Position numbers and translations under genes: made by a program | Source: Burkholderia sp. USMB20 | Lineage (GTDB): Bacteria > Pseudomonadota > Gammaproteobacteria > Burkholderiales > Burkholderiaceae | DNA length: 64,000 bases | Assembly: GCF_000949135.2 (NCBI RefSeq) | Contig: NZ_JTAN02000019.1 | Location: forward strand, 744,001-808,000 | Direction: 5' to 3' | Shown here: positions 1-64,000 of the stretch, one piece after another | Layout: each line of letters starts with the position of its first letter | Position numbering within the stretch: the stretch's first letter is position 1 | The notes under the pieces: model-generated | Told to the model about the DNA's origin: nothing | Seen by the model: only the letters and a program-made list of their open reading frames with translations | Database searches by the model: none

Positions 1-710
1 TCGGCGTCGCGATCGCGCACACGCTGAATCCGGCGCTGATCGGCGTGATCGTGATCGCGCTCGCCGCGATCGGCTTCTATCTCGCGCGCCTGATCGCTTC
101 CGTGCCGCTCGTGCACGGCGAACGGATGTCGTATGCGAGCGTGTTTACGCGCGTGCTGCCGCACGGCCTCGGCCTCGCGCTCGGCTCGGCCGGCTTCGGC
201 TCGATCGCGACCTTCGTCACGCTGTACTACGCGGCGCGCCACTGGCCGAACGCCGCGCTGTCGCTGACCGTGTTCGGCACGCTGTTCATCGGCGCGCGGC
301 TGCTGTTCGCGAACACGATCAAGACTCACGGCGGCTTCCGCGTCGCGATCGTGTCGTTCGCGTTCGAATGCTCGGGCCTCTTGCTGCTGTGGCTCGCGCC
401 CGTGCCGCACGTCGCGCTCGTCGGCGCCGCGCTGACCGGCTTCGGCTTCGCGCTGATCTTCCCGGCGCTCGGCGTCGAGGCCGTCGCGCTCGTCCCGCCG
501 GCGAGCCGCGGCGCGGCGCTGTCCGCGTATTCGGTGTTTCTCGACCTGTCGCTCGGCATCACGGGCCCGCTCGCCGGCTATGTGGCCGGTGCGTTCGGTT
601 ATCCGCAGGTGTTCCTGTTCGCGGCGGTGGCCGCGGCGGCCGGCGTCGCGCTGTCGATGGTGCTGTACCAGCGGCAGGCGCGGCTCGCGGGGAGCGGCGC
701 GGCGGCGTGA
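1..710 (+). CDS. MFS transporter, C-terminal part (5' end outside window)
   Basis: The frame is open from base 3 and ends at a TGA at 708-710, so the start lies before the window. About 235 residues are visible, forming roughly six hydrophobic segments separated by short basic loops, as in the C-terminal half of a major facilitator. The last segments carry the Gly/Ala/Phe-rich texture of drug or sugar efflux proteins (for example [18 protein letters not shown]). The substrate cannot be read from the sequence. It acts in the inner membrane. The gene after it is on the opposite strand, so this is the last gene of its transcript. Confidence 0.85.
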
Positions 711-737
711 GTCGTGCTGCCGCGCGCGCAACACCGT

Positions 738-1331
738 TCAACGCAGCAACACGTTGAAGTCGCGCAATACGCGGACGGCTTGAGGATGACCCCGGAACGG
801 AACGGCGTCCCGGAGCGAGAGCTTGGGTTCGGCACGATCGAAGAGCACGAGGGCTTCCGACGTGTTCAGATGGCGCGACATGTACAGAAAGCCGTCGACC
901 CGCCGCTGATGCCGGTGGACGGCCAGCGACCACTGCTGCGGAACGTCGTACGGCACGATCGTCGACAACGCACCGTCGCCGCCAAGGTTCTTCAGCGGCA
1001 AGCCATGCAGGACGGCCACGGCCAACGGCGCACCGTCGAATGAAAGCACGTACCGATCGAGCTCGGTCGTGACGAGCGGGAAACCGCCCAGCACCAGATC
1101 GGCGACTTCGTCGTGCAGCACCGTCTCCGCGAATGCGCAATGCAGATCGAAACCGAAATAGCTGGTGCCGAACCGCCGCCGCGGCCGCGGATCGTCGAAG
1201 CGGTTGCCGCCGGACTTGCCGAAGTACGGCTCGCCGGTTGCGAATCGCGAGATCCGGACCAGCGCCGCAGGCGCCACCTCGCGGATCGTGAGCGTCGCGC
1301 TCGCGAAATGCTTCCGCGGCACCGTCAACAC
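738..1331 (-). CDS. RES-domain protein, probable toxin of a RES-type toxin-antitoxin pair
   Basis: The protein has 197 residues. The start is a GTG at 1331 with AGGAGG five bases upstream. RES signatures are visible: an Arg in the N-terminal ISRF segment, GNRFDDP followed by a Tyr in TSYFGFD, a Glu in AFAETVLHDE, and the late VDGFLYMSRH and ALVLFDR blocks. Characterised RES proteins degrade or phosphorolyse NAD+ and are held inactive by a co-encoded Xre/MbcA-type antitoxin. The upstream gene ends 9 bases before this start, so the two are almost certainly co-transcribed. The catalytic activity is inferred from the family. Confidence 0.85.
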   Translation of the reverse strand: MLTVPRKHFASATLTIREVAPAALVRISRFATGEPYFGKSGGNRFDDPRPRRRFGTSYFGFDLHCAFAETVLHDEVADLVLGGFPLVTTELDRYVLSFDGAPLAVAVLHGLPLKNLGGDGALSTIVPYDVPQQWSLAVHRHQRRVDGFLYMSRHLNTSEALVLFDRAEPKLSLRDAVPFRGHPQAVRVLRDFNVLLR

Positions 1332-1340
1332 CCGCGCCTC

Positions 1341-2009
1341 CTAGCGTCCCGCAAACGCTGCGGCCGCACGCTCGACCTCGTCAAGCTTCCCGCGCGACAG
1401 CGCGACCAGCGGCGTGACGTTGCCGAGTGACGCCTTGGGTGTCGTGAAGAACTGCCATTTGCTCCATCCCGGCAAGGCTCCGAGACGCTGAGTCACCTTC
1501 CCGAGCGTCTTGCGATCGATGTCGCCCGCCAGATAGAACGCCGGGTAGTACTGCGCGGCGCCGACGTCGACCGTGAAGATGCGCCCCGACGCCACCGCCT
1601 TGCTGAGCGCCTGCCGCGTCATGCCGAGCCCTGTCCAGATCTGCGCGGCCGGCAACAGCGTGCCGTCGGCAACCAGCGCGTGTCGTTCGGCCTGCGCATG
1701 CCGCTCCAGATCGGCGACGGCGACACCGGCGCGCGTAGCCGCTTCCCCCTTCTTTCGTCGGGACGGCTTCCTGTCGCGCGTCGCGGCGGCCGCGATACCG
1801 AACGTGATCGTGCCGGCCAGATCGATGACCTGCGCGATGCCTACCTTGAACAGGTGCCCAAGTTGCTCGTCCGACAGCCTGAGCAGCGCACGGGCGCGAT
1901 CCGGCCCGAGCATGGTTGCCGCGCCGACGGCGCTGCGCAGCGCCTCCTCGGTCTCGATATCGAGAATCGCGGCGGAACCTTCGAGCGCGTGAGCGTGCGT
2001 GACCATCAT
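1341..2009 (-). CDS. Antitoxin-like partner of the RES protein (unusual, about 222 aa)
   Basis: Two adjacent ATGs (2007-2009 and 2004-2006) follow a perfect AGGAGGT, at 2 and 5 bases. The second has better spacing, and an upstream in-frame TTG at 2036 is less likely. The protein is longer than usual RES antitoxins, which are about 150 residues. The middle has a Lys/Arg-rich stretch (RDRKPSRRKKGEAATR). It is followed by a helix-turn-helix-like segment (WTGLGMTRQALSKAVASGR), and the end (FFTTPKASLGNVTPLVALSR) resembles the toxin-binding tail of Xre/MbcA/ParS antitoxins, including the TP-L pattern. The position directly before the RES gene supports the role. The family name is not certain. Confidence 0.65.
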   Translation of the reverse strand: MMVTHAHALEGSAAILDIETEEALRSAVGAATMLGPDRARALLRLSDEQLGHLFKVGIAQVIDLAGTITFGIAAAATRDRKPSRRKKGEAATRAGVAVADLERHAQAERHALVADGTLLPAAQIWTGLGMTRQALSKAVASGRIFTVDVGAAQYYPAFYLAGDIDRKTLGKVTQRLGALPGWSKWQFFTTPKASLGNVTPLVALSRGKLDEVERAAAAFAGR

Positions 2010-2113
2010 CACCTCCTGATGCAACCGGAGGATCAAGCCTAGCCCCGATTCGAAATCAAGTCAACCAAGTCAACTTTTCGGCGCGATATCCGGACAGTGC
2101 CATACGACGTCGG

Positions 2114-3004
2114 TCAAGCCGTGCGCAGGAACAACCGGCGCGTCAGGTCGAACGCAACGAGATTGCCGGCCAGCACGAGCAGCAGCCCGATCACCGCGAG
2201 CGGCGACCACTGGTAGCCCTCGAAGACCGTCGACACGGCCAGCGCGACGATCGGGAACAGCACCGTGCAGTACGCCGCGCGCTCCGGCCCGATCCGCCCG
2301 ACGAGCGTCAGGTACGCGGTGAACCCGATCACCGAGCCCGGCACGGCCAGATAGACGAGCGCGCCGAGATAACGCGGGCTCGGGTCGATCATGAACGGCA
2401 GCCCGGCCACCGCACTGCCGACCGTCAGGATCGCCGCGCCGATCAGCATCGCCCAGCCGTTGGTCGCGAGCGGATGCAGCCCCATCGATTGCATCCGGCT
2501 CGACAGCAGGTTGCCGGCCGAGAAGCACATCGTGCCCGCGAACGCGATCGCGAGGCCCGTCCAGGTCGCGTGATCGTCGAGGTGGCCGGCCATCTGCTGC
2601 CAGAACAGGCAGGCGATGCCGGTCAGCCCGAGCAGCGCGCCGGCAATCGCGGACGGCCGCAGCGGGCGGCCCATGAACAGCCGGCCGTTGATCGAATTCA
2701 ACAGCGGCGCGGTCGAGAAGATCACCGCGACGAGGCCGCTCGGCACGACCTGCTCCGAGTAGTAGAAGCACAGGAAATTCAGGCAGAACAACGCGAAGCC
2801 CTGCGCGACGAGGTAGCGCCACGCCTCGCGCGGCGGACGCACCGGCCGGCGCATCACGCGCAGCAGCGCGAACAGCACGGCGGCCGCGAGCCAGAAGCGC
2901 CACGCGATCGACACGGGCGGCGGCACGGCGCCGAGCTGCCATTTGATGGCGATCCAGGTGGTGCCCCAGATCAGCACGGTGACGAAATAAAGCGACAGGT
3001 TCAT
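2114..3004 (-). CDS. EamA/DMT-family transporter (10-TM)
   Basis: The 296-residue protein starts at the ATG at 3004 (MNLSLYFVTVLIWGTTWIAI). The longer frame upstream adds a charged leader that does not look like a DMT protein. It has about ten hydrophobic segments in two EamA repeats: the first begins with the WGTTWIAIKWQLG motif and the second repeats a GNLL-type motif. Such proteins export metabolites or amino acids across the inner membrane, and the substrate is unknown. It is divergent from the AraC-type regulator at 3138, 133 bases away, which suggests regulation by that protein. Confidence 0.85.
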   Translation of the reverse strand: MNLSLYFVTVLIWGTTWIAIKWQLGAVPPPVSIAWRFWLAAAVLFALLRVMRRPVRPPREAWRYLVAQGFALFCLNFLCFYYSEQVVPSGLVAVIFSTAPLLNSINGRLFMGRPLRPSAIAGALLGLTGIACLFWQQMAGHLDDHATWTGLAIAFAGTMCFSAGNLLSSRMQSMGLHPLATNGWAMLIGAAILTVGSAVAGLPFMIDPSPRYLGALVYLAVPGSVIGFTAYLTLVGRIGPERAAYCTVLFPIVALAVSTVFEGYQWSPLAVIGLLLVLAGNLVAFDLTRRLFLRTA

Positions 3005-3137
3005 GGCGGCAACGAAGCGAAACGAGTGAAACGGACTCAGACTGTGCCGCCGCCCCGCCCGCGCGGATTGTCCGGAATTGCGGTCTTTTTCGGGCGGCCG
3101 CACGGCGCGCCGCGCGCGCGCTTATACTCGTCGCACC

Positions 3138-4073
3138 ATGAGTCCGCCCCTGTACGCCCCGCCCGCCGATCACGCCGCCGCCCTTGCCGGCGGTGCGATG
3201 CCGTTCGGCCTGCAGTCGGTGTGCCGCACGCTCGCCGAGGCGAACGCGACGCTCGAGCGCTTCACGTGGCTCGGCGATCATCTCGCGATCGCCGAATGGA
3301 CGCGCATCACCGACGAAAGCGAGACGATCTACGAACAGCCGGGCCACCACACGCTGTCGTGCTATCTCGACGGCGGCTACCGGACGGAGCGCGAACGCGT
3401 GCCGCGCTACGGCGCGCCGAGCCTGCTGTGCACGCTGCCGGGGGACCATGAATCGCGCTGGTGGGTGCGCGGCGAGATGCACTTCATCCACCTGTACTTC
3501 CTGCCCGAGCACTTCACGCAGCGCGCGATCCGCGAACTCGATCGCGAGCCGCGCGAGCTGAAGCTCGCCGACCGCACCTATTTCGAGGATGCGCGCGTCG
3601 CGGCGCAGTTCCGTTCGCTTGCGCTGGAGCGCTGGGACGATGCCGACGGGCGGCTGCGCGTGAACGAAGCCGCGCACGACGTATTGAGCCTGCTGCTGCG
3701 CGGCCAGAGCACGACGCGCACCGACGTGCCGTTCCGCGGCGGACTCGCGCCGGCCGTGCGCCGCCGCGTGCGCGACTACATCGACAGCTACCTGTCGCAG
3801 CCGCTGACGCTCGGCGAACTGGCAGAGGTCGCCGCGCTGTCCGAATACCACTTCTCGCGGATGTTCCGGCTGTCGTTCGGCCGCGCGCCGCACGCATGGG
3901 TGGCCGAGCAGCGGCTCGCGCGGGCGCGCCTGCTGCTGCGCACGACGGCGCTGCCGCTCGCGCAGGTCGCGGCCGAATGCGGCTACGCGAACGCCGGCCA
4001 CTTCAGCCATCGCTTTCGCGACGCGCACGGCACGACGCCGAACGCGTATCGGCGCGCGATGCAGGGCGGCTGA
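3138..4073 (+). CDS. AraC-family transcriptional regulator
   Basis: The protein has 311 residues from the ATG at 3138. A longer frame from 3078 would run into the promoter of the divergent transporter. The N-terminal 200 residues form a cupin-like sensor region (GHHTLSCYLDGGYRTE). The last 100 residues hold the two AraC helix-turn-helix units, LGELAEVAALSEYHFSRMF and LAQVAAECGYANAGHFSHRF, ending in the usual GTTPNAYRR. It lies back to back with the EamA transporter gene and probably controls it. The inducer is unknown. Confidence 0.9.
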   Translation: MSPPLYAPPADHAAALAGGAMPFGLQSVCRTLAEANATLERFTWLGDHLAIAEWTRITDESETIYEQPGHHTLSCYLDGGYRTERERVPRYGAPSLLCTLPGDHESRWWVRGEMHFIHLYFLPEHFTQRAIRELDREPRELKLADRTYFEDARVAAQFRSLALERWDDADGRLRVNEAAHDVLSLLLRGQSTTRTDVPFRGGLAPAVRRRVRDYIDSYLSQPLTLGELAEVAALSEYHFSRMFRLSFGRAPHAWVAEQRLARARLLLRTTALPLAQVAAECGYANAGHFSHRFRDAHGTTPNAYRRAMQGG

Positions 4074-4141
4074 GCCCCGCGCGCACCTTCAACGTGCCGG
4101 CTGGCGCAGCGCGCACCCGGCACGCATCACTGTCTCCCTGC

Positions 4142-5353
4142 TTACGCGCCTCGCTGCGACAATTCCTGCTCGAGCGCGGCCACGCCGGCCGGCAGGTCCA
4201 CCGGCACCTTCAGGTCGATCATCGTGCGGCCGAACGCGTGCAGCGTGCGGAACAGGTTGTGTTCGCGACACTGTTCGCCCATCTGCCCGATCCGCACGAT
4301 CGGCAGCCCGAACGAGCCCGAGATCTCGACCTGGTACTGCTTCGAGATATGGCCGCACACCATCCCGGGCGTCAGCCCTTCGGGCGTCTCGATCCCGACC
4401 ACCGAGTTGAGCCGGCAGTCCTTTGGCGCATAGAGCGCGAGCCCCATCGCCTCGACGCCCGCCTGCAACGCGAGCGAGCAGCGCAGGTGGCGCGCGAAGC
4501 GGCTTTCGAGCGTCTCCGCGCAGACGAGCCGCAGCGCCTCGTGCAGCGCGAGCACGCCCGACACCGGCGCCGTGTAGTGGTAGCCCGCGTTGTGCCAGAA
4601 GTTCTCCGCGAGCGCCATGTCGAGGCACCAGTGCGCGTTCGGTTCCGGCCGCTGCTTCATCCGGTCCCACGCGGCGTCCGAGAACGCGATCAGCGATACG
4701 CCGGGAATCGACGACAGCCCCTTCTGGCCGCCCGTGATCACCGCATCGATGCCCCACGCGTCCATCTCGAGCGGCATCGTCGACAGCGTGCACACCGCGT
4801 CGACGACGACCAGCGCGCCGGCCGCCTTCGCGAGCGCCGCGATGTCGCGCAGCTCGCGGTTCCACACGGTGTTCGACGTCTCGCCCTGCACGATCGTGAC
4901 GATCTCGGGCCGCTCGCGCGCGATCGCGTCCGCGATCTCGTCGAGGCTCGCGACCGAGCGGTCGGCCACTTCGAGCGTGGCGACGGCGGCGCCGACGCGC
5001 GTGGCCATCTCGGCCATCCGCGCGCTGAAGAAGCCGTTGCGGATCGACAGCACGCGCGTGCCGCGCCACGCGAGGTTCGAGATCGCCATTTCCATCGCGG
5101 CGGAACCGGGGCCGGCGACGCCGAGCACCCACTTCGTGCGGGTCTGGAACACGTAGCGCGCCATCTCCTTCACCTGCTCGATGATCTTCGCCATCGTCGC
5201 GCCGAGGTGGTTGATCACGATCGTGTTCGCCTTCGCGACGGCGGCCGGGATCGGGACCGGGCCGGCCCCCATCATCAGCAGCGGTTCTTCGGGCAGGATC
5301 GCGTCGAGCGGCACGACGACGGGACAGGGAATCGGCGAGTAATCGATGGACAT
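4142..5353 (-). CDS. Class V aminotransferase (alanine-glyoxylate / pyridoxamine-pyruvate type)
   Basis: The protein has 403 residues from the ATG at 5353, which begins at MSIDYSPIPCP as in homologues. The frame extends far upstream without family resemblance. Features include the N-terminal LLMMGAGPVPIP motif, the GPGSAAMEMA cofactor loop near residue 81, Asp185 in VVVDAVCTLS and the PLP-binding Lys211 in ITGGQKGLSS. These belong to the fold-type I SPT/AGAT branch, whose members use alanine, serine or pyridoxamine with pyruvate or glyoxylate. The exact substrate is not decidable. It has a long leader (753 bases to the divergent LysR gene). Confidence 0.85.
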   Translation of the reverse strand: MSIDYSPIPCPVVVPLDAILPEEPLLMMGAGPVPIPAAVAKANTIVINHLGATMAKIIEQVKEMARYVFQTRTKWVLGVAGPGSAAMEMAISNLAWRGTRVLSIRNGFFSARMAEMATRVGAAVATLEVADRSVASLDEIADAIARERPEIVTIVQGETSNTVWNRELRDIAALAKAAGALVVVDAVCTLSTMPLEMDAWGIDAVITGGQKGLSSIPGVSLIAFSDAAWDRMKQRPEPNAHWCLDMALAENFWHNAGYHYTAPVSGVLALHEALRLVCAETLESRFARHLRCSLALQAGVEAMGLALYAPKDCRLNSVVGIETPEGLTPGMVCGHISKQYQVEISGSFGLPIVRIGQMGEQCREHNLFRTLHAFGRTMIDLKVPVDLPAGVAALEQELSQRGA

Positions 5354-6106
5354 GGCTGGTAAAAGAGGAACGGAGAAAACGCTCGGACGTCGTTCGCCGC
5401 ACGGCACGGCGAACTGATCGATCATTCCGCGTTCCGCGCCCGTGCGCAAGAGGCACGCGCGCCCGGACAGCGTGACGCTGGCCCGGTCGACGGACCGGGC
5501 CAGCCTGCCGCGCCCGCGTCGCACGACCGGGTTTCGTATTGCCGCGGCATTGCCGGCCGCATGCGAAACGGTTCCAACGGACGGTCGATGCCCGCGATTT
5601 TCTCCGGCAATATTGAGACGCGCATCCTGACGCCCGGGTTCAGCATGCCGCATGCATCTACCGGAATACCGGTCACCACGATGAAAATCGCGCGACTGGC
5701 ATCGGCACACGAAAACCAGACCGGCACAAAAACATCCACTATCGCAGCATCTATTGGTGAGCGATTTCACCCATTACCGCACGACGTCACATTCCGACCG
5801 CATCAACATATTGATTTATATGAGTAATATTAAAATACAAGGCGGACCTTCCGAATACACGCCGGACTAACCCAGGCGCGTGCCAGCGCCGCCGATCCGT
5901 TAAATCGATACCCGCGATTTCGATTTTACGCAAGCCGCCCCCTTTCTCAGGTTGACGATATCGCTTCCGTAATGAACAATCGTCTGCAGAATCGAAAACC
6001 GATTTTTCGAGACGAACGAGACCCGGGGGTTGCGCGACGGTTTTCCAGGTCGTTTGACGAAAAATCCCAACCAAAATCAATCAACCGGGCCAGAAATTCG
6101 CGAGCC
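5354..6106. other. Long divergent intergenic region, no gene seen
   Basis: This region lies between the aminotransferase start and the LysR start. The half near the aminotransferase is GC-rich and holds a perfect 11-bp inverted repeat at 5478-5503 (CTGGCCCGGTC, loop GACG, then GACCGGGCCAG) without a following T run. The part at about 5740-6100 is clearly richer in A+T than its surroundings and probably carries promoters for the LysR gene. The open frames here are short, lack family resemblance and have poor codon use. Confidence 0.6.
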
Positions 6107-7093
6107 ATGAACCAGATTCAGACCATGCGTGTGTTCGTCTGCGTCGCCGAGCAGCAGAGCTTCCGGCGCGCGGCGCACCATCTAGGCGTGTCCAACGCGC
6201 TCGTCACGCGCTCGATCGCGATGCTCGAGTCTCACCTGAACACGCGGTTGATCCACCGCACCACGCGCAACCTGTCGCTGACCGAGGCCGGCCTGCGCTA
6301 CCTCGACGGCTGCCGTGCGCTGCTCGAGGAATTCGACCACCTCGAGGCATCCGTCGCGCACGCCGTGCGCGAGCCGGCCGGCACGCTGCGCGTCGTCGCA
6401 TCGGGCCTGCTGTCGCCGCTCGCGCTGACGCCGCTCGTCAGCAGTTTCCGGCACCGCTACCCCGAATTGCGCGTGCAGCTCACCGTCGCCGAGGGGCCGC
6501 TCGACGTGCTCGATTCGGGCTACGACGTCGGCATCGTGACCGGCAACCGGCTCGACGGCAACCCGACGCTGATCGGCCACGCGCTCACGCCGAACCCGTT
6601 CGTCGCCTGCGCGGCGCCCGCCTATCTCGAACGGCGCGGCGAGCCGCGCGCCCCCGACGACCTGCCGGGCCACGACTGGGTCGCGCTCGCGCCGCACCAG
6701 CATGCGCCCGCGTGGCGGCTGGTCGGCCACGACGGCGTCACGCATTCGGTCACGGTGCGCCCGACCTGCACGGTCAACCAGCTGGCGCTCGTGCACGCTG
6801 CAACCGTCGCCGGGTCCGGCATCGCGGTACTGCCCGAGCCGAGCGTCGCCGACGCACTCGCCACCGGCACGCTGGTGCGGCTGTTGCCCGCTTACCGGAT
6901 CGACGACCCGGACGCGCAGCTGTCGCTCGTCTACCCGAACCGCCAGTACGTGCCGGCCCGCACGCGCAGCTTCGTCGAGCATGCGCTCGAGCATTTCGGC
7001 GCGCAGACGGCCCGCGAGCGGACCGGCTACGGCTTCCTGCACACGCCCGATCGCGCCGAGATCGTCGCGGGCCGGCAGACGGGCCTGCAGTAA
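6107..7093 (+). CDS. LysR-family transcriptional regulator
   Basis: The 328-residue protein starts at the ATG at 6107 (MNQIQTMRVFVCVAEQQSFR). The same frame opens at 5972, but the LysR fold begins only at this Met. The N-terminal winged HTH is clear (SFRRAAHHLGVSNALVTRSI, then LNTRLIHRTTRNLSLTEAG). It is followed by a periplasmic-binding-like effector domain with the PLDVLDSGYDVGIVTG segment typical of the AphB/CrgA-like branch. It lies 30 bases upstream of the dehydrogenase gene on the same strand and may share its transcript. The regulated genes are not proven. Confidence 0.9.
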   Translation: MNQIQTMRVFVCVAEQQSFRRAAHHLGVSNALVTRSIAMLESHLNTRLIHRTTRNLSLTEAGLRYLDGCRALLEEFDHLEASVAHAVREPAGTLRVVASGLLSPLALTPLVSSFRHRYPELRVQLTVAEGPLDVLDSGYDVGIVTGNRLDGNPTLIGHALTPNPFVACAAPAYLERRGEPRAPDDLPGHDWVALAPHQHAPAWRLVGHDGVTHSVTVRPTCTVNQLALVHAATVAGSGIAVLPEPSVADALATGTLVRLLPAYRIDDPDAQLSLVYPNRQYVPARTRSFVEHALEHFGAQTARERTGYGFLHTPDRAEIVAGRQTGLQ

Positions 7094-7123
7094 ACTGCAC
7101 GCGACAGCCATCGGAGGTGCAGC

Positions 7124-8122
7124 GTGCGCGTGATCCTGTTCAGCAGCCGGCAGTACGACGACGAATCATTCACCGCCGCCAATCGGTCATTCGGTTATCG
7201 GCTGCACTTCCAGCCGTCGCACCTCGACGCGGAAACCGCGATCCTCGCGCACGGTTATGAGGTCGTCTGCCCGTTCGTCAACGACACCGTCGACGCGGCC
7301 GTGCTCGAACGGCTCGCCGACGGCGGCACGCGCCTGATCGCGCTGCGCTCGGCCGGCTTCAACCATGTCGACCTGACGGCCGCCGAGCGGCTCGGCATCG
7401 CGGTCGTGCGGGTGCCCGCGTATTCGCCGCATGCGGTCGCCGAACACGCGGTCGCGCTGATCCTCGCGCTCAACCGCCGGCTGCCGCGCGCGGTCGCACG
7501 CACGCGCGAAGGCGACTTCTCGCTGAACGGCCTGCTCGGCTTCGACCTGCACGGCAAGACCGTCGGCGTGATCGGCACCGGCCTGATCGGCCGCGTGTTC
7601 GCGAAGATCATGATGGGCTTCGGGATGCATGTGCTCGCACATTCGATGCCGCCGTACGACGACGAACTGATCGCGTACGGCGCGCGCTATGTCGAGCTCG
7701 ACGAACTGCTGCACCATGCCGACATCATCAGCCTGCACTGCCCGTTGCTACCGTCGACGCACCATCTGATCAACGCGCAGACGCTCGCGCGGATGAAGCA
7801 CGGCGCGATGCTGATCAATACCGGCCGCGGCGGCCTGGTCGACGCGCCGGCGCTGATCGACGCGCTCAAGAGCGGCCAGCTCGGCCATCTCGGGCTCGAC
7901 GTGTACGAGGAGGAAAGCGGCCTCTTCTTCGAGGATCACTCCGACCTGCCGCTGCAGGACGACGTGCTCGCGCGCCTGCTGACGTTCCCGAACGTGATCG
8001 TCACGTCGCACCAGGCGTTCTTCACGCGCGAGGCGCTCGCCGAGATCGCGCACACGACGCTGCTGAACATCGAGGCGTGGCACGCCGGCACGCCGACCAA
8101 CGTCGTCACGACGGGGCGCTGA
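7124..8122 (+). CDS. ldhA: D-2-hydroxyacid dehydrogenase, LdhA-like fermentative D-lactate dehydrogenase
   Basis: The 332-residue protein starts at a GTG at 7124 after CGGAGGTGCAGC. It aligns along its length with LdhA-type enzymes (E. coli LdhA, 329 aa). The Rossmann motif GVIGTGLIG is at residues 148-156. The catalytic residues are visible as Arg235 (INTGRGG), Glu264 (VYEEESGLFFE) and His296 (TSHQAFF). It reduces pyruvate or another 2-oxoacid with NADH in the cytoplasm. It follows the LysR gene by 30 bases. A role on a related 2-oxoacid instead of pyruvate cannot be excluded. Confidence 0.85.
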   Translation: MRVILFSSRQYDDESFTAANRSFGYRLHFQPSHLDAETAILAHGYEVVCPFVNDTVDAAVLERLADGGTRLIALRSAGFNHVDLTAAERLGIAVVRVPAYSPHAVAEHAVALILALNRRLPRAVARTREGDFSLNGLLGFDLHGKTVGVIGTGLIGRVFAKIMMGFGMHVLAHSMPPYDDELIAYGARYVELDELLHHADIISLHCPLLPSTHHLINAQTLARMKHGAMLINTGRGGLVDAPALIDALKSGQLGHLGLDVYEEESGLFFEDHSDLPLQDDVLARLLTFPNVIVTSHQAFFTREALAEIAHTTLLNIEAWHAGTPTNVVTTGR

Positions 8123-8286
8123 GGCGCGTCGTTCCGCACGGCGGTGGCGGAGCGTTGGCGGAGCGTTGGCGCGGCGCCTGAGCGCACGCGATCCATCAAC
8201 GATTCGTCAATTTATTTCGACTGATGTAACGCCGCACGCGCGGCGTCTGCTATCGTTGCGCCGACCTCCCCCTGCTTCTGCCGCTC

Positions 8287-9048
8287 ATGCGTTTCGACGA
8301 CTCCGCCATTGCCGCGGTCTACCGCGCCATCTTCGAACGGCGCGACATGCGCCACTTCACGCCGGCGCCCGTCGATCCGGCCACGCTCGCGCGGCTGCTG
8401 CGCGCCGCGCACCACGCGCCGAGCGTCGGCTTCATGCAGCCGTGGCGCTTCATCCGCATCACCGATCCCGCGCTGCGCACCGCGATCCATGCGCTGGTCG
8501 AGGCCGAGCGCCGCGCAACCGCCGACGCGCTCGGCGAGCGGCAGGACGAATTCATGCGGCTGAAGGTCGAAGGCGTGCGCGAATGCGGCGAACTGCTGGT
8601 CGTCGCGCTGACCGACGACCGCGAGCGCCACGTGTTCGGCCGCCGCACGCTGCCGGAGATGGACCTCGCGTCGGCCGCCTGCGCGATCCAGAACATGTGG
8701 CTCGCCGCGCGCGCCGAAGGGCTCGGGATGGGCTGGGTGTCGCTGTTCGATGTCGACGCGCTGCGCACGTTGCTCGGCATGCCGGCCGGCGCGAAGCCGA
8801 TCGCCGTGCTGTGCGTCGGGCACGTCGACGCGTTTTATGCGAAGCCGATGCTCGAGGAAGAGCGGTGGGCCGCGCGGATGCCGATCGAGGCGTGCCTGTT
8901 CGAAAATGGCTGGGATGTGCCGGCGGCCGGGGTCGCCGAGGGCAAGGCAACCTCCGGCGCGACCGGCGGATCGTCGCCGTCGCCCGAGGTTGCCGCACCG
9001 GACGTCCGCTTCGGCTCGACACCCGCCGGCGCCCTGTCCGACCGCTGA
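8287..9048 (+). CDS. bluB: 5,6-dimethylbenzimidazole synthase BluB
   Basis: The 253-residue protein is a nitroreductase-fold enzyme that cannibalises reduced FMN to make the lower ligand of vitamin B12. The BluB signature is seen in order: AVYRAIFERRDMRHFTPAPV, HHAPSVGFMQPWRFI, LPEMDLASAACAIQNMWLAA and GLGMGWVSLFD. The C-terminal 35 residues are Gly/Pro/Ser-rich and look disordered. The gene stands alone here, away from other cobalamin genes, with repeats and MFS genes downstream. Confidence 0.9.
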   Translation: MRFDDSAIAAVYRAIFERRDMRHFTPAPVDPATLARLLRAAHHAPSVGFMQPWRFIRITDPALRTAIHALVEAERRATADALGERQDEFMRLKVEGVRECGELLVVALTDDRERHVFGRRTLPEMDLASAACAIQNMWLAARAEGLGMGWVSLFDVDALRTLLGMPAGAKPIAVLCVGHVDAFYAKPMLEEERWAARMPIEACLFENGWDVPAAGVAEGKATSGATGGSSPSPEVAAPDVRFGSTPAGALSDR

Positions 9049-9108
9049 CGGGATGCACGAGGGGCGGAACGGCCGCTTCGCCGGTCTTGCTCCGACCCGA
9101 TATTATGG

Positions 9109-9144
9109 CTCGCTCTCGCTCTCGCTCTCGCTCTCGCTCTCGCC
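9109..9144. repeat. Hexanucleotide tandem repeat (CGCTCT)5
   Basis: Five exact copies of CGCTCT run from 9111 to 9140, with degenerate copies continuing (CGCCTT, CGCCCT). The tract lies 60 bases downstream of bluB and about 250 bases before the next MFS start. Such tracts change length by slippage. No reading frame depends on this one. Confidence 0.9.
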
Positions 9145-9164
9145 TTCGCCCTTGCCTTGCCACC

Positions 9165-9213
9165 GAGCGCTGAGCACTGAGCACTGAGCACCGAGCACCG
9201 AGCACTGAGCACC
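9165..9213. repeat. Heptanucleotide tandem repeat (GAGCACY)7
   Basis: Seven contiguous 7-base units read GAGCGCT, GAGCACT, GAGCACT, GAGCACC, GAGCACC, GAGCACT and GAGCACC. They start 20 bases after the hexanucleotide tract. The pattern of variants suggests duplication of unit pairs. It lies in the 346-base gap between bluB and the MFS gene, in which no coding sequence was found. Confidence 0.9.
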
Positions 9214-9394
9214 GCCAAATCCCACACTTTGGGCGCACCTTGGCCGTCACCCGTCGCACGCCGGCAACAACCATTTTGACCCCGAGCATAGGGGTTTTCA
9301 CTGAAGTAGAATCGCGGCTGATATCTCCTCGCCTCGCCCCTTCCGCGCATGCCGCGCCGATCTCGGGCCGCGGCCTTTTCCGTAGCCCACCGCG

Positions 9395-10564
9395 ATGCCA
9401 TTACCTCTTTTCGCCCTTGCCGTCGCCGCATTTGGAATCGGTACCACCGAGTTCGTGATCATGGGGCTGCTGCCCAACGTCGCCCGCGACCTCGGCGTGT
9501 CGATCCCGGCCGCCGGGATGCTCGTGTCGGGCTACGCGCTCGGCGTGACGGTCGGCGCGCCGATCCTCGCGATCGTCACCGCGAAGATGCCGCGCAAGCG
9601 CGCGCTGATGGGCCTGATCGGGCTGTTCATCGCGGGCAACCTGTTCTGCGCGATCGCGCCCGGCTATGCGGTGCTGATGGCCGCGCGGGTCGTCACCGCG
9701 TTCTGCCACGGCGCGTTCTTCGGGATCGGCTCGGTGGTCGCGAGCAACCTCGTCGCGCCGAACCGCCGCGCGCAGGCGATCGCGCTGATGTTCACCGGCC
9801 TCACGCTCGCGAACGTGCTCGGCGTGCCGCTCGGCACCGCGCTCGGCCAGGCGTACGGCTGGCGCGCGACGTTCTGGGCCGTCACCGGCATCGGCATCGC
9901 CGCGGCCGCCGCGCTCGCGGTGTGCCTGCCGAAGCACCTCGCGATGCCCGACACCAGCATCACGCGCGAATTCAGCGTGCTGAAGCACCCGCAGGTGCTG
10001 ATGGTGCTCGGCATCAGCGTGCTCGCGTCGGCGAGCCTGTTCAGCGTGTTCACGTACATCACGCCGATCCTCGAGGACGTGACGGGCTTCTCGCCGCGCC
10101 AGGTCACCTACGTGCTGCTGCTGTTCGGTCTCGGCCTGACCGTCGGCGGCACGCTCGGCGGCAAGCTCGCCGACTGGCGCCGGATGCCGTCGCTGATCGC
10201 GACGCTCGCGCTGATCGGCAGCGTCCTCGCGCTGTTCGCGGGCACGATGCACCTGCCGTTCGCGGCACTCGCGACGATCTTCGTCTGGGGCATCCTCGCG
10301 TTCGCGATCGTGCCGCCGCTGCAGATCCTGATCGTCGATCGCGCGAGCGACGCGCCGAACCTCGCGTCGACGCTGAACCAGGGCGCGTTCAACCTCGGCA
10401 ACGCGACGGGCGCGTGGCTCGGCGGGATGGCGATCGGATCCGGCGTGTCGCTCGTGAACCTGCCGTGGGTCGGTGCAGCGATGGCGGTCGCTGCACTCGC
10501 GCTCACGCTGTGGTCGGCGTCGCTCGAACGCCGCCCGGTGAGCGGGCCGACCGGATACGTATGA
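9395..10564 (+). CDS. MFS transporter, AraJ/YdhP-like efflux family (DHA1)
   Basis: The protein has 389 residues and twelve predicted membrane segments. The N-terminus ALAVAAFGIGTTEFVIMGLL is the hallmark of the AraJ/YdhP/PbuE group of DHA1 exporters, where a Glu sits in the first helix. The loop between helices 2 and 3 is AKMPRKRALMGL. The substrate is unknown; relatives export purine nucleosides, sugars or drugs. It begins at the ATG at 9395, about 180 bases after the tandem repeats. Confidence 0.85.
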   Translation: MPLPLFALAVAAFGIGTTEFVIMGLLPNVARDLGVSIPAAGMLVSGYALGVTVGAPILAIVTAKMPRKRALMGLIGLFIAGNLFCAIAPGYAVLMAARVVTAFCHGAFFGIGSVVASNLVAPNRRAQAIALMFTGLTLANVLGVPLGTALGQAYGWRATFWAVTGIGIAAAAALAVCLPKHLAMPDTSITREFSVLKHPQVLMVLGISVLASASLFSVFTYITPILEDVTGFSPRQVTYVLLLFGLGLTVGGTLGGKLADWRRMPSLIATLALIGSVLALFAGTMHLPFAALATIFVWGILAFAIVPPLQILIVDRASDAPNLASTLNQGAFNLGNATGAWLGGMAIGSGVSLVNLPWVGAAMAVAALALTLWSASLERRPVSGPTGYV

Positions 10565-10702
10565 CGCGCGCGCGGCGGCGACGCGCGGCGGCACGGCGCG
10601 CGTCCGCGCCCGCGCGCCGCCGCGATCGTTGCGCACGCAACCCCATTCGATCCTGACGGCCTTCATGGACCTTTCAGGGGCCACGGTGTAGCATCGCGGC
10701 CG

Positions 10703-11863
10703 ATGAAAGCCATTCTCAATCGTGATTTCCTCGCACTGATCCTCAGCGTCGCGGTGGTCGGTCTCGGCACCGGCGCCACGATGCCGCTCACCGCGCTCGC
10801 CTTGACCGAAGCCGGACACGGCACCAACGTCGTCGGCATGCTGACGGCCGCGCAGGCCCTGGGCGGCCTCGCGATCGTCCCGTTCGTCACCGCGCTCGCA
10901 CGGCGCATCGGCGCGCGCCGCGCGATCGTCGTGTCGGTCGTGCTGCTCGCCGCGGCCACCGCGCTGATGCAGTTCACGTCGAACCTGATCGTGTGGGGCG
11001 CGCTGCGCGTGCTGTGCGGCGCGGCGCTGATGCTGCTGTTCACGATCGGCGAGGCATGGGTCAACCAGCTCGCCGACGACTCGACACGCGGCCGCGTGGT
11101 CGCGATCTACGCGACCAATTTCACGCTGTTCCAGATGGCGGGCCCGGTGCTCGTCAGCCAGATCGCCGGCGCGACGCGCATCCGCTTCGCGCTGTGCGGC
11201 GCGCTGTTCCTGCTCGCGCTGCCGGCGCTCGCGACGATCCGGCGCGCGCCGCTCGCCGGCGACGACGCACATCACGCAGCGCACGACAGCTGGTTCGCCG
11301 TGCTGCCGCGCATGCCCGCGCTGATCATCGGCACGGGCTTCTTCGCGCTGTTCGATACGCTCGCGCTGTCGCTGCTGCCGCTCTATGCGATGGATCACGG
11401 CGTCGCGAGCGCGACCGCCGTGCTGCTCGCGTCGATCATGCTGTTCGGCGACACCGCGATGCAGTTCCCGATCGGCTGGCTCGCGGACAAGCTCGGCCGC
11501 GAACGCGTGCACCTCGGCGCCGGCTGGATCGTGCTCGCAGGCCTGCCGCTGCTGCCGTTCGTGATCGCGAACCCGTGGCTGTGCTGGCCGCTGCTGTTCG
11601 TGCTGGGCGCGGCGGCCGGCAGCATCTACACGCTGTCGCTCGTCGCGTGCGGCGAACGCTTTCGCGGCGCGGCGCTCGTCACCGCGAGCTCGCTCGTGTC
11701 GGCGTCGTGGAGCGCCGCAAGCTTCGGCGGTCCGCTGGTCGCCGGCGCATTGATGGAGCAACTCGGCAGCAACGCGCTGATCGGCGTGCTGGTCGTCTGC
11801 GTCGCCTCGTTCGTCGCGGCAGCGCTGTGGGAACGACGCGCCGCGTTGCAGCGCGCGGTCTGA
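10703..11863 (+). CDS. MFS transporter, YcaD-like
   Basis: The 386-residue protein has twelve hydrophobic segments. The N-terminal half carries GLGTGATMPLTALALTEAG and LRVLCGAALMLLFTIGEAWV, the latter typical of the YcaD/YfkF-like MFS branch with an intramembrane Glu. The C-terminal half has the second cytoplasmic loop WLADKLGRERV. The stop codon TGA (11861-11863) is itself the first unit of a hexanucleotide repeat, so the end of the gene borders unstable DNA. Transport substrate unknown. Confidence 0.85.
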   Translation: MKAILNRDFLALILSVAVVGLGTGATMPLTALALTEAGHGTNVVGMLTAAQALGGLAIVPFVTALARRIGARRAIVVSVVLLAAATALMQFTSNLIVWGALRVLCGAALMLLFTIGEAWVNQLADDSTRGRVVAIYATNFTLFQMAGPVLVSQIAGATRIRFALCGALFLLALPALATIRRAPLAGDDAHHAAHDSWFAVLPRMPALIIGTGFFALFDTLALSLLPLYAMDHGVASATAVLLASIMLFGDTAMQFPIGWLADKLGRERVHLGAGWIVLAGLPLLPFVIANPWLCWPLLFVLGAAAGSIYTLSLVACGERFRGAALVTASSLVSASWSAASFGGPLVAGALMEQLGSNALIGVLVVCVASFVAAALWERRAALQRAV

Positions 11864-11962
11864 CGCTGACGCTGACGCTGACGCTGACGTTGGCGTTGGC
11901 GTTGGCGTTGGCGTTGGCGTTGATGCCGATGCCGATGCCGACACCGACGCGCACGCTGGCGC
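11861..11962. repeat. Compound hexanucleotide repeat starting at the MFS stop codon
   Basis: The tract has a six-base period: TGACGC x4, TGACGT, TGGCGT x5, then TGATGC, CGATGC x2 and decaying units up to about 11962. The first TGA is the stop of the MFS gene. Further TGA triplets stay in frame in the first five units, so gain or loss of whole units there cannot extend the protein. The rest of the gap to 12120 holds no gene. Confidence 0.9.
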
Positions 11963-12045
11963 AGACTCAAACACCCTGACGCTGAAACGCGTGCGCAGCA
12001 TCACCCACCCGCACGCATCGGCGCACACGCGCGCCACTCTCCGAC

Positions 12046-12076
12046 AAAACGAAAACGGCCCACTTAATGCAGGCCG
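12046..12076 (-). terminator. Possible Rho-independent terminator after fahA
   Basis: Read on the minus strand, a short stem (CGGCC paired with GGCCG, about 11-base loop) is followed by TTTTCGTTTTG. It lies 45-75 bases downstream of the fahA stop, the last gene of the aromatic operon. The stem is short, so confidence is moderate. Confidence 0.45.
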
Positions 12077-12120
12077 CCCTGTCCTTCCGGACTACGCGCT
12101 ACATGTCGCGCCGCGATCCG

Positions 12121-13425
12121 TCACGCGCCCCGCGCGGGAAGGATCTTGCCGGCACAGGTGCCGAAGCCGACGCGATAACCATCGCCCTGGCACCACCCGG
12201 CGAGCGTGAGCTCGTCGCCGTCCTCGATGAACGCGCGGCTGCCGCCGCCGTTCAGCGCGAGCGGCTCCTTGCCGTTCCACGTCAGTTCGAGCAGGCTGCC
12301 GAACGAATCCTTCGTCGGCCCGCTGATCGTGCCCGAACCCATCAGGTCGCCCACGCGCGTGTTGCAGCCCGCGACCGTGTGATGCGCGAGCTGCTGCGCC
12401 ATCGTCCAGTACATGTGCCTGAAGTTGGTGCGGCAGATCGACGTCGCTTCGGCCGCACCTTCGGCGCGCAGCGTCACTTCGAGCGCGATGTCGAATGCAT
12501 GCTTGCCCGCGTGCCGCAGATACGCGAGCGGCTGCGGCGACTGTTCGGGCTGCGCGACGCGAAACGGTTCGAGCGCGTCGAGCGTGACGATCCAGGGCGA
12601 GATCGTCGTCGCGAAGCCCTTCGAGTTGAACGGGCCGAGCGGCACGTATTCCCACTGCTGGATGTCGCGCGCGCTCCAGTCGTTCAGCAGCACCATCCCG
12701 AAGATGTGCGCTTCGGCATCCTCGCACGCGATCGGCTCGCCGAGCGCATTGCCGCGGCCGACGATGAAGCCCGTCTCCAGTTCGATGTCGAGCTTGCGGC
12801 ACGCGCCGAACACCGGACGCTCCTGGTCGGGCAGCTTCAGCTGCCCGTTCGGGCGCCGCACCGGCGTGCCGCTCACGACCACTGACGACGCACGGCCGTT
12901 GTAGCCGATCGGCATCTCCGACCAGTTCGGCAGCAGCGCATTCTTCGGATCGCGAAACATCGAGCCGACGTTGGTCGCATGCTCCTTCGACGAATAGAAA
13001 TCGGTGTAGCCGGGAATGTCGACCGGCAGGTGCAGCGTCGCGTCGCGCTGCGCGACGAGCGCTTGCGCGCGCAACGCGGCGTCATCGCGCAGTCGCGCGT
13101 CGTCGCGTGAAAACAGTGTCGACAGCTGCACGCGCACGCTGCGCCATGCGTCGCGACCGAGCGCGATGAACGCATTGAGCGTCGGCGCGGCGAACACGTC
13201 GGCGCCGGCCGGCAGCGTCACGAGGCCCGCACGCGCGAGCGCGGCGAGGTCGACGATCTGGTCGCCGAGCGCGACGCCCGCGCGGCGCGCCGGTTGCTTC
13301 GCATCGCTGAAGATCCCGAACGGCAGGTTCTGGATCGGGAAATCGCAGGCGGGATCGTTCGCCGTCTCGACCCAGCTCTTGCGAGCCGGGTCGAGCGTCG
13401 CGCGCCAGTCTTGGGTATCGCTCAT
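12121..13425 (-). CDS. fahA: Fumarylacetoacetase
   Basis: The 434-residue protein starts at the ATG at 13425 ([20 protein letters not shown]). It matches fumarylacetoacetate hydrolase over its full length: [11 protein letters not shown] near the N-terminus, then [51 protein letters not shown] and MGSGTISGP. These contain the metal ligands and the substrate pocket. It hydrolyses fumarylacetoacetate to fumarate and acetoacetate, the last step of homogentisate breakdown. Its start overlaps the hmgA stop by four bases (ATGA), so the two are translationally coupled. Confidence 0.95.
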
Positions 13426-14756
13426 CGTTGCTCCGGATTGAAGTGTTTCCTGATGCCTTGCCAGCATTCGAAGTAGTCGGCCTGCAGCTGCGCCGTGTCG
13501 AGCGCATAGCGCGTCGGCCGGATCAGCGTGCGGGTTTCGAACATGAACGCCATCGTCGCGTCGACCTTGTGCGGCTTCGTCGTGTCGCTCGCCGACGCCT
13601 TCTCGAACGTGTCCGCGTCCGGCCCGTGGCCCGACATGCAGTTGTGCAGGCTCGCGCCGCCCGGCACGAAGCCTTCGGCCTTCGCGTCGTACGCGCCGTG
13701 CACGAGCCCCATGAACTCGCTCGCGACGTTGCGGTGGAACCAGGGCGGGCGGAACGTATCCTCGGCCGCGAGCCAGCGCGGCGGGAAGATCACGAAGTCG
13801 ATCGTGTCGACGCCCGGCGTGTCGCTGGGCGACTGCAGCACGAGGAAGATCGACGGATCGGGATGGTCGAAGCTGATCGAGCCGATCGTGTTGAACAGGC
13901 GCAGGTCGTATTTGTACGGCGCGTAGTTGCCGTGCCACGCGACGACGTCGAACGGCGAATGGCCGATGTCCGCGCGCCACAGGCGCCCGTTCAGCTTCGC
14001 GACCAGCTCGAATGCGCCCTCGCGATCCTCGTACGCGGCCTGCGGCGTGAGGAAATCGCGCGGGTTCGCGAGCCCGTTCGAACCGATGGGGCCGAGGTCA
14101 GGCAGGCGCAGCAGCGCGCCGAAGTTCTCGCAGATGTAGCCGCGCGCATCGCCGTCCGGCAGCGCGACGGAAAAACGCACGCCGCGCGGAATCACCGCGA
14201 TCTCGAACGGCTCGACGTCGAGCCGGCCGAATTCGGTCGCGATGAAGAGCCGCCCCTGCTGCGGCACGATCAGCAGCTCGCCGTCGGCGCTGTAGAAAAA
14301 GCGGTCCTGCATCGAGCGGTTCGCCGCGTACAGGTGGATCGCACAGCCGTTCATCGCGGCCGCCGAACCGTTGCCGGCCATCGTCACGAGCCCTTCGACG
14401 AAATCGGTCGGCTCGACCGGCATCGGCAGCGGATCCCAGCGCAGCTGGTTCGGCGGCGTCGGCGGCACGTCGGCCGAATCGCCGAATTCCGATACGAGCC
14501 GCTGCGGGCCCGTGAACGGCTCGAACGGCCGGTGCACGGCCGCCGGCCGGATCCGGTACAGCCACGAGCGGCGGTTGTGGCTGCGCGGTGCGGTAAACGC
14601 GGTGCCCGACAGCTGCTCCGCATACAGCCCGTACGGCGCGCGCTGCGGCGAGTTGCGGCCGTGCGGCAGCGCGCCGGGCAGCGCCTCGGTCGCGAATTCG
14701 TTCGCGAATCCGCTCAGGTAGCCGGCGGTCGCCGGTTTCGACAGGTCAAGCGTCAT
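13422..14756 (-). CDS. hmgA: Homogentisate 1,2-dioxygenase
   Basis: The 444-residue protein begins [20 protein letters not shown], the conserved start of HmgA. The iron ligands are in the C-terminal half: His and Glu in [13 protein letters not shown] and His in the MSGHGPD loop. It opens the ring of homogentisate to maleylacetoacetate with O2 and Fe(II). In this operon the isomerase step (MaiA) is not encoded nearby, and the last step is done by FahA. The upstream gene is the AAHS transporter, 20 bases away. Confidence 0.95.
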
Positions 14757-14776
14757 CGTTTCCTTTCTCCATCAAT

Positions 14777-16142
14777 TCATGAATTCATGGCAGTGTTCGG
14801 CGCCTGCGCCCCGCTGCGCCGCGTGACGCCGGCCAGGCCCAGCACGAACAGCGCCGAGCACAGCACGGGCACCGCGGCCGCATGGAACAGCGCGCCGTTG
14901 GTCCAGTTGAGCGCAATCAGTTGTCCGCCGACGAGCGGCCCGAGCACCGAGCCGATCCGGCCGATACCGAGGCTCCAGCCGATGCCGGTCGAGCGCAGCG
15001 ACGTCGGGTAATACTGGCCCGCGAGCGCGTTCACGGCCGGGCTGCCCGCCGACCACGCAGAACCCGCCGGCGAACACGACGAGCAGCAGCCACGGCAGCG
15101 CATGCGCGACCGAGCCGATCAGCCCCACCGACACGGCCGCGCATGCGAAGCACGCGAACAGCACGCGCACGAAACCGTAGCGTTCGATGAACCAGCCGAG
15201 CGACAGCGTGCCGATCACGCCGCCCGTCTGCAGCACCGTGCCGACGATCACCGCCGTGCCCGGCGAATAGCCCGCGTCGCGCATCACCGTCGGCAGCCAG
15301 TTCGACAGGAAGTACAGGTCGATCAGGTTCATGAAGCTGATCGACCACAGCAGCAGCGTGACCGGCAGGCGACCATGACGGAACAGCTCGGCGACCGGCG
15401 CGCCGCTCGCCGCGCGCTCGCGCACGACGAGGCGCGTGGTCGCATCGATGCCGGCCTGCGGCGCGAAGCGCGCGAGCCAGTCGCGTGCCTGCGCGTCGCG
15501 CCCTTTCAGCACCAGGAACTGCAGCGACTCGGGCAACCGCGCGAACATCGCGAGCGTCAGCACCAGCGGCACCGCGCCGCCGACGAAGAACACCGAGCGC
15601 CAGCCGAGCGCCGGAATCAGCGCGGCGCTGATGAAGCCGCCGAGCGCGGCGCCGAGCGTGAAGCCGCACGACACGATCATCATCCGCTTCACGCGATGGG
15701 CGGCCGGGCTGAACTCGCCGACCAGCGCCATCGCGTTCGGCATGATGCAGCCGAGGCCGAGGCCCGTGACGAAGCGCAGCGCCATCAGCACCGGGATCGA
15801 ACCCGCGAACGGCGTCGCGAGCATCGTCACCGCAAAGAACAGCGTCGAGCCGATCAGCACCGGGCGCCGCCCGATCCGGTCGGCCAGCACCGACAACCCG
15901 AGCGCGCCGAGCAGCATCCCGAACAGGCTCGCGCTGAACACGGGCCCGAGCGCCTGCTTCGGCACGCCCCATTCGGCGATCACGCTCGGCGCGACATACC
16001 CCATCGCCTGCGCATCGAAGCCGTCGATCACGAGACACAGCCCGCACAACACGAGCAGCATCCAGTGAAAGCCCGGGCGATGCGTCTCGTCGATCACGCG
16101 CTCGACTTCGAGCACGCGCGCGTCGGCCGGCGCCGCGCTCAT
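14777..16142 (-). pseudogene. AAHS-family aromatic acid MFS transporter, frameshifted near its 3' end
   Basis: The reading frame from the ATG at 16142 encodes a PcaK/MhpT-like importer: GFDAQAMGYVAPSV with the intramembrane Asp, then LADRIGRRPVLIGS and MNLIDLYFLSNWLPTV. At 15039-15041 the plus strand reads GGG where the family frame needs GG. One extra base moves the frame, and the last 85 residues (QPAVNALAGQYYPTSLRSTG onward) continue in another frame to 14777. With one base removed the protein would be about 454 residues, normal for the family. It probably imports the aromatic acid used by this operon. Its ATG overlaps the stop of the small upstream gene by four bases. The shift may be a mutation or a base-call error. 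Confidence 0.8.
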
Positions 16143-16369
16143 TGCGCCGCCTCGGCGGCCGGATGCACGGGCGGCGTCACGCCCTGGCGCGCGAGCGCCA
16201 TCGCTTCGCGCAGCACGTCGGCGTCGCCGATCTGGTTCGCGAGCAGCAGGATCAGCTTCGCGTTGACGAGCTGGCTGTCGGCGTCCGACAGGTCGCGATG
16301 CATGTCGATCAGCGCTTCGTAGAACGCGTCCGGATCGGCCAGGCGCGGGCGGGTGTCGAGTCGGGGCAT
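16139..16369 (-). CDS. DUF2783 small protein, likely coupling partner of the hydroxylase
   Basis: The 76-residue protein has the ADPDAFYEALIDMHRDLSDA and NAKLILLLANQIGD helices of DUF2783. It lies between a class A flavoprotein hydroxylase and an aromatic acid transporter. In the Pseudomonas putida 3-hydroxyphenylacetate 6-hydroxylase, a small protein (MhaB) accompanies the flavoprotein MhaA and couples NADH use to hydroxylation. The size and position here match that arrangement, so a MhaB-like role is inferred. The stop overlaps the transporter start (ATGA). Confidence 0.75.
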   Translation of the reverse strand: MPRLDTRPRLADPDAFYEALIDMHRDLSDADSQLVNAKLILLLANQIGDADVLREAMALARQGVTPPVHPAAEAAQ

Positions 16370-16398
16370 GACGGGTGTCTCCGGTATCGTTGTCGTGG

Positions 16399-18087
16399 TC
16401 AATGCGCGGCTGCGCGTGCGCAGGTCGCGCGCGCCAGTGCGTCGGCGATCGCCTGGCGCTCGAGCGTGCGCATCCGTGCGCAGACGTGCTGGTCGGGACG
16501 CAGCAGGTAGAACGTGCCGGGCTTCGCGTCGTAGCGTTGCGCGATGAAACCGTCGGCGTCCTCCACGACGTCGACGCCGGCCACCGGTTGCGCATGCCCG
16601 GCCGGCACGACCAGCACCGGCCGCACCGGCAGCGCGAGGCCGTCGAGCGCCTGCGCGAGCGCGGCGGCGTCGCCCGGCAGCCCGAACAGCATGCCCGCGA
16701 AACCGTCGCCCAGATGCCGCAGCAGCCAGCCGGACGCACCCTGCGCGCGCACCGGCGCATCGGCCGCCGCCGCGCCCGGCCGCATCGCGCACGCGAACGC
16801 GTCGCCGTTGCGGTCCGGCGTGTTCAGCGGCGAATCGGTCAGCACGGCAGGCACCGACAGGCGGCCGCTGTTCACGAGCTTGCGCGCGAATTCGCAGTCG
16901 CGCGCAAGCTTCAGCGTCGCGTCGCGGAACACGCGCGACACCGCGCTCTTCGGCGTGATGAAGTCGGTCGAGCGCGTCGAATTGCGGATGTTCTCGTCGG
17001 CCGCGAACTCGCGCTCGCTCGCGTAGGTGTCGAGCAGGCGGTCGTGCGCGCGGCCGTCGAGCACGAGCTTCAGCTTCCACGCGAGGTTGTCCGCGTCCTG
17101 CACGCCGCTGTTCGCGCCGCGCGCACCGAACGGCGACACGCCGTGCGCGGAATCGCCCGCGAACAGCACGCGGCCATGACGGAACGTGTCCATCCGCTGG
17201 CAGCGGAACGTATAGACGCTCACCCATTCGAGCTCGAACTCGACGTCCGGCCCGAGCAGCGCGCGCACGCGCGGGATCACGCGTTCCGGCTGCTTCTCGG
17301 CGACCGGATCGGCGTCCCAGCCGAGCTGGAAGTCGATGCGCCACACGTTGTCGGGCTGGCGGTGCAGCAGCACCGACTGGTTGCGGTGGAACGGCGGATC
17401 GAACCAGAACCAGCGTTCGGTCGGGAATTCCGCCTTCATCTTCACGTCGGCGATCAGGAAGCGGTCCTTGAACGTGCGGCCGCGGCTCTCGAGACCCATC
17501 GCCGCGCGCATCGGGCTGCGCGAGCCGTCGGCCGCGATCACGTATTGCGCGCGCAGCGTCTCGATCCCTTCCGGCGTCTCGACGGTGAGCGTCGCGTGTT
17601 CCGCCGACTGCGCGACACCCGTCACCTTGTGCTTCCAGCGAATGTCGAGGTTGGGCAGCGCGAACGCGCGCTCGGCCAGATAGCCTTCGACGTAGTACTG
17701 CTGCAGGTTGATGAACGCGGGACGCGCATGGCCTTCCTCCGGCAGCAGGTCGAACGCATACAGCTGTTCGTCCTGCAGGAACACCTTGCCCACATGCCAG
17801 CTCACGCCCTTGTCGACGAAGCGCTCGCCGCAGCCGAGCCGGTCGAAGATCTCGAGCGTGCGCTTCGCGAAGCAGATCGCGCGCGAGCCCGTCGACAGCG
17901 TGTCGTCGTCGTCGAGCAGCACGACCGGCACGCCCTGCTGCGCCAGGTCGATCGCGGCCGACAGGCCCACCGGGCCCGCGCCGACGACGATCACCGGGTG
18001 GAGGGTCGCGTCATCGCCGGCGGCGCGCGTCGCGCGCGGCCGGTAGTCGAACTTCAGCGTCTGGTAATCGATGCTCATGGTCGCCAT
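16399..18087 (-). CDS. FAD-dependent aromatic hydroxylase (MhaA/MhpA-like)
   Basis: The protein has 562 residues from the ATG at 18087; an alternative ATG lies at 18078. It has the class A flavoprotein monooxygenase layout: the dinucleotide motif GAGPVG at residues 36-41, a DG motif (IAADGSRSPMRAAMG) near 190 and the FAD ribityl motif FAGDSAHGVSPFGARG near 305-320. The C-terminal domain is thioredoxin-like. Sitting upstream of hmgA and fahA with a DUF2783 gene and an AAHS transporter, it most likely makes homogentisate from 3-hydroxyphenylacetate or a related acid. A 3-(3-hydroxyphenyl)propionate-type substrate is less likely, because no meta-cleavage genes are present. Confidence 0.8.
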   Translation of the reverse strand: MATMSIDYQTLKFDYRPRATRAAGDDATLHPVIVVGAGPVGLSAAIDLAQQGVPVVLLDDDDTLSTGSRAICFAKRTLEIFDRLGCGERFVDKGVSWHVGKVFLQDEQLYAFDLLPEEGHARPAFINLQQYYVEGYLAERAFALPNLDIRWKHKVTGVAQSAEHATLTVETPEGIETLRAQYVIAADGSRSPMRAAMGLESRGRTFKDRFLIADVKMKAEFPTERWFWFDPPFHRNQSVLLHRQPDNVWRIDFQLGWDADPVAEKQPERVIPRVRALLGPDVEFELEWVSVYTFRCQRMDTFRHGRVLFAGDSAHGVSPFGARGANSGVQDADNLAWKLKLVLDGRAHDRLLDTYASEREFAADENIRNSTRSTDFITPKSAVSRVFRDATLKLARDCEFARKLVNSGRLSVPAVLTDSPLNTPDRNGDAFACAMRPGAAAADAPVRAQGASGWLLRHLGDGFAGMLFGLPGDAAALAQALDGLALPVRPVLVVPAGHAQPVAGVDVVEDADGFIAQRYDAKPGTFYLLRPDQHVCARMRTLERQAIADALARATCARAAAH

Positions 18088-18428
18088 CCGCTCCTCAACC
18101 CTGCCGTGCGCATGCCGGCGCGCGCAGCGTCGTTCCGCTCATGCCCGTTGCCCGCCGCCGCCGCGGCCCGCCCTGTTCCGTCCACTTCCTGTCAACCGCC
18201 ACGTCTCGCTCCTTGCTTCCTGTTGATCCGATTCGGGAAACGGCACCGCTGCGGGCGCCCGAACGCCGCTTTTCTTGATCGGCGACATATTCTTGGATTT
18301 ACGAATAGTAAAACCAATTACGAATAGTGAAATCAACGTAAACCCTAGCCGCCGGTTCCGGAACGGGATAACCATATGAGCGAAACGCCAAGCCGAGCCG
18401 GGCTCGCGCTGCTAATATCGAGAAATGA
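18088..18428. other. Divergent promoter region of the aromatic operon and the EAL-like gene
   Basis: No gene is seen in this stretch. The part at 18280-18420 is A+T-rich against a GC-rich background. It holds two 15-base direct repeats (listed separately) and probably the promoters of the minus-strand hydroxylase operon and of the plus-strand transcript that runs into the terminator at 18429. Confidence 0.55.
18299..18332. promoter_or_regulatory. Tandem operator-like repeats TTACGAATAGTRAAA
   Basis: TTACGAATAGTAAAA at 18299-18313 and TTACGAATAGTGAAA at 18318-18332 are separated by four bases (period 19, close to two helical turns). They lie about 215-245 bases upstream of the hydroxylase start and about 140 bases upstream of the EAL-like gene. 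Tandem spacing on one helix face suggests binding of a regulator dimer or two dimers. No regulator gene for the aromatic operon is adjacent, so the protein is unknown. Confidence 0.5.
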
Positions 18429-18454
18429 GGCGGCCCTTTCGGCCGCCATTTTTT
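18429..18454 (+). terminator. Rho-independent terminator placed before the EAL-like gene
   Basis: GGCGGCC at 18429-18435 pairs with GGCCGCC at 18441-18447 (loop CTTTC). A run of six T follows (ATTTTTTCC). The hairpin ends only about 14 bases before the ATG at 18468. It would stop transcripts entering the gene from upstream, so it is either the end of a short upstream RNA or a leader attenuator. Confidence 0.7.
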
Positions 18455-18467
18455 CCTTCCCACGTCG

Positions 18468-19271
18468 ATGATTCCGCCCAACATTCCCGAGCTGGTCGTC
18501 CGTGCCGGGCAACTGCCGTATCTGCGGGAACACCTTGCGCTCGCCGAGGGCGGCACCGCGTGCGCCAATCTGCCGGAGCGCACGCTCGCGAGCGCCTATG
18601 AACCGATCTACGACGTGACGATGCCCGGCGCGCCGCAATCGACGTCGTTCGCGGACGCGATCGAGCGCTACGGCGACGAACTCGGCTTCCAGGCCGTCAC
18701 GCTGGTCACGGGCACGCCGCACGATCCGGTCGATTCGGCCGTCGACGACCAGACGCTCGTCGCGATCGACCGGCTGTCGCGCGCGCTGCACGCGATCAAC
18801 TTCTTCGGCGCGCAACGTCACGGGCTGCTGTTCCTGCGTGTGCACGAACGGCTGCTCAAGAGCGTGAAGTACGACCACGGCAAGCATTTCTCGTCGGTGC
18901 TGCAGCGTTTCGGGCTGCCGACCGAGCGGATCGTGATCGAGCTGCCGGCCGTCGCGGTCGCGCACAAGACCTTCCTCGGCTACCTGACGCGCAGCTACCA
19001 GCATCACGGCTTCAAGGTCGCCGACAAGCTGCCCGACCCGGGCCGGATCCTCGCGGTCGAATCGGAGATGGCGCGGCCCGACTACATCAAGATGGATGCG
19101 GGCATCGCGCTGCGCGACGGGATGGTGAAGGCGCTGGTCGCGTATGCGCAGCGCGTGCGGATTCCGCTGATTTTCGACGGCGTCGTCGACGAGACGCAGT
19201 GCGAGCTGCTGCGCCAGCACGACGTGCGGTTCATGCAGGGGCCGGTGTTCGCGAAGGTCGTCACGGCCTGA
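18468..19271 (+). CDS. Degenerate EAL-domain protein, probably not a phosphodiesterase
   Basis: The 267-residue protein follows the EAL fold order: SAYEPIYD (44-49, equivalent of the YQPI strand), a LLFLRVHERLL strand, IVIELPA (155-161), DYIKMDAG (205-212), PLIFDGVVDE (233-242) and VRFMQGPVF (253-261). The catalytic set is incomplete. The EAL tripeptide itself is absent, the second Glu of the EITE-type strand is lost, and the Glu of the EGVE loop is Asp. Lys208 and Asp210 remain. It is therefore likely to bind c-di-GMP or a protein partner without hydrolysing the nucleotide. It stands alone, convergent with iclR. Confidence 0.75.
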   Translation: MIPPNIPELVVRAGQLPYLREHLALAEGGTACANLPERTLASAYEPIYDVTMPGAPQSTSFADAIERYGDELGFQAVTLVTGTPHDPVDSAVDDQTLVAIDRLSRALHAINFFGAQRHGLLFLRVHERLLKSVKYDHGKHFSSVLQRFGLPTERIVIELPAVAVAHKTFLGYLTRSYQHHGFKVADKLPDPGRILAVESEMARPDYIKMDAGIALRDGMVKALVAYAQRVRIPLIFDGVVDETQCELLRQHDVRFMQGPVFAKVVTA

Positions 19272-19432
19272 TTGGCGGTGTGGCTGCCGGCGCGCGGGAG
19301 CAGCCGGCGCGCGGGGAGCGCCGCGCAGAAGCGTGGATTCGATTCAGCGAGCGGGTAGCGGCGGGGATCGGGATGTCGGCACGCCCGCTCGCGTGCCCGG
19401 GCGCTCCGGCGACACGCCGCGCAGGGCCTGTT

Positions 19433-20224
19433 TCAGACCGTCTGCCCGAGCCGCTGCGCGAGCGCCTTCAGCTTCGGCCCGACCTGCGTGCGAAACACGT
19501 CCTCGTCCATCGACGACGCAGGCCCGCTGCAACTCAGGATCAGCCAGCGCCCCTCGCGCGGCTCGCGAAAAGGCACGGCCGCCGCGTTCACGTCCATGTG
19601 CCACGCGCGGAACGAATAACAGCATCCGCCCGCGGAGAATTCGGCCACCGCGTCCTGTGCGGCCGCGACGAGTGCATCCGCGTCGGCCGCGCCGCCCGCC
19701 GCCCGGTGCAGATCCGCGTAGAGCGCGCGGCGCACGTCCTCCGGCTGCACGGCCAGGTACGCGCGCCCCATCGAGCTCGTCAGCATCGACAGCCGCGAGC
19801 CGGGCGCCAGCCCGAGCGTCAGCGCCGTTTCGCTGCGGATCGTCTCCAGATAGATCATGTCGAGCCCGTCCCGGCAGCCGAGCGACACGGCCGCGCCGAT
19901 CTCGCGCGCGAGCGCCTGCATGTGCGGCCGCGCGAGATCGAGCGTCCCCGAGCCGGACAGCAACGCGTAGCCGAGCGACAGCACGCCGGCGTCGAGCGCA
20001 TACTTTCCGAGCGTCTCGTCGTAGCGCAGGTAGCCGAGCACGGTCAGCGTGTAGGCGAGCCGGTTCACCGTCGCCTTCGGCAGCCCGGTGCGCTCCGCGA
20101 AGTCGCGATTGCCGAGCATCGTCTCGCCGGGCCGGAATGCGCGCAGCAGGTCGAGCCCGCGCGCGAGCGCAACGACGAACTTGCGTTCGTCGATCGTGGT
20201 TTCGTCGATGGTTGAAAGCGTCAT
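19433..20224 (-). CDS. IclR-family transcriptional regulator of gcdH
   Basis: The 263-residue protein has an N-terminal winged HTH ([20 protein letters not shown]) and a C-terminal IclR effector domain with a [20 protein letters not shown] segment and the late [20 protein letters not shown] block. It is divergent from gcdH with 123 bases between the starts, and that gap contains a perfect palindrome. It most likely represses or activates gcdH and itself in response to a glutarate or lysine-pathway metabolite. The effector is inferred from the neighbour only. Confidence 0.9.
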
Positions 20225-20243
20225 CTGATGCTACACTGGGTTC

Positions 20244-20255
20244 GTTTTGCAAAAC
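20244..20255. promoter_or_regulatory. Short palindrome GTTTTGCAAAAC in the iclR-gcdH promoter region
   Basis: A perfect 12-base palindrome lies 20 bases upstream of the iclR start and four bases before the larger IclR-type operator. It may be a second regulatory half-site or part of the iclR promoter. There is no direct evidence of binding. Confidence 0.4.
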
Positions 20256-20258
20256 ATT

Positions 20259-20275
20259 GTTCCGCACAGCGGAAC
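20259..20275. promoter_or_regulatory. IclR-type operator GTTCCGCACAGCGGAAC
   Basis: This is a perfect inverted repeat, GTTCCGC and GCGGAAC with three bases between, in the 123-base gap between iclR and gcdH. Its length, spacing and TTCCGC half-sites are like known IclR-family operators. It lies 35 bases upstream of the iclR ATG and 73 bases upstream of the gcdH ATG, a position suited to controlling both. Confidence 0.7.
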
Positions 20276-20347
20276 TTGAGTCAAGCGAACTTTAGACATC
20301 GGGCCAGGCGGCGAAGCGCCAACCCGGGGCCGACAGGAGATGAAACG

Positions 20348-21535
20348 ATGGCTGCTGCAACTTTTCATTGGGACGATCCGCTGCTGCTCGACCAGCAACT
20401 GACCGAAGAAGAGCGGATGGTGCGCGATGCCGCGCACGCGTACGCGCGGGACAAGCTCGCGCCGCGCGTGACCGAAGCGTTCCGCCATGAGCGCACCGAC
20501 GCCGAGATCTTCCGCGAGATGGGCGAGATCGGCCTGCTCGGCCCGACGATTCCTGAAGAATACGGCGGCCCCGGTCTCAATTACGTGAGCTACGGGCTGA
20601 TCGCGCGCGAAGTCGAGCGCGTCGACTCCGGCTACCGCTCGATGATGTCCGTGCAGTCGTCGCTCGTGATGGTGCCGATCCACGAATTCGGCTCGGACGC
20701 GCAGAAGCAGAAATACCTGCCGAAGCTCGCGAGCGGCGAATGGATCGGCTGCTTCGGGCTGACCGAGCCGAACCACGGCTCCGACCCGGGCAGCATGGTC
20801 ACGCGCGCGAAGAAGGTGCCCGGCGGCTATTCGCTGTCCGGCGCGAAGATGTGGATCACCAACTCGCCGATCGCCGACGTGTTCGTCGTGTGGGCGAAAC
20901 TGGAAGAAAACGGCAAGGACGCGATCCGCGGCTTCATTCTCGAGAAGGGCTGGAAGGGCCTGTCGGCGCCGGCGATCCACGGCAAGGTCGGGCTGCGTGC
21001 ATCGATCACCGGCGAGATCGTCCTCGACGAGGTGTTCGTGCCCGAAGAGAACCTGATGCCCGACGTGAGCGGCCTGCGCGGCCCGTTCACGTGCCTGAAC
21101 TCGGCGCGCTACGGGATTGCCTGGGGCGCGCTCGGCGCAGCCGAGTCCTGCTGGCACACCGCGCGCCAGTATGTGCTCGACCGCAAGCAGTTCGGCCGCC
21201 CGCTCGCCGCGAACCAGCTGATCCAGAAGAAGCTCGCCGACATGCAGACCGAAATCACGCTTGGCCTGCAAGGCGTGCTGCGTCTCGGCCGGATGAAGGA
21301 CGAAGGCACGGCGGCCGTCGAGATCACGTCGATCATGAAGCGCAACTCGTGCGGCAAGGCACTCGACATCGCGCGGCTCGCGCGCGACATGCTCGGCGGC
21401 AACGGCATCTCGGACGAATTCGGCGTCGCACGCCACCTCGTGAACCTCGAAGTGGTGAATACGTACGAAGGCACGCACGACATCCATGCGCTGATCCTCG
21501 GCCGCGCCCAGACGGGCATCCAGGCGTTCTTCTGA
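20348..21535 (+). CDS. gcdH: Glutaryl-CoA dehydrogenase
   Basis: The 395-residue protein starts at the ATG at 20348 after AGGAGATGAAACG. The acyl-CoA dehydrogenase fold is complete: [20 protein letters not shown], the FAD-binding [32 protein letters not shown] and the catalytic Glu374 in [16 protein letters not shown], which is the glutaryl-CoA signature. It oxidises and decarboxylates glutaryl-CoA to crotonyl-CoA in lysine, tryptophan and glutarate breakdown, passing electrons to ETF. The 5' fragment of an etfB gene occurs later in this window. Confidence 0.95.
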
Positions 21536-21592
21536 TCATTCGCAGGCACGGCGCGGCGCCCTTCGCGTCGCATCGTCGCCGCTGAAACGACA

Positions 21593-21628
21593 CGGCCCGC
21601 CCGGCATCGCTGCCGGGCGGGCCGTTTT
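21593..21628 (+). terminator. Strong terminator after gcdH
   Basis: CGGCCCGCCCGGC (21593-21605) pairs perfectly with GCCGGGCGGGCCG (21612-21624) over a six-base loop, and TTTT follows. It sits 57 bases after the gcdH stop and separates it from the convergent peroxiredoxin gene. Confidence 0.85.
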
Positions 21629-21673
21629 CATCGACGCGCGTTCGTCACGCGCCGCCGATGCGGCAGCCGCTCC

Positions 21674-22312
21674 TTACTTGTTCGGCTGCGGCGTGAGGCG
21701 CAGGTACGGGCGCACGGCGTTGAAGCCCTTCGGGAAGCGTTTCTTCAGCTCTTCCGGATCCTGCAGCGACGGCACGATCACGACGTCGTCGCCGTCCTTC
21801 CAGTTGCCGGGCGTCGCGACCTTGTAATTGTCGGTCAGCTGCAGCGAGTCGATCACGCGCAACACTTCGTCGAAGTTACGGCCGGTGCTGGCCGGATAGG
21901 TGATGGTGAGCCGCACCTTCTTGTTCGGGTCGATCACGAACAGCGAGCGCACCGTCAGCGTTTCGTTCGCGTTCGGGTGGATCATGTCGTACAGCTGCGA
22001 AACCTTGCGGTCCGCGTCGGCGATGATCGGGAAACCGACCACGGTCGACTGCGTTTCGTTGATGTCGTTGATCCAGCCCTTGTGCGATTCGACGCCGTCG
22101 ACCGACAGCGCGATCACCTTCACGTTGCGTTTCTCGAATTCGCCCTTCAGCTTCGAGGTCAGCCCGAGTTCAGTCGTGCACACCGGCGTGTAATCGGCCG
22201 GGTGCGAGAACAGGACACCCCAGCTGTCGCCCAGCCACTCGTGAAACTTGATAGGGCCCAGGCTCGATTCCTGCTCGAAATCCGGTGCGATGTCGCCAAG
22301 ACGCAGACTCAT
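21674..22312 (-). CDS. 1-Cys peroxiredoxin (Prx6-type)
   Basis: The 212-residue protein has the catalytic cysteine Cys45 in HPADYTPVCTTELG. No other cysteine occurs in the chain, so it is a true 1-Cys enzyme that needs an external thiol for recycling. The C-terminal Prx6 extension (PGNWKDGDDVVIVPSLQ, then FPKGFNAVRPYLRLTPQ) is present. It reduces hydrogen peroxide and organic hydroperoxides in the cytoplasm. It stands alone and converges with gcdH. Confidence 0.95.
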   Translation of the reverse strand: MSLRLGDIAPDFEQESSLGPIKFHEWLGDSWGVLFSHPADYTPVCTTELGLTSKLKGEFEKRNVKVIALSVDGVESHKGWINDINETQSTVVGFPIIADADRKVSQLYDMIHPNANETLTVRSLFVIDPNKKVRLTITYPASTGRNFDEVLRVIDSLQLTDNYKVATPGNWKDGDDVVIVPSLQDPEELKKRFPKGFNAVRPYLRLTPQPNK

Positions 22313-22630
22313 GATGTTCCCTCCTCGAACGATGCTGGTTGAAACCGCGCGCTGGATGGCGCGGGACAGTCCATCAGCTTACGGGAAGCAATGAGACATG
22401 CGAACGATTATTACGTTTGATATTCATACTTTTTTGTCATTTTTGCCGGGTGGCGGCGCGGCACGAATGGCGCCAGGGAAACTTTTCGTATCGTCTGAAG
22501 CTCTGTTGACGATTACGAGTCGTTTACCATGCAGTCTTGCACTGCCGCCGTTTATTTGTCCCGGCTCGCCAGCGGGCAGGCGTTTCGCTAGGATGTGAAC
22601 CTGCAGCATGACAGCATGAAGGGAGTTGCA
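22313..22630. other. A+T-rich intergenic region before the DUF883 gene
   Basis: The stretch from 22385 to 22560 is unusually A+T-rich for this chromosome. It includes an imperfect palindrome CGAACG-N7-CGTTTG at 22401-22419, between the divergent peroxiredoxin and DUF883 genes. The palindrome may serve a redox or stress regulator of the peroxiredoxin. No gene was recognised. Confidence 0.45.
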
Positions 22631-22933
22631 ATGTCGGAAATCAACAAGGAGAAACTGATGTCGGATATCAAAACCGTTCTCGCGGACGCCGAGGATCTGC
22701 TCAAGCAAGCGGCGAGCAGCACGGGCGACCGTGCGGCCGAACTGCGCGAAAAAGCCCTGTCGCGCCTGAAGCAGGCCAAGGAAAAGGCAACCGACGTCCA
22801 GGTCGTGGTGGTCGAAAAAGGCAAGAAGGCCGCGCGCGCGACCGACGACTACGTGCACGAGCATCCGTGGACGTCGATCGGCGTCGCTGCCGGCGTCGGT
22901 GTGCTGATCGGCCTGCTGATCAACCGTAAGTAA
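22631..22933 (+). CDS. DUF883 (ElaB/YqjD-like) inner-membrane anchored protein
   Basis: The 100-residue protein starts at the ATG at 22631 after GGGAGTTGCA; the frame continues upstream without a ribosome site. It is a highly charged amphipathic helix (SDIKTVLADAEDLLKQAASS, AAELREKALSRLKQAKEKA) ending in a single C-terminal membrane segment after the HPWTSIGVAAGVGVLIGLL motif. ElaB/YqjD proteins associate with ribosomes and the membrane in stationary phase. It leads a three-gene envelope operon. Confidence 0.9.
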   Translation: MSEINKEKLMSDIKTVLADAEDLLKQAASSTGDRAAELREKALSRLKQAKEKATDVQVVVVEKGKKAARATDDYVHEHPWTSIGVAAGVGVLIGLLINRK

Positions 22934-22992
22934 CGCGCTCGGCGCCGTTCCGCCCCATGCGCCGCCCGGTGCGGCACATGGGCGCCGAAGCC

Positions 22993-23014
22993 GGCCGGCG
23001 GTTCGCCGCCGGCC
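22993..23014 (+). terminator. UUCG hairpin between the DUF883 and holin-like genes
   Basis: GGCCGGCGG and CCGCCGGCC pair over nine bases with a TTCG tetraloop. Only AGCTTTG follows, so it is a weak terminator at best. It may give partial termination or protect the 3' end of the DUF883 message within the operon. Confidence 0.4.
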
Positions 23015-23057
23015 AGCTTTGACCTAGACGCTCACTGCGCGCGCAAGCGCCTTATTC

Positions 23058-23447
23058 ATGACGACAGACACCCACTCGCAGCCGTCCGGCCAGGGACCGT
23101 TGCGCCGCTTCGTCGGCTCCGCGATCGGCCTGCTGCAGACGCGCCTCGAACTGGTCGGCATCGAACTCGCCGAGGAGAAGGAACGCCTGATGGGCGTGCT
23201 GTTCCTCGGGCTCGCGGCGATGATGCTCGCGACGATGGCGCTCATCAGCCTGACCGTGCTCGTCACGATCGCGTTCTGGGACACCTACCGGTGGCAATCG
23301 CTCGCGGTCATCACCGCGCTGTACGCGATCGCCGGTATCGCATGTGCGCTGAAGGCGCGCACGGGCCTGCGCGAGGCGCCGACCGTGTTCGAAGCAACGC
23401 TCGCCGAGCTCGAGAAAGACCGCGAGGCTTTCCGCGGCAAGCCGTGA
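23058..23447 (+). CDS. Phage-holin-like membrane protein (DUF1469 / YqjE-like)
   Basis: The 129-residue protein has an amphipathic N-terminal helix (AIGLLQTRLELVGIELAEEK), two membrane segments (LMGVLFLGLAAMMLATMALI and AVITALYAIAGIACAL) and a charged tail. This matches the YqjE/Actinobacterial Holin-X family. Despite the name there is no sign of a prophage. Its place between DUF883 and DUF3318 genes is the same as in the elaB/yqjDEK-type operon of other proteobacteria. Function in the envelope is unknown. Confidence 0.85.
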   Translation: MTTDTHSQPSGQGPLRRFVGSAIGLLQTRLELVGIELAEEKERLMGVLFLGLAAMMLATMALISLTVLVTIAFWDTYRWQSLAVITALYAIAGIACALKARTGLREAPTVFEATLAELEKDREAFRGKP

Positions 23448-23490
23448 ACGCAGTCGCGCTCACCCCTCTCACCTACTTCGCCGACGCGCC

Positions 23491-23934
23491 ATGAGCCAGA
23501 ACGTCACGGGCCACTCGCCCCGCCCCCATTCGTCGCGATCGAAGTGGAGCGCGTCGCAGCATCGCGCGCTCCGCAAGGAATTGCTGATCCTGCGATCCGA
23601 GGTCGAGCGGCTCGAGCTTGCCGAAGCCGCCGCCGAAATGCGCCACGCCGTCACGCGCTTCAGCTGGCTCAAGGTGTTCATCCCCGGCCTGTCGAGCGGC
23701 AAGTTGAGCCAGTCCGCCAAGAACCTGAACGCGAACCTCGGCCAGCTCGTCAACCAGTATCCGATGCTGAGTTCGCTCGCGTCGCTCGTGCTGGCGAAAC
23801 CCGTTCGATCGCTGCTGCGCGCGAGCGCGGGCCCCGCGCTGAAGTGGGGCACCGTCGGCTTCGCCGCGTGGGAGTTCTACCGGATCTGGAAACAGTCGCG
23901 CGATGAACGCGCAATGGCCGCGAACGACGACTGA
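23491..23934 (+). CDS. DUF3318-like protein of the YqjK position
   Basis: The 147-residue protein has a Lys/Arg/Glu-rich helix (LRKELLILRSEVERLELAEAA). Weakly hydrophobic stretches follow and it ends with a WEFYRIWKQSRDER tail. It is the third gene of the DUF883/holin-like operon, 43 bases downstream. No enzyme motif is visible, and a structural or scaffolding role in the envelope is only an inference. Confidence 0.7.
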   Translation: MSQNVTGHSPRPHSSRSKWSASQHRALRKELLILRSEVERLELAEAAAEMRHAVTRFSWLKVFIPGLSSGKLSQSAKNLNANLGQLVNQYPMLSSLASLVLAKPVRSLLRASAGPALKWGTVGFAAWEFYRIWKQSRDERAMAANDD

Positions 23935-24012
23935 TACGCAACGACGGGCGTGCACGGCCATCTGGCGGCGCGCGTTTTCCGTGCGTGAACGTGTGAACGT
24001 GTGATCGGGCGA

Positions 24013-24465
24013 TCAGCGCACGCCCCAGCATGTCCGCTCCAGTGTCTCGGACGCTGCGTCGCTCGATCCCGTATTGCCTTTCGTGCCGTCCGAACGCAGC
24101 GTGAATGCGCCGCATGCATCGGCACGCATCGGGCCTGCCTCGAGCGGGTTCGCAACGAGTTCGTAGACGACCTGCGCATCGTCGCCGACCGATCGCTTCA
24201 ACCCCACGCGGTAAATCGCCTGCCCGTCCGGCGGTGCCTGTGCGTATGCGTCCGGCAACGTCTGCGGCGCCGGGCCATCGAGCGTTTCGAGATATTGAGC
24301 GGCGCGATACAGCGCGGCAACCGCGGACGCGCGATGCATGCGCGCGACATGTTCGCGATACGACGGGACGCCCCACGCGGCCAGCACGGCGACGATCCCA
24401 AGCACGATCATCAGTTCGAGCAACGTGAACGCCGCCGACCGGCGCAGCAATCCATGCGCTTTCAT
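24013..24465 (-). CDS. pilE: Type IV pilin-like protein, PilE family
   Basis: The 150-residue protein has a prepilin N-terminus, with a short positive leader (MKAHGLLRRSA) before AFTLLELMIVLGIVAVLAAW and the conserved Glu at +5. The residue before the cleavage point is Ala, not the usual Gly. Two late cysteines (DACGAF and ERTCWGV) can form the D-loop disulfide. It is the last gene of a five-gene minor pilin operon and overlaps the preceding PilX-like gene by four bases. It is probably a minor or priming pilin. Confidence 0.85.
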   Translation of the reverse strand: MKAHGLLRRSAAFTLLELMIVLGIVAVLAAWGVPSYREHVARMHRASAVAALYRAAQYLETLDGPAPQTLPDAYAQAPPDGQAIYRVGLKRSVGDDAQVVYELVANPLEAGPMRADACGAFTLRSDGTKGNTGSSDAASETLERTCWGVR

Positions 24466-25010
24466 CGATGCACCGCCGCGACGCGACGCCAGCGCTGCGC
24501 CACGATGCGTCCGTCGCGCAGCGCGACCTGGCCCTGCAGCCAGACCACGCTCGACGCATGGCCGCCGACACCACGCGCGGTGACGAGGTAAGCGCGACTC
24601 CCTTGCGGACCGACGCCTCGCCAGGCTTCGATCAGGCAACGCGGTGGCTGGGCCGCCATCGGCCAGGATACGAACGGCGCGAATGCATCGTCGATGCCCA
24701 GCGCGGGCGTACGCCGCCATGCATCCGGCTCGCCGGGTGATAGCGGTTCGTCCATGTACGGCGCCCCGCCGCGAAGCAATCGCGCGGTACAGGCGGCCAG
24801 TGCTGCGTCGGCCGCGTGAAATGCAATCAACCGGTCCGACAATGCACGCGTGCGGCGCGATTCCGTCAGCGCGGATTCGAACCATGTACCGGTCAGCGCG
24901 GCGACCGCCGCGCCGACCGCGATCACGGCAGGCAGTGCAAGGCCCGCGTCGCGACGCCAGCCGCGGCTGGCGGATGGCAAGCGTGCGCGCGTTGCTCTTC
25001 CGCTCAGCAT
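24462..25010 (-). CDS. pilX: PilX-like minor pilin
   Basis: The 182-residue protein starts at the ATG at 25010 after GAGGGCCTC. The N-terminus has an Arg-rich leader followed by AGLALPAVIAVGAAVAAL, which looks like the PilX_N segment but has no Glu at +5. Pilins lacking this Glu are usually placed at the pilus tip (compare GspK). The TESRRTRALSDRLIAFHAADAA stretch is typical for PilX. Its stop overlaps the pilE start (ATGA). Confidence 0.75.
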   Translation of the reverse strand: MLSGRATRARLPSASRGWRRDAGLALPAVIAVGAAVAALTGTWFESALTESRRTRALSDRLIAFHAADAALAACTARLLRGGAPYMDEPLSPGEPDAWRRTPALGIDDAFAPFVSWPMAAQPPRCLIEAWRGVGPQGSRAYLVTARGVGGHASSVVWLQGQVALRDGRIVAQRWRRVAAVHR

Positions 25011-25120
25011 GAGGCCCTCACCGTGTGCTGCGAGTCGAAGAAAGCAACGACGCGCCCCCTTGCGCTGCCGGCCGCGATTCGCATCGCAAGCTCGCCGACG
25101 AATCCGGTTGCATGGTTCAT
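25004..25120 (-). CDS. Possible 38-aa ORF bridging pilW and pilX
   Basis: An ATG at 25120 overlaps the pilW stop as ATGA. The frame runs 38 codons to a TGA at 25004-25006, inside the first codons of pilX. Thus the 106-base gap between the two pilin genes is covered by one open frame coupled at both ends. The peptide (starts MNHATGFVGELAMRIAAG) has no recognised family. It may be a real small protein, a device for translational coupling, or chance. Confidence 0.3.
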   Translation of the reverse strand: MNHATGFVGELAMRIAAGSARGRVVAFFDSQHTVRASC

Positions 25121-25956
25121 CGCGCTACCTCGTGGTCCTGCGCCGCATCGCGGACGGGATCCGCGAATGCGACCGCGGCATTGCGCAACGCGACGATTCG
25201 ATGCAGCACCAGATGCGCGCGATCATCCCGCGAAACGGCCGTGCGACCGTCGCAATCGACATGACGCGCGGGCCCGTCAATCGGTTCGCCACGCGCCCGC
25301 ACGCATACATGCACGGCGACGACATCGCGCCAGTCGCCGGCGCCCATCGCTTCCGCGTCGACAAACCGCGCGCCTGCGCGACGCAGGTAGCGGACCCGCA
25401 GCTGATCGATGCCGGACACGACGGGTTGCGGCGTACCCGGGCGCCCGCTTCCCTCGCAGTACAACTCCGGCTCGCCCGTCGACGGGCTGACATGCGCGTC
25501 GAAACGGTTTTCCACGAGCGGCCGCTCACCGGGAGCGCCGACACCCTGCCCGAGACAATCCGACACCTGTGCACCGACCGTCGGCCACGTCGACACGGCA
25601 TCGCCGACATACCGAACCAGCACCGCATCCGACGCTGCGCGCACAGCTTCGCAGCGCACCTGCGCGCCATCGCCTCGCACGCGCCCCGCGGAACAACCGA
25701 ACACCGGCGGCAGCGATGACGCCCCTTCGACATCGAGCGGACGAAACCCGGCCATCTGGATCTGCTGGCCGATCAGCATCAGCGCGGTCGCGGCCGCATC
25801 GCGCATCCGGAACCCGTCTTCCGCGCGCCGCTGCGCGATGCGCTGGGCGTGGTACAGCGCACCGGCCGCGGCAAGCACGAGCAGGCCGACGGTCATCGCG
25901 ATCAGCACTTCGAGCAGCGTATGCGCGCGGCTGCGGCGATCAGCGTTCGTCCGCAT
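25117..25956 (-). CDS. pilW: PilW-like minor pilin
   Basis: The 279-residue protein is best started at the second ATG (25956), nine bases after GGGAGG; the ATG at 25962 is only three bases away from it. The prepilin segment is RAHTLLEVLIAMTVGLLVLA, with Glu at +5 and Ala at -1 instead of Gly. The body has the PilW-like LIGQQIQMAGFRP block and a large Cys-containing region. Its 5' end overlaps the pilV 3' end by 17 bases, consistent with an operon. Confidence 0.8.
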   Translation of the reverse strand: MRTNADRRSRAHTLLEVLIAMTVGLLVLAAAGALYHAQRIAQRRAEDGFRMRDAAATALMLIGQQIQMAGFRPLDVEGASSLPPVFGCSAGRVRGDGAQVRCEAVRAASDAVLVRYVGDAVSTWPTVGAQVSDCLGQGVGAPGERPLVENRFDAHVSPSTGEPELYCEGSGRPGTPQPVVSGIDQLRVRYLRRAGARFVDAEAMGAGDWRDVVAVHVCVRARGEPIDGPARHVDCDGRTAVSRDDRAHLVLHRIVALRNAAVAFADPVRDAAQDHEVAR

Positions 25957-26362
25957 CGGCATGGGCCTCCCGAAACGGTATCCGCACGCACGACGCCGGC
26001 TTGACCGTAGCGCCCGCACCTTCACATCGCGTGGAAGTCGCCGCGTAGGCGTTGGTGTCGCGCCAGCCGACCACCACGTAGCGGACACCGGCCGGCCCAT
26101 CGTCGAGCGTCATCGTGCCGCCGGGCAGCGATGCAGCCGCGAGCGCCGCGATGCCGTCGTCGGCGCCCGTCGCCGCGCGCCGGCGCTCGATGCGAGCGTC
26201 GGCCAGCCACAGCGCGCGTTCACGCCAGATCGTCGCCCGCTGCGTGCGCGTCATCGCGAGCTGACTGCCGGCCACGGCCAGCATCACGGTTGCGAGCAAC
26301 GCGATGGCCAGCACCGCTTCGAGCAGCGACGTGCCGCGCATCGACTTGCGTGCGCACGTCAT
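25940..26362 (-). CDS. pilV: PilV-like minor pilin
   Basis: The 140-residue protein starts at the ATG at 26362, which overlaps the preceding gene's TGA (ATGA). The N-terminus MRGTSLLEAVLAIALLATVM has the canonical Gly -1 and Glu +5. The QRATIWRERALWLADARIE stretch and a Cys pair (RCEGAG, ASCVRI) are typical of PilV. It is the second gene of the operon. Confidence 0.8.
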   Translation of the reverse strand: MTCARKSMRGTSLLEAVLAIALLATVMLAVAGSQLAMTRTQRATIWRERALWLADARIERRRAATGADDGIAALAAASLPGGTMTLDDGPAGVRYVVVGWRDTNAYAATSTRCEGAGATVKPASCVRIPFREAHADADER

Positions 26363-26916
26363 GCCGCGTCGCAACGACCGGCGACGACGCGTGCCCGACC
26401 GCCGGCCGCGATCCGGATGCAGCGCGACACGCGTGCGTCATCGCCGGGCAGTGCACGCTGCGGACGTAATTCGAAACGCCGGATCCCGCCGATCACCTGG
26501 CCTGCCGACGGCGCAAATGCCAGATCGTGCGCCGCGCCCGCGATAGCGACGTCGGCATCGCGCGGATAGCGCCGCAGCACGCGCGGCTGCCCGTCGAACT
26601 GCCCGCTGACGATCCAGCCGCACGACCATTCCGCCGGATCGCACCGCTCGCCGGGCCGCACGCAGTCGCCATCGCGCCCGGCCCTGCACAGCGTGACACG
26701 CACGCCGAGACGCGTCGCCTCGGTGCGCGCGAACGACAGCGCACCAAGCAGCGCGAGCGCGCGGGCCTCCACGCGTTCGCGCATGCGCCACTGATCGAAT
26801 GCGGGTGCGGCGTAAAGTCCGATCGCGGCTGCCAGCGCGATCGCGACCATCAACTCGACGAGCGTGAAGCCGCCGCATCGCATGCGTTTTTCAACACCCT
26901 GCCGGTGCAGTCCCAT
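26359..26916 (-). CDS. fimT: GspH/FimT-type pseudopilin
   Basis: The 185-residue protein starts at the ATG at 26916, eight bases after GGAGGG. A 15-residue leader ends in Gly before FTLVELMVAIALAAAIGLYA, the most canonical prepilin signal of the cluster. The GspH domain follows (ARALALLGALSFARTEATRL). The late part has four cysteines in CRAGRDGDC, ERCDPAEWSC. It is the first gene of the minor pilin operon fimT-pilV-pilW-pilX-pilE. Confidence 0.85.
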   Translation of the reverse strand: MGLHRQGVEKRMRCGGFTLVELMVAIALAAAIGLYAAPAFDQWRMRERVEARALALLGALSFARTEATRLGVRVTLCRAGRDGDCVRPGERCDPAEWSCGWIVSGQFDGQPRVLRRYPRDADVAIAGAAHDLAFAPSAGQVIGGIRRFELRPQRALPGDDARVSRCIRIAAGGRARVVAGRCDAA

Positions 26917-27069
26917 CGCGATCGCCCTCCGTCAACGTGATGCGTCGACTGTAGCGACGCGAGCGAACGCGCGCCATTAGCCGAACGGCCGACTGGCGAC
27001 ATGCGATCGCAGCCGACACAATCGGCGCGAACTGAACCCACGGAGAAGACGATGAACGGACGCAGCGCG

Positions 27070-27549
27070 TCAGCGCTTACGCGGAGGCTTGGAGGGGGAC
27101 GCGCGACGGAACTCTTCGATCACGTCGGCAAATTCGGAAACGTCCTCGAACCGGCGGTAAACCGATGCGAAACGGACATAGGCGATCGTATCGAGACCGC
27201 GCAGCTCGTTCATCACGAGTTCGCCGAGCTTCTCGCTACGCACTTCACGCTCGCCGGTTGCGAGCAGCTGATATTCGATGCGGGCGACCGCCGCGTCGAT
27301 CGCGTCAGCCGCAACCGGCCGCTTGCGCAGCGCGAGTTGCATGCTGGCGACGATCTTGCGACGGTCGAATTCCGTGCGGCTGCCGTCCTTCTTCACGACG
27401 GCCGGCAGGTTCAGCTCGACCCGTTCGTACGTCGTGAAGCGCTTGTCGCAAGCCGAGCAACGACGGCGCCGACGAATCGCGGCGCCATCTTCGGACACGC
27501 GCGAGTCGACGACCTGCGTGTCCTCATGCCGGCAGAACGGGCAGCGCAT
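27070..27549 (-). CDS. nrdR: Transcriptional repressor NrdR
   Basis: The 159-residue protein has a zinc ribbon (MRCPFC at the start and CSACDKRF with Cys31 and Cys34) followed by an ATP-cone domain ([20 protein letters not shown]). NrdR represses ribonucleotide reductase genes in response to ATP/dATP. It usually lies just downstream of glyA, and here a 3' fragment of glyA precedes it by six bases. The protein itself is intact. Confidence 0.97.
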
Positions 27550-27555
27550 GCCGGA

Positions 27556-27807
27556 TCAGCGATAGACCGGGAAACGCTTGGTCAGCTCGGCCACTTGCGC
27601 GCGCACGCGCTCGATCGTCGCTGCATCTTCCGGGTTCTCGAGCACGTCGGCGATCAGGTTGCCGACCTGCTCGGCTTCCGCCGTGCCGAAGCCGCGCGTC
27701 GTCATCGCCGGCGAACCCAGGCGGATGCCGCTCGTCACGAACGGCTTTTCCGGATCGTTCGGGATCGCGTTCTTGTTCACCGTGATGTGCGCAGCACCGA
27801 GTGCCCG
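27556..27807 (-). pseudogene. glyA: Serine hydroxymethyltransferase, C-terminal fragment
   Basis: Only the last 80 or so codons of GlyA are present: [20 protein letters not shown], then [19 protein letters not shown] and the tail [12 protein letters not shown]. The full enzyme has about 415 residues. Upstream of about 27803-27807 the sequence changes abruptly to the 5' end of etfB, and the two are out of frame. The PLP lysine and most of the active site are missing. So this locus cannot make SHMT, although Burkholderia often have a second glyA. Confidence 0.9.
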
Positions 27808-27920
27808 AACGGGTTCATCGACATCTTCACGTTCGCGATGTCGACGCCCGTGTTGTCCGACTTCACGCGGACCTTCACGTTGTAATCGACCACTCTTTTC
27901 ACTGCTACGACGATCTTCAC
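27777..27920 (-). pseudogene. etfB: Electron transfer flavoprotein beta subunit, N-terminal fragment fused to glyA
   Basis: A GTG at 27920 with GGAGGAG six bases upstream begins [20 protein letters not shown] and continues [16 protein letters not shown], the conserved first 38 residues of EtfB. The frame then enters glyA DNA, adds nine foreign residues and stops at 27777-27779. Normal EtfB has about 249 residues. The breakpoint is in 27803-27807, where both parents could share CGGGC. Either a deletion joined the two genes or the assembly did. Confidence 0.85.
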
Positions 27921-28061
27921 GCGCTGCTCCTCCATCGAGTCGTTGGCATCATCCGGTTTCGCAGGCCATTACACGCGCAAACCCGGCCGGCGACAACTAT
28001 CCATTGACTCTGACGGTCATAGCCCGAACCTATTGCGCCGCGCGTTTCCCGGCGCCGAATG

Positions 28062-28092
28062 CGACACGGCCCGGATGATCCGGGCCGTGTCG
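28062..28092 (-). terminator. 14-bp perfect hairpin after the PLP enzyme gene
   Basis: CGACACGGCCCGGA and TCCGGGCCGTGTCG pair perfectly with a three-base loop, five bases downstream of the minus-strand gene's stop. No T run follows, so it may act with Rho or as a 3' stabiliser. Confidence 0.5.
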
Positions 28093-28096
28093 TCGA

Positions 28097-29374
28097 TCAG
28101 CGGTTCGCTGCCAGCGTGGCGGTAATCGCCAGGAATCGCGCGATATCGTCGGGCGCATGGCAATGGAGCGGCGATATCCGCACAGCGCCGCCGAGCCCGA
28201 ACGATTTCAGCATCCGCCCCGAATACAGGCTCGACGCAACGCGTTCATAGACGATCACGCCATGCTTTTCGTATTCCCGCACCGCCTGCGTCGGCTCGAG
28301 GTTCGCGAAACCGATCCCGACGATCAGGTCGCGCTCCGTCAGGTCGTCGTGATCCCAGTAGACCTCGACACCGTCGATCGACCGCAGCCCGCGACGACCC
28401 TCACACCCGTCGAGCAACGCGGCCAGCAGCGCGCGCTCATGCAGTTCGATCCGGTGCATGCCCTCGACGAACAGCGTGCGCCGATCGTCCGAATCGCGGA
28501 AATACCGGCCGATCCAGCTCACGTAATCGACGATCGACGTCACGACCGCGAATTGCGCGGGCGCCGGGCTGCCCAGTTCCCATACGCCGTGCTCCTTCGC
28601 GGCAAGCCGGTGATGCGGCAACGCGGACGCGCGCGGCGACAGCCACGAGATGCCCGACCCGCGGCAACCGAAGAACTTGTACGGCGCGAAGTTGATGCCG
28701 TCGACCGGCATGCGCTGCACGTCGATGATGCCGTGCGGCGCATGCTGGACCGCATCGACGACGATGAACAGGTCCGGCTTCTTCTCCCGCGCACGCGCGA
28801 CGATCGTCTCGATGTCGAATTTCGCGCCGGAGATGTTCGACGCGAACATCACGCTGAGCAGCGCGGTATCGGCATCGACCAGCGACACGATCGCATCGAC
28901 GTCCACGCCGCCGGTCTTCGGATTGCTCGGCGCGATGCGCAGCGTCTTGCCGGTACGTTCCGCGTAATACGTCATCGCATCGTACGACGACGGATGCTCG
29001 AGCACGGTCGTCACCGCATTGGTGCCCGGCACGTTCTCCATGATCGCGCGCACCATGTCGAACATCGCGCCCGACGCCGTCAGCGACGCATACACGGTGC
29101 CGTCGCGCGCGTTCAGGATCGTGCGAACGTCGTCCTCGCCGCGCGACTGGAGCGCCTGGAGATCGAGCGCACGCTCGTGGATGCGCTCCGGGCAGTCGGG
29201 CAGCGCGTCGATTCGAGCGTAGGCGTCGACCGCGGCCTTCAGCCGGAACGATCCGCCCGCGTTGTCGAAGAACAGCCGCGCGCGGCCGTCGATATCGCGA
29301 TCGACATGATGAAAGCGCGCCTTGACCTGCTGCATCAACGCGTCGGGAAAAAGTGCTCCGCGGGGACTGCTCAT
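28097..29374 (-). CDS. Class V aminotransferase-fold PLP enzyme (cysteine desulfurase-like)
   Basis: The 425-residue protein starts at the ATG at 29374, seven bases after AGGAGC. It begins with the RARLFFDNAGGSFRLKAAVD block of the CsdA-like branch. It has VVDAVQHAPHGIIDVQRMPV with the cofactor Asp/His, and a PLP lysine in INFAPYKFFGCRGSGISWL. The active-site loop Cys of true desulfurases is not evident (PLHCHAP is far C-terminal). It may therefore act as a lyase or aminotransferase. It lies 54 bases downstream of a DAACS symporter gene, so an amino acid substrate is likely. Confidence 0.8.
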   Translation of the reverse strand: MSSPRGALFPDALMQQVKARFHHVDRDIDGRARLFFDNAGGSFRLKAAVDAYARIDALPDCPERIHERALDLQALQSRGEDDVRTILNARDGTVYASLTASGAMFDMVRAIMENVPGTNAVTTVLEHPSSYDAMTYYAERTGKTLRIAPSNPKTGGVDVDAIVSLVDADTALLSVMFASNISGAKFDIETIVARAREKKPDLFIVVDAVQHAPHGIIDVQRMPVDGINFAPYKFFGCRGSGISWLSPRASALPHHRLAAKEHGVWELGSPAPAQFAVVTSIVDYVSWIGRYFRDSDDRRTLFVEGMHRIELHERALLAALLDGCEGRRGLRSIDGVEVYWDHDDLTERDLIVGIGFANLEPTQAVREYEKHGVIVYERVASSLYSGRMLKSFGLGGAVRISPLHCHAPDDIARFLAITATLAANR

Positions 29375-29427
29375 CTTCAATGCTCCTGTTTGCTTCCGAA
29401 TGTTGTGCGATGCCTGCATGGCGGCGT

Positions 29428-30756
29428 TCAGCCGCGCAGCGATTCGAGGTATGCGCGGCCCTTGTCCGCGTCGTACTGGCCTTCCCATTTCGCGATGACG
29501 AGCGGCGCGAGCGCGTTGCCGACGAGGTTCAGCGCGGTGCGCCCCATGTCCATGATCCGGTCCACGCCGGCGATGAACGCCAGCCCTTCGAGCGGCAGTC
29601 CCGCGCTCGCGAGCGTGGCGAGCATGATCACGAACATGAAGCCGGGCACGCCCGCGGCGCCCTTCGACGTGACGACCATGGTCAGCGTCAGCAGGATCTG
29701 CTGCTGCCAGCCGAGATGCACGCCATACAGCTGCGCGACGAACAGCGTGCCGATGCCGAGATAGATCGACGCGCCGTCGAGGTTGAACGTGTAGCCGGTC
29801 GGCACCACGAAGGTCGTGATGCTCTTCGGCACTCCGTAGTCCTCCATCTTCTTCATCAGCTGCGGCAGCACGGTCGCCGAACTGCAGCTCGAGAACGCGA
29901 TGATCAGCTCGTCCTTGATCACGCGCAGCAGCGTGACGATGCGGAACCCGAACAACCGCGCGGTCAGGCCGAGCACGACGATCGCGAACAGCAGGATCGC
30001 GAAGTAAGTCACGGCGACCAGCTTCAGCAGCGGCAGCAGCGACCCGAAACCGAAGCTCGCGACCGTCACCGCGATCAACGCGCACACGCCGACGGGCGCA
30101 TAGCGCATCACCATATTCGTCACCTTGAACATCGCATCGGCCACGCCCTTGAGCATCGCGAGCACCGGCTTGCGGTGTTCTTCCGGCACGGTCTGCAGGC
30201 CGAGCCCGAACAGCAGCGAGAAGAAAATCACCGGCAGCAGGTCGCCCTTCGCCATCGACGCGACGATGTTGTCCGGGATGATGCCGAGCACCAGCGCCAT
30301 CAGCCCGTGATGCGCCTGCTGCACCTGTTGCGTGGTTTGCTGGTAGCGGGAAATGTCCGTGTGCCCGAGCTGCGACATGTCGGTTCCGACGCCCGGCTGC
30401 AGCACGTTGCCGATCACGAGCCCGAGCACGATCGCGATCGTCGTGACCACCTCGAAATAGAGCAGCGTCTTCAGGCCGATGCGACCGAGCGACTTGCCGT
30501 CGCCGACGCCCGCGATGCCGATCACCATGCTCGTGAACACGATCGGCACGACGATCATCCGCACGAGCTTGATGAAGATGTCGCCGGCCGGCTGCAGCAA
30601 CCCGGACACGGCCGTGTCGCGCAATTGCGGAAACCGGTTCAACACGAGCCCGGTCGCGATGCCGACGACGAGCCCGATGACGATCTGCCACGCGAGGCCG
30701 AAGCGCGGCTTGCGCGCTGCGTCCGGGACGGGCGGGGATTCAATGACGGTGTCCAT
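29428..30756 (-). CDS. Dicarboxylate/amino acid:cation symporter (DAACS, GltP/DctA family)
   Basis: The 442-residue protein starts at the ATG at 30756 after GGAGACAGC. The family features are the two re-entrant loops with the serine-rich AFSSCSSATVLPQL and the cation-site motif YTFNLDGASIYLGIG. Also present is MDMGRTALNLVGNALAPLVI in the last helix. It imports glutamate, aspartate or C4-dicarboxylates with protons or Na+. It forms an operon with the PLP enzyme and is divergent from a LysR gene. Confidence 0.9.
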   Translation of the reverse strand: MDTVIESPPVPDAARKPRFGLAWQIVIGLVVGIATGLVLNRFPQLRDTAVSGLLQPAGDIFIKLVRMIVVPIVFTSMVIGIAGVGDGKSLGRIGLKTLLYFEVVTTIAIVLGLVIGNVLQPGVGTDMSQLGHTDISRYQQTTQQVQQAHHGLMALVLGIIPDNIVASMAKGDLLPVIFFSLLFGLGLQTVPEEHRKPVLAMLKGVADAMFKVTNMVMRYAPVGVCALIAVTVASFGFGSLLPLLKLVAVTYFAILLFAIVVLGLTARLFGFRIVTLLRVIKDELIIAFSSCSSATVLPQLMKKMEDYGVPKSITTFVVPTGYTFNLDGASIYLGIGTLFVAQLYGVHLGWQQQILLTLTMVVTSKGAAGVPGFMFVIMLATLASAGLPLEGLAFIAGVDRIMDMGRTALNLVGNALAPLVIAKWEGQYDADKGRAYLESLRG

Positions 30757-30871
30757 GCTGTCTCCAAATAAGGGGGTCGGTTGAACGCTGGATACGATGC
30801 GGCGCGGTACCTGACGAACGCGCTCGCCGGACAACGCAACGGGAGAACCTTAAGCAGCCGAAATAGGTAAA

Positions 30872-30907
30872 AAAAGCGATTTTTTGATATGCGAAAATAT
30901 CGCTTTT
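30872..30907. promoter_or_regulatory. Inverted repeat in the LysR-symporter promoter region
   Basis: AAAAGCGAT (30872-30880) and ATCGCTTTT (30899-30907) form a 9-bp inverted repeat around an A+T-rich centre that contains GATAT...ATATC. It lies in the 174-base gap between the divergent LysR and symporter genes and is a candidate LysR binding site. Confidence 0.5.
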
Positions 30908-30930
30908 CCTCATCTATCGAGTGCCAGGCG

Positions 30931-31848
30931 ATGCTCACGTTCAAGCAGATGGAAGCGCTGTACTGGATCGTGCAACTCGGCTCCTTCGACGCGGCCGCGA
31001 CACGCCTCAACACGACGCAATCGGCCGTGTCGAAGCGGATACAGGAACTCGAACGCACGTTCGACCTGACGGTGTTCGACCGCGCGCATCGCAGCGCCCG
31101 GCTCACCGACATGGGCGCCGAACTGTTCGATCACGCGAAGGCATTGCTCGAGCAGCGCGACCGCGTCGTCGAGCGGATGAGTTCGAAGGAAGCGCTGGTG
31201 CGGCATGTCCGGATCGGCGTGACCGAACTGACCGCGCTGACCTGGCTGCCGCGCCTGGTCACGGCGATCCAGGCCGCCTATCCGCGCGTGCACGTGGAGG
31301 CGGAGGTGGACCTGACCGCAGTACTGCGCGATCGTCTCGCGGCCGATACGATCGACCTGATCGTCGTCCCGCAAATTCATGCAGCGGAATCGTTCGCGGC
31401 GACGGTGGTCGGCGAAGTCGACAATGCGTGGATGTGCGCGGCCGGGTTCATGCCGAAGCGCAAGACGGCGATTTCATTGACGGACGTCGCGCAGTATCCG
31501 CTGATCCTGCAAGGGACCCTGTCGGGCACGGGGCATCTGTACACGCGCTTTCTGCAGGAACACGGCGTCGCGATGCAGCGCGTGCTGTCGAGCAACAGCC
31601 TGATCGCGCAGATCGGCCTGACGCTGTCGGGGCTCGGCGTCAGCTATCTGCCGAAGGCATGCGTCGCGCACCTGGTTGCGTGCGAGGCGCTGGAGATCGT
31701 GCGCACGCGGCCGGCCCTGCCGCCGGTGCGCTACGTCGCGCTGCATCGTGCGGAACGCGCCCATTCGCTGACCGCCGAGATCGTCCGGCTGGCGGCGCAG
31801 GCGTGCGATTTCGGCACGAGCCTGCTGGACCCCGGTGCACATGATTAG
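30931..31848 (+). CDS. LysR-family regulator, divergent from the symporter
   Basis: The 305-residue protein starts at the ATG at 30931 (MLTFKQMEALYWIVQLGSFD); the frame continues 14 codons upstream into the operator-like repeat. The HTH is AAATRLNTTQSAVSKRIQEL, and the effector domain follows. It probably controls the symporter/PLP-enzyme operon. Transcription of the symporter begins on the other side of a 174-base gap with an inverted repeat. Confidence 0.9.
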   Translation: MLTFKQMEALYWIVQLGSFDAAATRLNTTQSAVSKRIQELERTFDLTVFDRAHRSARLTDMGAELFDHAKALLEQRDRVVERMSSKEALVRHVRIGVTELTALTWLPRLVTAIQAAYPRVHVEAEVDLTAVLRDRLAADTIDLIVVPQIHAAESFAATVVGEVDNAWMCAAGFMPKRKTAISLTDVAQYPLILQGTLSGTGHLYTRFLQEHGVAMQRVLSSNSLIAQIGLTLSGLGVSYLPKACVAHLVACEALEIVRTRPALPPVRYVALHRAERAHSLTAEIVRLAAQACDFGTSLLDPGAHD

Positions 31849-31914
31849 GGTTCCGAACGACATGGCAAACCCATGGCGCGATGCGCCCGCATCGCCGCGC
31901 ACCGAAGCACACGG

Positions 31915-32787
31915 TCAGATCTTCAGCGTCGTCGACAGATATTTGAATACGGTCGAGACCCGCAGCAGATGTCGCGATTCCCGGTGGGCCAGCACCCACA
32001 GCTCGGTCTGGCAGTCGGGCAGGACATCGGTCAATTGCACGAGATCGGAGCGGCCGCGTGTCAGAAACGTCGGCAGGATGCCGACGCCCATGCCCAGGGC
32101 GACCAGCTCCATCACGGTCAGGATGCTGTCGACCTTGTAGTGCGGCACCACTTTCCTGAAATGACGTTTGCGCCAGATGACCGACGGGTGGCCCGGCAGC
32201 GCGTCGTCCGGCGCGATCCAGCGTGCCTTGCCCGCCGTGACGTCTTCATAACGGCGTACTGCGGCGTCGTGCGTCGACGCGAAAAGCGCCACGTCGATCG
32301 ACCCGACATGCTTGCCCACCAGATATTCCGGTGGCTGCCGGGTCGCACGCACCGCGATATCGGCATCGCGGCGCCCCAGGTCGGCGATCTCGTTGCCGGT
32401 GTTCAGCTCGTACGCAAGCCGCGGGTGGACGGCTTCCAGCTGCTTCAGCGCCGGCCCGACCAGCCCGTGCAGAATCGTGTCGGTGGTGGTGATGCGCACG
32501 GTGCCCGCCACTTGCTCGGGCACTTGTTGCGCGATCGAGCGGGCCGATTCGACCTGCACTTCCACTTGCTCCGCGTGTTCGGCCAGCGCCAGCGCGATTT
32601 CCTTCGCGCGATAGCCTGAGCGGGTCCGTTCGAACAACTGCTGCTGCAGGCCGCGCTCGATCCGCCTGAGGTTGCGAAACACGGTCGACGCATCCACGTC
32701 CAGTCGCTCGCCCGCCTGAACCAGCGTGCCCGAGCGGGACAGCGCCAGTATCGTTTCGAGGTCTGCTGCGCTGAGCTTGTATGGCAT
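31915..32787 (-). CDS. LysR-family regulator, divergent from the doxX remnant and GST
   Basis: The 290-residue protein starts at the ATG at 32787, seven bases after GGGGGA. The HTH region is LVQAGERLDVDASTVFRNLR. The effector domain shows the DLGRRDADIAVRATRQPPEY segment of the CrgA-like branch, and near the end GMGVGILPTFL. It is divergent from the doxX remnant and GST genes and likely regulates them. Confidence 0.9.
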   Translation of the reverse strand: MPYKLSAADLETILALSRSGTLVQAGERLDVDASTVFRNLRRIERGLQQQLFERTRSGYRAKEIALALAEHAEQVEVQVESARSIAQQVPEQVAGTVRITTTDTILHGLVGPALKQLEAVHPRLAYELNTGNEIADLGRRDADIAVRATRQPPEYLVGKHVGSIDVALFASTHDAAVRRYEDVTAGKARWIAPDDALPGHPSVIWRKRHFRKVVPHYKVDSILTVMELVALGMGVGILPTFLTRGRSDLVQLTDVLPDCQTELWVLAHRESRHLLRVSTVFKYLSTTLKI

Positions 32788-32806
32788 CCGGTTATCCCCC
32801 GTGCAT

Positions 32807-32820
32807 TGCATTTTTGCAAT
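32807..32820. promoter_or_regulatory. Palindrome TTGCATTTTTGCAA, candidate LysR site
   Basis: TTGCA and TGCAA are separated by four T in the intergenic region 20 bases upstream of the LysR start. The spacing and symmetry fit a LysR half-site pair, and it faces the doxX/GST transcript. Confidence 0.45.
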
Positions 32821-32907
32821 CCGTCATTGTAATCATGCGTATTGCTCAAGCACTTCCGCAATGTCAAATTCGGTGCCGCCTTGCCAACTTTCCCAACGGG
32901 TGCCGAT

Positions 32908-33033
32908 ATGAACCAATCGATTTCGACGAGTGACAATGCCGCCTATGGCGCGTTGTGGCTCCGCGTGGCGTTGGGCCGGCGCAGCCAGCGCTTCGCGCCT
33001 GACGTGGCCTGCCACGGCGAGGCGACGACATGA
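32908..33033 (+). pseudogene. DoxX-family gene remnant with internal loss
   Basis: The ATG at 32908 begins MNQSISTSDNAAYGALWLRV, which looks like the first membrane helix of a DoxX protein. After ALG the sequence turns into a short Arg-rich non-membrane tail (RRSQRFAPDV) and stops at 33033. In another frame the following bases could encode a plausible C-terminal end (GPAQPALRA, stop at 33001). DoxX proteins have about 130-140 residues with four membrane helices. So about 100 central residues appear to be deleted. The GST start overlaps the stop by four bases. Confidence 0.5.
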
Positions 33034-33719
33034 GCACGCCCCAATACCACCTCGTCAGCCACGTGCTGTGCCCCTACGTCCAGCGCGCAGTCATCGTGCT
33101 GACCGAAAAAGGCGTGCCGTTCGAACGGACGGACGTCGATCTGGGCAACAAGCCGGACTGGTTTCGCAGGATTTCCCCGCTCGGCAAGACCCCCGTGCTG
33201 GTCGTCGATGGCGCGCCCATCTTCGAATCGGCCGTGATCTGCGACTACCTCGACGAGACGCTCGCGCCGCGGCTGCATCCCGATGCGCCGCTCGAGCGGG
33301 CGCGGCACCGCGCCTGGGTCGAGTTCGCTTCGGCACTGCTGAACGCCGTGTGGGGGTTCTACACGGCTGCGGACGAAACGGCGCTGGCCGCAGCAACCCG
33401 TGACATCCGCGCACGATTCGAGCAGCTCGAAGACACGCTCGGCACCGGCCCGTATTTTGGCGGCGCGCACTTCAGCATCGTGGACGCGGCATTCGGGCCG
33501 GTGTTCCGCTACTTCGACGTGTTCGAGCAGATCGACGACTTCGGGTTCTTCGCGGGCTTGCCCAAGGTCACTGCATGGCGGCAACGGCTCGCCGAACGGC
33601 CGTCCGTGCGCGCAGCGGTCCGGGCCGACTATCCGCAACGGCTGATGGAGTTCCTGCTCAAGCGCGGCTCGATGCTGTCGACGCGTATCCGCGATCACGT
33701 ATTGCGCATTCAGGATTGA
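33030..33719 (+). CDS. Glutathione S-transferase family protein (Cys-type, omega/lambda-like)
   Basis: The 229-residue protein has an N-terminal thioredoxin fold with the active-site motif LCPYVQRA (Cys14), as in omega, lambda and related thiol transferases that use cysteine. The conserved GKTPVLVVDG and FESAVICDYLDE glutathione-binding segments follow. The helical C-terminal domain has FSIVDAAFGPVFRYF. It is likely a thiol transferase or dehalogenase-like enzyme of unknown substrate. It is encoded behind the doxX remnant. Confidence 0.85.
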   Translation: MSTPQYHLVSHVLCPYVQRAVIVLTEKGVPFERTDVDLGNKPDWFRRISPLGKTPVLVVDGAPIFESAVICDYLDETLAPRLHPDAPLERARHRAWVEFASALLNAVWGFYTAADETALAAATRDIRARFEQLEDTLGTGPYFGGAHFSIVDAAFGPVFRYFDVFEQIDDFGFFAGLPKVTAWRQRLAERPSVRAAVRADYPQRLMEFLLKRGSMLSTRIRDHVLRIQD

Positions 33720-33923
33720 ACCGAACCGCTTTTGCGTGCCGGCGCCCCGCATCGGGTTGCGCCGGCACCGGGCTCAGGGTGCCACCGGCACGATCTTTGC
33801 CGGGCAATCGGTCGCGACACAGCGCTAGCGCAAACCCGCCCCCGGTTGCACTGTTCATCGCCGTTCGGGTCCTGTATTGTCCTTCCATCCCCGGTTGCGG
33901 AACCGGTGCATGGGAGGCGCACG

Positions 33924-35231
33924 ATGCAGAAAAAAAATGCTGCAGCCGTCTGGATCCTGATCGCGATGGTGGCAGGCATCCTGATCGGCTACATGATCTT
34001 CACGAGCTTTCCCGACAAAAAGGCCACCACCGAAATCGCCGGATACATCTCGCTCGTGTCCGACGTGTTCCTGCGGCTGATCAAGATGGTGATCGGCCCG
34101 CTGGTGTTCTCGACGCTCGTCGTCGGCATCGCGCACATGGGCGACGCGGCATCGGTCGGGCGCGTGTTCGCGAAATCGATCGGCTGGTTCGTCACCGCGT
34201 CGCTAATCTCGCTGCTGCTCGGGCTGTTCATGGCGAACCTGCTGCGGCCCGGCGAGAACCTCGGCCTGCCGCTGCCGGACATCGGCGCATCGGCGAACCT
34301 CGCGACCTCCAAGTTCACGCTCAAGGATTTCGTCGGCCACATGGTGCCGAGGTCGTTCGCCGAGGCGATGAGCAACAACGAAATCCTGCAGATCGTCGTG
34401 TTCTCGATGTTCTTCGGCGTCGCGCTCGCCGCGCTCGGCGAGCGCGGCAAGATCCTCGTCGCCGCGATCGACCAGCTGTCGCACGTGATGCTCAAGATCA
34501 CCGGCTACGTGATGAAGCTCGCGCCGCTCGCGGTGATGGCCGCGATGGCCGCGACCGTCGCGGTCAACGGGCTGTCGGTGCTGCTGAAGTTCGCGGTGTT
34601 CATGGGCGACTTCTACGTGAGCCTGTTCCTGCTCTGGGCCTTGCTCGTCTGTGCCGGGCTGCTGTTCCTCGGGCCGCGCGTATTCAAGTTGCTGGTGCTG
34701 ATCAAGGAAGCATTCATGCTGTCGTTCGCGACGGCCAGCTCCGAAGCCGCGTATCCGAAGATCCTCGACGCGCTCGACCGGTTCGGCGTGCGACGCAGGA
34801 TTTCGAGCTTCGTGATGCCGATGGGCTATTCGTTCAACCTCGACGGTTCGATGATGTACTGCACGTTCGCGTCGCTGTTCATCGCGCAGGCGTACAACAT
34901 CCACCTGTCGATCGGCACGCAGATCACGATGCTGCTGGTCCTGATGCTCACGTCGAAGGGAATGGCCGGCGTGCCGCGCGCATCGCTCGTCGTGATCGCC
35001 GCCACGCTGCACCAGTTCGGGCTTCCGGAGGCCGGCCTGCTGCTGATTCTCGGCGTCGACACGTTCCTCGACATGGGGCGCTCGGCCACCAATGCGGTCG
35101 GCAATTCGATCGCGAGCGCGGTGGTCGCGAAGTGGGAAAACCAGCTCATGTCGGAAGCGGAAGCCGAAGCCAATCTGGCACGCATCGAAGCGGAACAGGA
35201 AGCGACGATTGCGCATCCGACGGACGTCTGA
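33924..35231 (+). CDS. Dicarboxylate/amino acid:cation symporter (DAACS)
   Basis: The 435-residue protein starts at the ATG at 33924 after GGGAGGCGCACG. The family motifs are SFATASSEAAYPKILDAL (substrate loop), YSFNLDGSMMYCTFASLF (cation site) and DMGRSATNAVGNSIASAVVA. The SSEAAYP variant is closer to the third DAACS copy in this window than to the first. It is followed after 13 bases by a periplasmic amino acid binding protein gene, an unusual pairing for a secondary symporter. Confidence 0.9.
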   Translation: MQKKNAAAVWILIAMVAGILIGYMIFTSFPDKKATTEIAGYISLVSDVFLRLIKMVIGPLVFSTLVVGIAHMGDAASVGRVFAKSIGWFVTASLISLLLGLFMANLLRPGENLGLPLPDIGASANLATSKFTLKDFVGHMVPRSFAEAMSNNEILQIVVFSMFFGVALAALGERGKILVAAIDQLSHVMLKITGYVMKLAPLAVMAAMAATVAVNGLSVLLKFAVFMGDFYVSLFLLWALLVCAGLLFLGPRVFKLLVLIKEAFMLSFATASSEAAYPKILDALDRFGVRRRISSFVMPMGYSFNLDGSMMYCTFASLFIAQAYNIHLSIGTQITMLLVLMLTSKGMAGVPRASLVVIAATLHQFGLPEAGLLLILGVDTFLDMGRSATNAVGNSIASAVVAKWENQLMSEAEAEANLARIEAEQEATIAHPTDV

Positions 35232-35244
35232 CGGAGGCCCGGCG

Positions 35245-36186
35245 ATGAAGATGCAGCGATTCTGGCGTGCGCTCGCGCTCGCGGGCCTGCTTGCCGCGGG
35301 CGCGACCGCGCGCGCGGAAGATGCGCCGTCCACGCCGCCGCGCGTCGAGCCGTTCGCGCCGGCCCGACTGACCGGCACGCTCGCGAAGGTGCGCAGCAGC
35401 GGCACGATCGCGCTCGGCTATCGCGACGCGTCGATCCCGTTCTCGTATCTGAACGCGCGCAACCAGCCGATCGGCTATTCGATCGAGCTCTGCAAGGCGC
35501 TCGTGTCGTCGATCGAGGATGCGGTCAACCGGAACCTGACGATCCGCTGGGTGCCGGTCACGTCCGAGAACCGCATCGACGCGGTGGTCAACGGTACGGT
35601 CGACCTGGAATGCGGCTCCACGACGAGCAACCTGGAGCGCCAGAAGCGCGTGGCGTTCTCGCCGATCATCTTCGTGGCCGGCACGAAGGTGATGGTGAAA
35701 CGCGGCTCGCCGATCCGCTCGTTCCGCGATCTCGCGGGCAAGAAAGTCGCGGTGACGGCCGGCACGACCAACGAGAAGGCGCTGCGCGACCTGGACGCGC
35801 GGTTCAGGCTCGGCATCCAGCTGCAGGTGGTGCCGGATCACGCGCAGGGCTTCGCGCTCGTCGCGAGCGGCGGCGCCGATGCGTTCGCGACCGACGACGT
35901 GCTGCTGTACGGCCTGATCGCCGTGAATGCGGGCAAGGGCGGCCAGTACGACGTGGTCGGCGACTTCCTGTCCTACGACCCGTACGGCATCATGTTCCGC
36001 AAGGACGATCCGCAGCTCGCGCAGGTCGTGAAGAGCACGTTCGAGGAACTGGCCGTCGACGGCGAGATCACGCGCCAGTACAAGCGCTGGTTCCTGCGCC
36101 CGCTTCCGTCGGGCATGAGCCTCAACCTGCCGATGAGCCCGCAGCTGGAGACCATCATCGAGACGATCGGCGTCAAGGGCGAATGA
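35245..36186 (+). CDS. Periplasmic amino acid-binding protein (GltI-like), orphan
   Basis: The 313-residue protein has a signal peptide (FWRALALAGLLAAGATARA, probable cleavage before EDAPS). The family-3 solute-binding fold is shown by SSGTIALGYRDASIPFSYL, RIDAVVNGTVDLECGSTTSN and VAVTAGTTNEKAL. The ligand is likely glutamate or aspartate. No ABC permease or ATPase gene follows; the next gene is uvrA on the other strand. It seems to belong to the upstream symporter instead, or to lack a partner here. Confidence 0.9.
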   Translation: MKMQRFWRALALAGLLAAGATARAEDAPSTPPRVEPFAPARLTGTLAKVRSSGTIALGYRDASIPFSYLNARNQPIGYSIELCKALVSSIEDAVNRNLTIRWVPVTSENRIDAVVNGTVDLECGSTTSNLERQKRVAFSPIIFVAGTKVMVKRGSPIRSFRDLAGKKVAVTAGTTNEKALRDLDARFRLGIQLQVVPDHAQGFALVASGGADAFATDDVLLYGLIAVNAGKGGQYDVVGDFLSYDPYGIMFRKDDPQLAQVVKSTFEELAVDGEITRQYKRWFLRPLPSGMSLNLPMSPQLETIIETIGVKGE

Positions 36187-36385
36187 GATAGCGCCGCCGT
36201 CTTCCGCTCGACCGGGACGAGCCGTTCCTGTCGCGCGTGATGCGGCGGCGTCACCGGCGTCCCCGGCGTCACCTACGTTGCACGGCAGCCGCGACGCATC
36301 CGGCCACGCTATCCCGGGCAGCCATGTATTCATGCCGGGTGCCCGATCGACGGGATGTCGCAGCGGCCGATCGCACGGACGAATG

Positions 36386-36424
36386 CAAAAGCGGCCCCGG
36401 TGCCTGCCCAGACACCGGGGCCGC
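36386..36424 (-). terminator. Terminator of the uvrA gene
   Basis: Read on the minus strand, a 12-bp perfect stem (GCGGCCCCGGTG with CACCGGGGCCGC) is followed by TTTTGC. It starts 19 bases after the uvrA stop at 36443. Confidence 0.8.
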
Positions 36425-36442
36425 TCACCGGCAGCACCGCGT

Positions 36443-39400
36443 TCAACCGACCCGCACTTCTCCCGGCTGCTCCGCTTCGCCGTCTTGCGCCGCCGTTCGC
36501 GCCAGCACCGGCTTCAGCGCGTGCCCGGTATGGCTCGCCTTCACCTGCGCGAGCCCTTCCGGCGGCGCCGCCGCGACGATCGTGCCGCCGCCCACGCCGC
36601 CTTCCGGACCGAGATCGATGATCCAGTCGGCTTCCGCGATCACGTCGAGGTCGTGTTCGATCACGACGACGCTATGCCCGCCGTCGACCAGCCGGTGCAG
36701 CACGCGGATCAGCTTCGCGACGTCGGCCATGTGCAGGCCGACCGTCGGCTCGTCGAGCACGTACAGCGTGTGCGGCGCCTTCTGGCCGCGCCGCGTGATG
36801 TCGTCGCGCACCTTCGTGAGCTCGGTCACGAGCTTGATCCGCTGCGCCTCGCCGCCGGACAGCGTCGGCGACGGCTGGCCGAGCGTCAGGTAGCCGAGGC
36901 CGACGTCCTTCATCAGCTGCAGCGGATGCGCGATGTTCGAAATCGGTGCGAAAAATTCCACCGCTTCGTCGATCTCCATCGTCAGCACGTCGCCGATGTT
37001 CCGGCCGCGCCACGTGACCGCGAGCGTCTCCGGATTGAAGCGCTGCCCGTGGCACACGTCGCACGGCACCTTCACGTCGGGCAGGAAGCTCATCCCGATC
37101 GTGCGCACGCCTTGCCCTTCACAGGCCGGACACCGCCCGTCGCCGGTGTTGAACGAGAAGCGCGACGCCGTGTAGCCGCGCGCACGCGCCTCCAGCGTAT
37201 CGGCGAACAGCTTGCGGATCGTGTCCCACACGCCGATGTAGGTGGCCGGGCACGAGCGCGGCGTCTTGCCGATCGGCGTCTGGTCGACTTCGAGCACGCG
37301 GTCGATCTGCTCCCAGCCGCTCAGCGACGCGCAGCCCTGCCACGCATGCGTGACGTTCAGCGACGGCCGCGGCGCGCTGCGTGCGAGCACGCTCGAGCGG
37401 CGGTTCGTGGCCGGCGCATCCTGCTGCGCAGCCTTGCGCGCGCGCCGCGTGGCCGGCGACGACAGCACCGAGCGGCCAACCGCGTCGAGCAGGTTCGTCA
37501 TCAGCACGTCGCGCGCGAGCGTCGACTTGCCCGAGCCGCTGACGCCCGTCACCGCGACGAGCCGCGCGAGCGGAATGCCGACGGTGACGTCACGCAGGTT
37601 GTGCAGCGTCGCGCCGTGCACGGTCAGCCAGCCCTCCGGCACCGCCGGTGCGCCCTTCTTGCCCGCGACGCTCACCGCACGGCGCGGCTGCAGCGGGTGC
37701 GTCATCGGCTGCGCGAGCAGGCGGCCCGTGACCGAATCGGGCTGCGCGGCCAGATCCGCGACCGCCCCTTCGGCGACCAGCGTGCCGCCGCGCTTGCCGG
37801 CGCCCGGGCCGACGTCGATGATGTGGTCGGCGCGGCGAATCGTGTCCTCGTCGTGCTCGACGACGACGAGCGTGTTGCCCTTGTCGCCGAGCTTGCGCAG
37901 CGCGTCCAGCAGGATCTGGTTGTCGCGCGGATGCAGGCCGATGGTCGGCTCGTCGAGCACGTAGCACACGCCCTGCAGGTTGCTGCCGAGCTGCGCGGCG
38001 AGCCGGATGCGCTGCGCTTCGCCACCCGACAGGCTCGGCGCCGCGCGATCGAGGCTCAGGTAGCCGAGCCCGACTTCCTCGAGGAACGCAAGGCGGCTGC
38101 CGATCTCGCTGACGATGTCGCGCGCGATCTGCGCGTCGCGGCCGGTCAGTTCCAGCGCGTCGATCCAGCGGCGCGTATCGGACACCGTCCACTGCGCGAC
38201 CTCGACGATCGGATGCGCGTCGAACGTGACCGCGCGCGCCGACGGGTTCAGGCGCGTGCCGCCGCAATCCGGGCACGGCTCGTTGCCGACGCCTTCCGGT
38301 TCCTGCTCGTCCGACGGCAAGGTCTGTTCGCGGCCGCGATCGTCTCCGGCGAGCACCGTGTCGTCGTACGCCGCGCGCTGTTCACGCGTGAGCGTGACGC
38401 CGGTGCCGACGCAGGTCGTGCACCAGCCGTGCTTGCTGTTGTACGAGAACATCCGCGGATCGAGCTCCGGGTAGCTCGTGCCGCACACCGGGCACGCACG
38501 CTTGACCGACAGCACCTTGACCTCGCCGACGCGCGCGGTCGAATGGTCGTTCTGCATCGCGTGGTGCAGCCCGTCGAGCGGCGCGAGCAGGTGCATCACG
38601 CCCTTGCCGAGCTCGAGCGTCTCGTCGAGCAGGCGCCGCAGCTCGGCCTCGTGGTCCGGCGACACGACGATGTCGGCCACCGGCAGCTCGATCGTATGCT
38701 CGCGGAAGCGGTCGAGCTTCGGCCACGGATCGACCGTGACGAACTCGCCGTCCACGCGCAGATGCGTGCTGCCGCGCGCCTTCGCCCACTTCGCGAGATC
38801 GGTATACACGCCCTTGCGGTTGACGACGAGCGGCGCGAGCAAACCGACGTGCTCGCCGCGATGGTCGCGCAGCAGCTGCGCGGCGATCGATTCGACGGTT
38901 TGCGACGTGACGGGCGTGCCGTCGTGGATGCAGTGCTGCAGGCCGAGCTTCACGTACAGCAGCCGCAGGAAGTGCCAGACTTCGGACGTGGTCGCGACCG
39001 TGCTCTTGCGGCCGCCGCGCGACAGCCGCTGCTCGATCGCGACCGTCGGCGGAATGCCATATACGGCGTCCACTTCCGGCCGCCCGGCCGGCTGCACGAT
39101 CGAGCGCGCATACGCGTTCAGCGATTCGAGGTAGCGGCGCTGGCCTTCGTGGAACAGGATGTCGAACGCGAGCGTCGACTTGCCGGAACCCGACACGCCG
39201 GTGATCACGTTGAACTTGCCGTGCGGGATGTCGACGTCGAGCGCCTTCAGGTTGTGCTCGCGCGCGTTGACGATCCGCACGACGTCCTCGCCCTCGATCG
39301 CGCGCCGCTCGCGGGCGGCGTTCAGCACGGCCTGCAGCGGCACGCCTTCGTCGGCGAGCGCGGCTTCGCCGTCCATCGCGCGGTCGTACTGCAGCAGCGC

Positions 39401-42337
39401 GACGCCGGTGTGCGATTGCGCGCACGCCTTCACGTCGTCGGGCGTGCCCGCGCACAGCACGAGGCCGCCGCCGTCGCCGCCTTCCGGGCCGAGATCGATC
39501 AGCCAGTCGGCCGCGCGGATCACGTCGAGGTTGTGCTCGATCACGATCAGCGAATGGCCGGCCGCGAGCAGCTTGCCGAATGCCTGCATCAGTTTCGCGA
39601 TATCGTCGAAGTGCAGCCCGGTGGTCGGTTCGTCGAACATGAACAGCTTCGCGCGCGCGATGCGCGCCTCTTCGCTGGCGACCCGGCGCCCGCCTGCCGC
39701 GGCCGCCGATTCGGCGAGGAAGCCGGCCAGCTTCAGCCGCTGCGCTTCGCCGCCCGACAGCGTCGGCACCGGCTGGCCGAGCTTCACGTATTCGAGGCCG
39801 ACGTCGACGATCGGCTGCAGCACGCGCAGCACCTCGGCGTCGGTCGCGAAGAACGCGGCCGCCTCGCTGACGGTCAGGTCGAGCACGTCGGCGATGTTCA
39901 GCGCGCGGCCGTCGCGCTCGATGCGCACTTCGAGAATCTCGGCGCGGTAGCGGCTGCCGTCGCAATCCGGGCAACGCAGGTAGACGTCGCTCAGGAACTG
40001 CATCTCGATGTGCTCGAAACCCGAGCCGCCGCAGGTCGGGCAACGGCCGTCGCCCGAGTTGAAGCTGAACGTGCCGGCGCCGTAGCCGCGCTGCAGCGCG
40101 AGCGGCGCCTTCGCGAACAGCTTGCGGATCTCGTCGAACGCGCCGACGTAGCTGGCCGGGTTCGAGCGCGTGGTCTTGCCGATCGGCGACTGGTCGACGA
40201 ACACGACGTCACCGACCTGGTCGGCCCCCGTGAGCGTGCGGAACGCGCCCGGCGACTCGGTCGCCTTGCCGTGGTGGCGCGCCATCGCCGGATAGAGCAC
40301 GTCCTGCAGCAGCGTCGACTTGCCGGAGCCCGACACGCCCGTCACGCACACGAGCCGCTGCAGCGGAATCTCGACCGTCACGTTACGCAGGTTGTGCTCG
40401 GTCGCGCCTTCGAGCACGATGCGCGGCGTGTTCGCGTCGACCGGGCGGCGCGCCCAGTTCGACGCATGCGCGACGTGCTTGCGGCCGCCGAGATATTCGC
40501 CCGTCAGCGTGCGCGCGGCACGGATGTCGGCCGGCGTGCCGTCGTAGACGATCGTGCCGCCGCGCTCGCCGGGACCCGGGCCCATGTCGATCAGCCGGTC
40601 GGCCGCGAGCATCACCGACGGATCGTGCTCGACGACGACCAGCGTATTGCCCGCGTCGCGCAGCCGCTGCATCGCCTCGACGATTCGCGTGAGGTCGCGC
40701 GGATGCAGCCCGATGCTCGGCTCGTCGAGCACGAACAGCGTTTTCGTGAGCGAGGTGCCGAGCGCGGTGGTCAGGTTGATCCGCTGCACCTCGCCGCCCG
40801 ACAGCGTGCGGCTCTGCCGGTCGAGCGTCAGGTAGCCGAGCCCCACGTCGCACAGGTATTTCAGGCGCGTGCGCACCTCGGCGAGCAGCAGTTTCAGCGC
40901 ATCGTCGAGCAGCGCACTCGGCAGCGTGATCTCGTCGAAGAAGCGGCGGATGCGCTCGATCGGCAGCAGCATCAGGTCGTGCACCGTCAGGCCCGGCAGC
41001 GCTTCGAGCTGCGCGCGCGTCCAGTCGACGCCGCGCGGCATGAAACGATCGGCGGGCGCGAGCACCGCATCGGCGTTCGCCTTCGAGCCGAGCCGCCACT
41101 GCAGCGATTCCGTCTTCAGGCGCGCGCCGCCGCAGACCTCGCACGGCGTGTAGCTGCGGTACTTCGACAGCAGCACGCGGATATGCATCTTGTACGCTTT
41201 CGATTCGAGATAGCCGAAGAAGCGTTTCACGCCGTACCACTGGCTCTGCCATTTGCCGTTCCAGTCCGGCGAGCCGTTGATCACCCAGTCGCGCTCGGCG
41301 TCGGTCAGGTCGGACCACGGCGTGTCGCGGCGGATGTCGGCCTTCGCCGCGTAGCGCATCAGGTCGTCCTGGCACTCCTTCCAGGCGGGCGTCTGCATCG
41401 GCTTGATCGCGCCGCCGCGCAGCGTCTTGCGCGCGTCGGGGATCACCAGGCCGAGATCGACGCCGATCACGCGGCCGAAGCCGCGGCAGGTCTCGCACGC
41501 GCCGTAGGCCGAGTTGAACGAGAACAGCGCCGCCTGCGGCTCCGCGTAGCGCAGGTCGCTGTCGGGATCGTGCAGCCCGGTGGAGAAACGCCACACCTGC
41601 GGCTCGGCCAGCGCGTTTTCCGCTTCCGGCGCGAGCACGTAGACGTTCACGCGGCCGCCGCCGCGCTTCAGCGACGCCTCGATCGCCTCGACCACGCGCA
41701 CCTTGTCGGCCTGCTGCACGCGGAAGCGGTCGGCCACCACGTCGAGCAGCTTGCGCGGGCCGGTCGGCGACGCGACTTCGCGCTGCGCCTGCACGCGCGT
41801 GTAGCCGCTCGCGGACAGCCACTGCGCGATTTCCTCGTCGGACACGCTTTCCGGCAGCTCGACCGGGAACGTGACGACGACGCGCGGATCGTCGGCGCGC
41901 GTGCGCTCGACGAGTTCCGCGTAGATCGTCTCCGGCGTGTCATGCCGCACCTGCCGCGCGGTCTGGCGGTCGAACAGCTCGGCCGCGCGCGCGTACAGCA
42001 GCTTCAGGTGATCGTTGAGCTCGGTCATCGTGCCGACCGTCGAACGCGAGCTGCGGACCGGGTTGGTCTGGTCGATCGCGATCGCGGGCGGCACGCCGTC
42101 GACGCGCTCGACCTGCGGACGGTCCATCCGGTCGAGGAACTGCCGCGCGTACGCGCTGAAGGTTTCGACGTAGCGCCGCTGGCCTTCCGCGTACAGCGTG
42201 TCGAACACGAGGCTCGACTTGCCGGAGCCCGACGGGCCGGTGACGACCGTCATTTCGCCGGTGCGCAGGTCGAGATCGAGGTTCTTGAGGTTGTGCTGAC
42301 GTGCTCCGCGAATGCGGATCAGATTGCTGGATGACAA
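36443..42337 (-). CDS. uvrA: Double-length excinuclease UvrA (tandem fusion of two UvrA units)
   Basis: The protein has 1,964 residues, about twice normal UvrA (940). Four ABC ATPase cassettes are visible. Walker A loops lie near residues 40, 672, 1050 and 1600 (GPSGSGKSS then three GVSGSGKST). Signature LSGGE motifs lie near 512, 859, 1435 and 1824, each followed by a DEP Walker B. Zinc modules of the CPxC type occur in both halves. UvrA scans DNA for helix-distorting lesions and loads UvrB. The start appears to be a TTG at 42337, since the next Met is inside the first ATPase. A perfect LexA box lies 128 bases upstream. Confidence 0.9.
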
Positions 42338-42627
42338 TTTGCCTGCCCGTCTGAATGAGTTAGCCGGATTTCACGGTGCCGGAACGCTGCGGCGGATGCC
42401 CGCAGGCGCGGCGCACGTGCCGCACGGGTCATGCCCGCGCCGCTCGAGTTCGACGGATACTATACTGTATATTCATACAGTTTTCCAAGAGCGGCGCGAA
42501 TGCGGGAAACCGCGCCGGATCACGCCGGCTTTTCCGGACGGCGGCTCGATCGTCGACAGCGCGCGCCGAAGGACGCGCGCTTCCGGAGCGTCTGCCGCTC
42601 GCGCTCGCGCCCCGCACCGGCACCGGC
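42338..42627. other. Intergenic region upstream of uvrA with LexA box
   Basis: This 290-base gap lies between the uvrA start and the racemase stop, both on the minus strand. It contains the SOS box at 42465-42480 in a short A+T-rich island, and otherwise GC-rich DNA without convincing coding potential. Confidence 0.6.
42465..42480. promoter_or_regulatory. LexA (SOS) box CTGTATATTCATACAG
   Basis: This is a match to the CTGT-N8-ACAG LexA consensus with the preferred AT-rich centre, flanked as TA...TT. It lies 128 bases upstream of the proposed uvrA start and nothing else is divergent here, so it should place this uvrA under SOS control. Confidence 0.85.
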
Positions 42628-44094
42628 TCAGCCGCCACCCGCCATCGCATACGCAATGCACGTGCGGGCGAGCACGTCGGTCGGATCGACGAGCGTCGCC
42701 CGACGCCCGTCCCGCGCGACATATTCGCCGCCCGGCAGCAGGATCGGCAGCTCGGTGCAACCGAGCACGATCACCCGCACGCCCTCGGCGATCAGCGCGT
42801 CGACGGCGGCGCCGATATCGTCCTTGCACTGTCCGGTCGTGAAACCGGCCTTGACGCCCTGCTTCCCGTAGATTGCTTCCATCACGCGCACCTGCAATGC
42901 GGGCGTCGGTGCAACCTGTCGCAATCCTTGCGATTCCAGCGCCTTCTGGTAGACCCCGCTTTCGATCGTGCCGGAGGTCGCGAGCACGCCGACGTCGCGC
43001 AGCCCCGGATACGTATCGCGCAGATGCGCGACCGTGACGGTCAGCATGTTGACGACCGGAATGCCGAGGTACGGCTGGATCCGCTCGACGAACGCATGCG
43101 CGGTGTTGCACGGAATCGCGATGACGTCGGCATCGCCGTCCTCGAGTTTCTTGCAGGTCGCGTACAACGCGATCGTCGGGTCCGTGCCGGTGCCCGTCAG
43201 GTTCTCGGTCCGGTCGGGAATCTGCGGATTCTGCTCGACCAGCAGCTTGATGTGTTCCTGATCGCGCGACGCCGGCGTGTTGCGCACGATCTTGTCGAGG
43301 AAATCGACCGTCGCGGCCGGCCCGACGCCGCCGACCACGCCGACCTTGAACGGCGCCGCGCGCGAACCGGCGTGCCCGGTCACCGCGTACTGCGCATACG
43401 CGAGGTTCGAATCCACGAGCGGCACGCGCAGCGGGCCGATGGCGTCCGCGACCAGTGCGATCTCGGTCAGGCCGGGGACGATCACCTGCACGCCCTGATC
43501 GATCAGGTCCGCGCATGCGCGGCGCAGCAGGTCGACCGGCCGGCCGCGCAGATTGCCGCGCTTGATGCCGTCGGCGCCGTAGACGGCTTCCGTCACGAGA
43601 TCGATCCCGTCGTGCGTCCGCGGATGAACGACGTCGAACTGCGGCGACGGGAAATACGTGTCGAAGAGTCGCTTGTCCCGCACGTAGTCGGAAGCCAGCA
43701 CGCCGATGCGCGTCGCGTCCGGGTATTTGCGCCGCACGTGGTAGCGAACGGCTTCGACGATATCGACGATCGGCAGGCGCGTATTCGCCTTCAATTCGTC
43801 GATGAACGTGTGACTCAGGAAACACGGCAGCACGACCGTCGTCACGCCGCGCTTCTCGAACTGCCGGATCATGTCGAACACGTACAGCTTGCGCTCGATG
43901 GTCGCCGCACTGCCGGACCCCGAGCCCTTGAACGGGTATTGCTCGAAGATCATTTCGGCGTGTTCCTCGTCGGACGACGCCGGCGTCGCCTTCACCATCT
44001 TGAAGAACACGTCGGCACTGCCCAGCGGCCCCAGGCCGCCGATCACGCCGAATTTCCTCCGCGCATTCACGCCATCCGTATCCGTGCGCATCAT
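42628..44094 (-). CDS. Tandem two-domain aspartate/glutamate racemase
   Basis: The 488-residue protein consists of two Asp/Glu racemase domains (about 10-235 and 248-485), each with the N-terminal FGVIGGLGP or VGVVGGVGP loop. The second domain keeps both catalytic cysteines: Cys329 in IAIPCNTAH and Cys446 in VLGCTEL. The first keeps one (Cys91 in VVLPCFLSH) but has PGLTEI (207-212) where the second Cys should be. So only the C-terminal half can work by the two-base mechanism. The ATG overlaps the symporter stop (ATGA), so it forms an operon with a DAACS transporter and probably racemises the imported amino acid. Confidence 0.85.
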   Translation of the reverse strand: MMRTDTDGVNARRKFGVIGGLGPLGSADVFFKMVKATPASSDEEHAEMIFEQYPFKGSGSGSAATIERKLYVFDMIRQFEKRGVTTVVLPCFLSHTFIDELKANTRLPIVDIVEAVRYHVRRKYPDATRIGVLASDYVRDKRLFDTYFPSPQFDVVHPRTHDGIDLVTEAVYGADGIKRGNLRGRPVDLLRRACADLIDQGVQVIVPGLTEIALVADAIGPLRVPLVDSNLAYAQYAVTGHAGSRAAPFKVGVVGGVGPAATVDFLDKIVRNTPASRDQEHIKLLVEQNPQIPDRTENLTGTGTDPTIALYATCKKLEDGDADVIAIPCNTAHAFVERIQPYLGIPVVNMLTVTVAHLRDTYPGLRDVGVLATSGTIESGVYQKALESQGLRQVAPTPALQVRVMEAIYGKQGVKAGFTTGQCKDDIGAAVDALIAEGVRVIVLGCTELPILLPGGEYVARDGRRATLVDPTDVLARTCIAYAMAGGG

Positions 44095-45371
44095 GCGTTC
44101 AGCTCCGGCTGCTCGAATACGGCGTCCTGCGACTGCGCGGCGCGCCGGCTCTCCCACTTCGCGATCACCGCCGTCGCCACGCTGTTGCCGATCACGTTGG
44201 TCATCGTGCGGCCCATGTCGAGGATCTGGTCGATCGCGAGCACCATCGCGACGCCGGCCACCGGCAGATGGAACATCGGCGCGACCGCCGCGACCACGAC
44301 CACCGAGCCGCGCGGCACGCTCGCCATGCCCTTGCTGCTCAGCATCAGCACCAGCAGCATGAACACCTGCTCCGACAGCGGCATGTGCACGCCGAACGCC
44401 TGCGCGATGAAGATGGCCGCGAACGCCTGATACATCATCGATCCGTCGAGGTTGAACGCGTAGCCGAGCGGCAGCGTGAAGCCCACCACCTTCTTGTCGA
44501 CGCCGAAGCGCTCGAGCTGCTCGGTCAGGCGCGGATAGGCGGCCTCGCTGCTGGCGGTCGAGAACGCGATCAGCGCGGGCTCGCGCACGGCCTTCAGCAG
44601 GCTCCCGACGCGCCGCCCGAGAAACACGTAGCCGACGCCGATCAGGATCGCCCAAAGGACCAGCAAGCCGAGATAGAACGCGCCGATCAGCTTCCCGTAC
44701 GTATAGATCACGTCGAGCCCGCGCAGCGTGACCGACGATGCGATCGCACCGAACACGCCGAGCGGCGCCGCGCGCATCACGTAGTTCGTCAGGCGCAGCA
44801 TCACCGGCACCATCCCGTCGATCGACTGGATCACGACGCTAACGCGCGGGTCGCGCTTCAACGCACTCAGCGCGACGCCGAGAAAGATCGAGAACACCAG
44901 GATCTGCAGGATGTCGTTGCGCGCCATCGCGTCGAGCAGGCTGGTCGGGAACGCATGCGTGATCACGTCCCGGGCGTTCAGCGCGGCGGTGTTCAGTCCG
45001 GTGTTGACCTCACCCGCGCTCGCCACGAGGTTCAGGCCGGCGCCCGGCTGCAGCGCATTGGCCATCACGAGGCCGAGACTCAACGAAATCAGCGACGCGC
45101 AGACGAACCAGCCGAGCGAGCGCAGGCCGATGCGGCCGACGTCCTCGCCGCTGTCCATGCCGGCCAGGCCGGACACGAGCGTCACGAACACCAGCGGCGC
45201 GATGATCATCTTGATCAGGCGCAGGAAGATGTCGGTGACGATCGAGAAGTAGCCGGCGATCGTCTTGAGGGTGGCCGGGTCCGCGATGTTGGCGTGGCAC
45301 GCATAACCGGCGACGACACCGAGGATCATGCCGACTGCGATGCTTAAGGTGAGGCGATTTTTCATGTCCAT
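44091..45371 (-). CDS. Dicarboxylate/amino acid:cation symporter (DAACS)
   Basis: The 426-residue protein has the DAACS motifs AFSTASSEAAYPRLTEQL, YAFNLDGSMMYQAFAAIF and DMGRTMTNVIGNSVATAVIA. It is the third member of this family in 16 kb. It is translationally coupled to the two-domain racemase gene and preceded by a LysR gene on the same strand. The likely substrate is glutamate, aspartate or a related amino acid. Confidence 0.9.
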   Translation of the reverse strand: MDMKNRLTLSIAVGMILGVVAGYACHANIADPATLKTIAGYFSIVTDIFLRLIKMIIAPLVFVTLVSGLAGMDSGEDVGRIGLRSLGWFVCASLISLSLGLVMANALQPGAGLNLVASAGEVNTGLNTAALNARDVITHAFPTSLLDAMARNDILQILVFSIFLGVALSALKRDPRVSVVIQSIDGMVPVMLRLTNYVMRAAPLGVFGAIASSVTLRGLDVIYTYGKLIGAFYLGLLVLWAILIGVGYVFLGRRVGSLLKAVREPALIAFSTASSEAAYPRLTEQLERFGVDKKVVGFTLPLGYAFNLDGSMMYQAFAAIFIAQAFGVHMPLSEQVFMLLVLMLSSKGMASVPRGSVVVVAAVAPMFHLPVAGVAMVLAIDQILDMGRTMTNVIGNSVATAVIAKWESRRAAQSQDAVFEQPELNA

Positions 45372-45548
45372 TCGTCCTTGGGTGGCACCCGGCCGCCGGA
45401 AGGCGGCGAGCGCTGCGAAGAAGGCCGCGCGACGCCGGTCGCGCGTCGCATGTGCCGTTGGAACGAATGGTAGGGACGGTCGAAAAAGCCGTGATGCCGG
45501 TGCGACATGGCGGTATGCGAGCGCCGCATAACGCGGGAAAACCCTGAT

Positions 45549-46463
45549 TCAGCCGAGCCGGGCAGGCGCCGCGCGCAGATGCTGCCAGAGGGTGTCGAGG
45601 AATTCGCTGCGATTGGACACGTCGCGATACACGCGCAGCTCGACGTCCAGGTTCCACGCTGCCGGGCCGGCCGGCACGAGGTCGCCGGCCGCCAGTTCGG
45701 CGGCGATCGCGCTGCGGGGCAGCCACGCGACGCCCTCGCCTTCCATCACGAGCTTCTTGAGCACTTCGGCCATGTCGGACTCGTAGTGCAGCTGCAAGGC
45801 CGGCGCATCCGGTGCGCGGCCGAGCAGCAGCGCGAGACAGCGGCCGAAGTAGCTGGTTTCCGTGTAGGTAATCAGCGGCAGCGGATTCTGCTTCGTTCCG
45901 GGCAGGCGAAACGCGGGCGCCGATCGACGGTTCGGCCGGCACGCCGGCATCAGCGTGTCGAGGCCCACCGTCAGGTGCGCGTACTTCGCGGGGTCGAGAT
46001 GGAGCGGCAGCTCCGGATGGTGATACGCGAACATCAGCTCGCAGTTGCCGTTGACGAGCATCAGGATCGAGTCGTGGACGTTCGTCGGAATGACACGCGC
46101 GCGCACTTCACCGAAATGCGTCGCGAGCGCCTTGAGCCAGGCCGGCAGGAAACTCAGCGCGATCGTGTGGCCCGCGGCGATCTGCAGGCTCTTGCCGGCG
46201 ATCCGCTGCTCGGTGCGGATGATCGCGCGGGTATCGTACAGGCGGCTGATGACGTCCTCGGCCGTTTCGCGGAACAGGCGCCCTGCCGGCGTCAGCACCG
46301 GCGGAAAGCTGCTGCGGTCGATCAGCTCGGCGCCGATCCACTGCTCGAGCGACTGGATGCGGCGGCTGAAGCCCGATTGCGTGACGTTGCGAAATTCAGC
46401 CGCGCGGGAAAAGCTCTGGTATTGCGCGAGCGCGAGGAAATCCTCGATCCATTTGATTTCCAT
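45549..46463 (-). CDS. LysR-family regulator upstream of the symporter-racemase operon
   Basis: The 304-residue protein begins MEIKWIEDFLALAQYQSFSR with the HTH RAAEFRNVTQSGFSRRIQSL, then a LysR effector domain. It is on the same strand as the symporter, 177 bases away, and is likely to regulate it. The divergent arrangement usual for LysR is absent. Confidence 0.9.
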   Translation of the reverse strand: MEIKWIEDFLALAQYQSFSRAAEFRNVTQSGFSRRIQSLEQWIGAELIDRSSFPPVLTPAGRLFRETAEDVISRLYDTRAIIRTEQRIAGKSLQIAAGHTIALSFLPAWLKALATHFGEVRARVIPTNVHDSILMLVNGNCELMFAYHHPELPLHLDPAKYAHLTVGLDTLMPACRPNRRSAPAFRLPGTKQNPLPLITYTETSYFGRCLALLLGRAPDAPALQLHYESDMAEVLKKLVMEGEGVAWLPRSAIAAELAAGDLVPAGPAAWNLDVELRVYRDVSNRSEFLDTLWQHLRAAPARLG

Positions 46464-46569
46464 GGTGGCCTTGGAGGTCGCGGGTGAGCCGGCCCGCGCG
46501 TCGCCAGGGTCGTGGCGAAGCGCGGGCCGACGGACGCCTCCATTTTATGGGCAGCGCGCAATGTCGCGT

Positions 46570-46878
46570 TCAACCCTCCTGACGCTCGATCAGGAAGCGC
46601 TCGCGGCGCTTCCCCTTGATCCATGCCGGCTCGCGTCCCCGGCCGGACCACGTCGCCCCGGTGTTCGGATCGCGGTACTTCGGCGCGACGGCAGGCGTTT
46701 TTCGCGCCGCCCTCGCGGCACTGCCCTGACGGCCGAATATCTGTCTCGGGGTCAACCCATATTCGGCGACACGGGTACGGACCTCCTGCAGCACGGTCTC
46801 GAGTTCGGCCTGTCGCGCTTCCTCGGCACGTTTCATCAGTTCATTGGCTTGCGCCTTCAATTCGCGATAGCCTGACAT
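46570..46878 (-). CDS. H-NS-family nucleoid-associated protein
   Basis: The 102-residue protein starts at the ATG at 46878 after GGGAGGAAAGGG. It has an N-terminal oligomerisation helix (YRELKAQANELMKRAEEARQ). It has the C-terminal DNA-binding motif YRDPNTGATWSGRGREPAWI, characteristic of H-NS-like proteins in Burkholderia (Bv3F/HvrA type). It silences A+T-rich DNA. It lies between the LysR gene and the broken phosphomannomutase gene. Confidence 0.92.
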   Translation of the reverse strand: MSGYRELKAQANELMKRAEEARQAELETVLQEVRTRVAEYGLTPRQIFGRQGSAARAARKTPAVAPKYRDPNTGATWSGRGREPAWIKGKRRERFLIERQEG

Positions 46879-47044
46879 CCCTTTCCTCCCAATTGCTCCG
46901 GCGCCATGAAAAGCCGAACGGGGCGCAAGCCCCGAACGGTTCGTTGTGTTGTCAACGGGTGGTATCACGCGCGTGCGCCCGACGCGGCACGAGGCCTGTC
47001 TCCCTATGCATCGGATGCGTCGGCAGCACGCGTGCGCACGTCGT

Positions 47045-48448
47045 TCAGAACGGCAGCTCGACGTCCGGCTTGGCGGCCGTCAGCACGCGGCGGAAGTCCG
47101 CCTGGATGCGCTCGAGCCCTTCCTTGGTCTCCGCTTCGAACCGCAGCACGACCACCGGCGTCGTGTTCGACGAACGCGCGAGGCCGAAGCCGTCCGGGTA
47201 CTCGACGCGCAGCCCGTCGATCGTCACGACTTCGTCGGCGCCGTCGAACTTCGCTTCCTGCTGCAGCTTCTCGATCAGGCGGAAGTTCTCGCCCTCCTCG
47301 AGCTTGAGCTGCAGTTCCGGCGTGCTCATCGCGTCCGGCAGCGCATTGAGCAGCGCGCTCGGATCGGCCGTCTTCGCGAGGATCTCGAGCAGGCGCGCGC
47401 CCGTGTAGAGACCGTCGTCGAAGCCGTACCAGCGGTCCTTGAAGAACACGTGGCCGCTCATCTCGCCCGCGAGCGGCGCGCCCGTCTCGCGCAGCTTCGC
47501 CTTCACGAGCGAATGGCCCGTCTTCCACATCAGCGGCTCGCCGCCCTTCGCCTTCACCCACTGCGCGAGATGGCGCGTGCACTTCACGTCGTAGATGATC
47601 TGCGCGCCCGGGTTGCGCGACAGCACTTCCTCCGCGAACAGCATCAGCTGGCGGTCCGGGAAGATGATCTGGCCCGTCCTTCGTGACGACGCCCAGGCGG
47701 TCGCCGTCGCCAGTCGCGCGAAGCCGAGTTGGCGTCGGTGTCTTCAGCGCCTGGATCACGTCCTGCAGGTTTTCCGGGTGCGCGGATCGGGGTGGTGATT
47801 CGAAGACAGTGCACGGATCTGTCGGTGAGCGGCTCGACGAGTTCGCAGCGAGCGCTTGAACAGGCGCGTCGCGAGGGCAGACCGCGACGCTTATATGCCG
47901 AGCAGTCGCGAAGACGAGCTCAGCGGCGCCGCGAGCTTGATGTCGCCAACGATGCGCGCGATGTACTGATCGCGACGTCGAACTGCTCGAACGCGCCGCT
48001 GCCCGTTTTCGAAGCGTCGTCGACGATGCGGCGGTAGCAGCGCTGGATCTGCTCGCCGTAGATCCGCCGCGCCGCGCAGCACCATCCTTGAAGCCGTTGT
48101 AGTCGGGCGGTTTTGGAGGCTGCCGGACGACGATGCACGAATCGACGCGGCGCTCGCCGTCCTTCAGCGCGAGCGGCACGCTCGCCGCGAAATAGCCGAA
48201 CGGGCGTGGGCCACCATGCCGACGTCGACGACGTCGACGCCCCGCCGCACGCAGGCCATCGGCGAGTGGCCCCGACGAGCTCGGGCCCGACAGGCGGCCG
48301 TCGCGCGCGACGACGAACCGCGTCGCCCCCTGGGCGCGCACTTCGCTGCCGAAGGCCCGGCCGATCGCGCGCGCCGTGTCGGCGTCGAGCGTCTTGCCGA
48401 CCCACACCCGCGAATGTCATATGCCTTGAAGATGGATTGGGAGATCAT
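47045..48448 (-). pseudogene. manB: Phosphomannomutase/phosphoglucomutase with a dense patch of frameshifts
   Basis: The ATG at 48448 begins ISQSIFKAYDIRG, and 47045-47644 encodes an intact C-terminal half (IYDVKCTRHLAQWVKAKGGE, GEMSGHVFFKDRWYGFDDGL, IDGLRVEYPDGFGLARSSNT). Between about 47645 and 48410 the family sequence is recognisable only in alternating frames: VGKTLDADTARAIGRAFGSE, then VDVVDVGMV, then FGYFAASVPLALKDGERRV. Substitutions lie between the blocks. The phosphoserine loop (normally TGSHNPPDYNG) reads RQPPKPPDYNG, so the catalytic Ser is lost. The total length (468 codons) is normal. The enzyme supplies mannose-1-phosphate or glucose-1-phosphate for exopolysaccharide and LPS. 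The patch looks like poor sequence more than decay. Confidence 0.8.
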
Positions 48449-48600
48449 CGATTCTCTCTGGGTTGCGTGCATGAAGCAGTCGGACCGTTGCGTGATCGCG
48501 CACTGCGTTCGGATTCAGGATGCCGTCGCGGCGCGCGTACGTCCCTGCGTCCTGACGACGGCGCCGTCCCGATGTCATGACGAACCGTCGCGCGACGAAC

Positions 48601-48834
48601 TCACGCACAGCCTGGCGCGAACTCGTCGCGAAACTCGCAAAACAGCTTGCCGCGCGTGGCGAGGTGGTCGATCTGGGCCAGTGTCAGCGATGCGATGCGC
48701 GATGCCGTCATTTCCGAGACGCCGAGTTGTCGTGTGGCCTCGCTCCGGTTGACGAGGAGCAGCCACTTCGCAAGCATGAGATACGATCGATTGAATTCCG
48801 CGATCGCATCGGAAATGTCGTGTTGTTCGGCCAT
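48601..48834 (-). CDS. Short FlhD-like protein, copy 1
   Basis: The 77-residue protein contains AIAEFNRSYLMLAKWLLLVN, then RQLGVSEMTASRIASLTLAQ and LATRGKLFCEFRDEF. These align with residues 1 to about 70 of flagellar regulator FlhD, including the LG-x(3-8)-LT pattern and the Cys of the L-CxFR motif. It ends before the C-terminal 40-50 residues of FlhD. No flhC gene is adjacent. It lies between the phosphomannomutase gene and bcsC, just beyond the 3' end of the cellulose operon. It may modify FlhDC or act on its own. Confidence 0.75.
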   Translation of the reverse strand: MAEQHDISDAIAEFNRSYLMLAKWLLLVNRSEATRQLGVSEMTASRIASLTLAQIDHLATRGKLFCEFRDEFAPGCA

Positions 48835-49033
48835 GGTCGGTCTTGAAGGGCCAGCGCGTGCGCTTTGCCGGTCGATTCGCTTCGACCCGGTGGTTCGGCA
48901 CTCGCCGGATTTTCGATGACACACTGTACGTCGCGAACGCAGCGCCGGACCGACAAAGCTCTGAACGGATCCGCCAGCGCGCGCAGGCGCGCGTCGATTC
49001 GCGCGGCATCGCCACGGCGCCATGCGGATCCGT

Positions 49034-52000
49034 TCAATCGGCGTCGGCGAGATACGGCGACGTGAACGCGCGCGGCGGGAACGCCGGCAGGCCGCCTTGC
49101 GGCGTAAAGCTGTAACGGAGATAGACGGCCGCCGTCCACTCGCGGTATTGATACGCATTGCCGAACGAAGCCGCTCCACCAACGGCCAGCTGCGGCGCGA
49201 CCTGGTATTCGCCGCGCGCGGCGAGCGAATACGCGATGCCCGTCTTGCTGCGGGCGGGATACACAGCCCCCGCGTCCAGCCCCACCGCCTGGCTGGCGGC
49301 GGCATTCGCGGCCGCTTGCGCCTGCATGCCGGAATCGAGCGGGAAATACGGCACCGCGTTCTGCCGGTAATGCTGCACGCCGAACGAACCGCTCAAATCG
49401 TACGCAAACGCGCCCGTTCGTCCCGCGTACTCGACCGGTATATTCAGGATCACGTATTGCTGCGGACTGAAATAGCCGCCCTGGCCGTACGTGAAATACG
49501 ACTGGTTCTTGCTGAAGTGCATCCATGTCGCATTGACGCCCACGGTGAGCGTCCGGTCGGCGTCGCGCAGCAGGCGCGTATAGGCGCCGCCGCTGCCCTT
49601 GCCGGCGAAGTTGCGTTCGACGTGATGGCCGTCGTAGTAGTCGAACGCGCCCGCGACGTACGCGCCGCTGGTGCCGTCGTCCCAGCTCAGCGCGCCGCGC
49701 GCGCCGCTGCGCGTCACGCCGCCCCACTTGAGGCCGGCACTCGCATCGCGCGCGCCCGCGAACGAAAGCAGGCTGTCGGTCACCGCGCGACGCGTGACGG
49801 CCAGCGAGTAGGCCGCCCGATCGGTGATCGCACCGTTGAAGCGCACGCCGCCGACCACATCCTGGTACGGAAACCCGACCGGCGTCGCGCCGATATCGGC
49901 CTTCAATTGCTTGCCTTCGTAACCCAGGGAGAGACCGACGCCGCTCGCCGTTTCGGAACCCGGCGAGCCGCCGCCGGCCGACCTCGAGAGCCCCGCGCCG
50001 AACCGGGCGAGAGTCGGCACGTCGGTCGCCGAGTTGCCGCCGTCGAGCATGACCGGCGTGGCGGTCACGACGACGTGACCGTTGCCTGCCTTGATACGCC
50101 CTTCCAGCGGCGCCTCGATGTCGGTGAGGCCGGACAGCCCCGCCTCGCCCGTCCGGTTTCGGAACACGAGGCCGCCCGATGCCGTGCTGGCCTGCTCGCT
50201 GTTCACCTGGGCCAGTTCCGACGCGACGTCGAGCATCTGAGCGTTGGCGCCCGCGCCCGCATCCCGCTGCGGCGCACGGGCCACGGCCTCGCTGCCCGCA
50301 TAGCCGGCCGGCGGCTGCGGGATATAGCGAGGCGGCGCATCGGCCTGCCCGTAGGCCGATGAAAGAACGGCGCGCGCGCCCGCGGCGACCTTCGTCCCGC
50401 CGCGGGCCGGCCGCCCGGCCTGGCACCCGACGCGGCCGCCGGCGAACCGGTCGCCGCCGCGGCCCGCGACGCGGGCGACATCGGCCACGGCGTGGCGACG
50501 TAGCCAGCACAGTCGTCGTTCGGATCGGACTGCGCCACGCATCCCGCGGACGCCCCCGCCGGCGGTACGTCCGCGGCAGGCTCCCGATAGGGCTGATAGC
50601 GCCGCGCGGTCGCGGGGCCGCCCGACTCGCCCGCGCCGGCAGCCGCCTGGCCATAGCCGCCGGGATCGCCGGGATCGGCAGTGACCGCCTGCGGCGACAT
50701 GGCGGGCGGCACCATGCGCGCGGCCGGCACGGCGGACGGGGTGACGTAGGTCGCGGGCGGCGCGGGAGGCATCGTATAGGGCACGGTCGGAGCGGACGAA
50801 GACGGGGTGGACCAGGAAGGCACGCCCGGCAGCGGCGATACCGCGGCCCCGAAGCCGGTCGACGGATGAACGACATCGACGGCGGTCTTGCCTTCGAACG
50901 GATTGGTACCGGGCAGCGGGTTCGCGCCGATGCGCCGCATCGCGTCTTCCCAGCCGCGCGGCACGTTCGACGGCGCCGGCTTGCTGCCCGGCGGCGGCGT
51001 ATTGGCGGCCAGCAGCGAACGCTGCAGATACTGCGCGGCGAGCGAAAGATTCCCCTGCGCGCGATACAGGCGGCCGGTCGCGGCAAGCAAGCCCGGGTCA
51101 TCGGGCGCGATGCGCAGCGCCGTGGCCGCGAACGCTTCACCGTCGCGCCATGCCTTCGCGCTGCTCGCCGCGTAGATCGCCGCGACCAGCAAGCCCGTAT
51201 CGTCGGGCCGGCGGGCCAGCGCGACCCGATAGCATTTCAGCGCGTTCGGCGCGTCGCCCGCCGACGTGTACAGCCGCGCGAGCGCGGCCTGGAGTTCGGG
51301 ACTGTCGGGCATCGCGGCCAGCCACGGCGCGATGACGGCGTAGCCGCCGGCGAGGTCGCCGGCCTGGCGTACCGCATCGGCCTGCCGCACGACGATCTCG
51401 AGGTTCAGGCGTTCGAAGTCGCCGCGCTGCGCGGGCGACAGCGGCAGCGCGGCGAGCCGGCGCATCGCGTCGCCCAGCAGCGCATCGTTGCGCACGGTCA
51501 GCAGCGTCCGCGCGTACTGCAGCAGCAAATCGGCGTTGTCCGGCTCGCGCGCCAGCGCACGCTGCACGATCCACAGCGCACGCGACGTGTCGCCGGCCGC
51601 CGCATAGCCCGCCGACAACTGCGCCGCGAGTCCCGGCACCGACTGGCCGATCCCCTCGGCGTCGTGCAGCACGCCGAGCGCCTGCGCGCGGCGGCCTTCG
51701 CGCACCAGCCGTGTCGCGAGTGCCACCTGCTGGCCCACCCAGAGGCGGTGCTGCAACGTCGTCATCGCCGCCGTGCGTTGCGCGGGCGCGATGCGCTCCA
51801 GCCGCTGCAGCCCGAGGCTCCAGTCTTGCGTCTGCTCGGCCAGCAGCGCGCCGGCATAGAGTGCGTCGGTCATGTCGGGCCGTTCGGCCAGCAATCCGTC
51901 CATCATGCTGCGCGCCGACGCGATCGCGCCTTGCCGCACGTACACGCGCGCCAGATCCAGCCGCAGCCACGGATCGTCCGGATTGCCGGCAAGCGCGTCC

Positions 52001-53496
52001 TCGAACAGGCTGCGCGCCGTGCCCAGATCGCCGCGCGCTTCGGCTTGCCGCGCCTGCGCGGCCTCGGCCGTACGACGCAACCGGTCGAGGCCGCCGGCCT
52101 TCGCCTGCTGCTCGGCGCTCAGTTGCGTCGCGAACTGCAACGCTTCGTCGCCGCGCCCCTGCGCGGCCAGCGCGCCGACCAGGCCGCGTATCGCGTCCGG
52201 GTTGTCGGACTGACGCCGCAGCGCCATCCGGTACGCCTGCTCGGCGCCGCGCGCATCGCGATTCTCCAGCAGCGCGTCGCCGAGCATCACCTGCGCGGTC
52301 ACGTTCGACGGATCGGCAAGAATCGCGCGTTCGAACAGCGCCTTCGCTCGCGCGAACTCGCCGTTGCTTTGCGCGCCGAGCGCCTCGCTCGTGTACGACC
52401 AGTACGTCGCACTGCCGAGCGCCGAGCGCCAGCGCGCCGCGTTCCCGCCTCGCGACGCGCGCTCCAGATCGCTGCGTGCCTGCGCGAAGTGCTCCTGCTT
52501 CAGTTCGACGATGCCGCGGCCGCCCAGCGCGTCGCTGTCGTTCGGCGACGTGGCGAGCACGGCATTGAAGCGGGCGCGCGCCGTGTCCAGATCGCCGCGC
52601 TCGAGTGCCGCAAAACCATCCTCGATCGCGTGGCCGCGCGCTTCGTTCGATGCGCTGCGTTGATCGCCCTCGCGCGCGGTTTGATCCTGTCGCACCATGC
52701 TGTCGTAGCGCGCCTTGACCGGCGGATCGTCGGGCACCACCTTCAGATAGGCGAGGTAGCGCGCCTGATCCGACGGCCTGGCCGCGAGCCAGAGCAGCGC
52801 CTGGCGCCAGCTCTCGCGCGCCGCCTTCCCGACTTTCGCATCGGCGGACAACGACTCGAGCCGCGCGATGCCGTCGCGGCGCGTCGCGTCGCGATAGGTC
52901 AGGTGCTGCGCATACGCGAGTGCGTAGCGCGGATCGTCGGGGTTGTCACGCGCGAGACGCTCCAGGCCGCGGCGGGCTTCGGCCCATCCGCTCGGCGTCG
53001 CCGCGAGCGCCTGGAAGTACTCGAGCTGCAGCGCGGGCGACGACGGCGCGCCCTGCAGCGCGCGCTGATACTGTTGCGCGGCCAGCGCGCTCTGCCCCGT
53101 CTGCGCGAGGCGGCGCGCGTCGCTGATCTCGCCGTCGCGCACGCTCGTCTCGCCCAGACGCTGGCCTAGCTCGTCGGTCCGCGCGAAGCCGGGCGCGATC
53201 CGGCGCAATTGTTCCAGGTAGCGGCGCGCACCGTCGACGTCCTTGCGGTCGGCGAGCACCATGCCCATGCCGAACAGCGCGTCGGGCTGATTCGGATCGA
53301 CGCCCAGCACCTTCTTCCAGGCCTGCGCCGCGAGGTCGCCCCGGCCATGCGCCTGCCAGTATCGCCCCTGATCGACGAGCACCTTCAGCGGGTCGCTGCC
53401 GGCCGCCGCCGCGTGCGGCAGTGTCAGCGCGAGCAGCAGACTCGCGATACCGCCCGCGCGGGCGGCGCCGAGCCCGCGTAACCGTCGGTTTCGCAT
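49034..53496 (-). pseudogene. bcsC: Cellulose synthase outer-membrane subunit BcsC, frameshifted
   Basis: From the ATG at 53496 come a signal peptide (ASLLLALTLPHAAAAGS) and about 20 TPR-like repeats (GMGMVLADRKDVDGARRYLE and others). A Pro-rich linker follows to about 50420. The outer-membrane beta-barrel domain (GVNATWMHFSKNQSYFTYGQ, YREWTAAVYLRYSFTPQGG) continues to 49034, but in another frame. The shift is in the GC-rich linker at about 50396-50430. The gene is one base short of a whole number of codons, so a single-base loss is likely. With it restored the protein would be about 1,487 residues. BcsC guides cellulose through the periplasm and outer membrane. Confidence 0.85.
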
Positions 53497-53497
53497 G

Positions 53498-56005
53498 TCA
53501 CTCCTTCAGCCGGCGCGCCGCACGCGCACGCAGCAGACGATAGAAGAGCGCCGCCGCGACGAACGCGGCCAGCACGCTGAACAGCGCAAGCAGCAGCGGA
53601 CGCCCCGACAGAAACCAGCGCAGGTACGTGACCGGCGGCAGCGCACCGACGTGATACGACGTTTCGTTCGACGTCACCGTGACGGTGCGATCGCGAATCA
53701 CGACCATCGCGCCCTGGACCGACGTGAGCATGTCGTCGTCGAGCAGTGCGCGGCCGAGCGCCTCGTCCGCCTGCCCGCTCGCGCTGATCAACGCGACAGC
53801 GCTGCGCGTCTTGCGCAACGGCGACTCGAAGCCGGCGATCAGCGCGCGCGTGCCGTCCGAGACGATCGACAGGCCGGCGCGCACGCGTTCGCGCTCGGCG
53901 TCAGGCGACGGCGCCGCCTCGGCGCCGCCGAACAGGCCACCGAACCGGCCGCCAAACAGGCCGCCGTCGCGATCCGTGCCGAACGGCATGCGCGCCGCCC
54001 AGCGCGTCAGCAGCGGCTGGGTGTCCGGCGCGCCGAGAATCAGCAGATCCTTGGACGCGAACGCGCCGACACCGGCGGCGTCCGTCACCGTCACACCGCT
54101 GACCGGATAGCCCGTGGACACGCCCATGCGTCCCATCGCGAGCAGGTACAGGCCGTAGACGTCCGCGCCCGGCTCGGCGGGCAGCACGACGGCCGTGTCC
54201 GACAGGTCGGCCATCCGCGTGAACGGAAAGCCGCTGTTCGCAAACGCGGCGAGGTCGGGCAGCGCCTTGTAGTGCGGAAACGACGACACGTCGATCGTCG
54301 AGTCCGGGTCGATCGAACCCGCGACGTTCTGCAGCAGCCGCCCCGTGCATCGGCCCATGTCCGGGATCTCGTAGAAGAAGTGCAGCTGCAACGGCGTGCG
54401 CGGCGTGAGCAGCAGCGGCGGCACGTGCAGCGTCGCGCGGTCGATACCGTTGGCGACGAACGGCAGGTAGCGGCTCAGGCTCCAGCGCGACGTTTCCCGT
54501 GCCGGGATCGGCAGCGCCTTCACGAACGTGTCGCCGACGCTCAGGTTGAGCGACGAACGGTCCGCGCGCAGCGTCGGCGTGTAGCGATAACGCAGGTCGA
54601 TCGGTGCGCCGCGCGTATCCCAGGTGAACAGATCGGGGGCGACGCGCAGATCGATCCGGACGGCGCCCGCGTCGTATCCGGACACGCTGAGCGCGCGCCC
54701 GTCGGCCAGTTCGCCGATCCGCACCGGGCGCGTCGACGACAGCCAGTTCGGCGCGTCGTACGGCACGCGCGGCGCGACGTTCTCGAGCCGGCTCACCGTG
54801 GCATGCGTACCCGCCAGCGTCTTGCTGCCGAGCACGAGCGTGAGCGCGGCGACCTTCACTTCGTCCGGCGTGCGACCGAGCACCAGCAGCAGCTGGCCGT
54901 GAGCCGGCGCCTGCCGCTCGACGACGGCCAGCGTCGGTCCGTCGATCGCCGGCAGCGTCACGCCGTCCAGACGATCGTCGGCCGTCGCGAACACCACCGC
55001 GTTGCCCGATTCAGGCAGGCCGCCGGGCCGGGCCGGAAACCGCGCGCCGCGATACGAGGCCAGCGCGCCGAACCACGACGCGACGATGCCCGCCGCTTCC
55101 AGCGTCTCCCGCGGCGGTCGCGCGGCGAATGCGAACGGCAGCTCGAGCCGCCGGACGTCCCGCGAATCGAAGAACGGCGCGGGCAGGACGCCGAGTTCCG
55201 GCCGCTCCGGCAGCGCCGCATAGGTCAGCTCGAGCCGGCTCGCGTTGCTCACCGTTGCCCACAGCGACGAGTTGGCGGGATCCTCGCAGTCTTTCGTGTA
55301 ATGACCGATCAGCTGAACGTTCAGATGGTTGTACTCGGTGACGAAGCGCGGATCGATCGACACGTCGCGCGCAACCGTCATGCCGGCTTGAGCGGCCGGC
55401 AACGGCAGCGTCGCCGCCACTTCGCCGTTGATCAGCACCTTGAGCTGCGACAGATCCGGCAGCAGCGCGGGCGAGTAGCTGTAGACCAGATGCAGCGTCG
55501 CGCCCATGACGACCTCGTCGCGCCGGACCGAGAACGCGATGCCGTTCTGGCCGTCGGTACCCCGCAGCTGCAGCGGATCGCGTGCCCCGAGATCAGCGAA
55601 CGTCAATGCCTGGCGCCGGCCGCCGGGCACGAGCGTGCCGGGCTCGGCCGTGGTCGGCAGCATACCGAAGCGGCGACGCGCGGCGTCGGCCGCCGGCACC
55701 GGTTCGGCGAGCGGCGCGGGGCGCGCGGTGTCGGGCCCGACGACTATGGCCGGCGACGGCGGCGCCGCATCGCCCGACGACATCGCGCCATCCGCCGCGC
55801 GCATCGCGCCGGGCGCCTGCATCCCGGCGGCCGCTGCCCAGCTGCCCGATGCGATGCCGCCCGCCATTGCCCAGAGCAGTAGCGACACCATCCTGCGCGA
55901 CACGCGCGCATACCGGCCGACACGTGCAGGAACCGCGACAACCGCGCCCTGCGAAATGCACGCCTTGCGGCGCGTGCTGCCGCGCTGTCGCGACGCCCAC
56001 GTCAT
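53498..56005 (-). CDS. bcsB: Cellulose synthase periplasmic subunit BcsB
   Basis: The 835-residue protein starts at the ATG at 56005. It has an N-terminal membrane signal (MVSLLLWAMAGGIASGSWAA), BcsB carbohydrate-binding and flavodoxin-like domains (SFPHYKALPDLAAFANSGFP) and one C-terminal membrane anchor (FLSGRPLLLALFSVLAAFV). A Gly/Phe-rich stretch (GGLFGGRFGGLFGG) lies near residue 680. It joins BcsA in the inner membrane complex. It ends one base before the bcsC start and begins 15 bases after the bcsA stop. Confidence 0.92.
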   Translation of the reverse strand: MTWASRQRGSTRRKACISQGAVVAVPARVGRYARVSRRMVSLLLWAMAGGIASGSWAAAAGMQAPGAMRAADGAMSSGDAAPPSPAIVVGPDTARPAPLAEPVPAADAARRRFGMLPTTAEPGTLVPGGRRQALTFADLGARDPLQLRGTDGQNGIAFSVRRDEVVMGATLHLVYSYSPALLPDLSQLKVLINGEVAATLPLPAAQAGMTVARDVSIDPRFVTEYNHLNVQLIGHYTKDCEDPANSSLWATVSNASRLELTYAALPERPELGVLPAPFFDSRDVRRLELPFAFAARPPRETLEAAGIVASWFGALASYRGARFPARPGGLPESGNAVVFATADDRLDGVTLPAIDGPTLAVVERQAPAHGQLLLVLGRTPDEVKVAALTLVLGSKTLAGTHATVSRLENVAPRVPYDAPNWLSSTRPVRIGELADGRALSVSGYDAGAVRIDLRVAPDLFTWDTRGAPIDLRYRYTPTLRADRSSLNLSVGDTFVKALPIPARETSRWSLSRYLPFVANGIDRATLHVPPLLLTPRTPLQLHFFYEIPDMGRCTGRLLQNVAGSIDPDSTIDVSSFPHYKALPDLAAFANSGFPFTRMADLSDTAVVLPAEPGADVYGLYLLAMGRMGVSTGYPVSGVTVTDAAGVGAFASKDLLILGAPDTQPLLTRWAARMPFGTDRDGGLFGGRFGGLFGGAEAAPSPDAERERVRAGLSIVSDGTRALIAGFESPLRKTRSAVALISASGQADEALGRALLDDDMLTSVQGAMVVIRDRTVTVTSNETSYHVGALPPVTYLRWFLSGRPLLLALFSVLAAFVAAALFYRLLRARAARRLKE

Positions 56006-56020
56006 TCTTTCCGCCTCATG

Positions 56021-58255
56021 CTATTTTTTTTCGTTGCTGCGGCCGCCACGCGCGTACACGCGCAGGTCCGCGTACAGGCGCGCGATCAGGCGAAGCAAGC
56101 CCTGCACGCCGACCTTCAACAGATGCAGGAACGCACGCAGCGGCGAATCGGGACGGCGGCCGTCCGTCCAGTCGATCCATGCGTCGGCTCGGGCAAAGGT
56201 CGAACTGACGAGATCGAACTCCTGCTGCTGCGACAGGCTCTCGAACCGGATGCCGACGCGCCCCGGTTCGACGTATTCGACCGTCGCGGGAAATGCGTAC
56301 TCCTCGACACCGCGAAACAGCGATACCGTCACCAGCTCGCCACGCGGAATGCGCGCATCGTCGGGGACTGCCACGCCGATCCCGCCCTCCGAGTAGTCGC
56401 GCGTTTCGCATGCCAGCGTCCGGCCATTCGCGAAGCGCAGCATGACCGGAATCCGCGCCGCGACACGATGGGACACGCGTACCTGCCGGCGCTCGTTCGC
56501 CGCCGCGACGGCGAGCCCCAGAATCAGGATGTTGTAGGTCGTCCATGCCAGGTTGAACGCCGTCGTCTGGACTTCGCTGCCGACGTGACGGTTGAGCGAC
56601 AGGTTCAGGACGCCCACCGCGAGGCCGATCACGTTCAGGACCACCAGGCTCAGATACGGTTTCGACACTGCCCAGTCGAAGTAGCCGCGGTCGATGCGTC
56701 CGCCCTTGGCCGTCACGTTGAACTTGCCCAGTCGGGGATTGATCAGCGCAAGCATCGTCGGCAGCGCGATGTACGACGCGAGCACGGCTTCGTAGACTTC
56801 GGCCCAGAACGAATGGCGGAAGCGGCCCTGCATCCGCGAGTTCGTCACGTTCGCATGGATGACGTGGGGCAGCGCATAGAGCGCAAGCATCGTGGCCGGG
56901 GCATGGATCACATGCGCGTCGAAGAACAGGAACGACAGCGGTGCGGTCAGGAACACGAGCCGCGGGATCCCGTAGAAAAAATGCATCATCGCGTTCAGGT
57001 AGCACAGCCGCTGGCTCAGCGTCAGTCCGCGCCCGAACAGCGGGTTGTCGATGCGGAATATCTGCGTCATGCCGCGCGCCCAGCGGATGCGCTGGCCGAT
57101 GTGCCCGGTCAGGCTCTCGGTGGCCAGCCCCGCCGCCTGCGGTATCGCAAGATAGGCCGTCGTATAGCCGCGGCGATGCAGCTTGAGCGCGGTGTGCGCA
57201 TCCTCGGTCACCGTCTCCGTCGCGATGCCGCCGATCTCCTCCACCATCGAGCGGCGCATCAGCGCGCACGATCCGCAGAAAAACGTCGCGTTCCAGAGAT
57301 CGTTGCCGTCCTGCACCAGTCCGTAGAACAGTTCGCCTTCGTTCGGCACCTTTCTGAAAATGCCGAGGTTGCGCTCGAACGGGTCCGGCGAAAAAAAGTG
57401 ATGCGGCGTCTGCAGCATCGACAGCTTTGGATCCCGAATGAACCAGCCTAGACAGATCTGCAGGAACGAGCGCGTCGGCACGTGATCGCAATCGAAGATC
57501 GCGATGTATTCGCCGTCGGTGATCTTCAATGCTTCGTTGAGGTTGCCGGCCTTGGCATGGCGATTGTGATCGCGAATCGTCCAGTGCACGCCGACCGACT
57601 CGCAGAACGCGCGGAATTCCGGGCGACGTCCGTCGTCCAGCACGTGGATCGACAGCTTGTCGGCCGGGTAATCCAGCGCGAGCGCCGCGTAGATGGTCGG
57701 CTTGACGACGCTCAACGGTTCGTTGTACGTCGGAATGAACACGTCGACGCTCGGCCAATGCGCGCGCGACGCGGGCAATGGCAGCGGCTTGCGCCCGAGC
57801 GGCCACGCGGTCTGGAAGTAGCCGAGGATCAGCACCGCCGCCGCATAGACTTCGGCCGCCGCGAGCAGCGTGCCCCACACCGCGTCGAGCGGATGCGACC
57901 ACACCAGCGTGCCGGACAATCTCCAATACATGTAACGGCCGGTGGCCACCACCGACAGCACGATCATGACGAGCGTCGCATAGCGTCCGCCCAGGCGACG
58001 GACCACCAGCGAACAGGCGATGCAGCAGGTGGCGAACACGAGCTGCCCGATCGCGTCGAGCGGCACCGTACACACGAAATACAGCGCCAGCAGCGTGCAC
58101 GCGGCCACCGGCAGCGCGACGAACCAGCCGCTCCCGGGCAATGCATCGACGAACCGGTCGACCGCCGACGGCCGCGCGACCTCCCCGCGGGCGCTCAAGC
58201 GATGCTCCGCGCGGTGTCGCGCCGAGCGAGCACGCGCTCGAGCCATGCACCGCAC
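56021..58255 (-). CDS. bcsA: Cellulose synthase catalytic subunit BcsA
   Basis: The 744-residue protein is a family 2 glycosyltransferase with all key motifs: DDG (207-209), DCD (255-257), TED (350-352, catalytic base) and QRIRW (388-392). It has about eight membrane helices and a C-terminal PilZ domain (ERRQVRVSHR then DYSEGGIGVAV) that binds c-di-GMP. It polymerises UDP-glucose to cellulose. The start is taken at 58255 and overlaps bcsQ by 61 bases; an ATG at 58246 is also possible. Confidence 0.92.
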   Translation of the reverse strand: MRCMARARARSARHRAEHRLSARGEVARPSAVDRFVDALPGSGWFVALPVAACTLLALYFVCTVPLDAIGQLVFATCCIACSLVVRRLGGRYATLVMIVLSVVATGRYMYWRLSGTLVWSHPLDAVWGTLLAAAEVYAAAVLILGYFQTAWPLGRKPLPLPASRAHWPSVDVFIPTYNEPLSVVKPTIYAALALDYPADKLSIHVLDDGRRPEFRAFCESVGVHWTIRDHNRHAKAGNLNEALKITDGEYIAIFDCDHVPTRSFLQICLGWFIRDPKLSMLQTPHHFFSPDPFERNLGIFRKVPNEGELFYGLVQDGNDLWNATFFCGSCALMRRSMVEEIGGIATETVTEDAHTALKLHRRGYTTAYLAIPQAAGLATESLTGHIGQRIRWARGMTQIFRIDNPLFGRGLTLSQRLCYLNAMMHFFYGIPRLVFLTAPLSFLFFDAHVIHAPATMLALYALPHVIHANVTNSRMQGRFRHSFWAEVYEAVLASYIALPTMLALINPRLGKFNVTAKGGRIDRGYFDWAVSKPYLSLVVLNVIGLAVGVLNLSLNRHVGSEVQTTAFNLAWTTYNILILGLAVAAANERRQVRVSHRVAARIPVMLRFANGRTLACETRDYSEGGIGVAVPDDARIPRGELVTVSLFRGVEEYAFPATVEYVEPGRVGIRFESLSQQQEFDLVSSTFARADAWIDWTDGRRPDSPLRAFLHLLKVGVQGLLRLIARLYADLRVYARGGRSNEKK

Positions 58256-58974
58256 GCGTTCAGGTCGGCGGCGGCCTGCGAACGCGGGTCGTAGCGATTC
58301 ACGGTCGTCCGGGACGCGAGCGATTCCGCGACCCCTTCATCGCGGTGAATCACGCCGCCGAACCGCGCCGCGCCGAGGCTGTCGCACAGCACGCGCAGCA
58401 CATCGCGGCCCAACTCGCGCGACTGATCGACCTGATTGACCACGTAGCCGTCGCCCACGAAATCCGCGCGGCTCGCGGCATACGCGTCGAGCATCCGCCG
58501 CATCTGCGGAATCGTTGCGTACGAGGCCGCATCGGCCAGCACGACCTTGAGCACGAAATGCGCGGCCGTCAGCGCGGCGCGCATGTATACCGAGGTGCCC
58601 GGCGGTGTATCGATGATCACGATGTCGTCGTCGCCGAGCCCGAGCGCGGCAAGCCCGTGCGCGAGCCACGATGGATCGCGGTCGAGCAGCCGCTCGAAGC
58701 GGCGTTGATCCGTTTCGCTGACCAGGCCGAACGGAAACACCGTGATCCCGTCGACGACCACGGCCGGCCAGTTCAGCCTGTCGAGCGCAGCATGGGCGAG
58801 CCCGTCGGTCATGTCGAGCGGCACGCCGAAATGCAGCTTCAGCGCATTCTGCGGATCGAGATCCACCACGCTCACGCGCCGGCGTCGCGACGCCGCCAAC
58901 ACGGCCGCGAGATTCGCCGCCAGCGTCGTCTTTCCGACGCCGCCCTTTGCCGAAGCGATCGCGACGATTTTCAT
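58195..58974 (-). CDS. bcsQ: Cellulose biosynthesis ParA-like ATPase BcsQ
   Basis: The 259-residue protein starts at the ATG at 58974 (MKIVAIASAKGGVGKTTLAA), which overlaps the upstream stop as ATGA. The deviant Walker A KGGVGKTT (10-17), VVDLDPQNAL and IIDTPPGTS show a MinD/ParA ATPase. BcsQ is needed for polar location of the cellulose synthase. It precedes bcsA. Confidence 0.9.
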   Translation of the reverse strand: MKIVAIASAKGGVGKTTLAANLAAVLAASRRRRVSVVDLDPQNALKLHFGVPLDMTDGLAHAALDRLNWPAVVVDGITVFPFGLVSETDQRRFERLLDRDPSWLAHGLAALGLGDDDIVIIDTPPGTSVYMRAALTAAHFVLKVVLADAASYATIPQMRRMLDAYAASRADFVGDGYVVNQVDQSRELGRDVLRVLCDSLGAARFGGVIHRDEGVAESLASRTTVNRYDPRSQAAADLNACGAWLERVLARRDTARSIA

Positions 58975-59396
58975 GAGCGGCCGGTCCACACCGACGGCTT
59001 CTTCGGCGCCTCGCCCGTCGGCTCCGTGCGCAGCCGCTCGAACAACCGAACCAGCGGCTGTGACGGACCTTGCGCGTCCGTGCCATCCGATGCCGCCGGC
59101 CTGCCGACCAGTTTCTTCAGCGTGCCGGATGCTTGTTCGCGCCCGCCGTTATCCTGCGCGGACGCAGGCAACGCACGCGTGTCGGCCAGTACGATTTTGC
59201 GCAGGCTGTCCGCGCCGTCCGGCGACCCGGCGCCCGGTTGCCCGTGCGACTCACTCGCGCGCAACTCGACACCGCCGAGCAGCGGCCAACGCGCGCGTGC
59301 CACTTCGGCGTCCGCTTCCGCACGTACTTCGTGATAGCGTCCGGCATCGCCGCCAAAACGCTTGAACAACGATTCGATATCCCGTGAAGTCGACAT
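58971..59396 (-). CDS. bcsP: Cellulose biosynthesis protein BcsP
   Basis: The 141-residue protein has the conserved N-terminus DIESLFKRFGGDAGRYHEVR of BcsP/BcsR-like proteins. A long, Ser/Gly/Pro-rich, probably disordered region follows, with a short basic C-terminal motif (QPLVRLFERLRTEP). BcsP is thought to pair with BcsQ. It overlaps bcsQ by four bases and follows bcsD by 45 bases. Confidence 0.85.
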   Translation of the reverse strand: MSTSRDIESLFKRFGGDAGRYHEVRAEADAEVARARWPLLGGVELRASESHGQPGAGSPDGADSLRKIVLADTRALPASAQDNGGREQASGTLKKLVGRPAASDGTDAQGPSQPLVRLFERLRTEPTGEAPKKPSVWTGRS

Positions 59397-59441
59397 AGCG
59401 TGCCCATTGGTTATCGCGGAAGTTCCGGTCGGCCCGGTCGC

Positions 59442-59897
59442 TCAGTTCTTTGCGCGCGCAACACGCAGTTCGATCCGCGAATCGTCCGGCGGCGCGACGT
59501 CCTGCGTCACGCGCAAACCGGTCGCGCCGACACTGTCGAACCAGCCCTGATACGCGCCTTCGAGGAAGGCGGAAGACCATGCGAGACAGCCGTCGCCGAA
59601 CGCGCGCAACGGCGCGGCGTAATGAACGATGCGCAGGAAATCGTGTTCGTCGGACAGTTCGGCGTAACCCCACTGCATGTCGCGCCAGCGGGCATTCAAT
59701 GCATCCGCGAGATCGTCCGTCGACTCGCAAGGGCCAAGTGGATGCGCGGCTGCGAAGCGCATGCCGATGCGCGCCATCAATTGCCTCAGCTCGTCCCGAT
59801 CGAGCTGATCGGTGAATTCACCGGCCAATGCCTCCAGGAAGCCGCGCCATTGGATCGACACATGGCGCTCGAGTAGATGCTCCAACATTCCCTGCAT
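59442..59897 (-). CDS. bcsD: Cellulose synthase subunit BcsD
   Basis: The protein has 151 residues from the ATG at 59897 (MQGMLEHLLERHVSIQWRGF); a TTG at 59924 would add nine residues. It has the BcsD pattern WRGFLEALAGEFTDQLDRDE, then LMARIGMRFAAAHPL, and FLRIVHYAAPLRAFGDG near the end. BcsD forms a periplasmic octamer that helps cellulose crystallisation. It is the first gene of the operon bcsDPQABC. No bcsZ (cellulase) gene was seen in the operon. Confidence 0.88.
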   Translation of the reverse strand: MQGMLEHLLERHVSIQWRGFLEALAGEFTDQLDRDELRQLMARIGMRFAAAHPLGPCESTDDLADALNARWRDMQWGYAELSDEHDFLRIVHYAAPLRAFGDGCLAWSSAFLEGAYQGWFDSVGATGLRVTQDVAPPDDSRIELRVARAKN

Positions 59898-60180
59898 GGA
59901 CGACGAATCCCCGGTGAAAGACAATTATCGGCGTGGCCGCATCGTGTGCTTCGCGTGCGGACATCGTGGCAACAGCGTTTTTGCGCATCGTAGCGAATCC
60001 AATTAGACGAATGGGATTCGACATCTAGCCGAAAAACGCCAAACTATCGGCCACCGCCGACAATTGACGGGCGTGGCCACGGCGGCAGCCGAGCGGCGAT
60101 TGGCCGCGCGGACAGGCAAGCCGATATACGGCCAGGCTCGTGCGCGGCGCGACGCATGAAACGTTGGAAAGGTCGCCGTA

Positions 60181-60414
60181 TCAGGCCCGGCCGGGCGAGG
60201 ATTCCGCGCGGAATTCGCAGAACAACTCGCGACGCTCGGCGAGTTCGTCGATCTGTGCCGGCGTCAATGCGGCAACGATCGCAGCCGTCTCGTCCGACAT
60301 GCCCAGTTGTTGTTTCGCCGCTTCGCGATCCGCTTGCAGCAAGCGCTGGGCAAGCGTCAGATACGAACGGTTGAATTCCGCAATCGCGTCGAAGATGTCG
60401 TCCTGTTCGGACAT
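60181..60414 (-). CDS. Short FlhD-like protein, copy 2
   Basis: The 77-residue protein (ATG at 60414) is closely related to copy 1. It has AIAEFNRSYLTLAQRLLQAD (very near the FlhD core IxxxNLSYLLLAQRL), then QQLGMSDETAAIVAALTPAQ and LAERRELFCEFRAE. It also lacks the C-terminal third of FlhD. It lies 517 bases upstream of bcsD on the same strand, so it could be at the head of the cellulose transcript or regulate it. Confidence 0.78.
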   Translation of the reverse strand: MSEQDDIFDAIAEFNRSYLTLAQRLLQADREAAKQQLGMSDETAAIVAALTPAQIDELAERRELFCEFRAESSPGRA

Positions 60415-60687
60415 GGGCGTTCCTGATTTTGGACGGTGATTGCATTCAGCCGGCCGCAGCGCGCGTATTGGCAATACGCGGAGTTTCGGCCCCGCACTCT
60501 ACGTGTCGCGCACGGCGACGAGCGGACAAAACCTAGCGGTAATCCGCCACCTCGCGGGTTGCTCGTATTTCCGTTCGTGAAAACACGACACGACGGAGCG
60601 GCGGCATACGGTTCGGCAAAGTCGCGTGGCGATCGCCGGCCCACCCAAATGCTTGCCGGAACGCGCAGCGCCGCCGGCAGATGCCTG

Positions 60688-60921
60688 CTATGCAGCCCGT
60701 GTCACGCGCTCGCGCCAGAAATCCCCGCGGGCGCCGAAAATCTTGCTGCACCATTTGGTGCCGTCCCAATACACGGGAAAGCCGTACGGATGTCCCGGCC
60801 ATCGGCCCTCACACCACATCGGTTCCGCGGGAGGATCGGTGCATGGAAGCCAGACACCGGCCCAGCCGGTGCGCTGCCGTTGTTCGGATATCGTCATGGT
60901 GTCTATGGTCGAATGCGTCAT
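60688..60921 (-). CDS. Trp-rich 77-aa protein, unknown
   Basis: The ATG at 60921 follows GTGGAG at six bases. Seven Trp occur in 77 residues (GWAGVWLPCTDPPAEP, MWCEGRWPGHPYGFPVYWDG, TKWCSKIFGARGDFWRERV). Three Cys are spread over the chain. No family was recognised. It lies between the second and third FlhD-like genes on the same strand, so it could belong to the same small regulon. The Trp content is not what a random frame in this GC-rich DNA would give. Confidence 0.55.
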   Translation of the reverse strand: MTHSTIDTMTISEQRQRTGWAGVWLPCTDPPAEPMWCEGRWPGHPYGFPVYWDGTKWCSKIFGARGDFWRERVTRAA

Positions 60922-61138
60922 GGTGACTCCACTTTCGCCCTTCTGTTTGGCAATTGCGTTTCAACGATAAATATATTTCGTTCGGTTCTTTTTCTTCCTT
61001 CGCATATAGCGGGAGCGTGGCGCGCTTTCGTCCACGCATGCCGGAAACTCGACGGCTCCCGGCCACGGGGCCACCATCGCAATCCGGCCCGCACATTTGC
61101 AAGCAGGTGTTGCGACGAGACGACGCCAGCGTTGCCAT

Positions 61139-61336
61139 CTACGGCTGCGATCCGCGGCCGACCAGCGCTTCGATCTCGGTTGGCGTCAGCGCGATGATCC
61201 GTGACGCGATCTGATTCGAGATGCCCAACTCGCGTGCCGCGACCTCGCAATCGATCTTCAACATCTGCTGCATCAGTTCGAGATAGGCAGGATCGAGTGC
61301 GCCCAACGCCCGGCAAATATCATCCTCTTCCGTCAT
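61139..61336 (-). CDS. Short FlhD-like protein, copy 3 (divergent, truncated)
   Basis: The 65-residue protein starts at the ATG at 61336, five bases after AGGAGA. MTEEDDICRALGALDPAYLE, ARELGISNQIASRIIALTPT and EIEALVGRG align with copies 1 and 2. It stops before the L-CEFR motif, so the conserved cysteine and the end of the core helix are gone. It is the farthest of the three from the cellulose genes and the most divergent. Confidence 0.65.
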   Translation of the reverse strand: MTEEDDICRALGALDPAYLELMQQMLKIDCEVAARELGISNQIASRIIALTPTEIEALVGRGSQP

Positions 61337-61737
61337 CACGCTCTCCTAAAGACATGCCCGTGAACGCGATGCATCGGCACACACTCGCATCTGCAAAATC
61401 CGACCGGGTTCCGGGCTTTCGCTTCGAACCGTATCCCAACCAAGCGAACGCCTGTCGACAAACGACAGCCGTCATCCGCTATATAACGCCGAGCCGGCCA
61501 TTTGCACACTGTTTCAAAATAATTCTTGCGCCAACGTATGGTTTCGCAATCAACCTGTCGGATTCGCCCAAGATTCAGTCGCCGCTTTATTTCCGAACAC
61601 ATTAGGATTTCCCGAATCGCACGTGCGCGGCCAGGCAATTGCGTCCTGTGCGACTTCGAATCTCTTGTTGCGTCCGGACACCGACATCGCACCTCGACGT
61701 TGTCTGCTCTTCATTCCGAACTCATGGAATTACCACT
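61337..61737. other. A+T-richer region upstream of galU
   Basis: No gene is visible here. The G+C content falls compared with the neighbours, especially at 61500-61640. It separates the minus-strand FlhD-like gene from plus-strand galU and probably carries their divergent promoters, but no clear box could be assigned. Confidence 0.5.
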
Positions 61738-62622
61738 ATGTTGAAAGTGACGAAAGCCGTCTTTCCGGTCGCCGGCCTGGGCACGCGGTTCCTGCCGGCC
61801 ACCAAGGCCAGTCCCAAGGAAATGCTGCCGGTCGTGGACAAACCATTGATCCAGTATGCGGTCGAGGAAGCGATCGAAGCGGGCATCACGGAGATGATTT
61901 TCGTGACCGGACGCAGCAAGCGCGCGATCGAGGATCATTTCGACAAGTCGTACGAGATCGAGGCCGAACTCGAGGCACGCGGCAAGGACAAGCTGCTGTC
62001 GCTGGTGCGCAGCATCAAGCCGAGCCATGTCGACTGCTTTTACGTGCGCCAGGCCGAAGCGCTCGGGCTCGGCCATGCCGTGCTGTGCGCGGAGAAGCTC
62101 GTCGGCGACAATCCGTTCGCGGTGATCCTCGCCGACGATTTGCTCGATGGCCCGAAGCCGGTGTTACGCCAGATGATCGACGTCTTCGATCACTATCATG
62201 CGTCGGTCATCGGGGTCGAGGAAATCGCTCCCGAAGATTCGAAATCCTATGGCGTGATCGACGGCAAGCGCTGGGAAGACGATCTCTTCAAGCTGTCCGG
62301 CATCGTCGAGAAGCCCGAACCGGCGAATGCGCCGTCGAACTTCGGCGTGGTCGGCCGTTACGTATTGAAACCGAAGATCTTCGAGCATCTCCGCGGGCTC
62401 AAACCCGGCGCGGGCGGCGAATTGCAACTGACCGACGCGATCCAGTCGCTGCTCACCGATGAACAGGTGCTCGCGTATCGCTACGACGGCACGCGCTTCG
62501 ATTGCGGCAGCAAGCTCGGGTACCTGAAGGCGACGATCGAGTTCGCGCTGCGGCATCCGGAGGTTGCGGCGGACTTCGAGCGGTATTTGCTTGCGCGGAT
62601 GTCGGAACAGCTGGTCGTCTGA
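61738..62622 (+). CDS. galU: UTP-glucose-1-phosphate uridylyltransferase
   Basis: The 294-residue protein has the nucleotidyltransferase loop AGLGTRFLPATKASPKEMLP at the N-terminus and VVDKPLIQYAVEEA. It also has LADDLLDGPKPVL for the metal site, GIVEKPEP with a catalytic-site Glu, and DCGSKLGYLKA near the end. It makes UDP-glucose, the substrate of BcsA and of many exopolysaccharide enzymes. It is divergent from the FlhD-like/cellulose side and heads the following plus-strand genes. Confidence 0.95.
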   Translation: MLKVTKAVFPVAGLGTRFLPATKASPKEMLPVVDKPLIQYAVEEAIEAGITEMIFVTGRSKRAIEDHFDKSYEIEAELEARGKDKLLSLVRSIKPSHVDCFYVRQAEALGLGHAVLCAEKLVGDNPFAVILADDLLDGPKPVLRQMIDVFDHYHASVIGVEEIAPEDSKSYGVIDGKRWEDDLFKLSGIVEKPEPANAPSNFGVVGRYVLKPKIFEHLRGLKPGAGGELQLTDAIQSLLTDEQVLAYRYDGTRFDCGSKLGYLKATIEFALRHPEVAADFERYLLARMSEQLVV

Positions 62623-62720
62623 TGCCGATCGTGCGCCGTGGTGACACGCGGCGCATCGCGTTGCCGGCTTTTCATCCCACGAGCGATCGATAACTCCGTT
62701 TCGTCCAGCGAGGACCGGAC

Positions 62721-63302
62721 ATGTGGCTCGCTATCGGCAACCTCGGTGACGCGGCGCTGACGCTGCCGCTTGCCGCCATCTGTTTCGCGTGGCTCACTCG
62801 TTCGATGTATGGCTGGCGCATTGCGTTGTCGTGGGTCGTGCTGCTTGCCGTCGCGATGCTCGCCGTCGGACTGACGAAAGTTCTCTACGCCGGATGCGGG
62901 TTGCAGATCCGGTCGATGAACTTCCGCATGATCAGCGGGCATACGATGCTTGCCGCGACTGTCTGGCCGATGGCGTGCCTGCTGATGCTGCACGACGGGT
63001 GGAACGTTCGCCCTGGCCCGGCGCTGTTGCCGGGGCTCGTCCTCGCCGCGACGATCGGCGTTGCACGCGTACGCGACGATGCACATAGCGCGTCCGAGGT
63101 GATCGCGGGGTGGATGCTCGGCGCGCTCGTTACCGTCGTGTTGCTGAAACGATGGACGGACGCACCGATCCTGCCGCCGGCCATGCGTCCGCTCGCCGTG
63201 GCTTCGACGCTTGCCGTGTCCGCCCTCGCCTACGGATATCACGCGCCGATTCAGGCGGCTATCGAGATGTATTCGCCGCTGGTCTGCACGCGTCTTTTCT
63301 GA
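62721..63302 (+). CDS. PAP2-type phosphatase membrane protein
   Basis: The 193-residue protein has about five membrane segments. PAP2 motifs 2 and 3 are seen as ISGHTMLA (SGH at 72-74) and ARVRDDAHSASEVIAG (Arg116, His122, with Glu126 where Asp is usual). It probably dephosphorylates a lipid-linked phosphate such as undecaprenyl pyrophosphate, fitting its place between galU and a glycosyltransferase. Start at 62721 after GAGGACCGGAC. Confidence 0.75.
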   Translation: MWLAIGNLGDAALTLPLAAICFAWLTRSMYGWRIALSWVVLLAVAMLAVGLTKVLYAGCGLQIRSMNFRMISGHTMLAATVWPMACLLMLHDGWNVRPGPALLPGLVLAATIGVARVRDDAHSASEVIAGWMLGALVTVVLLKRWTDAPILPPAMRPLAVASTLAVSALAYGYHAPIQAAIEMYSPLVCTRLF

Positions 63303-63478
63303 CGACTGTCTGCCGCATCGGGTAACGCTGCCCGCGGCGTGCAATCTCGCCCACGATTCACACGGCCGCCGCAGACGATTGGCGGCACCGATCAACATTC
63401 TGTCGGACTCGCACGATAAGCATTACCGACAATGCGCTTATAACGCACCGCACCATTTTTATCTTTCGCTGGGAGCCG

Positions 63479-64000
63479 ATGAAGATCCTCGTATACGGCA
63501 TCAACTACGCGCCCGAGCTGACCGGCATCGGCAAGTACACCGCGGAGATGGCGGAAACACTCGTCGAAAAAGGCCACACCGTGCGCGTCGTGTGTGCACC
63601 GCCGTACTACCCCGAATGGCGGGTCGCCAGCGGCCACTCGGCGCTGAGCTACTCGACCGAACGACGCAGCGGCGTCGCGCTTTGGCGCGCACCGTTGTGG
63701 GTTCCGTCGCGACCGAGCGGCGCGCGCCGCATCGCGCATCTCGCGAGCTTCGCGCTTTCGAGCTTCCCCGTCATGCTGCGGCATGCGTTCTGGCGGCCCG
63801 ACGTCGTCGTGTGCATCGCGCCGAGCCTGCTGAACGCGCCAGCCGGCTGGCTCGTCGCACGGTTGACCGGCGCCCACGCGTGGATCCATATCCAGGATTA
63901 CGAGGTCGATGCGGCGTTCAGCCTCGGAATGCTCAAGGGATCTCTGCTGAAGCGCGCCGTGCTTGCCATCGAGCGTACGCTGCTGAAGCGCTTCGATACC
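63479..64000 (+). CDS. WcaI-like glycosyltransferase (partial, runs out of window)
   Basis: The ATG at 63479 follows GGGAG. It begins KILVYGINYAPELTGIGKYT, the WcaI/GT4 start, then CAPPYYPEWRV and DVVVCIAPSLLNAPAGWLVA. The last visible codon is in-frame at 64000. WcaI-type enzymes add sugars to lipid-linked repeat units of exopolysaccharides. It follows galU and the PAP2 gene in the same direction and is probably part of a longer exopolysaccharide cluster. Confidence 0.85.
   Translation, partial: MKILVYGINYAPELTGIGKYTAEMAETLVEKGHTVRVVCAPPYYPEWRVASGHSALSYSTERRSGVALWRAPLWVPSRPSGARRIAHLASFALSSFPVMLRHAFWRPDVVVCIAPSLLNAPAGWLVARLTGAHAWIHIQDYEVDAAFSLGMLKGSLLKRAVLAIERTLLKRFDT

Follow-up and report, generated by a model that had tools for sequence, protein, structure and literature searches.

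FlhD is conventionally regarded as the master regulator of motility. FlhDC-like activators are also used outside motility, namely SetCD of SXT elements and AcaCD of IncA/C plasmids. According to PMC3510510, FlhD by itself binds no DNA and dimerises via Cys65, and the FlhD4C2 box is made up of inverted repeats of 17-18 bp separated by a spacer of 10-11 bp. For the short FlhD-like proteins treated here, hereafter FlhD′, we found no description in the literature searched: the available portions of PMC6978641 and PMC7444824 name FlhD/FlhDC once each, in the reference list only, those of PMC5507470 and PMC10448790 contain no mention of FlhD, and the literature search for structure 8j56 yielded no paper. 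In two annotated records the NCBI product name is 'flagellar transcriptional regulator FlhD'.

The window, that is the whole 64,000-nucleotide stretch of Burkholderia sp. USMB20 DNA analysed, carries three such genes, c1, c2 and c3 (Table 1). The first-pass annotation had described them as matching only the N-terminal core of FlhD, lying on the bcs strand on both sides of the cellulose operon, having no FlhC partner and, in the third copy, having lost the conserved Cys motif. All of this was borne out. The ORFs were confirmed at their positions on either side of bcs, and FlhD (PF05247) was the sole Pfam family over its cut-off for c1, c2 and c3, with 50.3, 63.7 and 28.1 bits, respectively (gathering cut-off 27, which c3 barely exceeds); the matches cover positions 3-68, 3-70 and 4-57 of 102, hence the N-terminal part only. 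With the NCBIfam FlhD equivalog model (NF002783) the scores were 49.6, 64.1 and 28.4 bits, all under the cut-off of 90. No flhC was matched by tblastn with a Burkholderia FlhC query, either within the window or in the retrieved flhD′ loci, and c3 stops before Cys65. Neither Rfam families nor tRNA genes were found when the window was scanned for them. The neighbouring bcsC is a single ORF of 1479-1537 aa in L065, L066, L067, L069 and L070, and pgm a single 450-aa ORF in L065, L066, L069 and L070.

Table 1. Features of the flhD′ region (window positions; ORF coordinates of c1, c2 and c3 include stop codons)
Feature	Position	Strand	Remarks
H-NS-family gene	46573..46878	-	Pfam Histone_HNS 2.8e-14
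pgm (phosphoglucomutase/phosphomannomutase), frame-broken	47045..48472	-	PGM_PMM III and IV on last ORF
c1, short FlhD-like gene, 77 aa	48601-48834	-	between bcsC and pgm; Pfam FlhD 3e-13
Putative flhD′ promoter block upstream of c1	48923..48976	-	matrix score 57.2, in training set
bcsC, two overlapping ORFs (50203-53496; 49034-50542)	49034..53496	-	
bcsA, bcsB	53498..58198	-	Pfam Cellulose_synt/PilZ and BcsB
bcsD, bcsP (BcsR-like), bcsQ	58195..59924	-	Pfam Cellsynth_D, CBP_BcsR, CBP_BcsQ
c2, short FlhD-like gene, 77 aa	60181-60414	-	upstream of bcsD; Pfam FlhD 2.1e-17; PDB 1g8e 4.7e-11
Putative flhD′ promoter block upstream of c2	60496..60549	-	matrix score 59.1, in training set
c3, shorter FlhD-like gene, 65 aa, without Cys65	61139-61336	-	first gene divergent from galU3; Pfam FlhD 2.6e-6
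Weaker block copy upstream of c3	61428..61481	-	scores 20.6 and 19.8, outside training sets
Same layout, galU3 side	61556..61609	+	in training set; -10-like box at offset 47
galU3, UTP-glucose-1-phosphate uridylyltransferase paralogue	61738..62622	+	divergent from c3; Pfam NTP_transferase 4.2e-29
Weak block copy upstream of WcaI-type glycosyltransferase gene	63380..63433	+	score 21.9, outside training set; box GACAAT

Judged by their sequences, c1, c2 and c3 are members of a conserved short family and not decayed FlhD. FlhD′ of 77 aa is present in 27 of 65 Burkholderia genomes. Open orthologues were found in 3, 5 and 5 other genomes for c1, c2 and c3, respectively (counting L071, whose c2 is identical to that of L070); in the tree c1 clusters with its 3 orthologues (support 100/96), and c3 with the galU3-adjacent copies of G029, G031 and G048 (99/98). 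Cys65 is absent from the c3 copies of the window, G001, G004, G052, G064 and G065, so that its lack in c3 is an inherited trait. The median dN/dS of FlhD′ is ~0.13 (group medians 0.13, 0.13 and 0.16), with 0.16 for c1 (6 pairs), 0.07-0.26 among the c3 copies despite the lost Cys65, and 0.46 in one galU3-adjacent pair; these ratios indicate that the family is under purifying selection. Open orthologues in other genomes and low dN/dS together argue that FlhD′ is more than a product of chance. We accordingly give very little weight to the idea that the three genes are functionless FlhD leftovers or by-products of recombination around bcs: the c1 ORF is disrupted in G001 and lost in G064, and debris lies beside bcs clusters elsewhere, but the length is constant at 77 aa, the promoter described below is conserved and the low dN/dS largely refutes such decay for the family, although single copies may still be decaying.

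The family is not strictly confined to Burkholderia, since among 11 genomes of another genus the sole one with a third galU, G147, is also the sole one with a short flhD, located 176 bases upstream of that galU. Its 81-aa product shows the same changes as FlhD′ (Arg15, Arg34, Leu35, Glu55 and Asp61) and retains Cys65.

The first-pass annotation had tied these genes to cellulose and the sessile switch. The link to genes of a sessile lifestyle stood, whereas cellulose as the anchor did not, its place being taken by galU3, the third galU: a divergent flhD′ lies upstream of galU3 in all 27 Burkholderia genomes having that gene, and in 20 of these 27 bcs is absent from the locus. No galU copy of >86% identity and no such module were found in 38 of the 65 genomes. 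The galU3 counterparts carry the name GalU in L152 and L153. Thirty BcsQ matches, a subset of all BcsQ matches, were retrieved as loci; 13 of them have a BcsA of the window type (identity 75.7-95.5% across 440-485 aa), and in the remaining 17 it is of a second type (60.4-63.9%). In 7 of the 13 window-type loci flhD′ is nearby, every time at galU3, and of the other six, G059 keeps a frame-broken c2 remnant, G047 a remnant of the c1 promoter, and L074-L077 neither. In both G059 and G047 bcsA, bcsB and bcsC are long and open despite this debris. Cellulose was therefore ruled out as the anchor, and the genes proved neither absent nor randomly placed in relatives: their placement is highly regular, though around galU.

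A common promoter layout was recognised for galU3 and flhD′, consisting of TGKCGGAT and a -10-like box about 48 bases further on. The box stands at offset 48 in 25 of 25 flhD′ blocks; on the galU3 side the half-site is present in 25 of 27 loci, and all but one of these 25 have the box at that same offset of 48. The exact flhD′ pattern gave 31 matches in 65 genomes, 28 of them at flhD′ loci, and its reversed control none, which rules out a wide regulon bearing the exact motif. It is missing in 5 of the 27 galU3 genomes, and in the locus of the other genus the block matrix score is below 0. The exact pattern upstream of c1 recurs at the corresponding position of G001, G004, G031, G052, G064 and G065; L070 has lost the c1 ORF but still carries the c1 promoter ahead of pgm, with 78% identity across 106 bases. 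The c3 block scores 19.8 vs 10.3 for the best of 10 shuffles, and the block of the WcaI-type gene has counterparts ahead of that gene in L065, L066 and L070 (21.9-25.6) and L152 (17.4). A looser joint matrix adds galU3, c3 and the wcaI gene in the window, together with one unexplained site at 2055.

Structure prediction, proposed as a check in the first-pass annotation, was carried out for c2. The AlphaFold2 model (pLDDT 85.8) is predicted to adopt the FlhD fold, with a TM score of 0.80 to the 2avu and 1g8e chains at 43% identity, and its ten best PDB matches are all FlhD or FlhD-complex entries. FlhD′ thus resembles the FlhD of FlhD4C2 in the modelled fold of c2, in the N-terminal core and in the Cys65 of c1 and c2, a residue that all 32 distinct sequences of 77 aa retain. 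It differs in lacking an adjoining flhC and the C-terminal arm (beyond about residue 76, as the proteins stop at 77 aa), in falling below the NCBIfam equivalog cut-off, and in its position beside galU3 and not flagellar genes. Phe34, Arg35 and Asn61, present in 21 of 21 full FlhD, occur in none of the 32, and Val55 is Asp or Glu in 31. Residues 34, 35, 61 and 82-84 of FlhD presumably have a role in DNA/FlhC binding.

FlhC matches stand beside full FlhD in L101, L103-L106 and L128-L139. The extra FlhDC pairs of Burkholderia in L101 and L103-L106 are, like FlhD′, additional FlhD paralogues, but they are full length with flhC adjoining. SetCD and AcaCD likewise are two-subunit activators, whereas the nearby search with the Burkholderia FlhC query found no C subunit adjacent to FlhD′. 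FlhC was found in 65 of 65 genomes, and FlhD′ could in principle pair with it as an alternative activator of polysaccharide promoters; the replaced residues 34, 35 and 61, the missing arm and a promoter block unlike the published FlhD4C2 box (PMC3510510) make this very improbable. We attach even less credence to the idea that FlhD′ shields FlhD as a decoy, drawing off anti-FlhD proteins of the EAL type, for instance YdiV: the E. coli FlhD fragment 1-71 suffices for YdiV binding (PMC3510510), but the YdiV face is changed in FlhD′, with Arg at position 15 in 25 of 32 sequences, Pro at 51 in 18 of 32, and the substitution at 55.

A different partner is suggested by the gene neighbourhood. Hha acts together with H-NS, a loose parallel for FlhD′, which belongs by Pfam to the FlhD family only and not to that of the Hha/YmoA co-regulators. 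FlhD′ might then be a small acidic helical co-regulator of the adjacent H-NS-family protein at a polysaccharide locus, with no flagellar role. In 14 of the 20 galU3 loci without bcs an H-NS homologue lies directly 3′ of flhD′ on the same strand, 105-131 bp away; in the window, G004, G052, G064 and G065 it lies past the bcs-c1-pgm block. FlhD′ is acidic, with a median net charge of -6 (vs -1 for the matching stretch of FlhD); B. pyrrocinia has an H-NS protein that is basic (+10) and whose gene adjoins flhD′; the altered flagellar partner surfaces point the same way. Against this, no H-NS match was found near flhD′ in 9 of the 27 galU3 genomes (one at a contig end) or in the locus of the other genus, and adjacency may merely mark a regulatory locus. 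We consider this co-regulator role rather unlikely in itself, yet only a little less probable than the preferred reading given below. Decidedly less probable is its extension, in which FlhD′ and the neighbouring H-NS-family protein would form a two-protein polysaccharide switch, an FlhD fold without FlhC, duplicated as the leader gene of each joining operon (galU3 locus, bcs and pgm).

Our preferred, still tentative reading (probability about 0.4) is that FlhD′ is a short FlhD paralogue expressed with exopolysaccharide genes, which would act as an FlhC-less partner dampening FlhD. A single activator would induce flhD′ jointly with galU3 and the sugar genes close by, c2 being the probable leader gene of bcs and c1 that of pgm. 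FlhD′ might then pair with full FlhD via the kept Cys65 face, Cys65 being the only residue known in the interface; the resulting dimer could perhaps neither hold FlhC nor complete the FlhD4C2 ring, and flagellar gene activation might thereby be lowered during polysaccharide production. Heterodimers with FlhD, the example given in the first-pass annotation, would accord both with the retention of Cys65 and with the substitutions on the partner side. Since the substitutions at positions 15 and 55 would exclude FlhD′ from the inner D2-D3 contact, a poisoned ring appears less likely than simple titration, and since c3 lost Cys65 and yet has low dN/dS, not every copy can act through the Cys65 face. 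Such an FlhD′ would dampen FlhD4C2 as do YdiV and STM1697, but these are EAL-fold proteins, whereas FlhD′ is itself a relative of FlhD.

If FlhD′ indeed belongs to a polysaccharide regulon and feeds back on FlhD or H-NS, its annotation as a flagellar transcriptional regulator, misleading for motility studies, would be corrected, and Burkholderia would possess a direct, hard-wired link between making slime and ceasing to swim. The FlhD′ module may help the cell to exchange swimming for a sticky life.

In the window, the minus strand carries, starting at galU3 (the third galU paralogue), c3, c2, bcsD, bcsP, bcsQ, bcsA, bcsB, bcsC, c1, pgm and an H-NS-family gene, where c1, c2 and c3 are the three short FlhD-like ORFs noted in the first-pass annotation. 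Their positions and common strand were borne out, and their relation to FlhD held as well: in a profile search each of them passed the Pfam cut-off for FlhD and for no other family. For c2, submitted alone to a structure-database search, the closest solved structure was E. coli FlhD (1g8e, E 4.7e-11); its AF2 model has a mean pLDDT of 85.8 and its ten best PDB matches were FlhD or FlhD-complex entries. The splits of bcsC and pgm in the window may reflect either sequencing error or real decay.

Coordinates of the features in the window and in the compared loci
Feature	Source	Position	Strand	Remark
Joint-matrix site	window	2055	minus	score 18.2, above the best shuffle; far from polysaccharide locus
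H-NS-family gene	window	46573-46878	minus	last in order, after pgm
pgm	window	47004-48472	minus	split, overlapping ORFs; single ORF in relatives
c1	window	48601-48834	minus	77 aa
bcsC	window	49034-53496	minus	split, overlapping ORFs; single ORF in relatives
c2	window	60181-60414	minus	77 aa
c3	window	61139-61336	minus	65 aa, without Cys65
galU3	window	61738-62622	plus	opposite direction to c3; PAP2 phosphatase, then WcaI-type glycosyltransferase downstream
Transposase-like ORF	L090 (G018)	4479-5594		between galU3 and flhD'
c3, c2, bcsD, bcsP, then yjfF	L152 (B. multivorans NZ_CP143553.1)	8763-12294		as listed in the record
Divergent short FlhD, 77 aa	L092 (G042:C53)	6024-6254		away from galU3; long tree branch
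Open frame, 973-976 aa	L108	3348-6275		short FlhD-like stretch near end
Open frame, 973-976 aa	L109	5996-8914		short FlhD-like stretch near end
FlhD-like gene, 81 aa	L154 (G147)	4352-4594		same strand as third galU, directly upstream

The comparison set comprised G001, the genome closest to that of the window, and its genus, 65 Burkholderia genomes, in all of which both full FlhD and FlhC were found. The closest copy of the window GalU was at 89-99% identity in 27 of the 65 (next copies at most 86%), and a divergent short flhD gene lies upstream of galU3 in all 27, at 343-761 bp (nearest copy) in 26 and at 2,040 bp in G018, where the gap is widened with the transposase-like ORF in it. The placement of the short genes in related Burkholderia, for which the first-pass annotation had called for a survey, was thus regular, but the cellulose operon adjoins only seven of the 27 loci (G001, G004, G031, G048, G052, G064 and G065), so that gene order points to galU3 as the anchor. 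The pair also occurs in named records of B. ambifaria, B. latens, B. seminalis and B. paludis, which are not independent of the surveyed genomes, and in records of B. multivorans and B. pyrrocinia, where NCBI names the three short genes 'flagellar transcriptional regulator FlhD'. In B. pyrrocinia the neighbours of the pair are kdsA, kdsB and a gene for a KpsF-type isomerase, with bcs absent from the 28-kb stretch. The B. multivorans locus appears to have lost most of bcs, both short flhD genes being still annotated.

G047 and G059 carry window-type bcs at a place other than galU3, its bcsA, bcsB and bcsC being long and open; G059 has a frame-broken c2 remnant (tblastn 4.7e-7) and G047 a c1-promoter-like stretch 3' of bcsC. 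The reading frames of such clusters can therefore outlast flhD', and this argues against a need for flhD' in cellulose synthesis. L074-L077 showed no flhD' remnant.

The fetched loci and the window gave 33 short FlhD sequences of exactly 77 aa, 32 of them distinct. Median dN/dS was 0.13 for galU3-adjacent flhD' without bcs (14 genes, 91 pairs; maximum 0.46), 0.13 for c2 (5 genes, 10 pairs) and 0.16 for c1 (4 genes, 6 pairs); for the c3 core the pairwise values were 0.07-0.26 (10 pairs). In the tree, which omits broken copies and L071, a near repeat of L070, the c1 copies form one group (support 100/96) and the c2 copies another (86/93, not starred), both being additional paralogues; the c3 copies (100/100) nest with the galU3-adjacent genes of G029, G031 and G048 (99/98), so that c3 continues the galU3-adjacent line with its tail lost. 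G042 carries, besides its divergent copy, a second short flhD adjoining galU3 (L093). L098 and L100 hold FlhD-like ORFs outside the 77-aa family, matching to profile position 83, with no FlhC match in the locus, and the stretches in L108 and L109 are perhaps a degraded copy. A search of open-licence PMC papers found no paper on the short family.

The two divergent genes share a promoter layout. The flhD' block, 54 bases of fixed length from the first half-site and tabulated for 25 chosen copies (c3 omitted), starts 121-153 bases before the start codon and reads TGKCGGAT-N11-TTTGTCGGC, with a box starting TA and ending T at offset 48 in 25/25; the block of L092 is without the second half-site. 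On the galU3 side, in the opposite direction, TGTCSGAT occurs in 25/27 loci (none in L067 and L082; L088 not read) and a TA(C/G)(G/C)AT box at offset 48 in 24 loci and 47 in the window, a stricter pattern being present in 23/27. A joint matrix whose training set included c2, galU3 and c1 of the window scored these at 43.0, 35.3 and 29.6, and wcaI (box GACAAT) and c3, both outside the training set, at 21.9 and 19.8; the top of 10 shuffles was 10.3. The exact pattern TGKCGGA-N12-WTTGTCSG matched 31 times in the 65 genomes, 25 before intact flhD', one before the broken c1 of G001, two where c1 is missing (G064, G065) and three elsewhere (G044, G054, G060), and its reversed control 0 times; it occurs in 22 of the 27 galU3 genomes, being absent from G018, G039, G042, G046 and G048. 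In L070 the block precedes pgm with no c1 ORF between, and thus probably serves pgm too. A single activator may read all sites of this type.

Of the 20 galU3 loci without bcs, 14 have a gene of the H-NS family 105-131 bp downstream of flhD' in the same orientation, and B. pyrrocinia shows this order too; in the window, G004, G052, G064 and G065 the gene lies beyond pgm. The bcs-c1-pgm block thus sits between two genes that are neighbours elsewhere. No H-NS-family match was found in the six other galU3 loci without bcs or in the bcs loci of G031, G048 and G001 (the last at a contig end). FlhD' may instead be an H-NS-linked polysaccharide regulator, a reading less probable than the damping of FlhD but not far behind it.

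Among the matches listed for 299 genomes from 25 genera of the taxonomic family (for most genomes, no more than 19 candidates were scored; E to about 9e-18), all of at least 87.9 bits are in Burkholderia and the next score 79.8 bits or lower. One of 78.4 bits, from G147 of another genus, is an 81-aa protein with Cys65 kept and Arg15, Arg34, Leu35, Pro51, Glu55 and Asp61. Its gene is followed, 176 bases on, by a galU with 84% identity to galU3, with no FlhC or H-NS match in 9 kb; among 11 genomes of its genus, a third galU is confined to G147, and so is such a close short FlhD match. A TGTCGGAT precedes the G147 gene by 135 bases, counted to the start, and TAGACT is at offset 47, with a negative matrix score, so that the promoter likeness is resemblance only. 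The arrangement is independent support for the flhD'-galU pairing.

Alanine-scanning work reportedly gave FlhD residues 28, 34, 35, 61 and 82-84 a functional role, for 34, 35, 61 and 82-84 in DNA/FlhC binding. Comparing the 32 distinct short sequences with 21 distinct sequences of full FlhD (recognised in 29 of 31 loci), we found Asn14, Tyr17, Gly37, Ala43, Thr50 and Cys65 kept in 32/32, and Phe34, Arg35, Asn61 and Val55 replaced in 32/32, Val55 by Asp/Glu in 31; position 15 is Arg in 25. In the YdiV paper (PMC3510510), Cys65 forms the dimer disulfide, the YdiV contact includes residues 15, 19, 51 and 55 and overlaps the D2-D3 contact, and FlhD alone is cited as not binding DNA. Position 66 is Arg in 21/21 full FlhD versus Glu in 24/32 short sequences, a difference that, near a two-fold axis, could favour FlhD-FlhD' pairs. 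The make-up of the flhD'/galU3 locus is firmly established and regular; how FlhD' acts at the molecular level is a guess, and our tentative reading, at a probability of about 0.4, is that FlhD' would damp FlhD by dimerisation.
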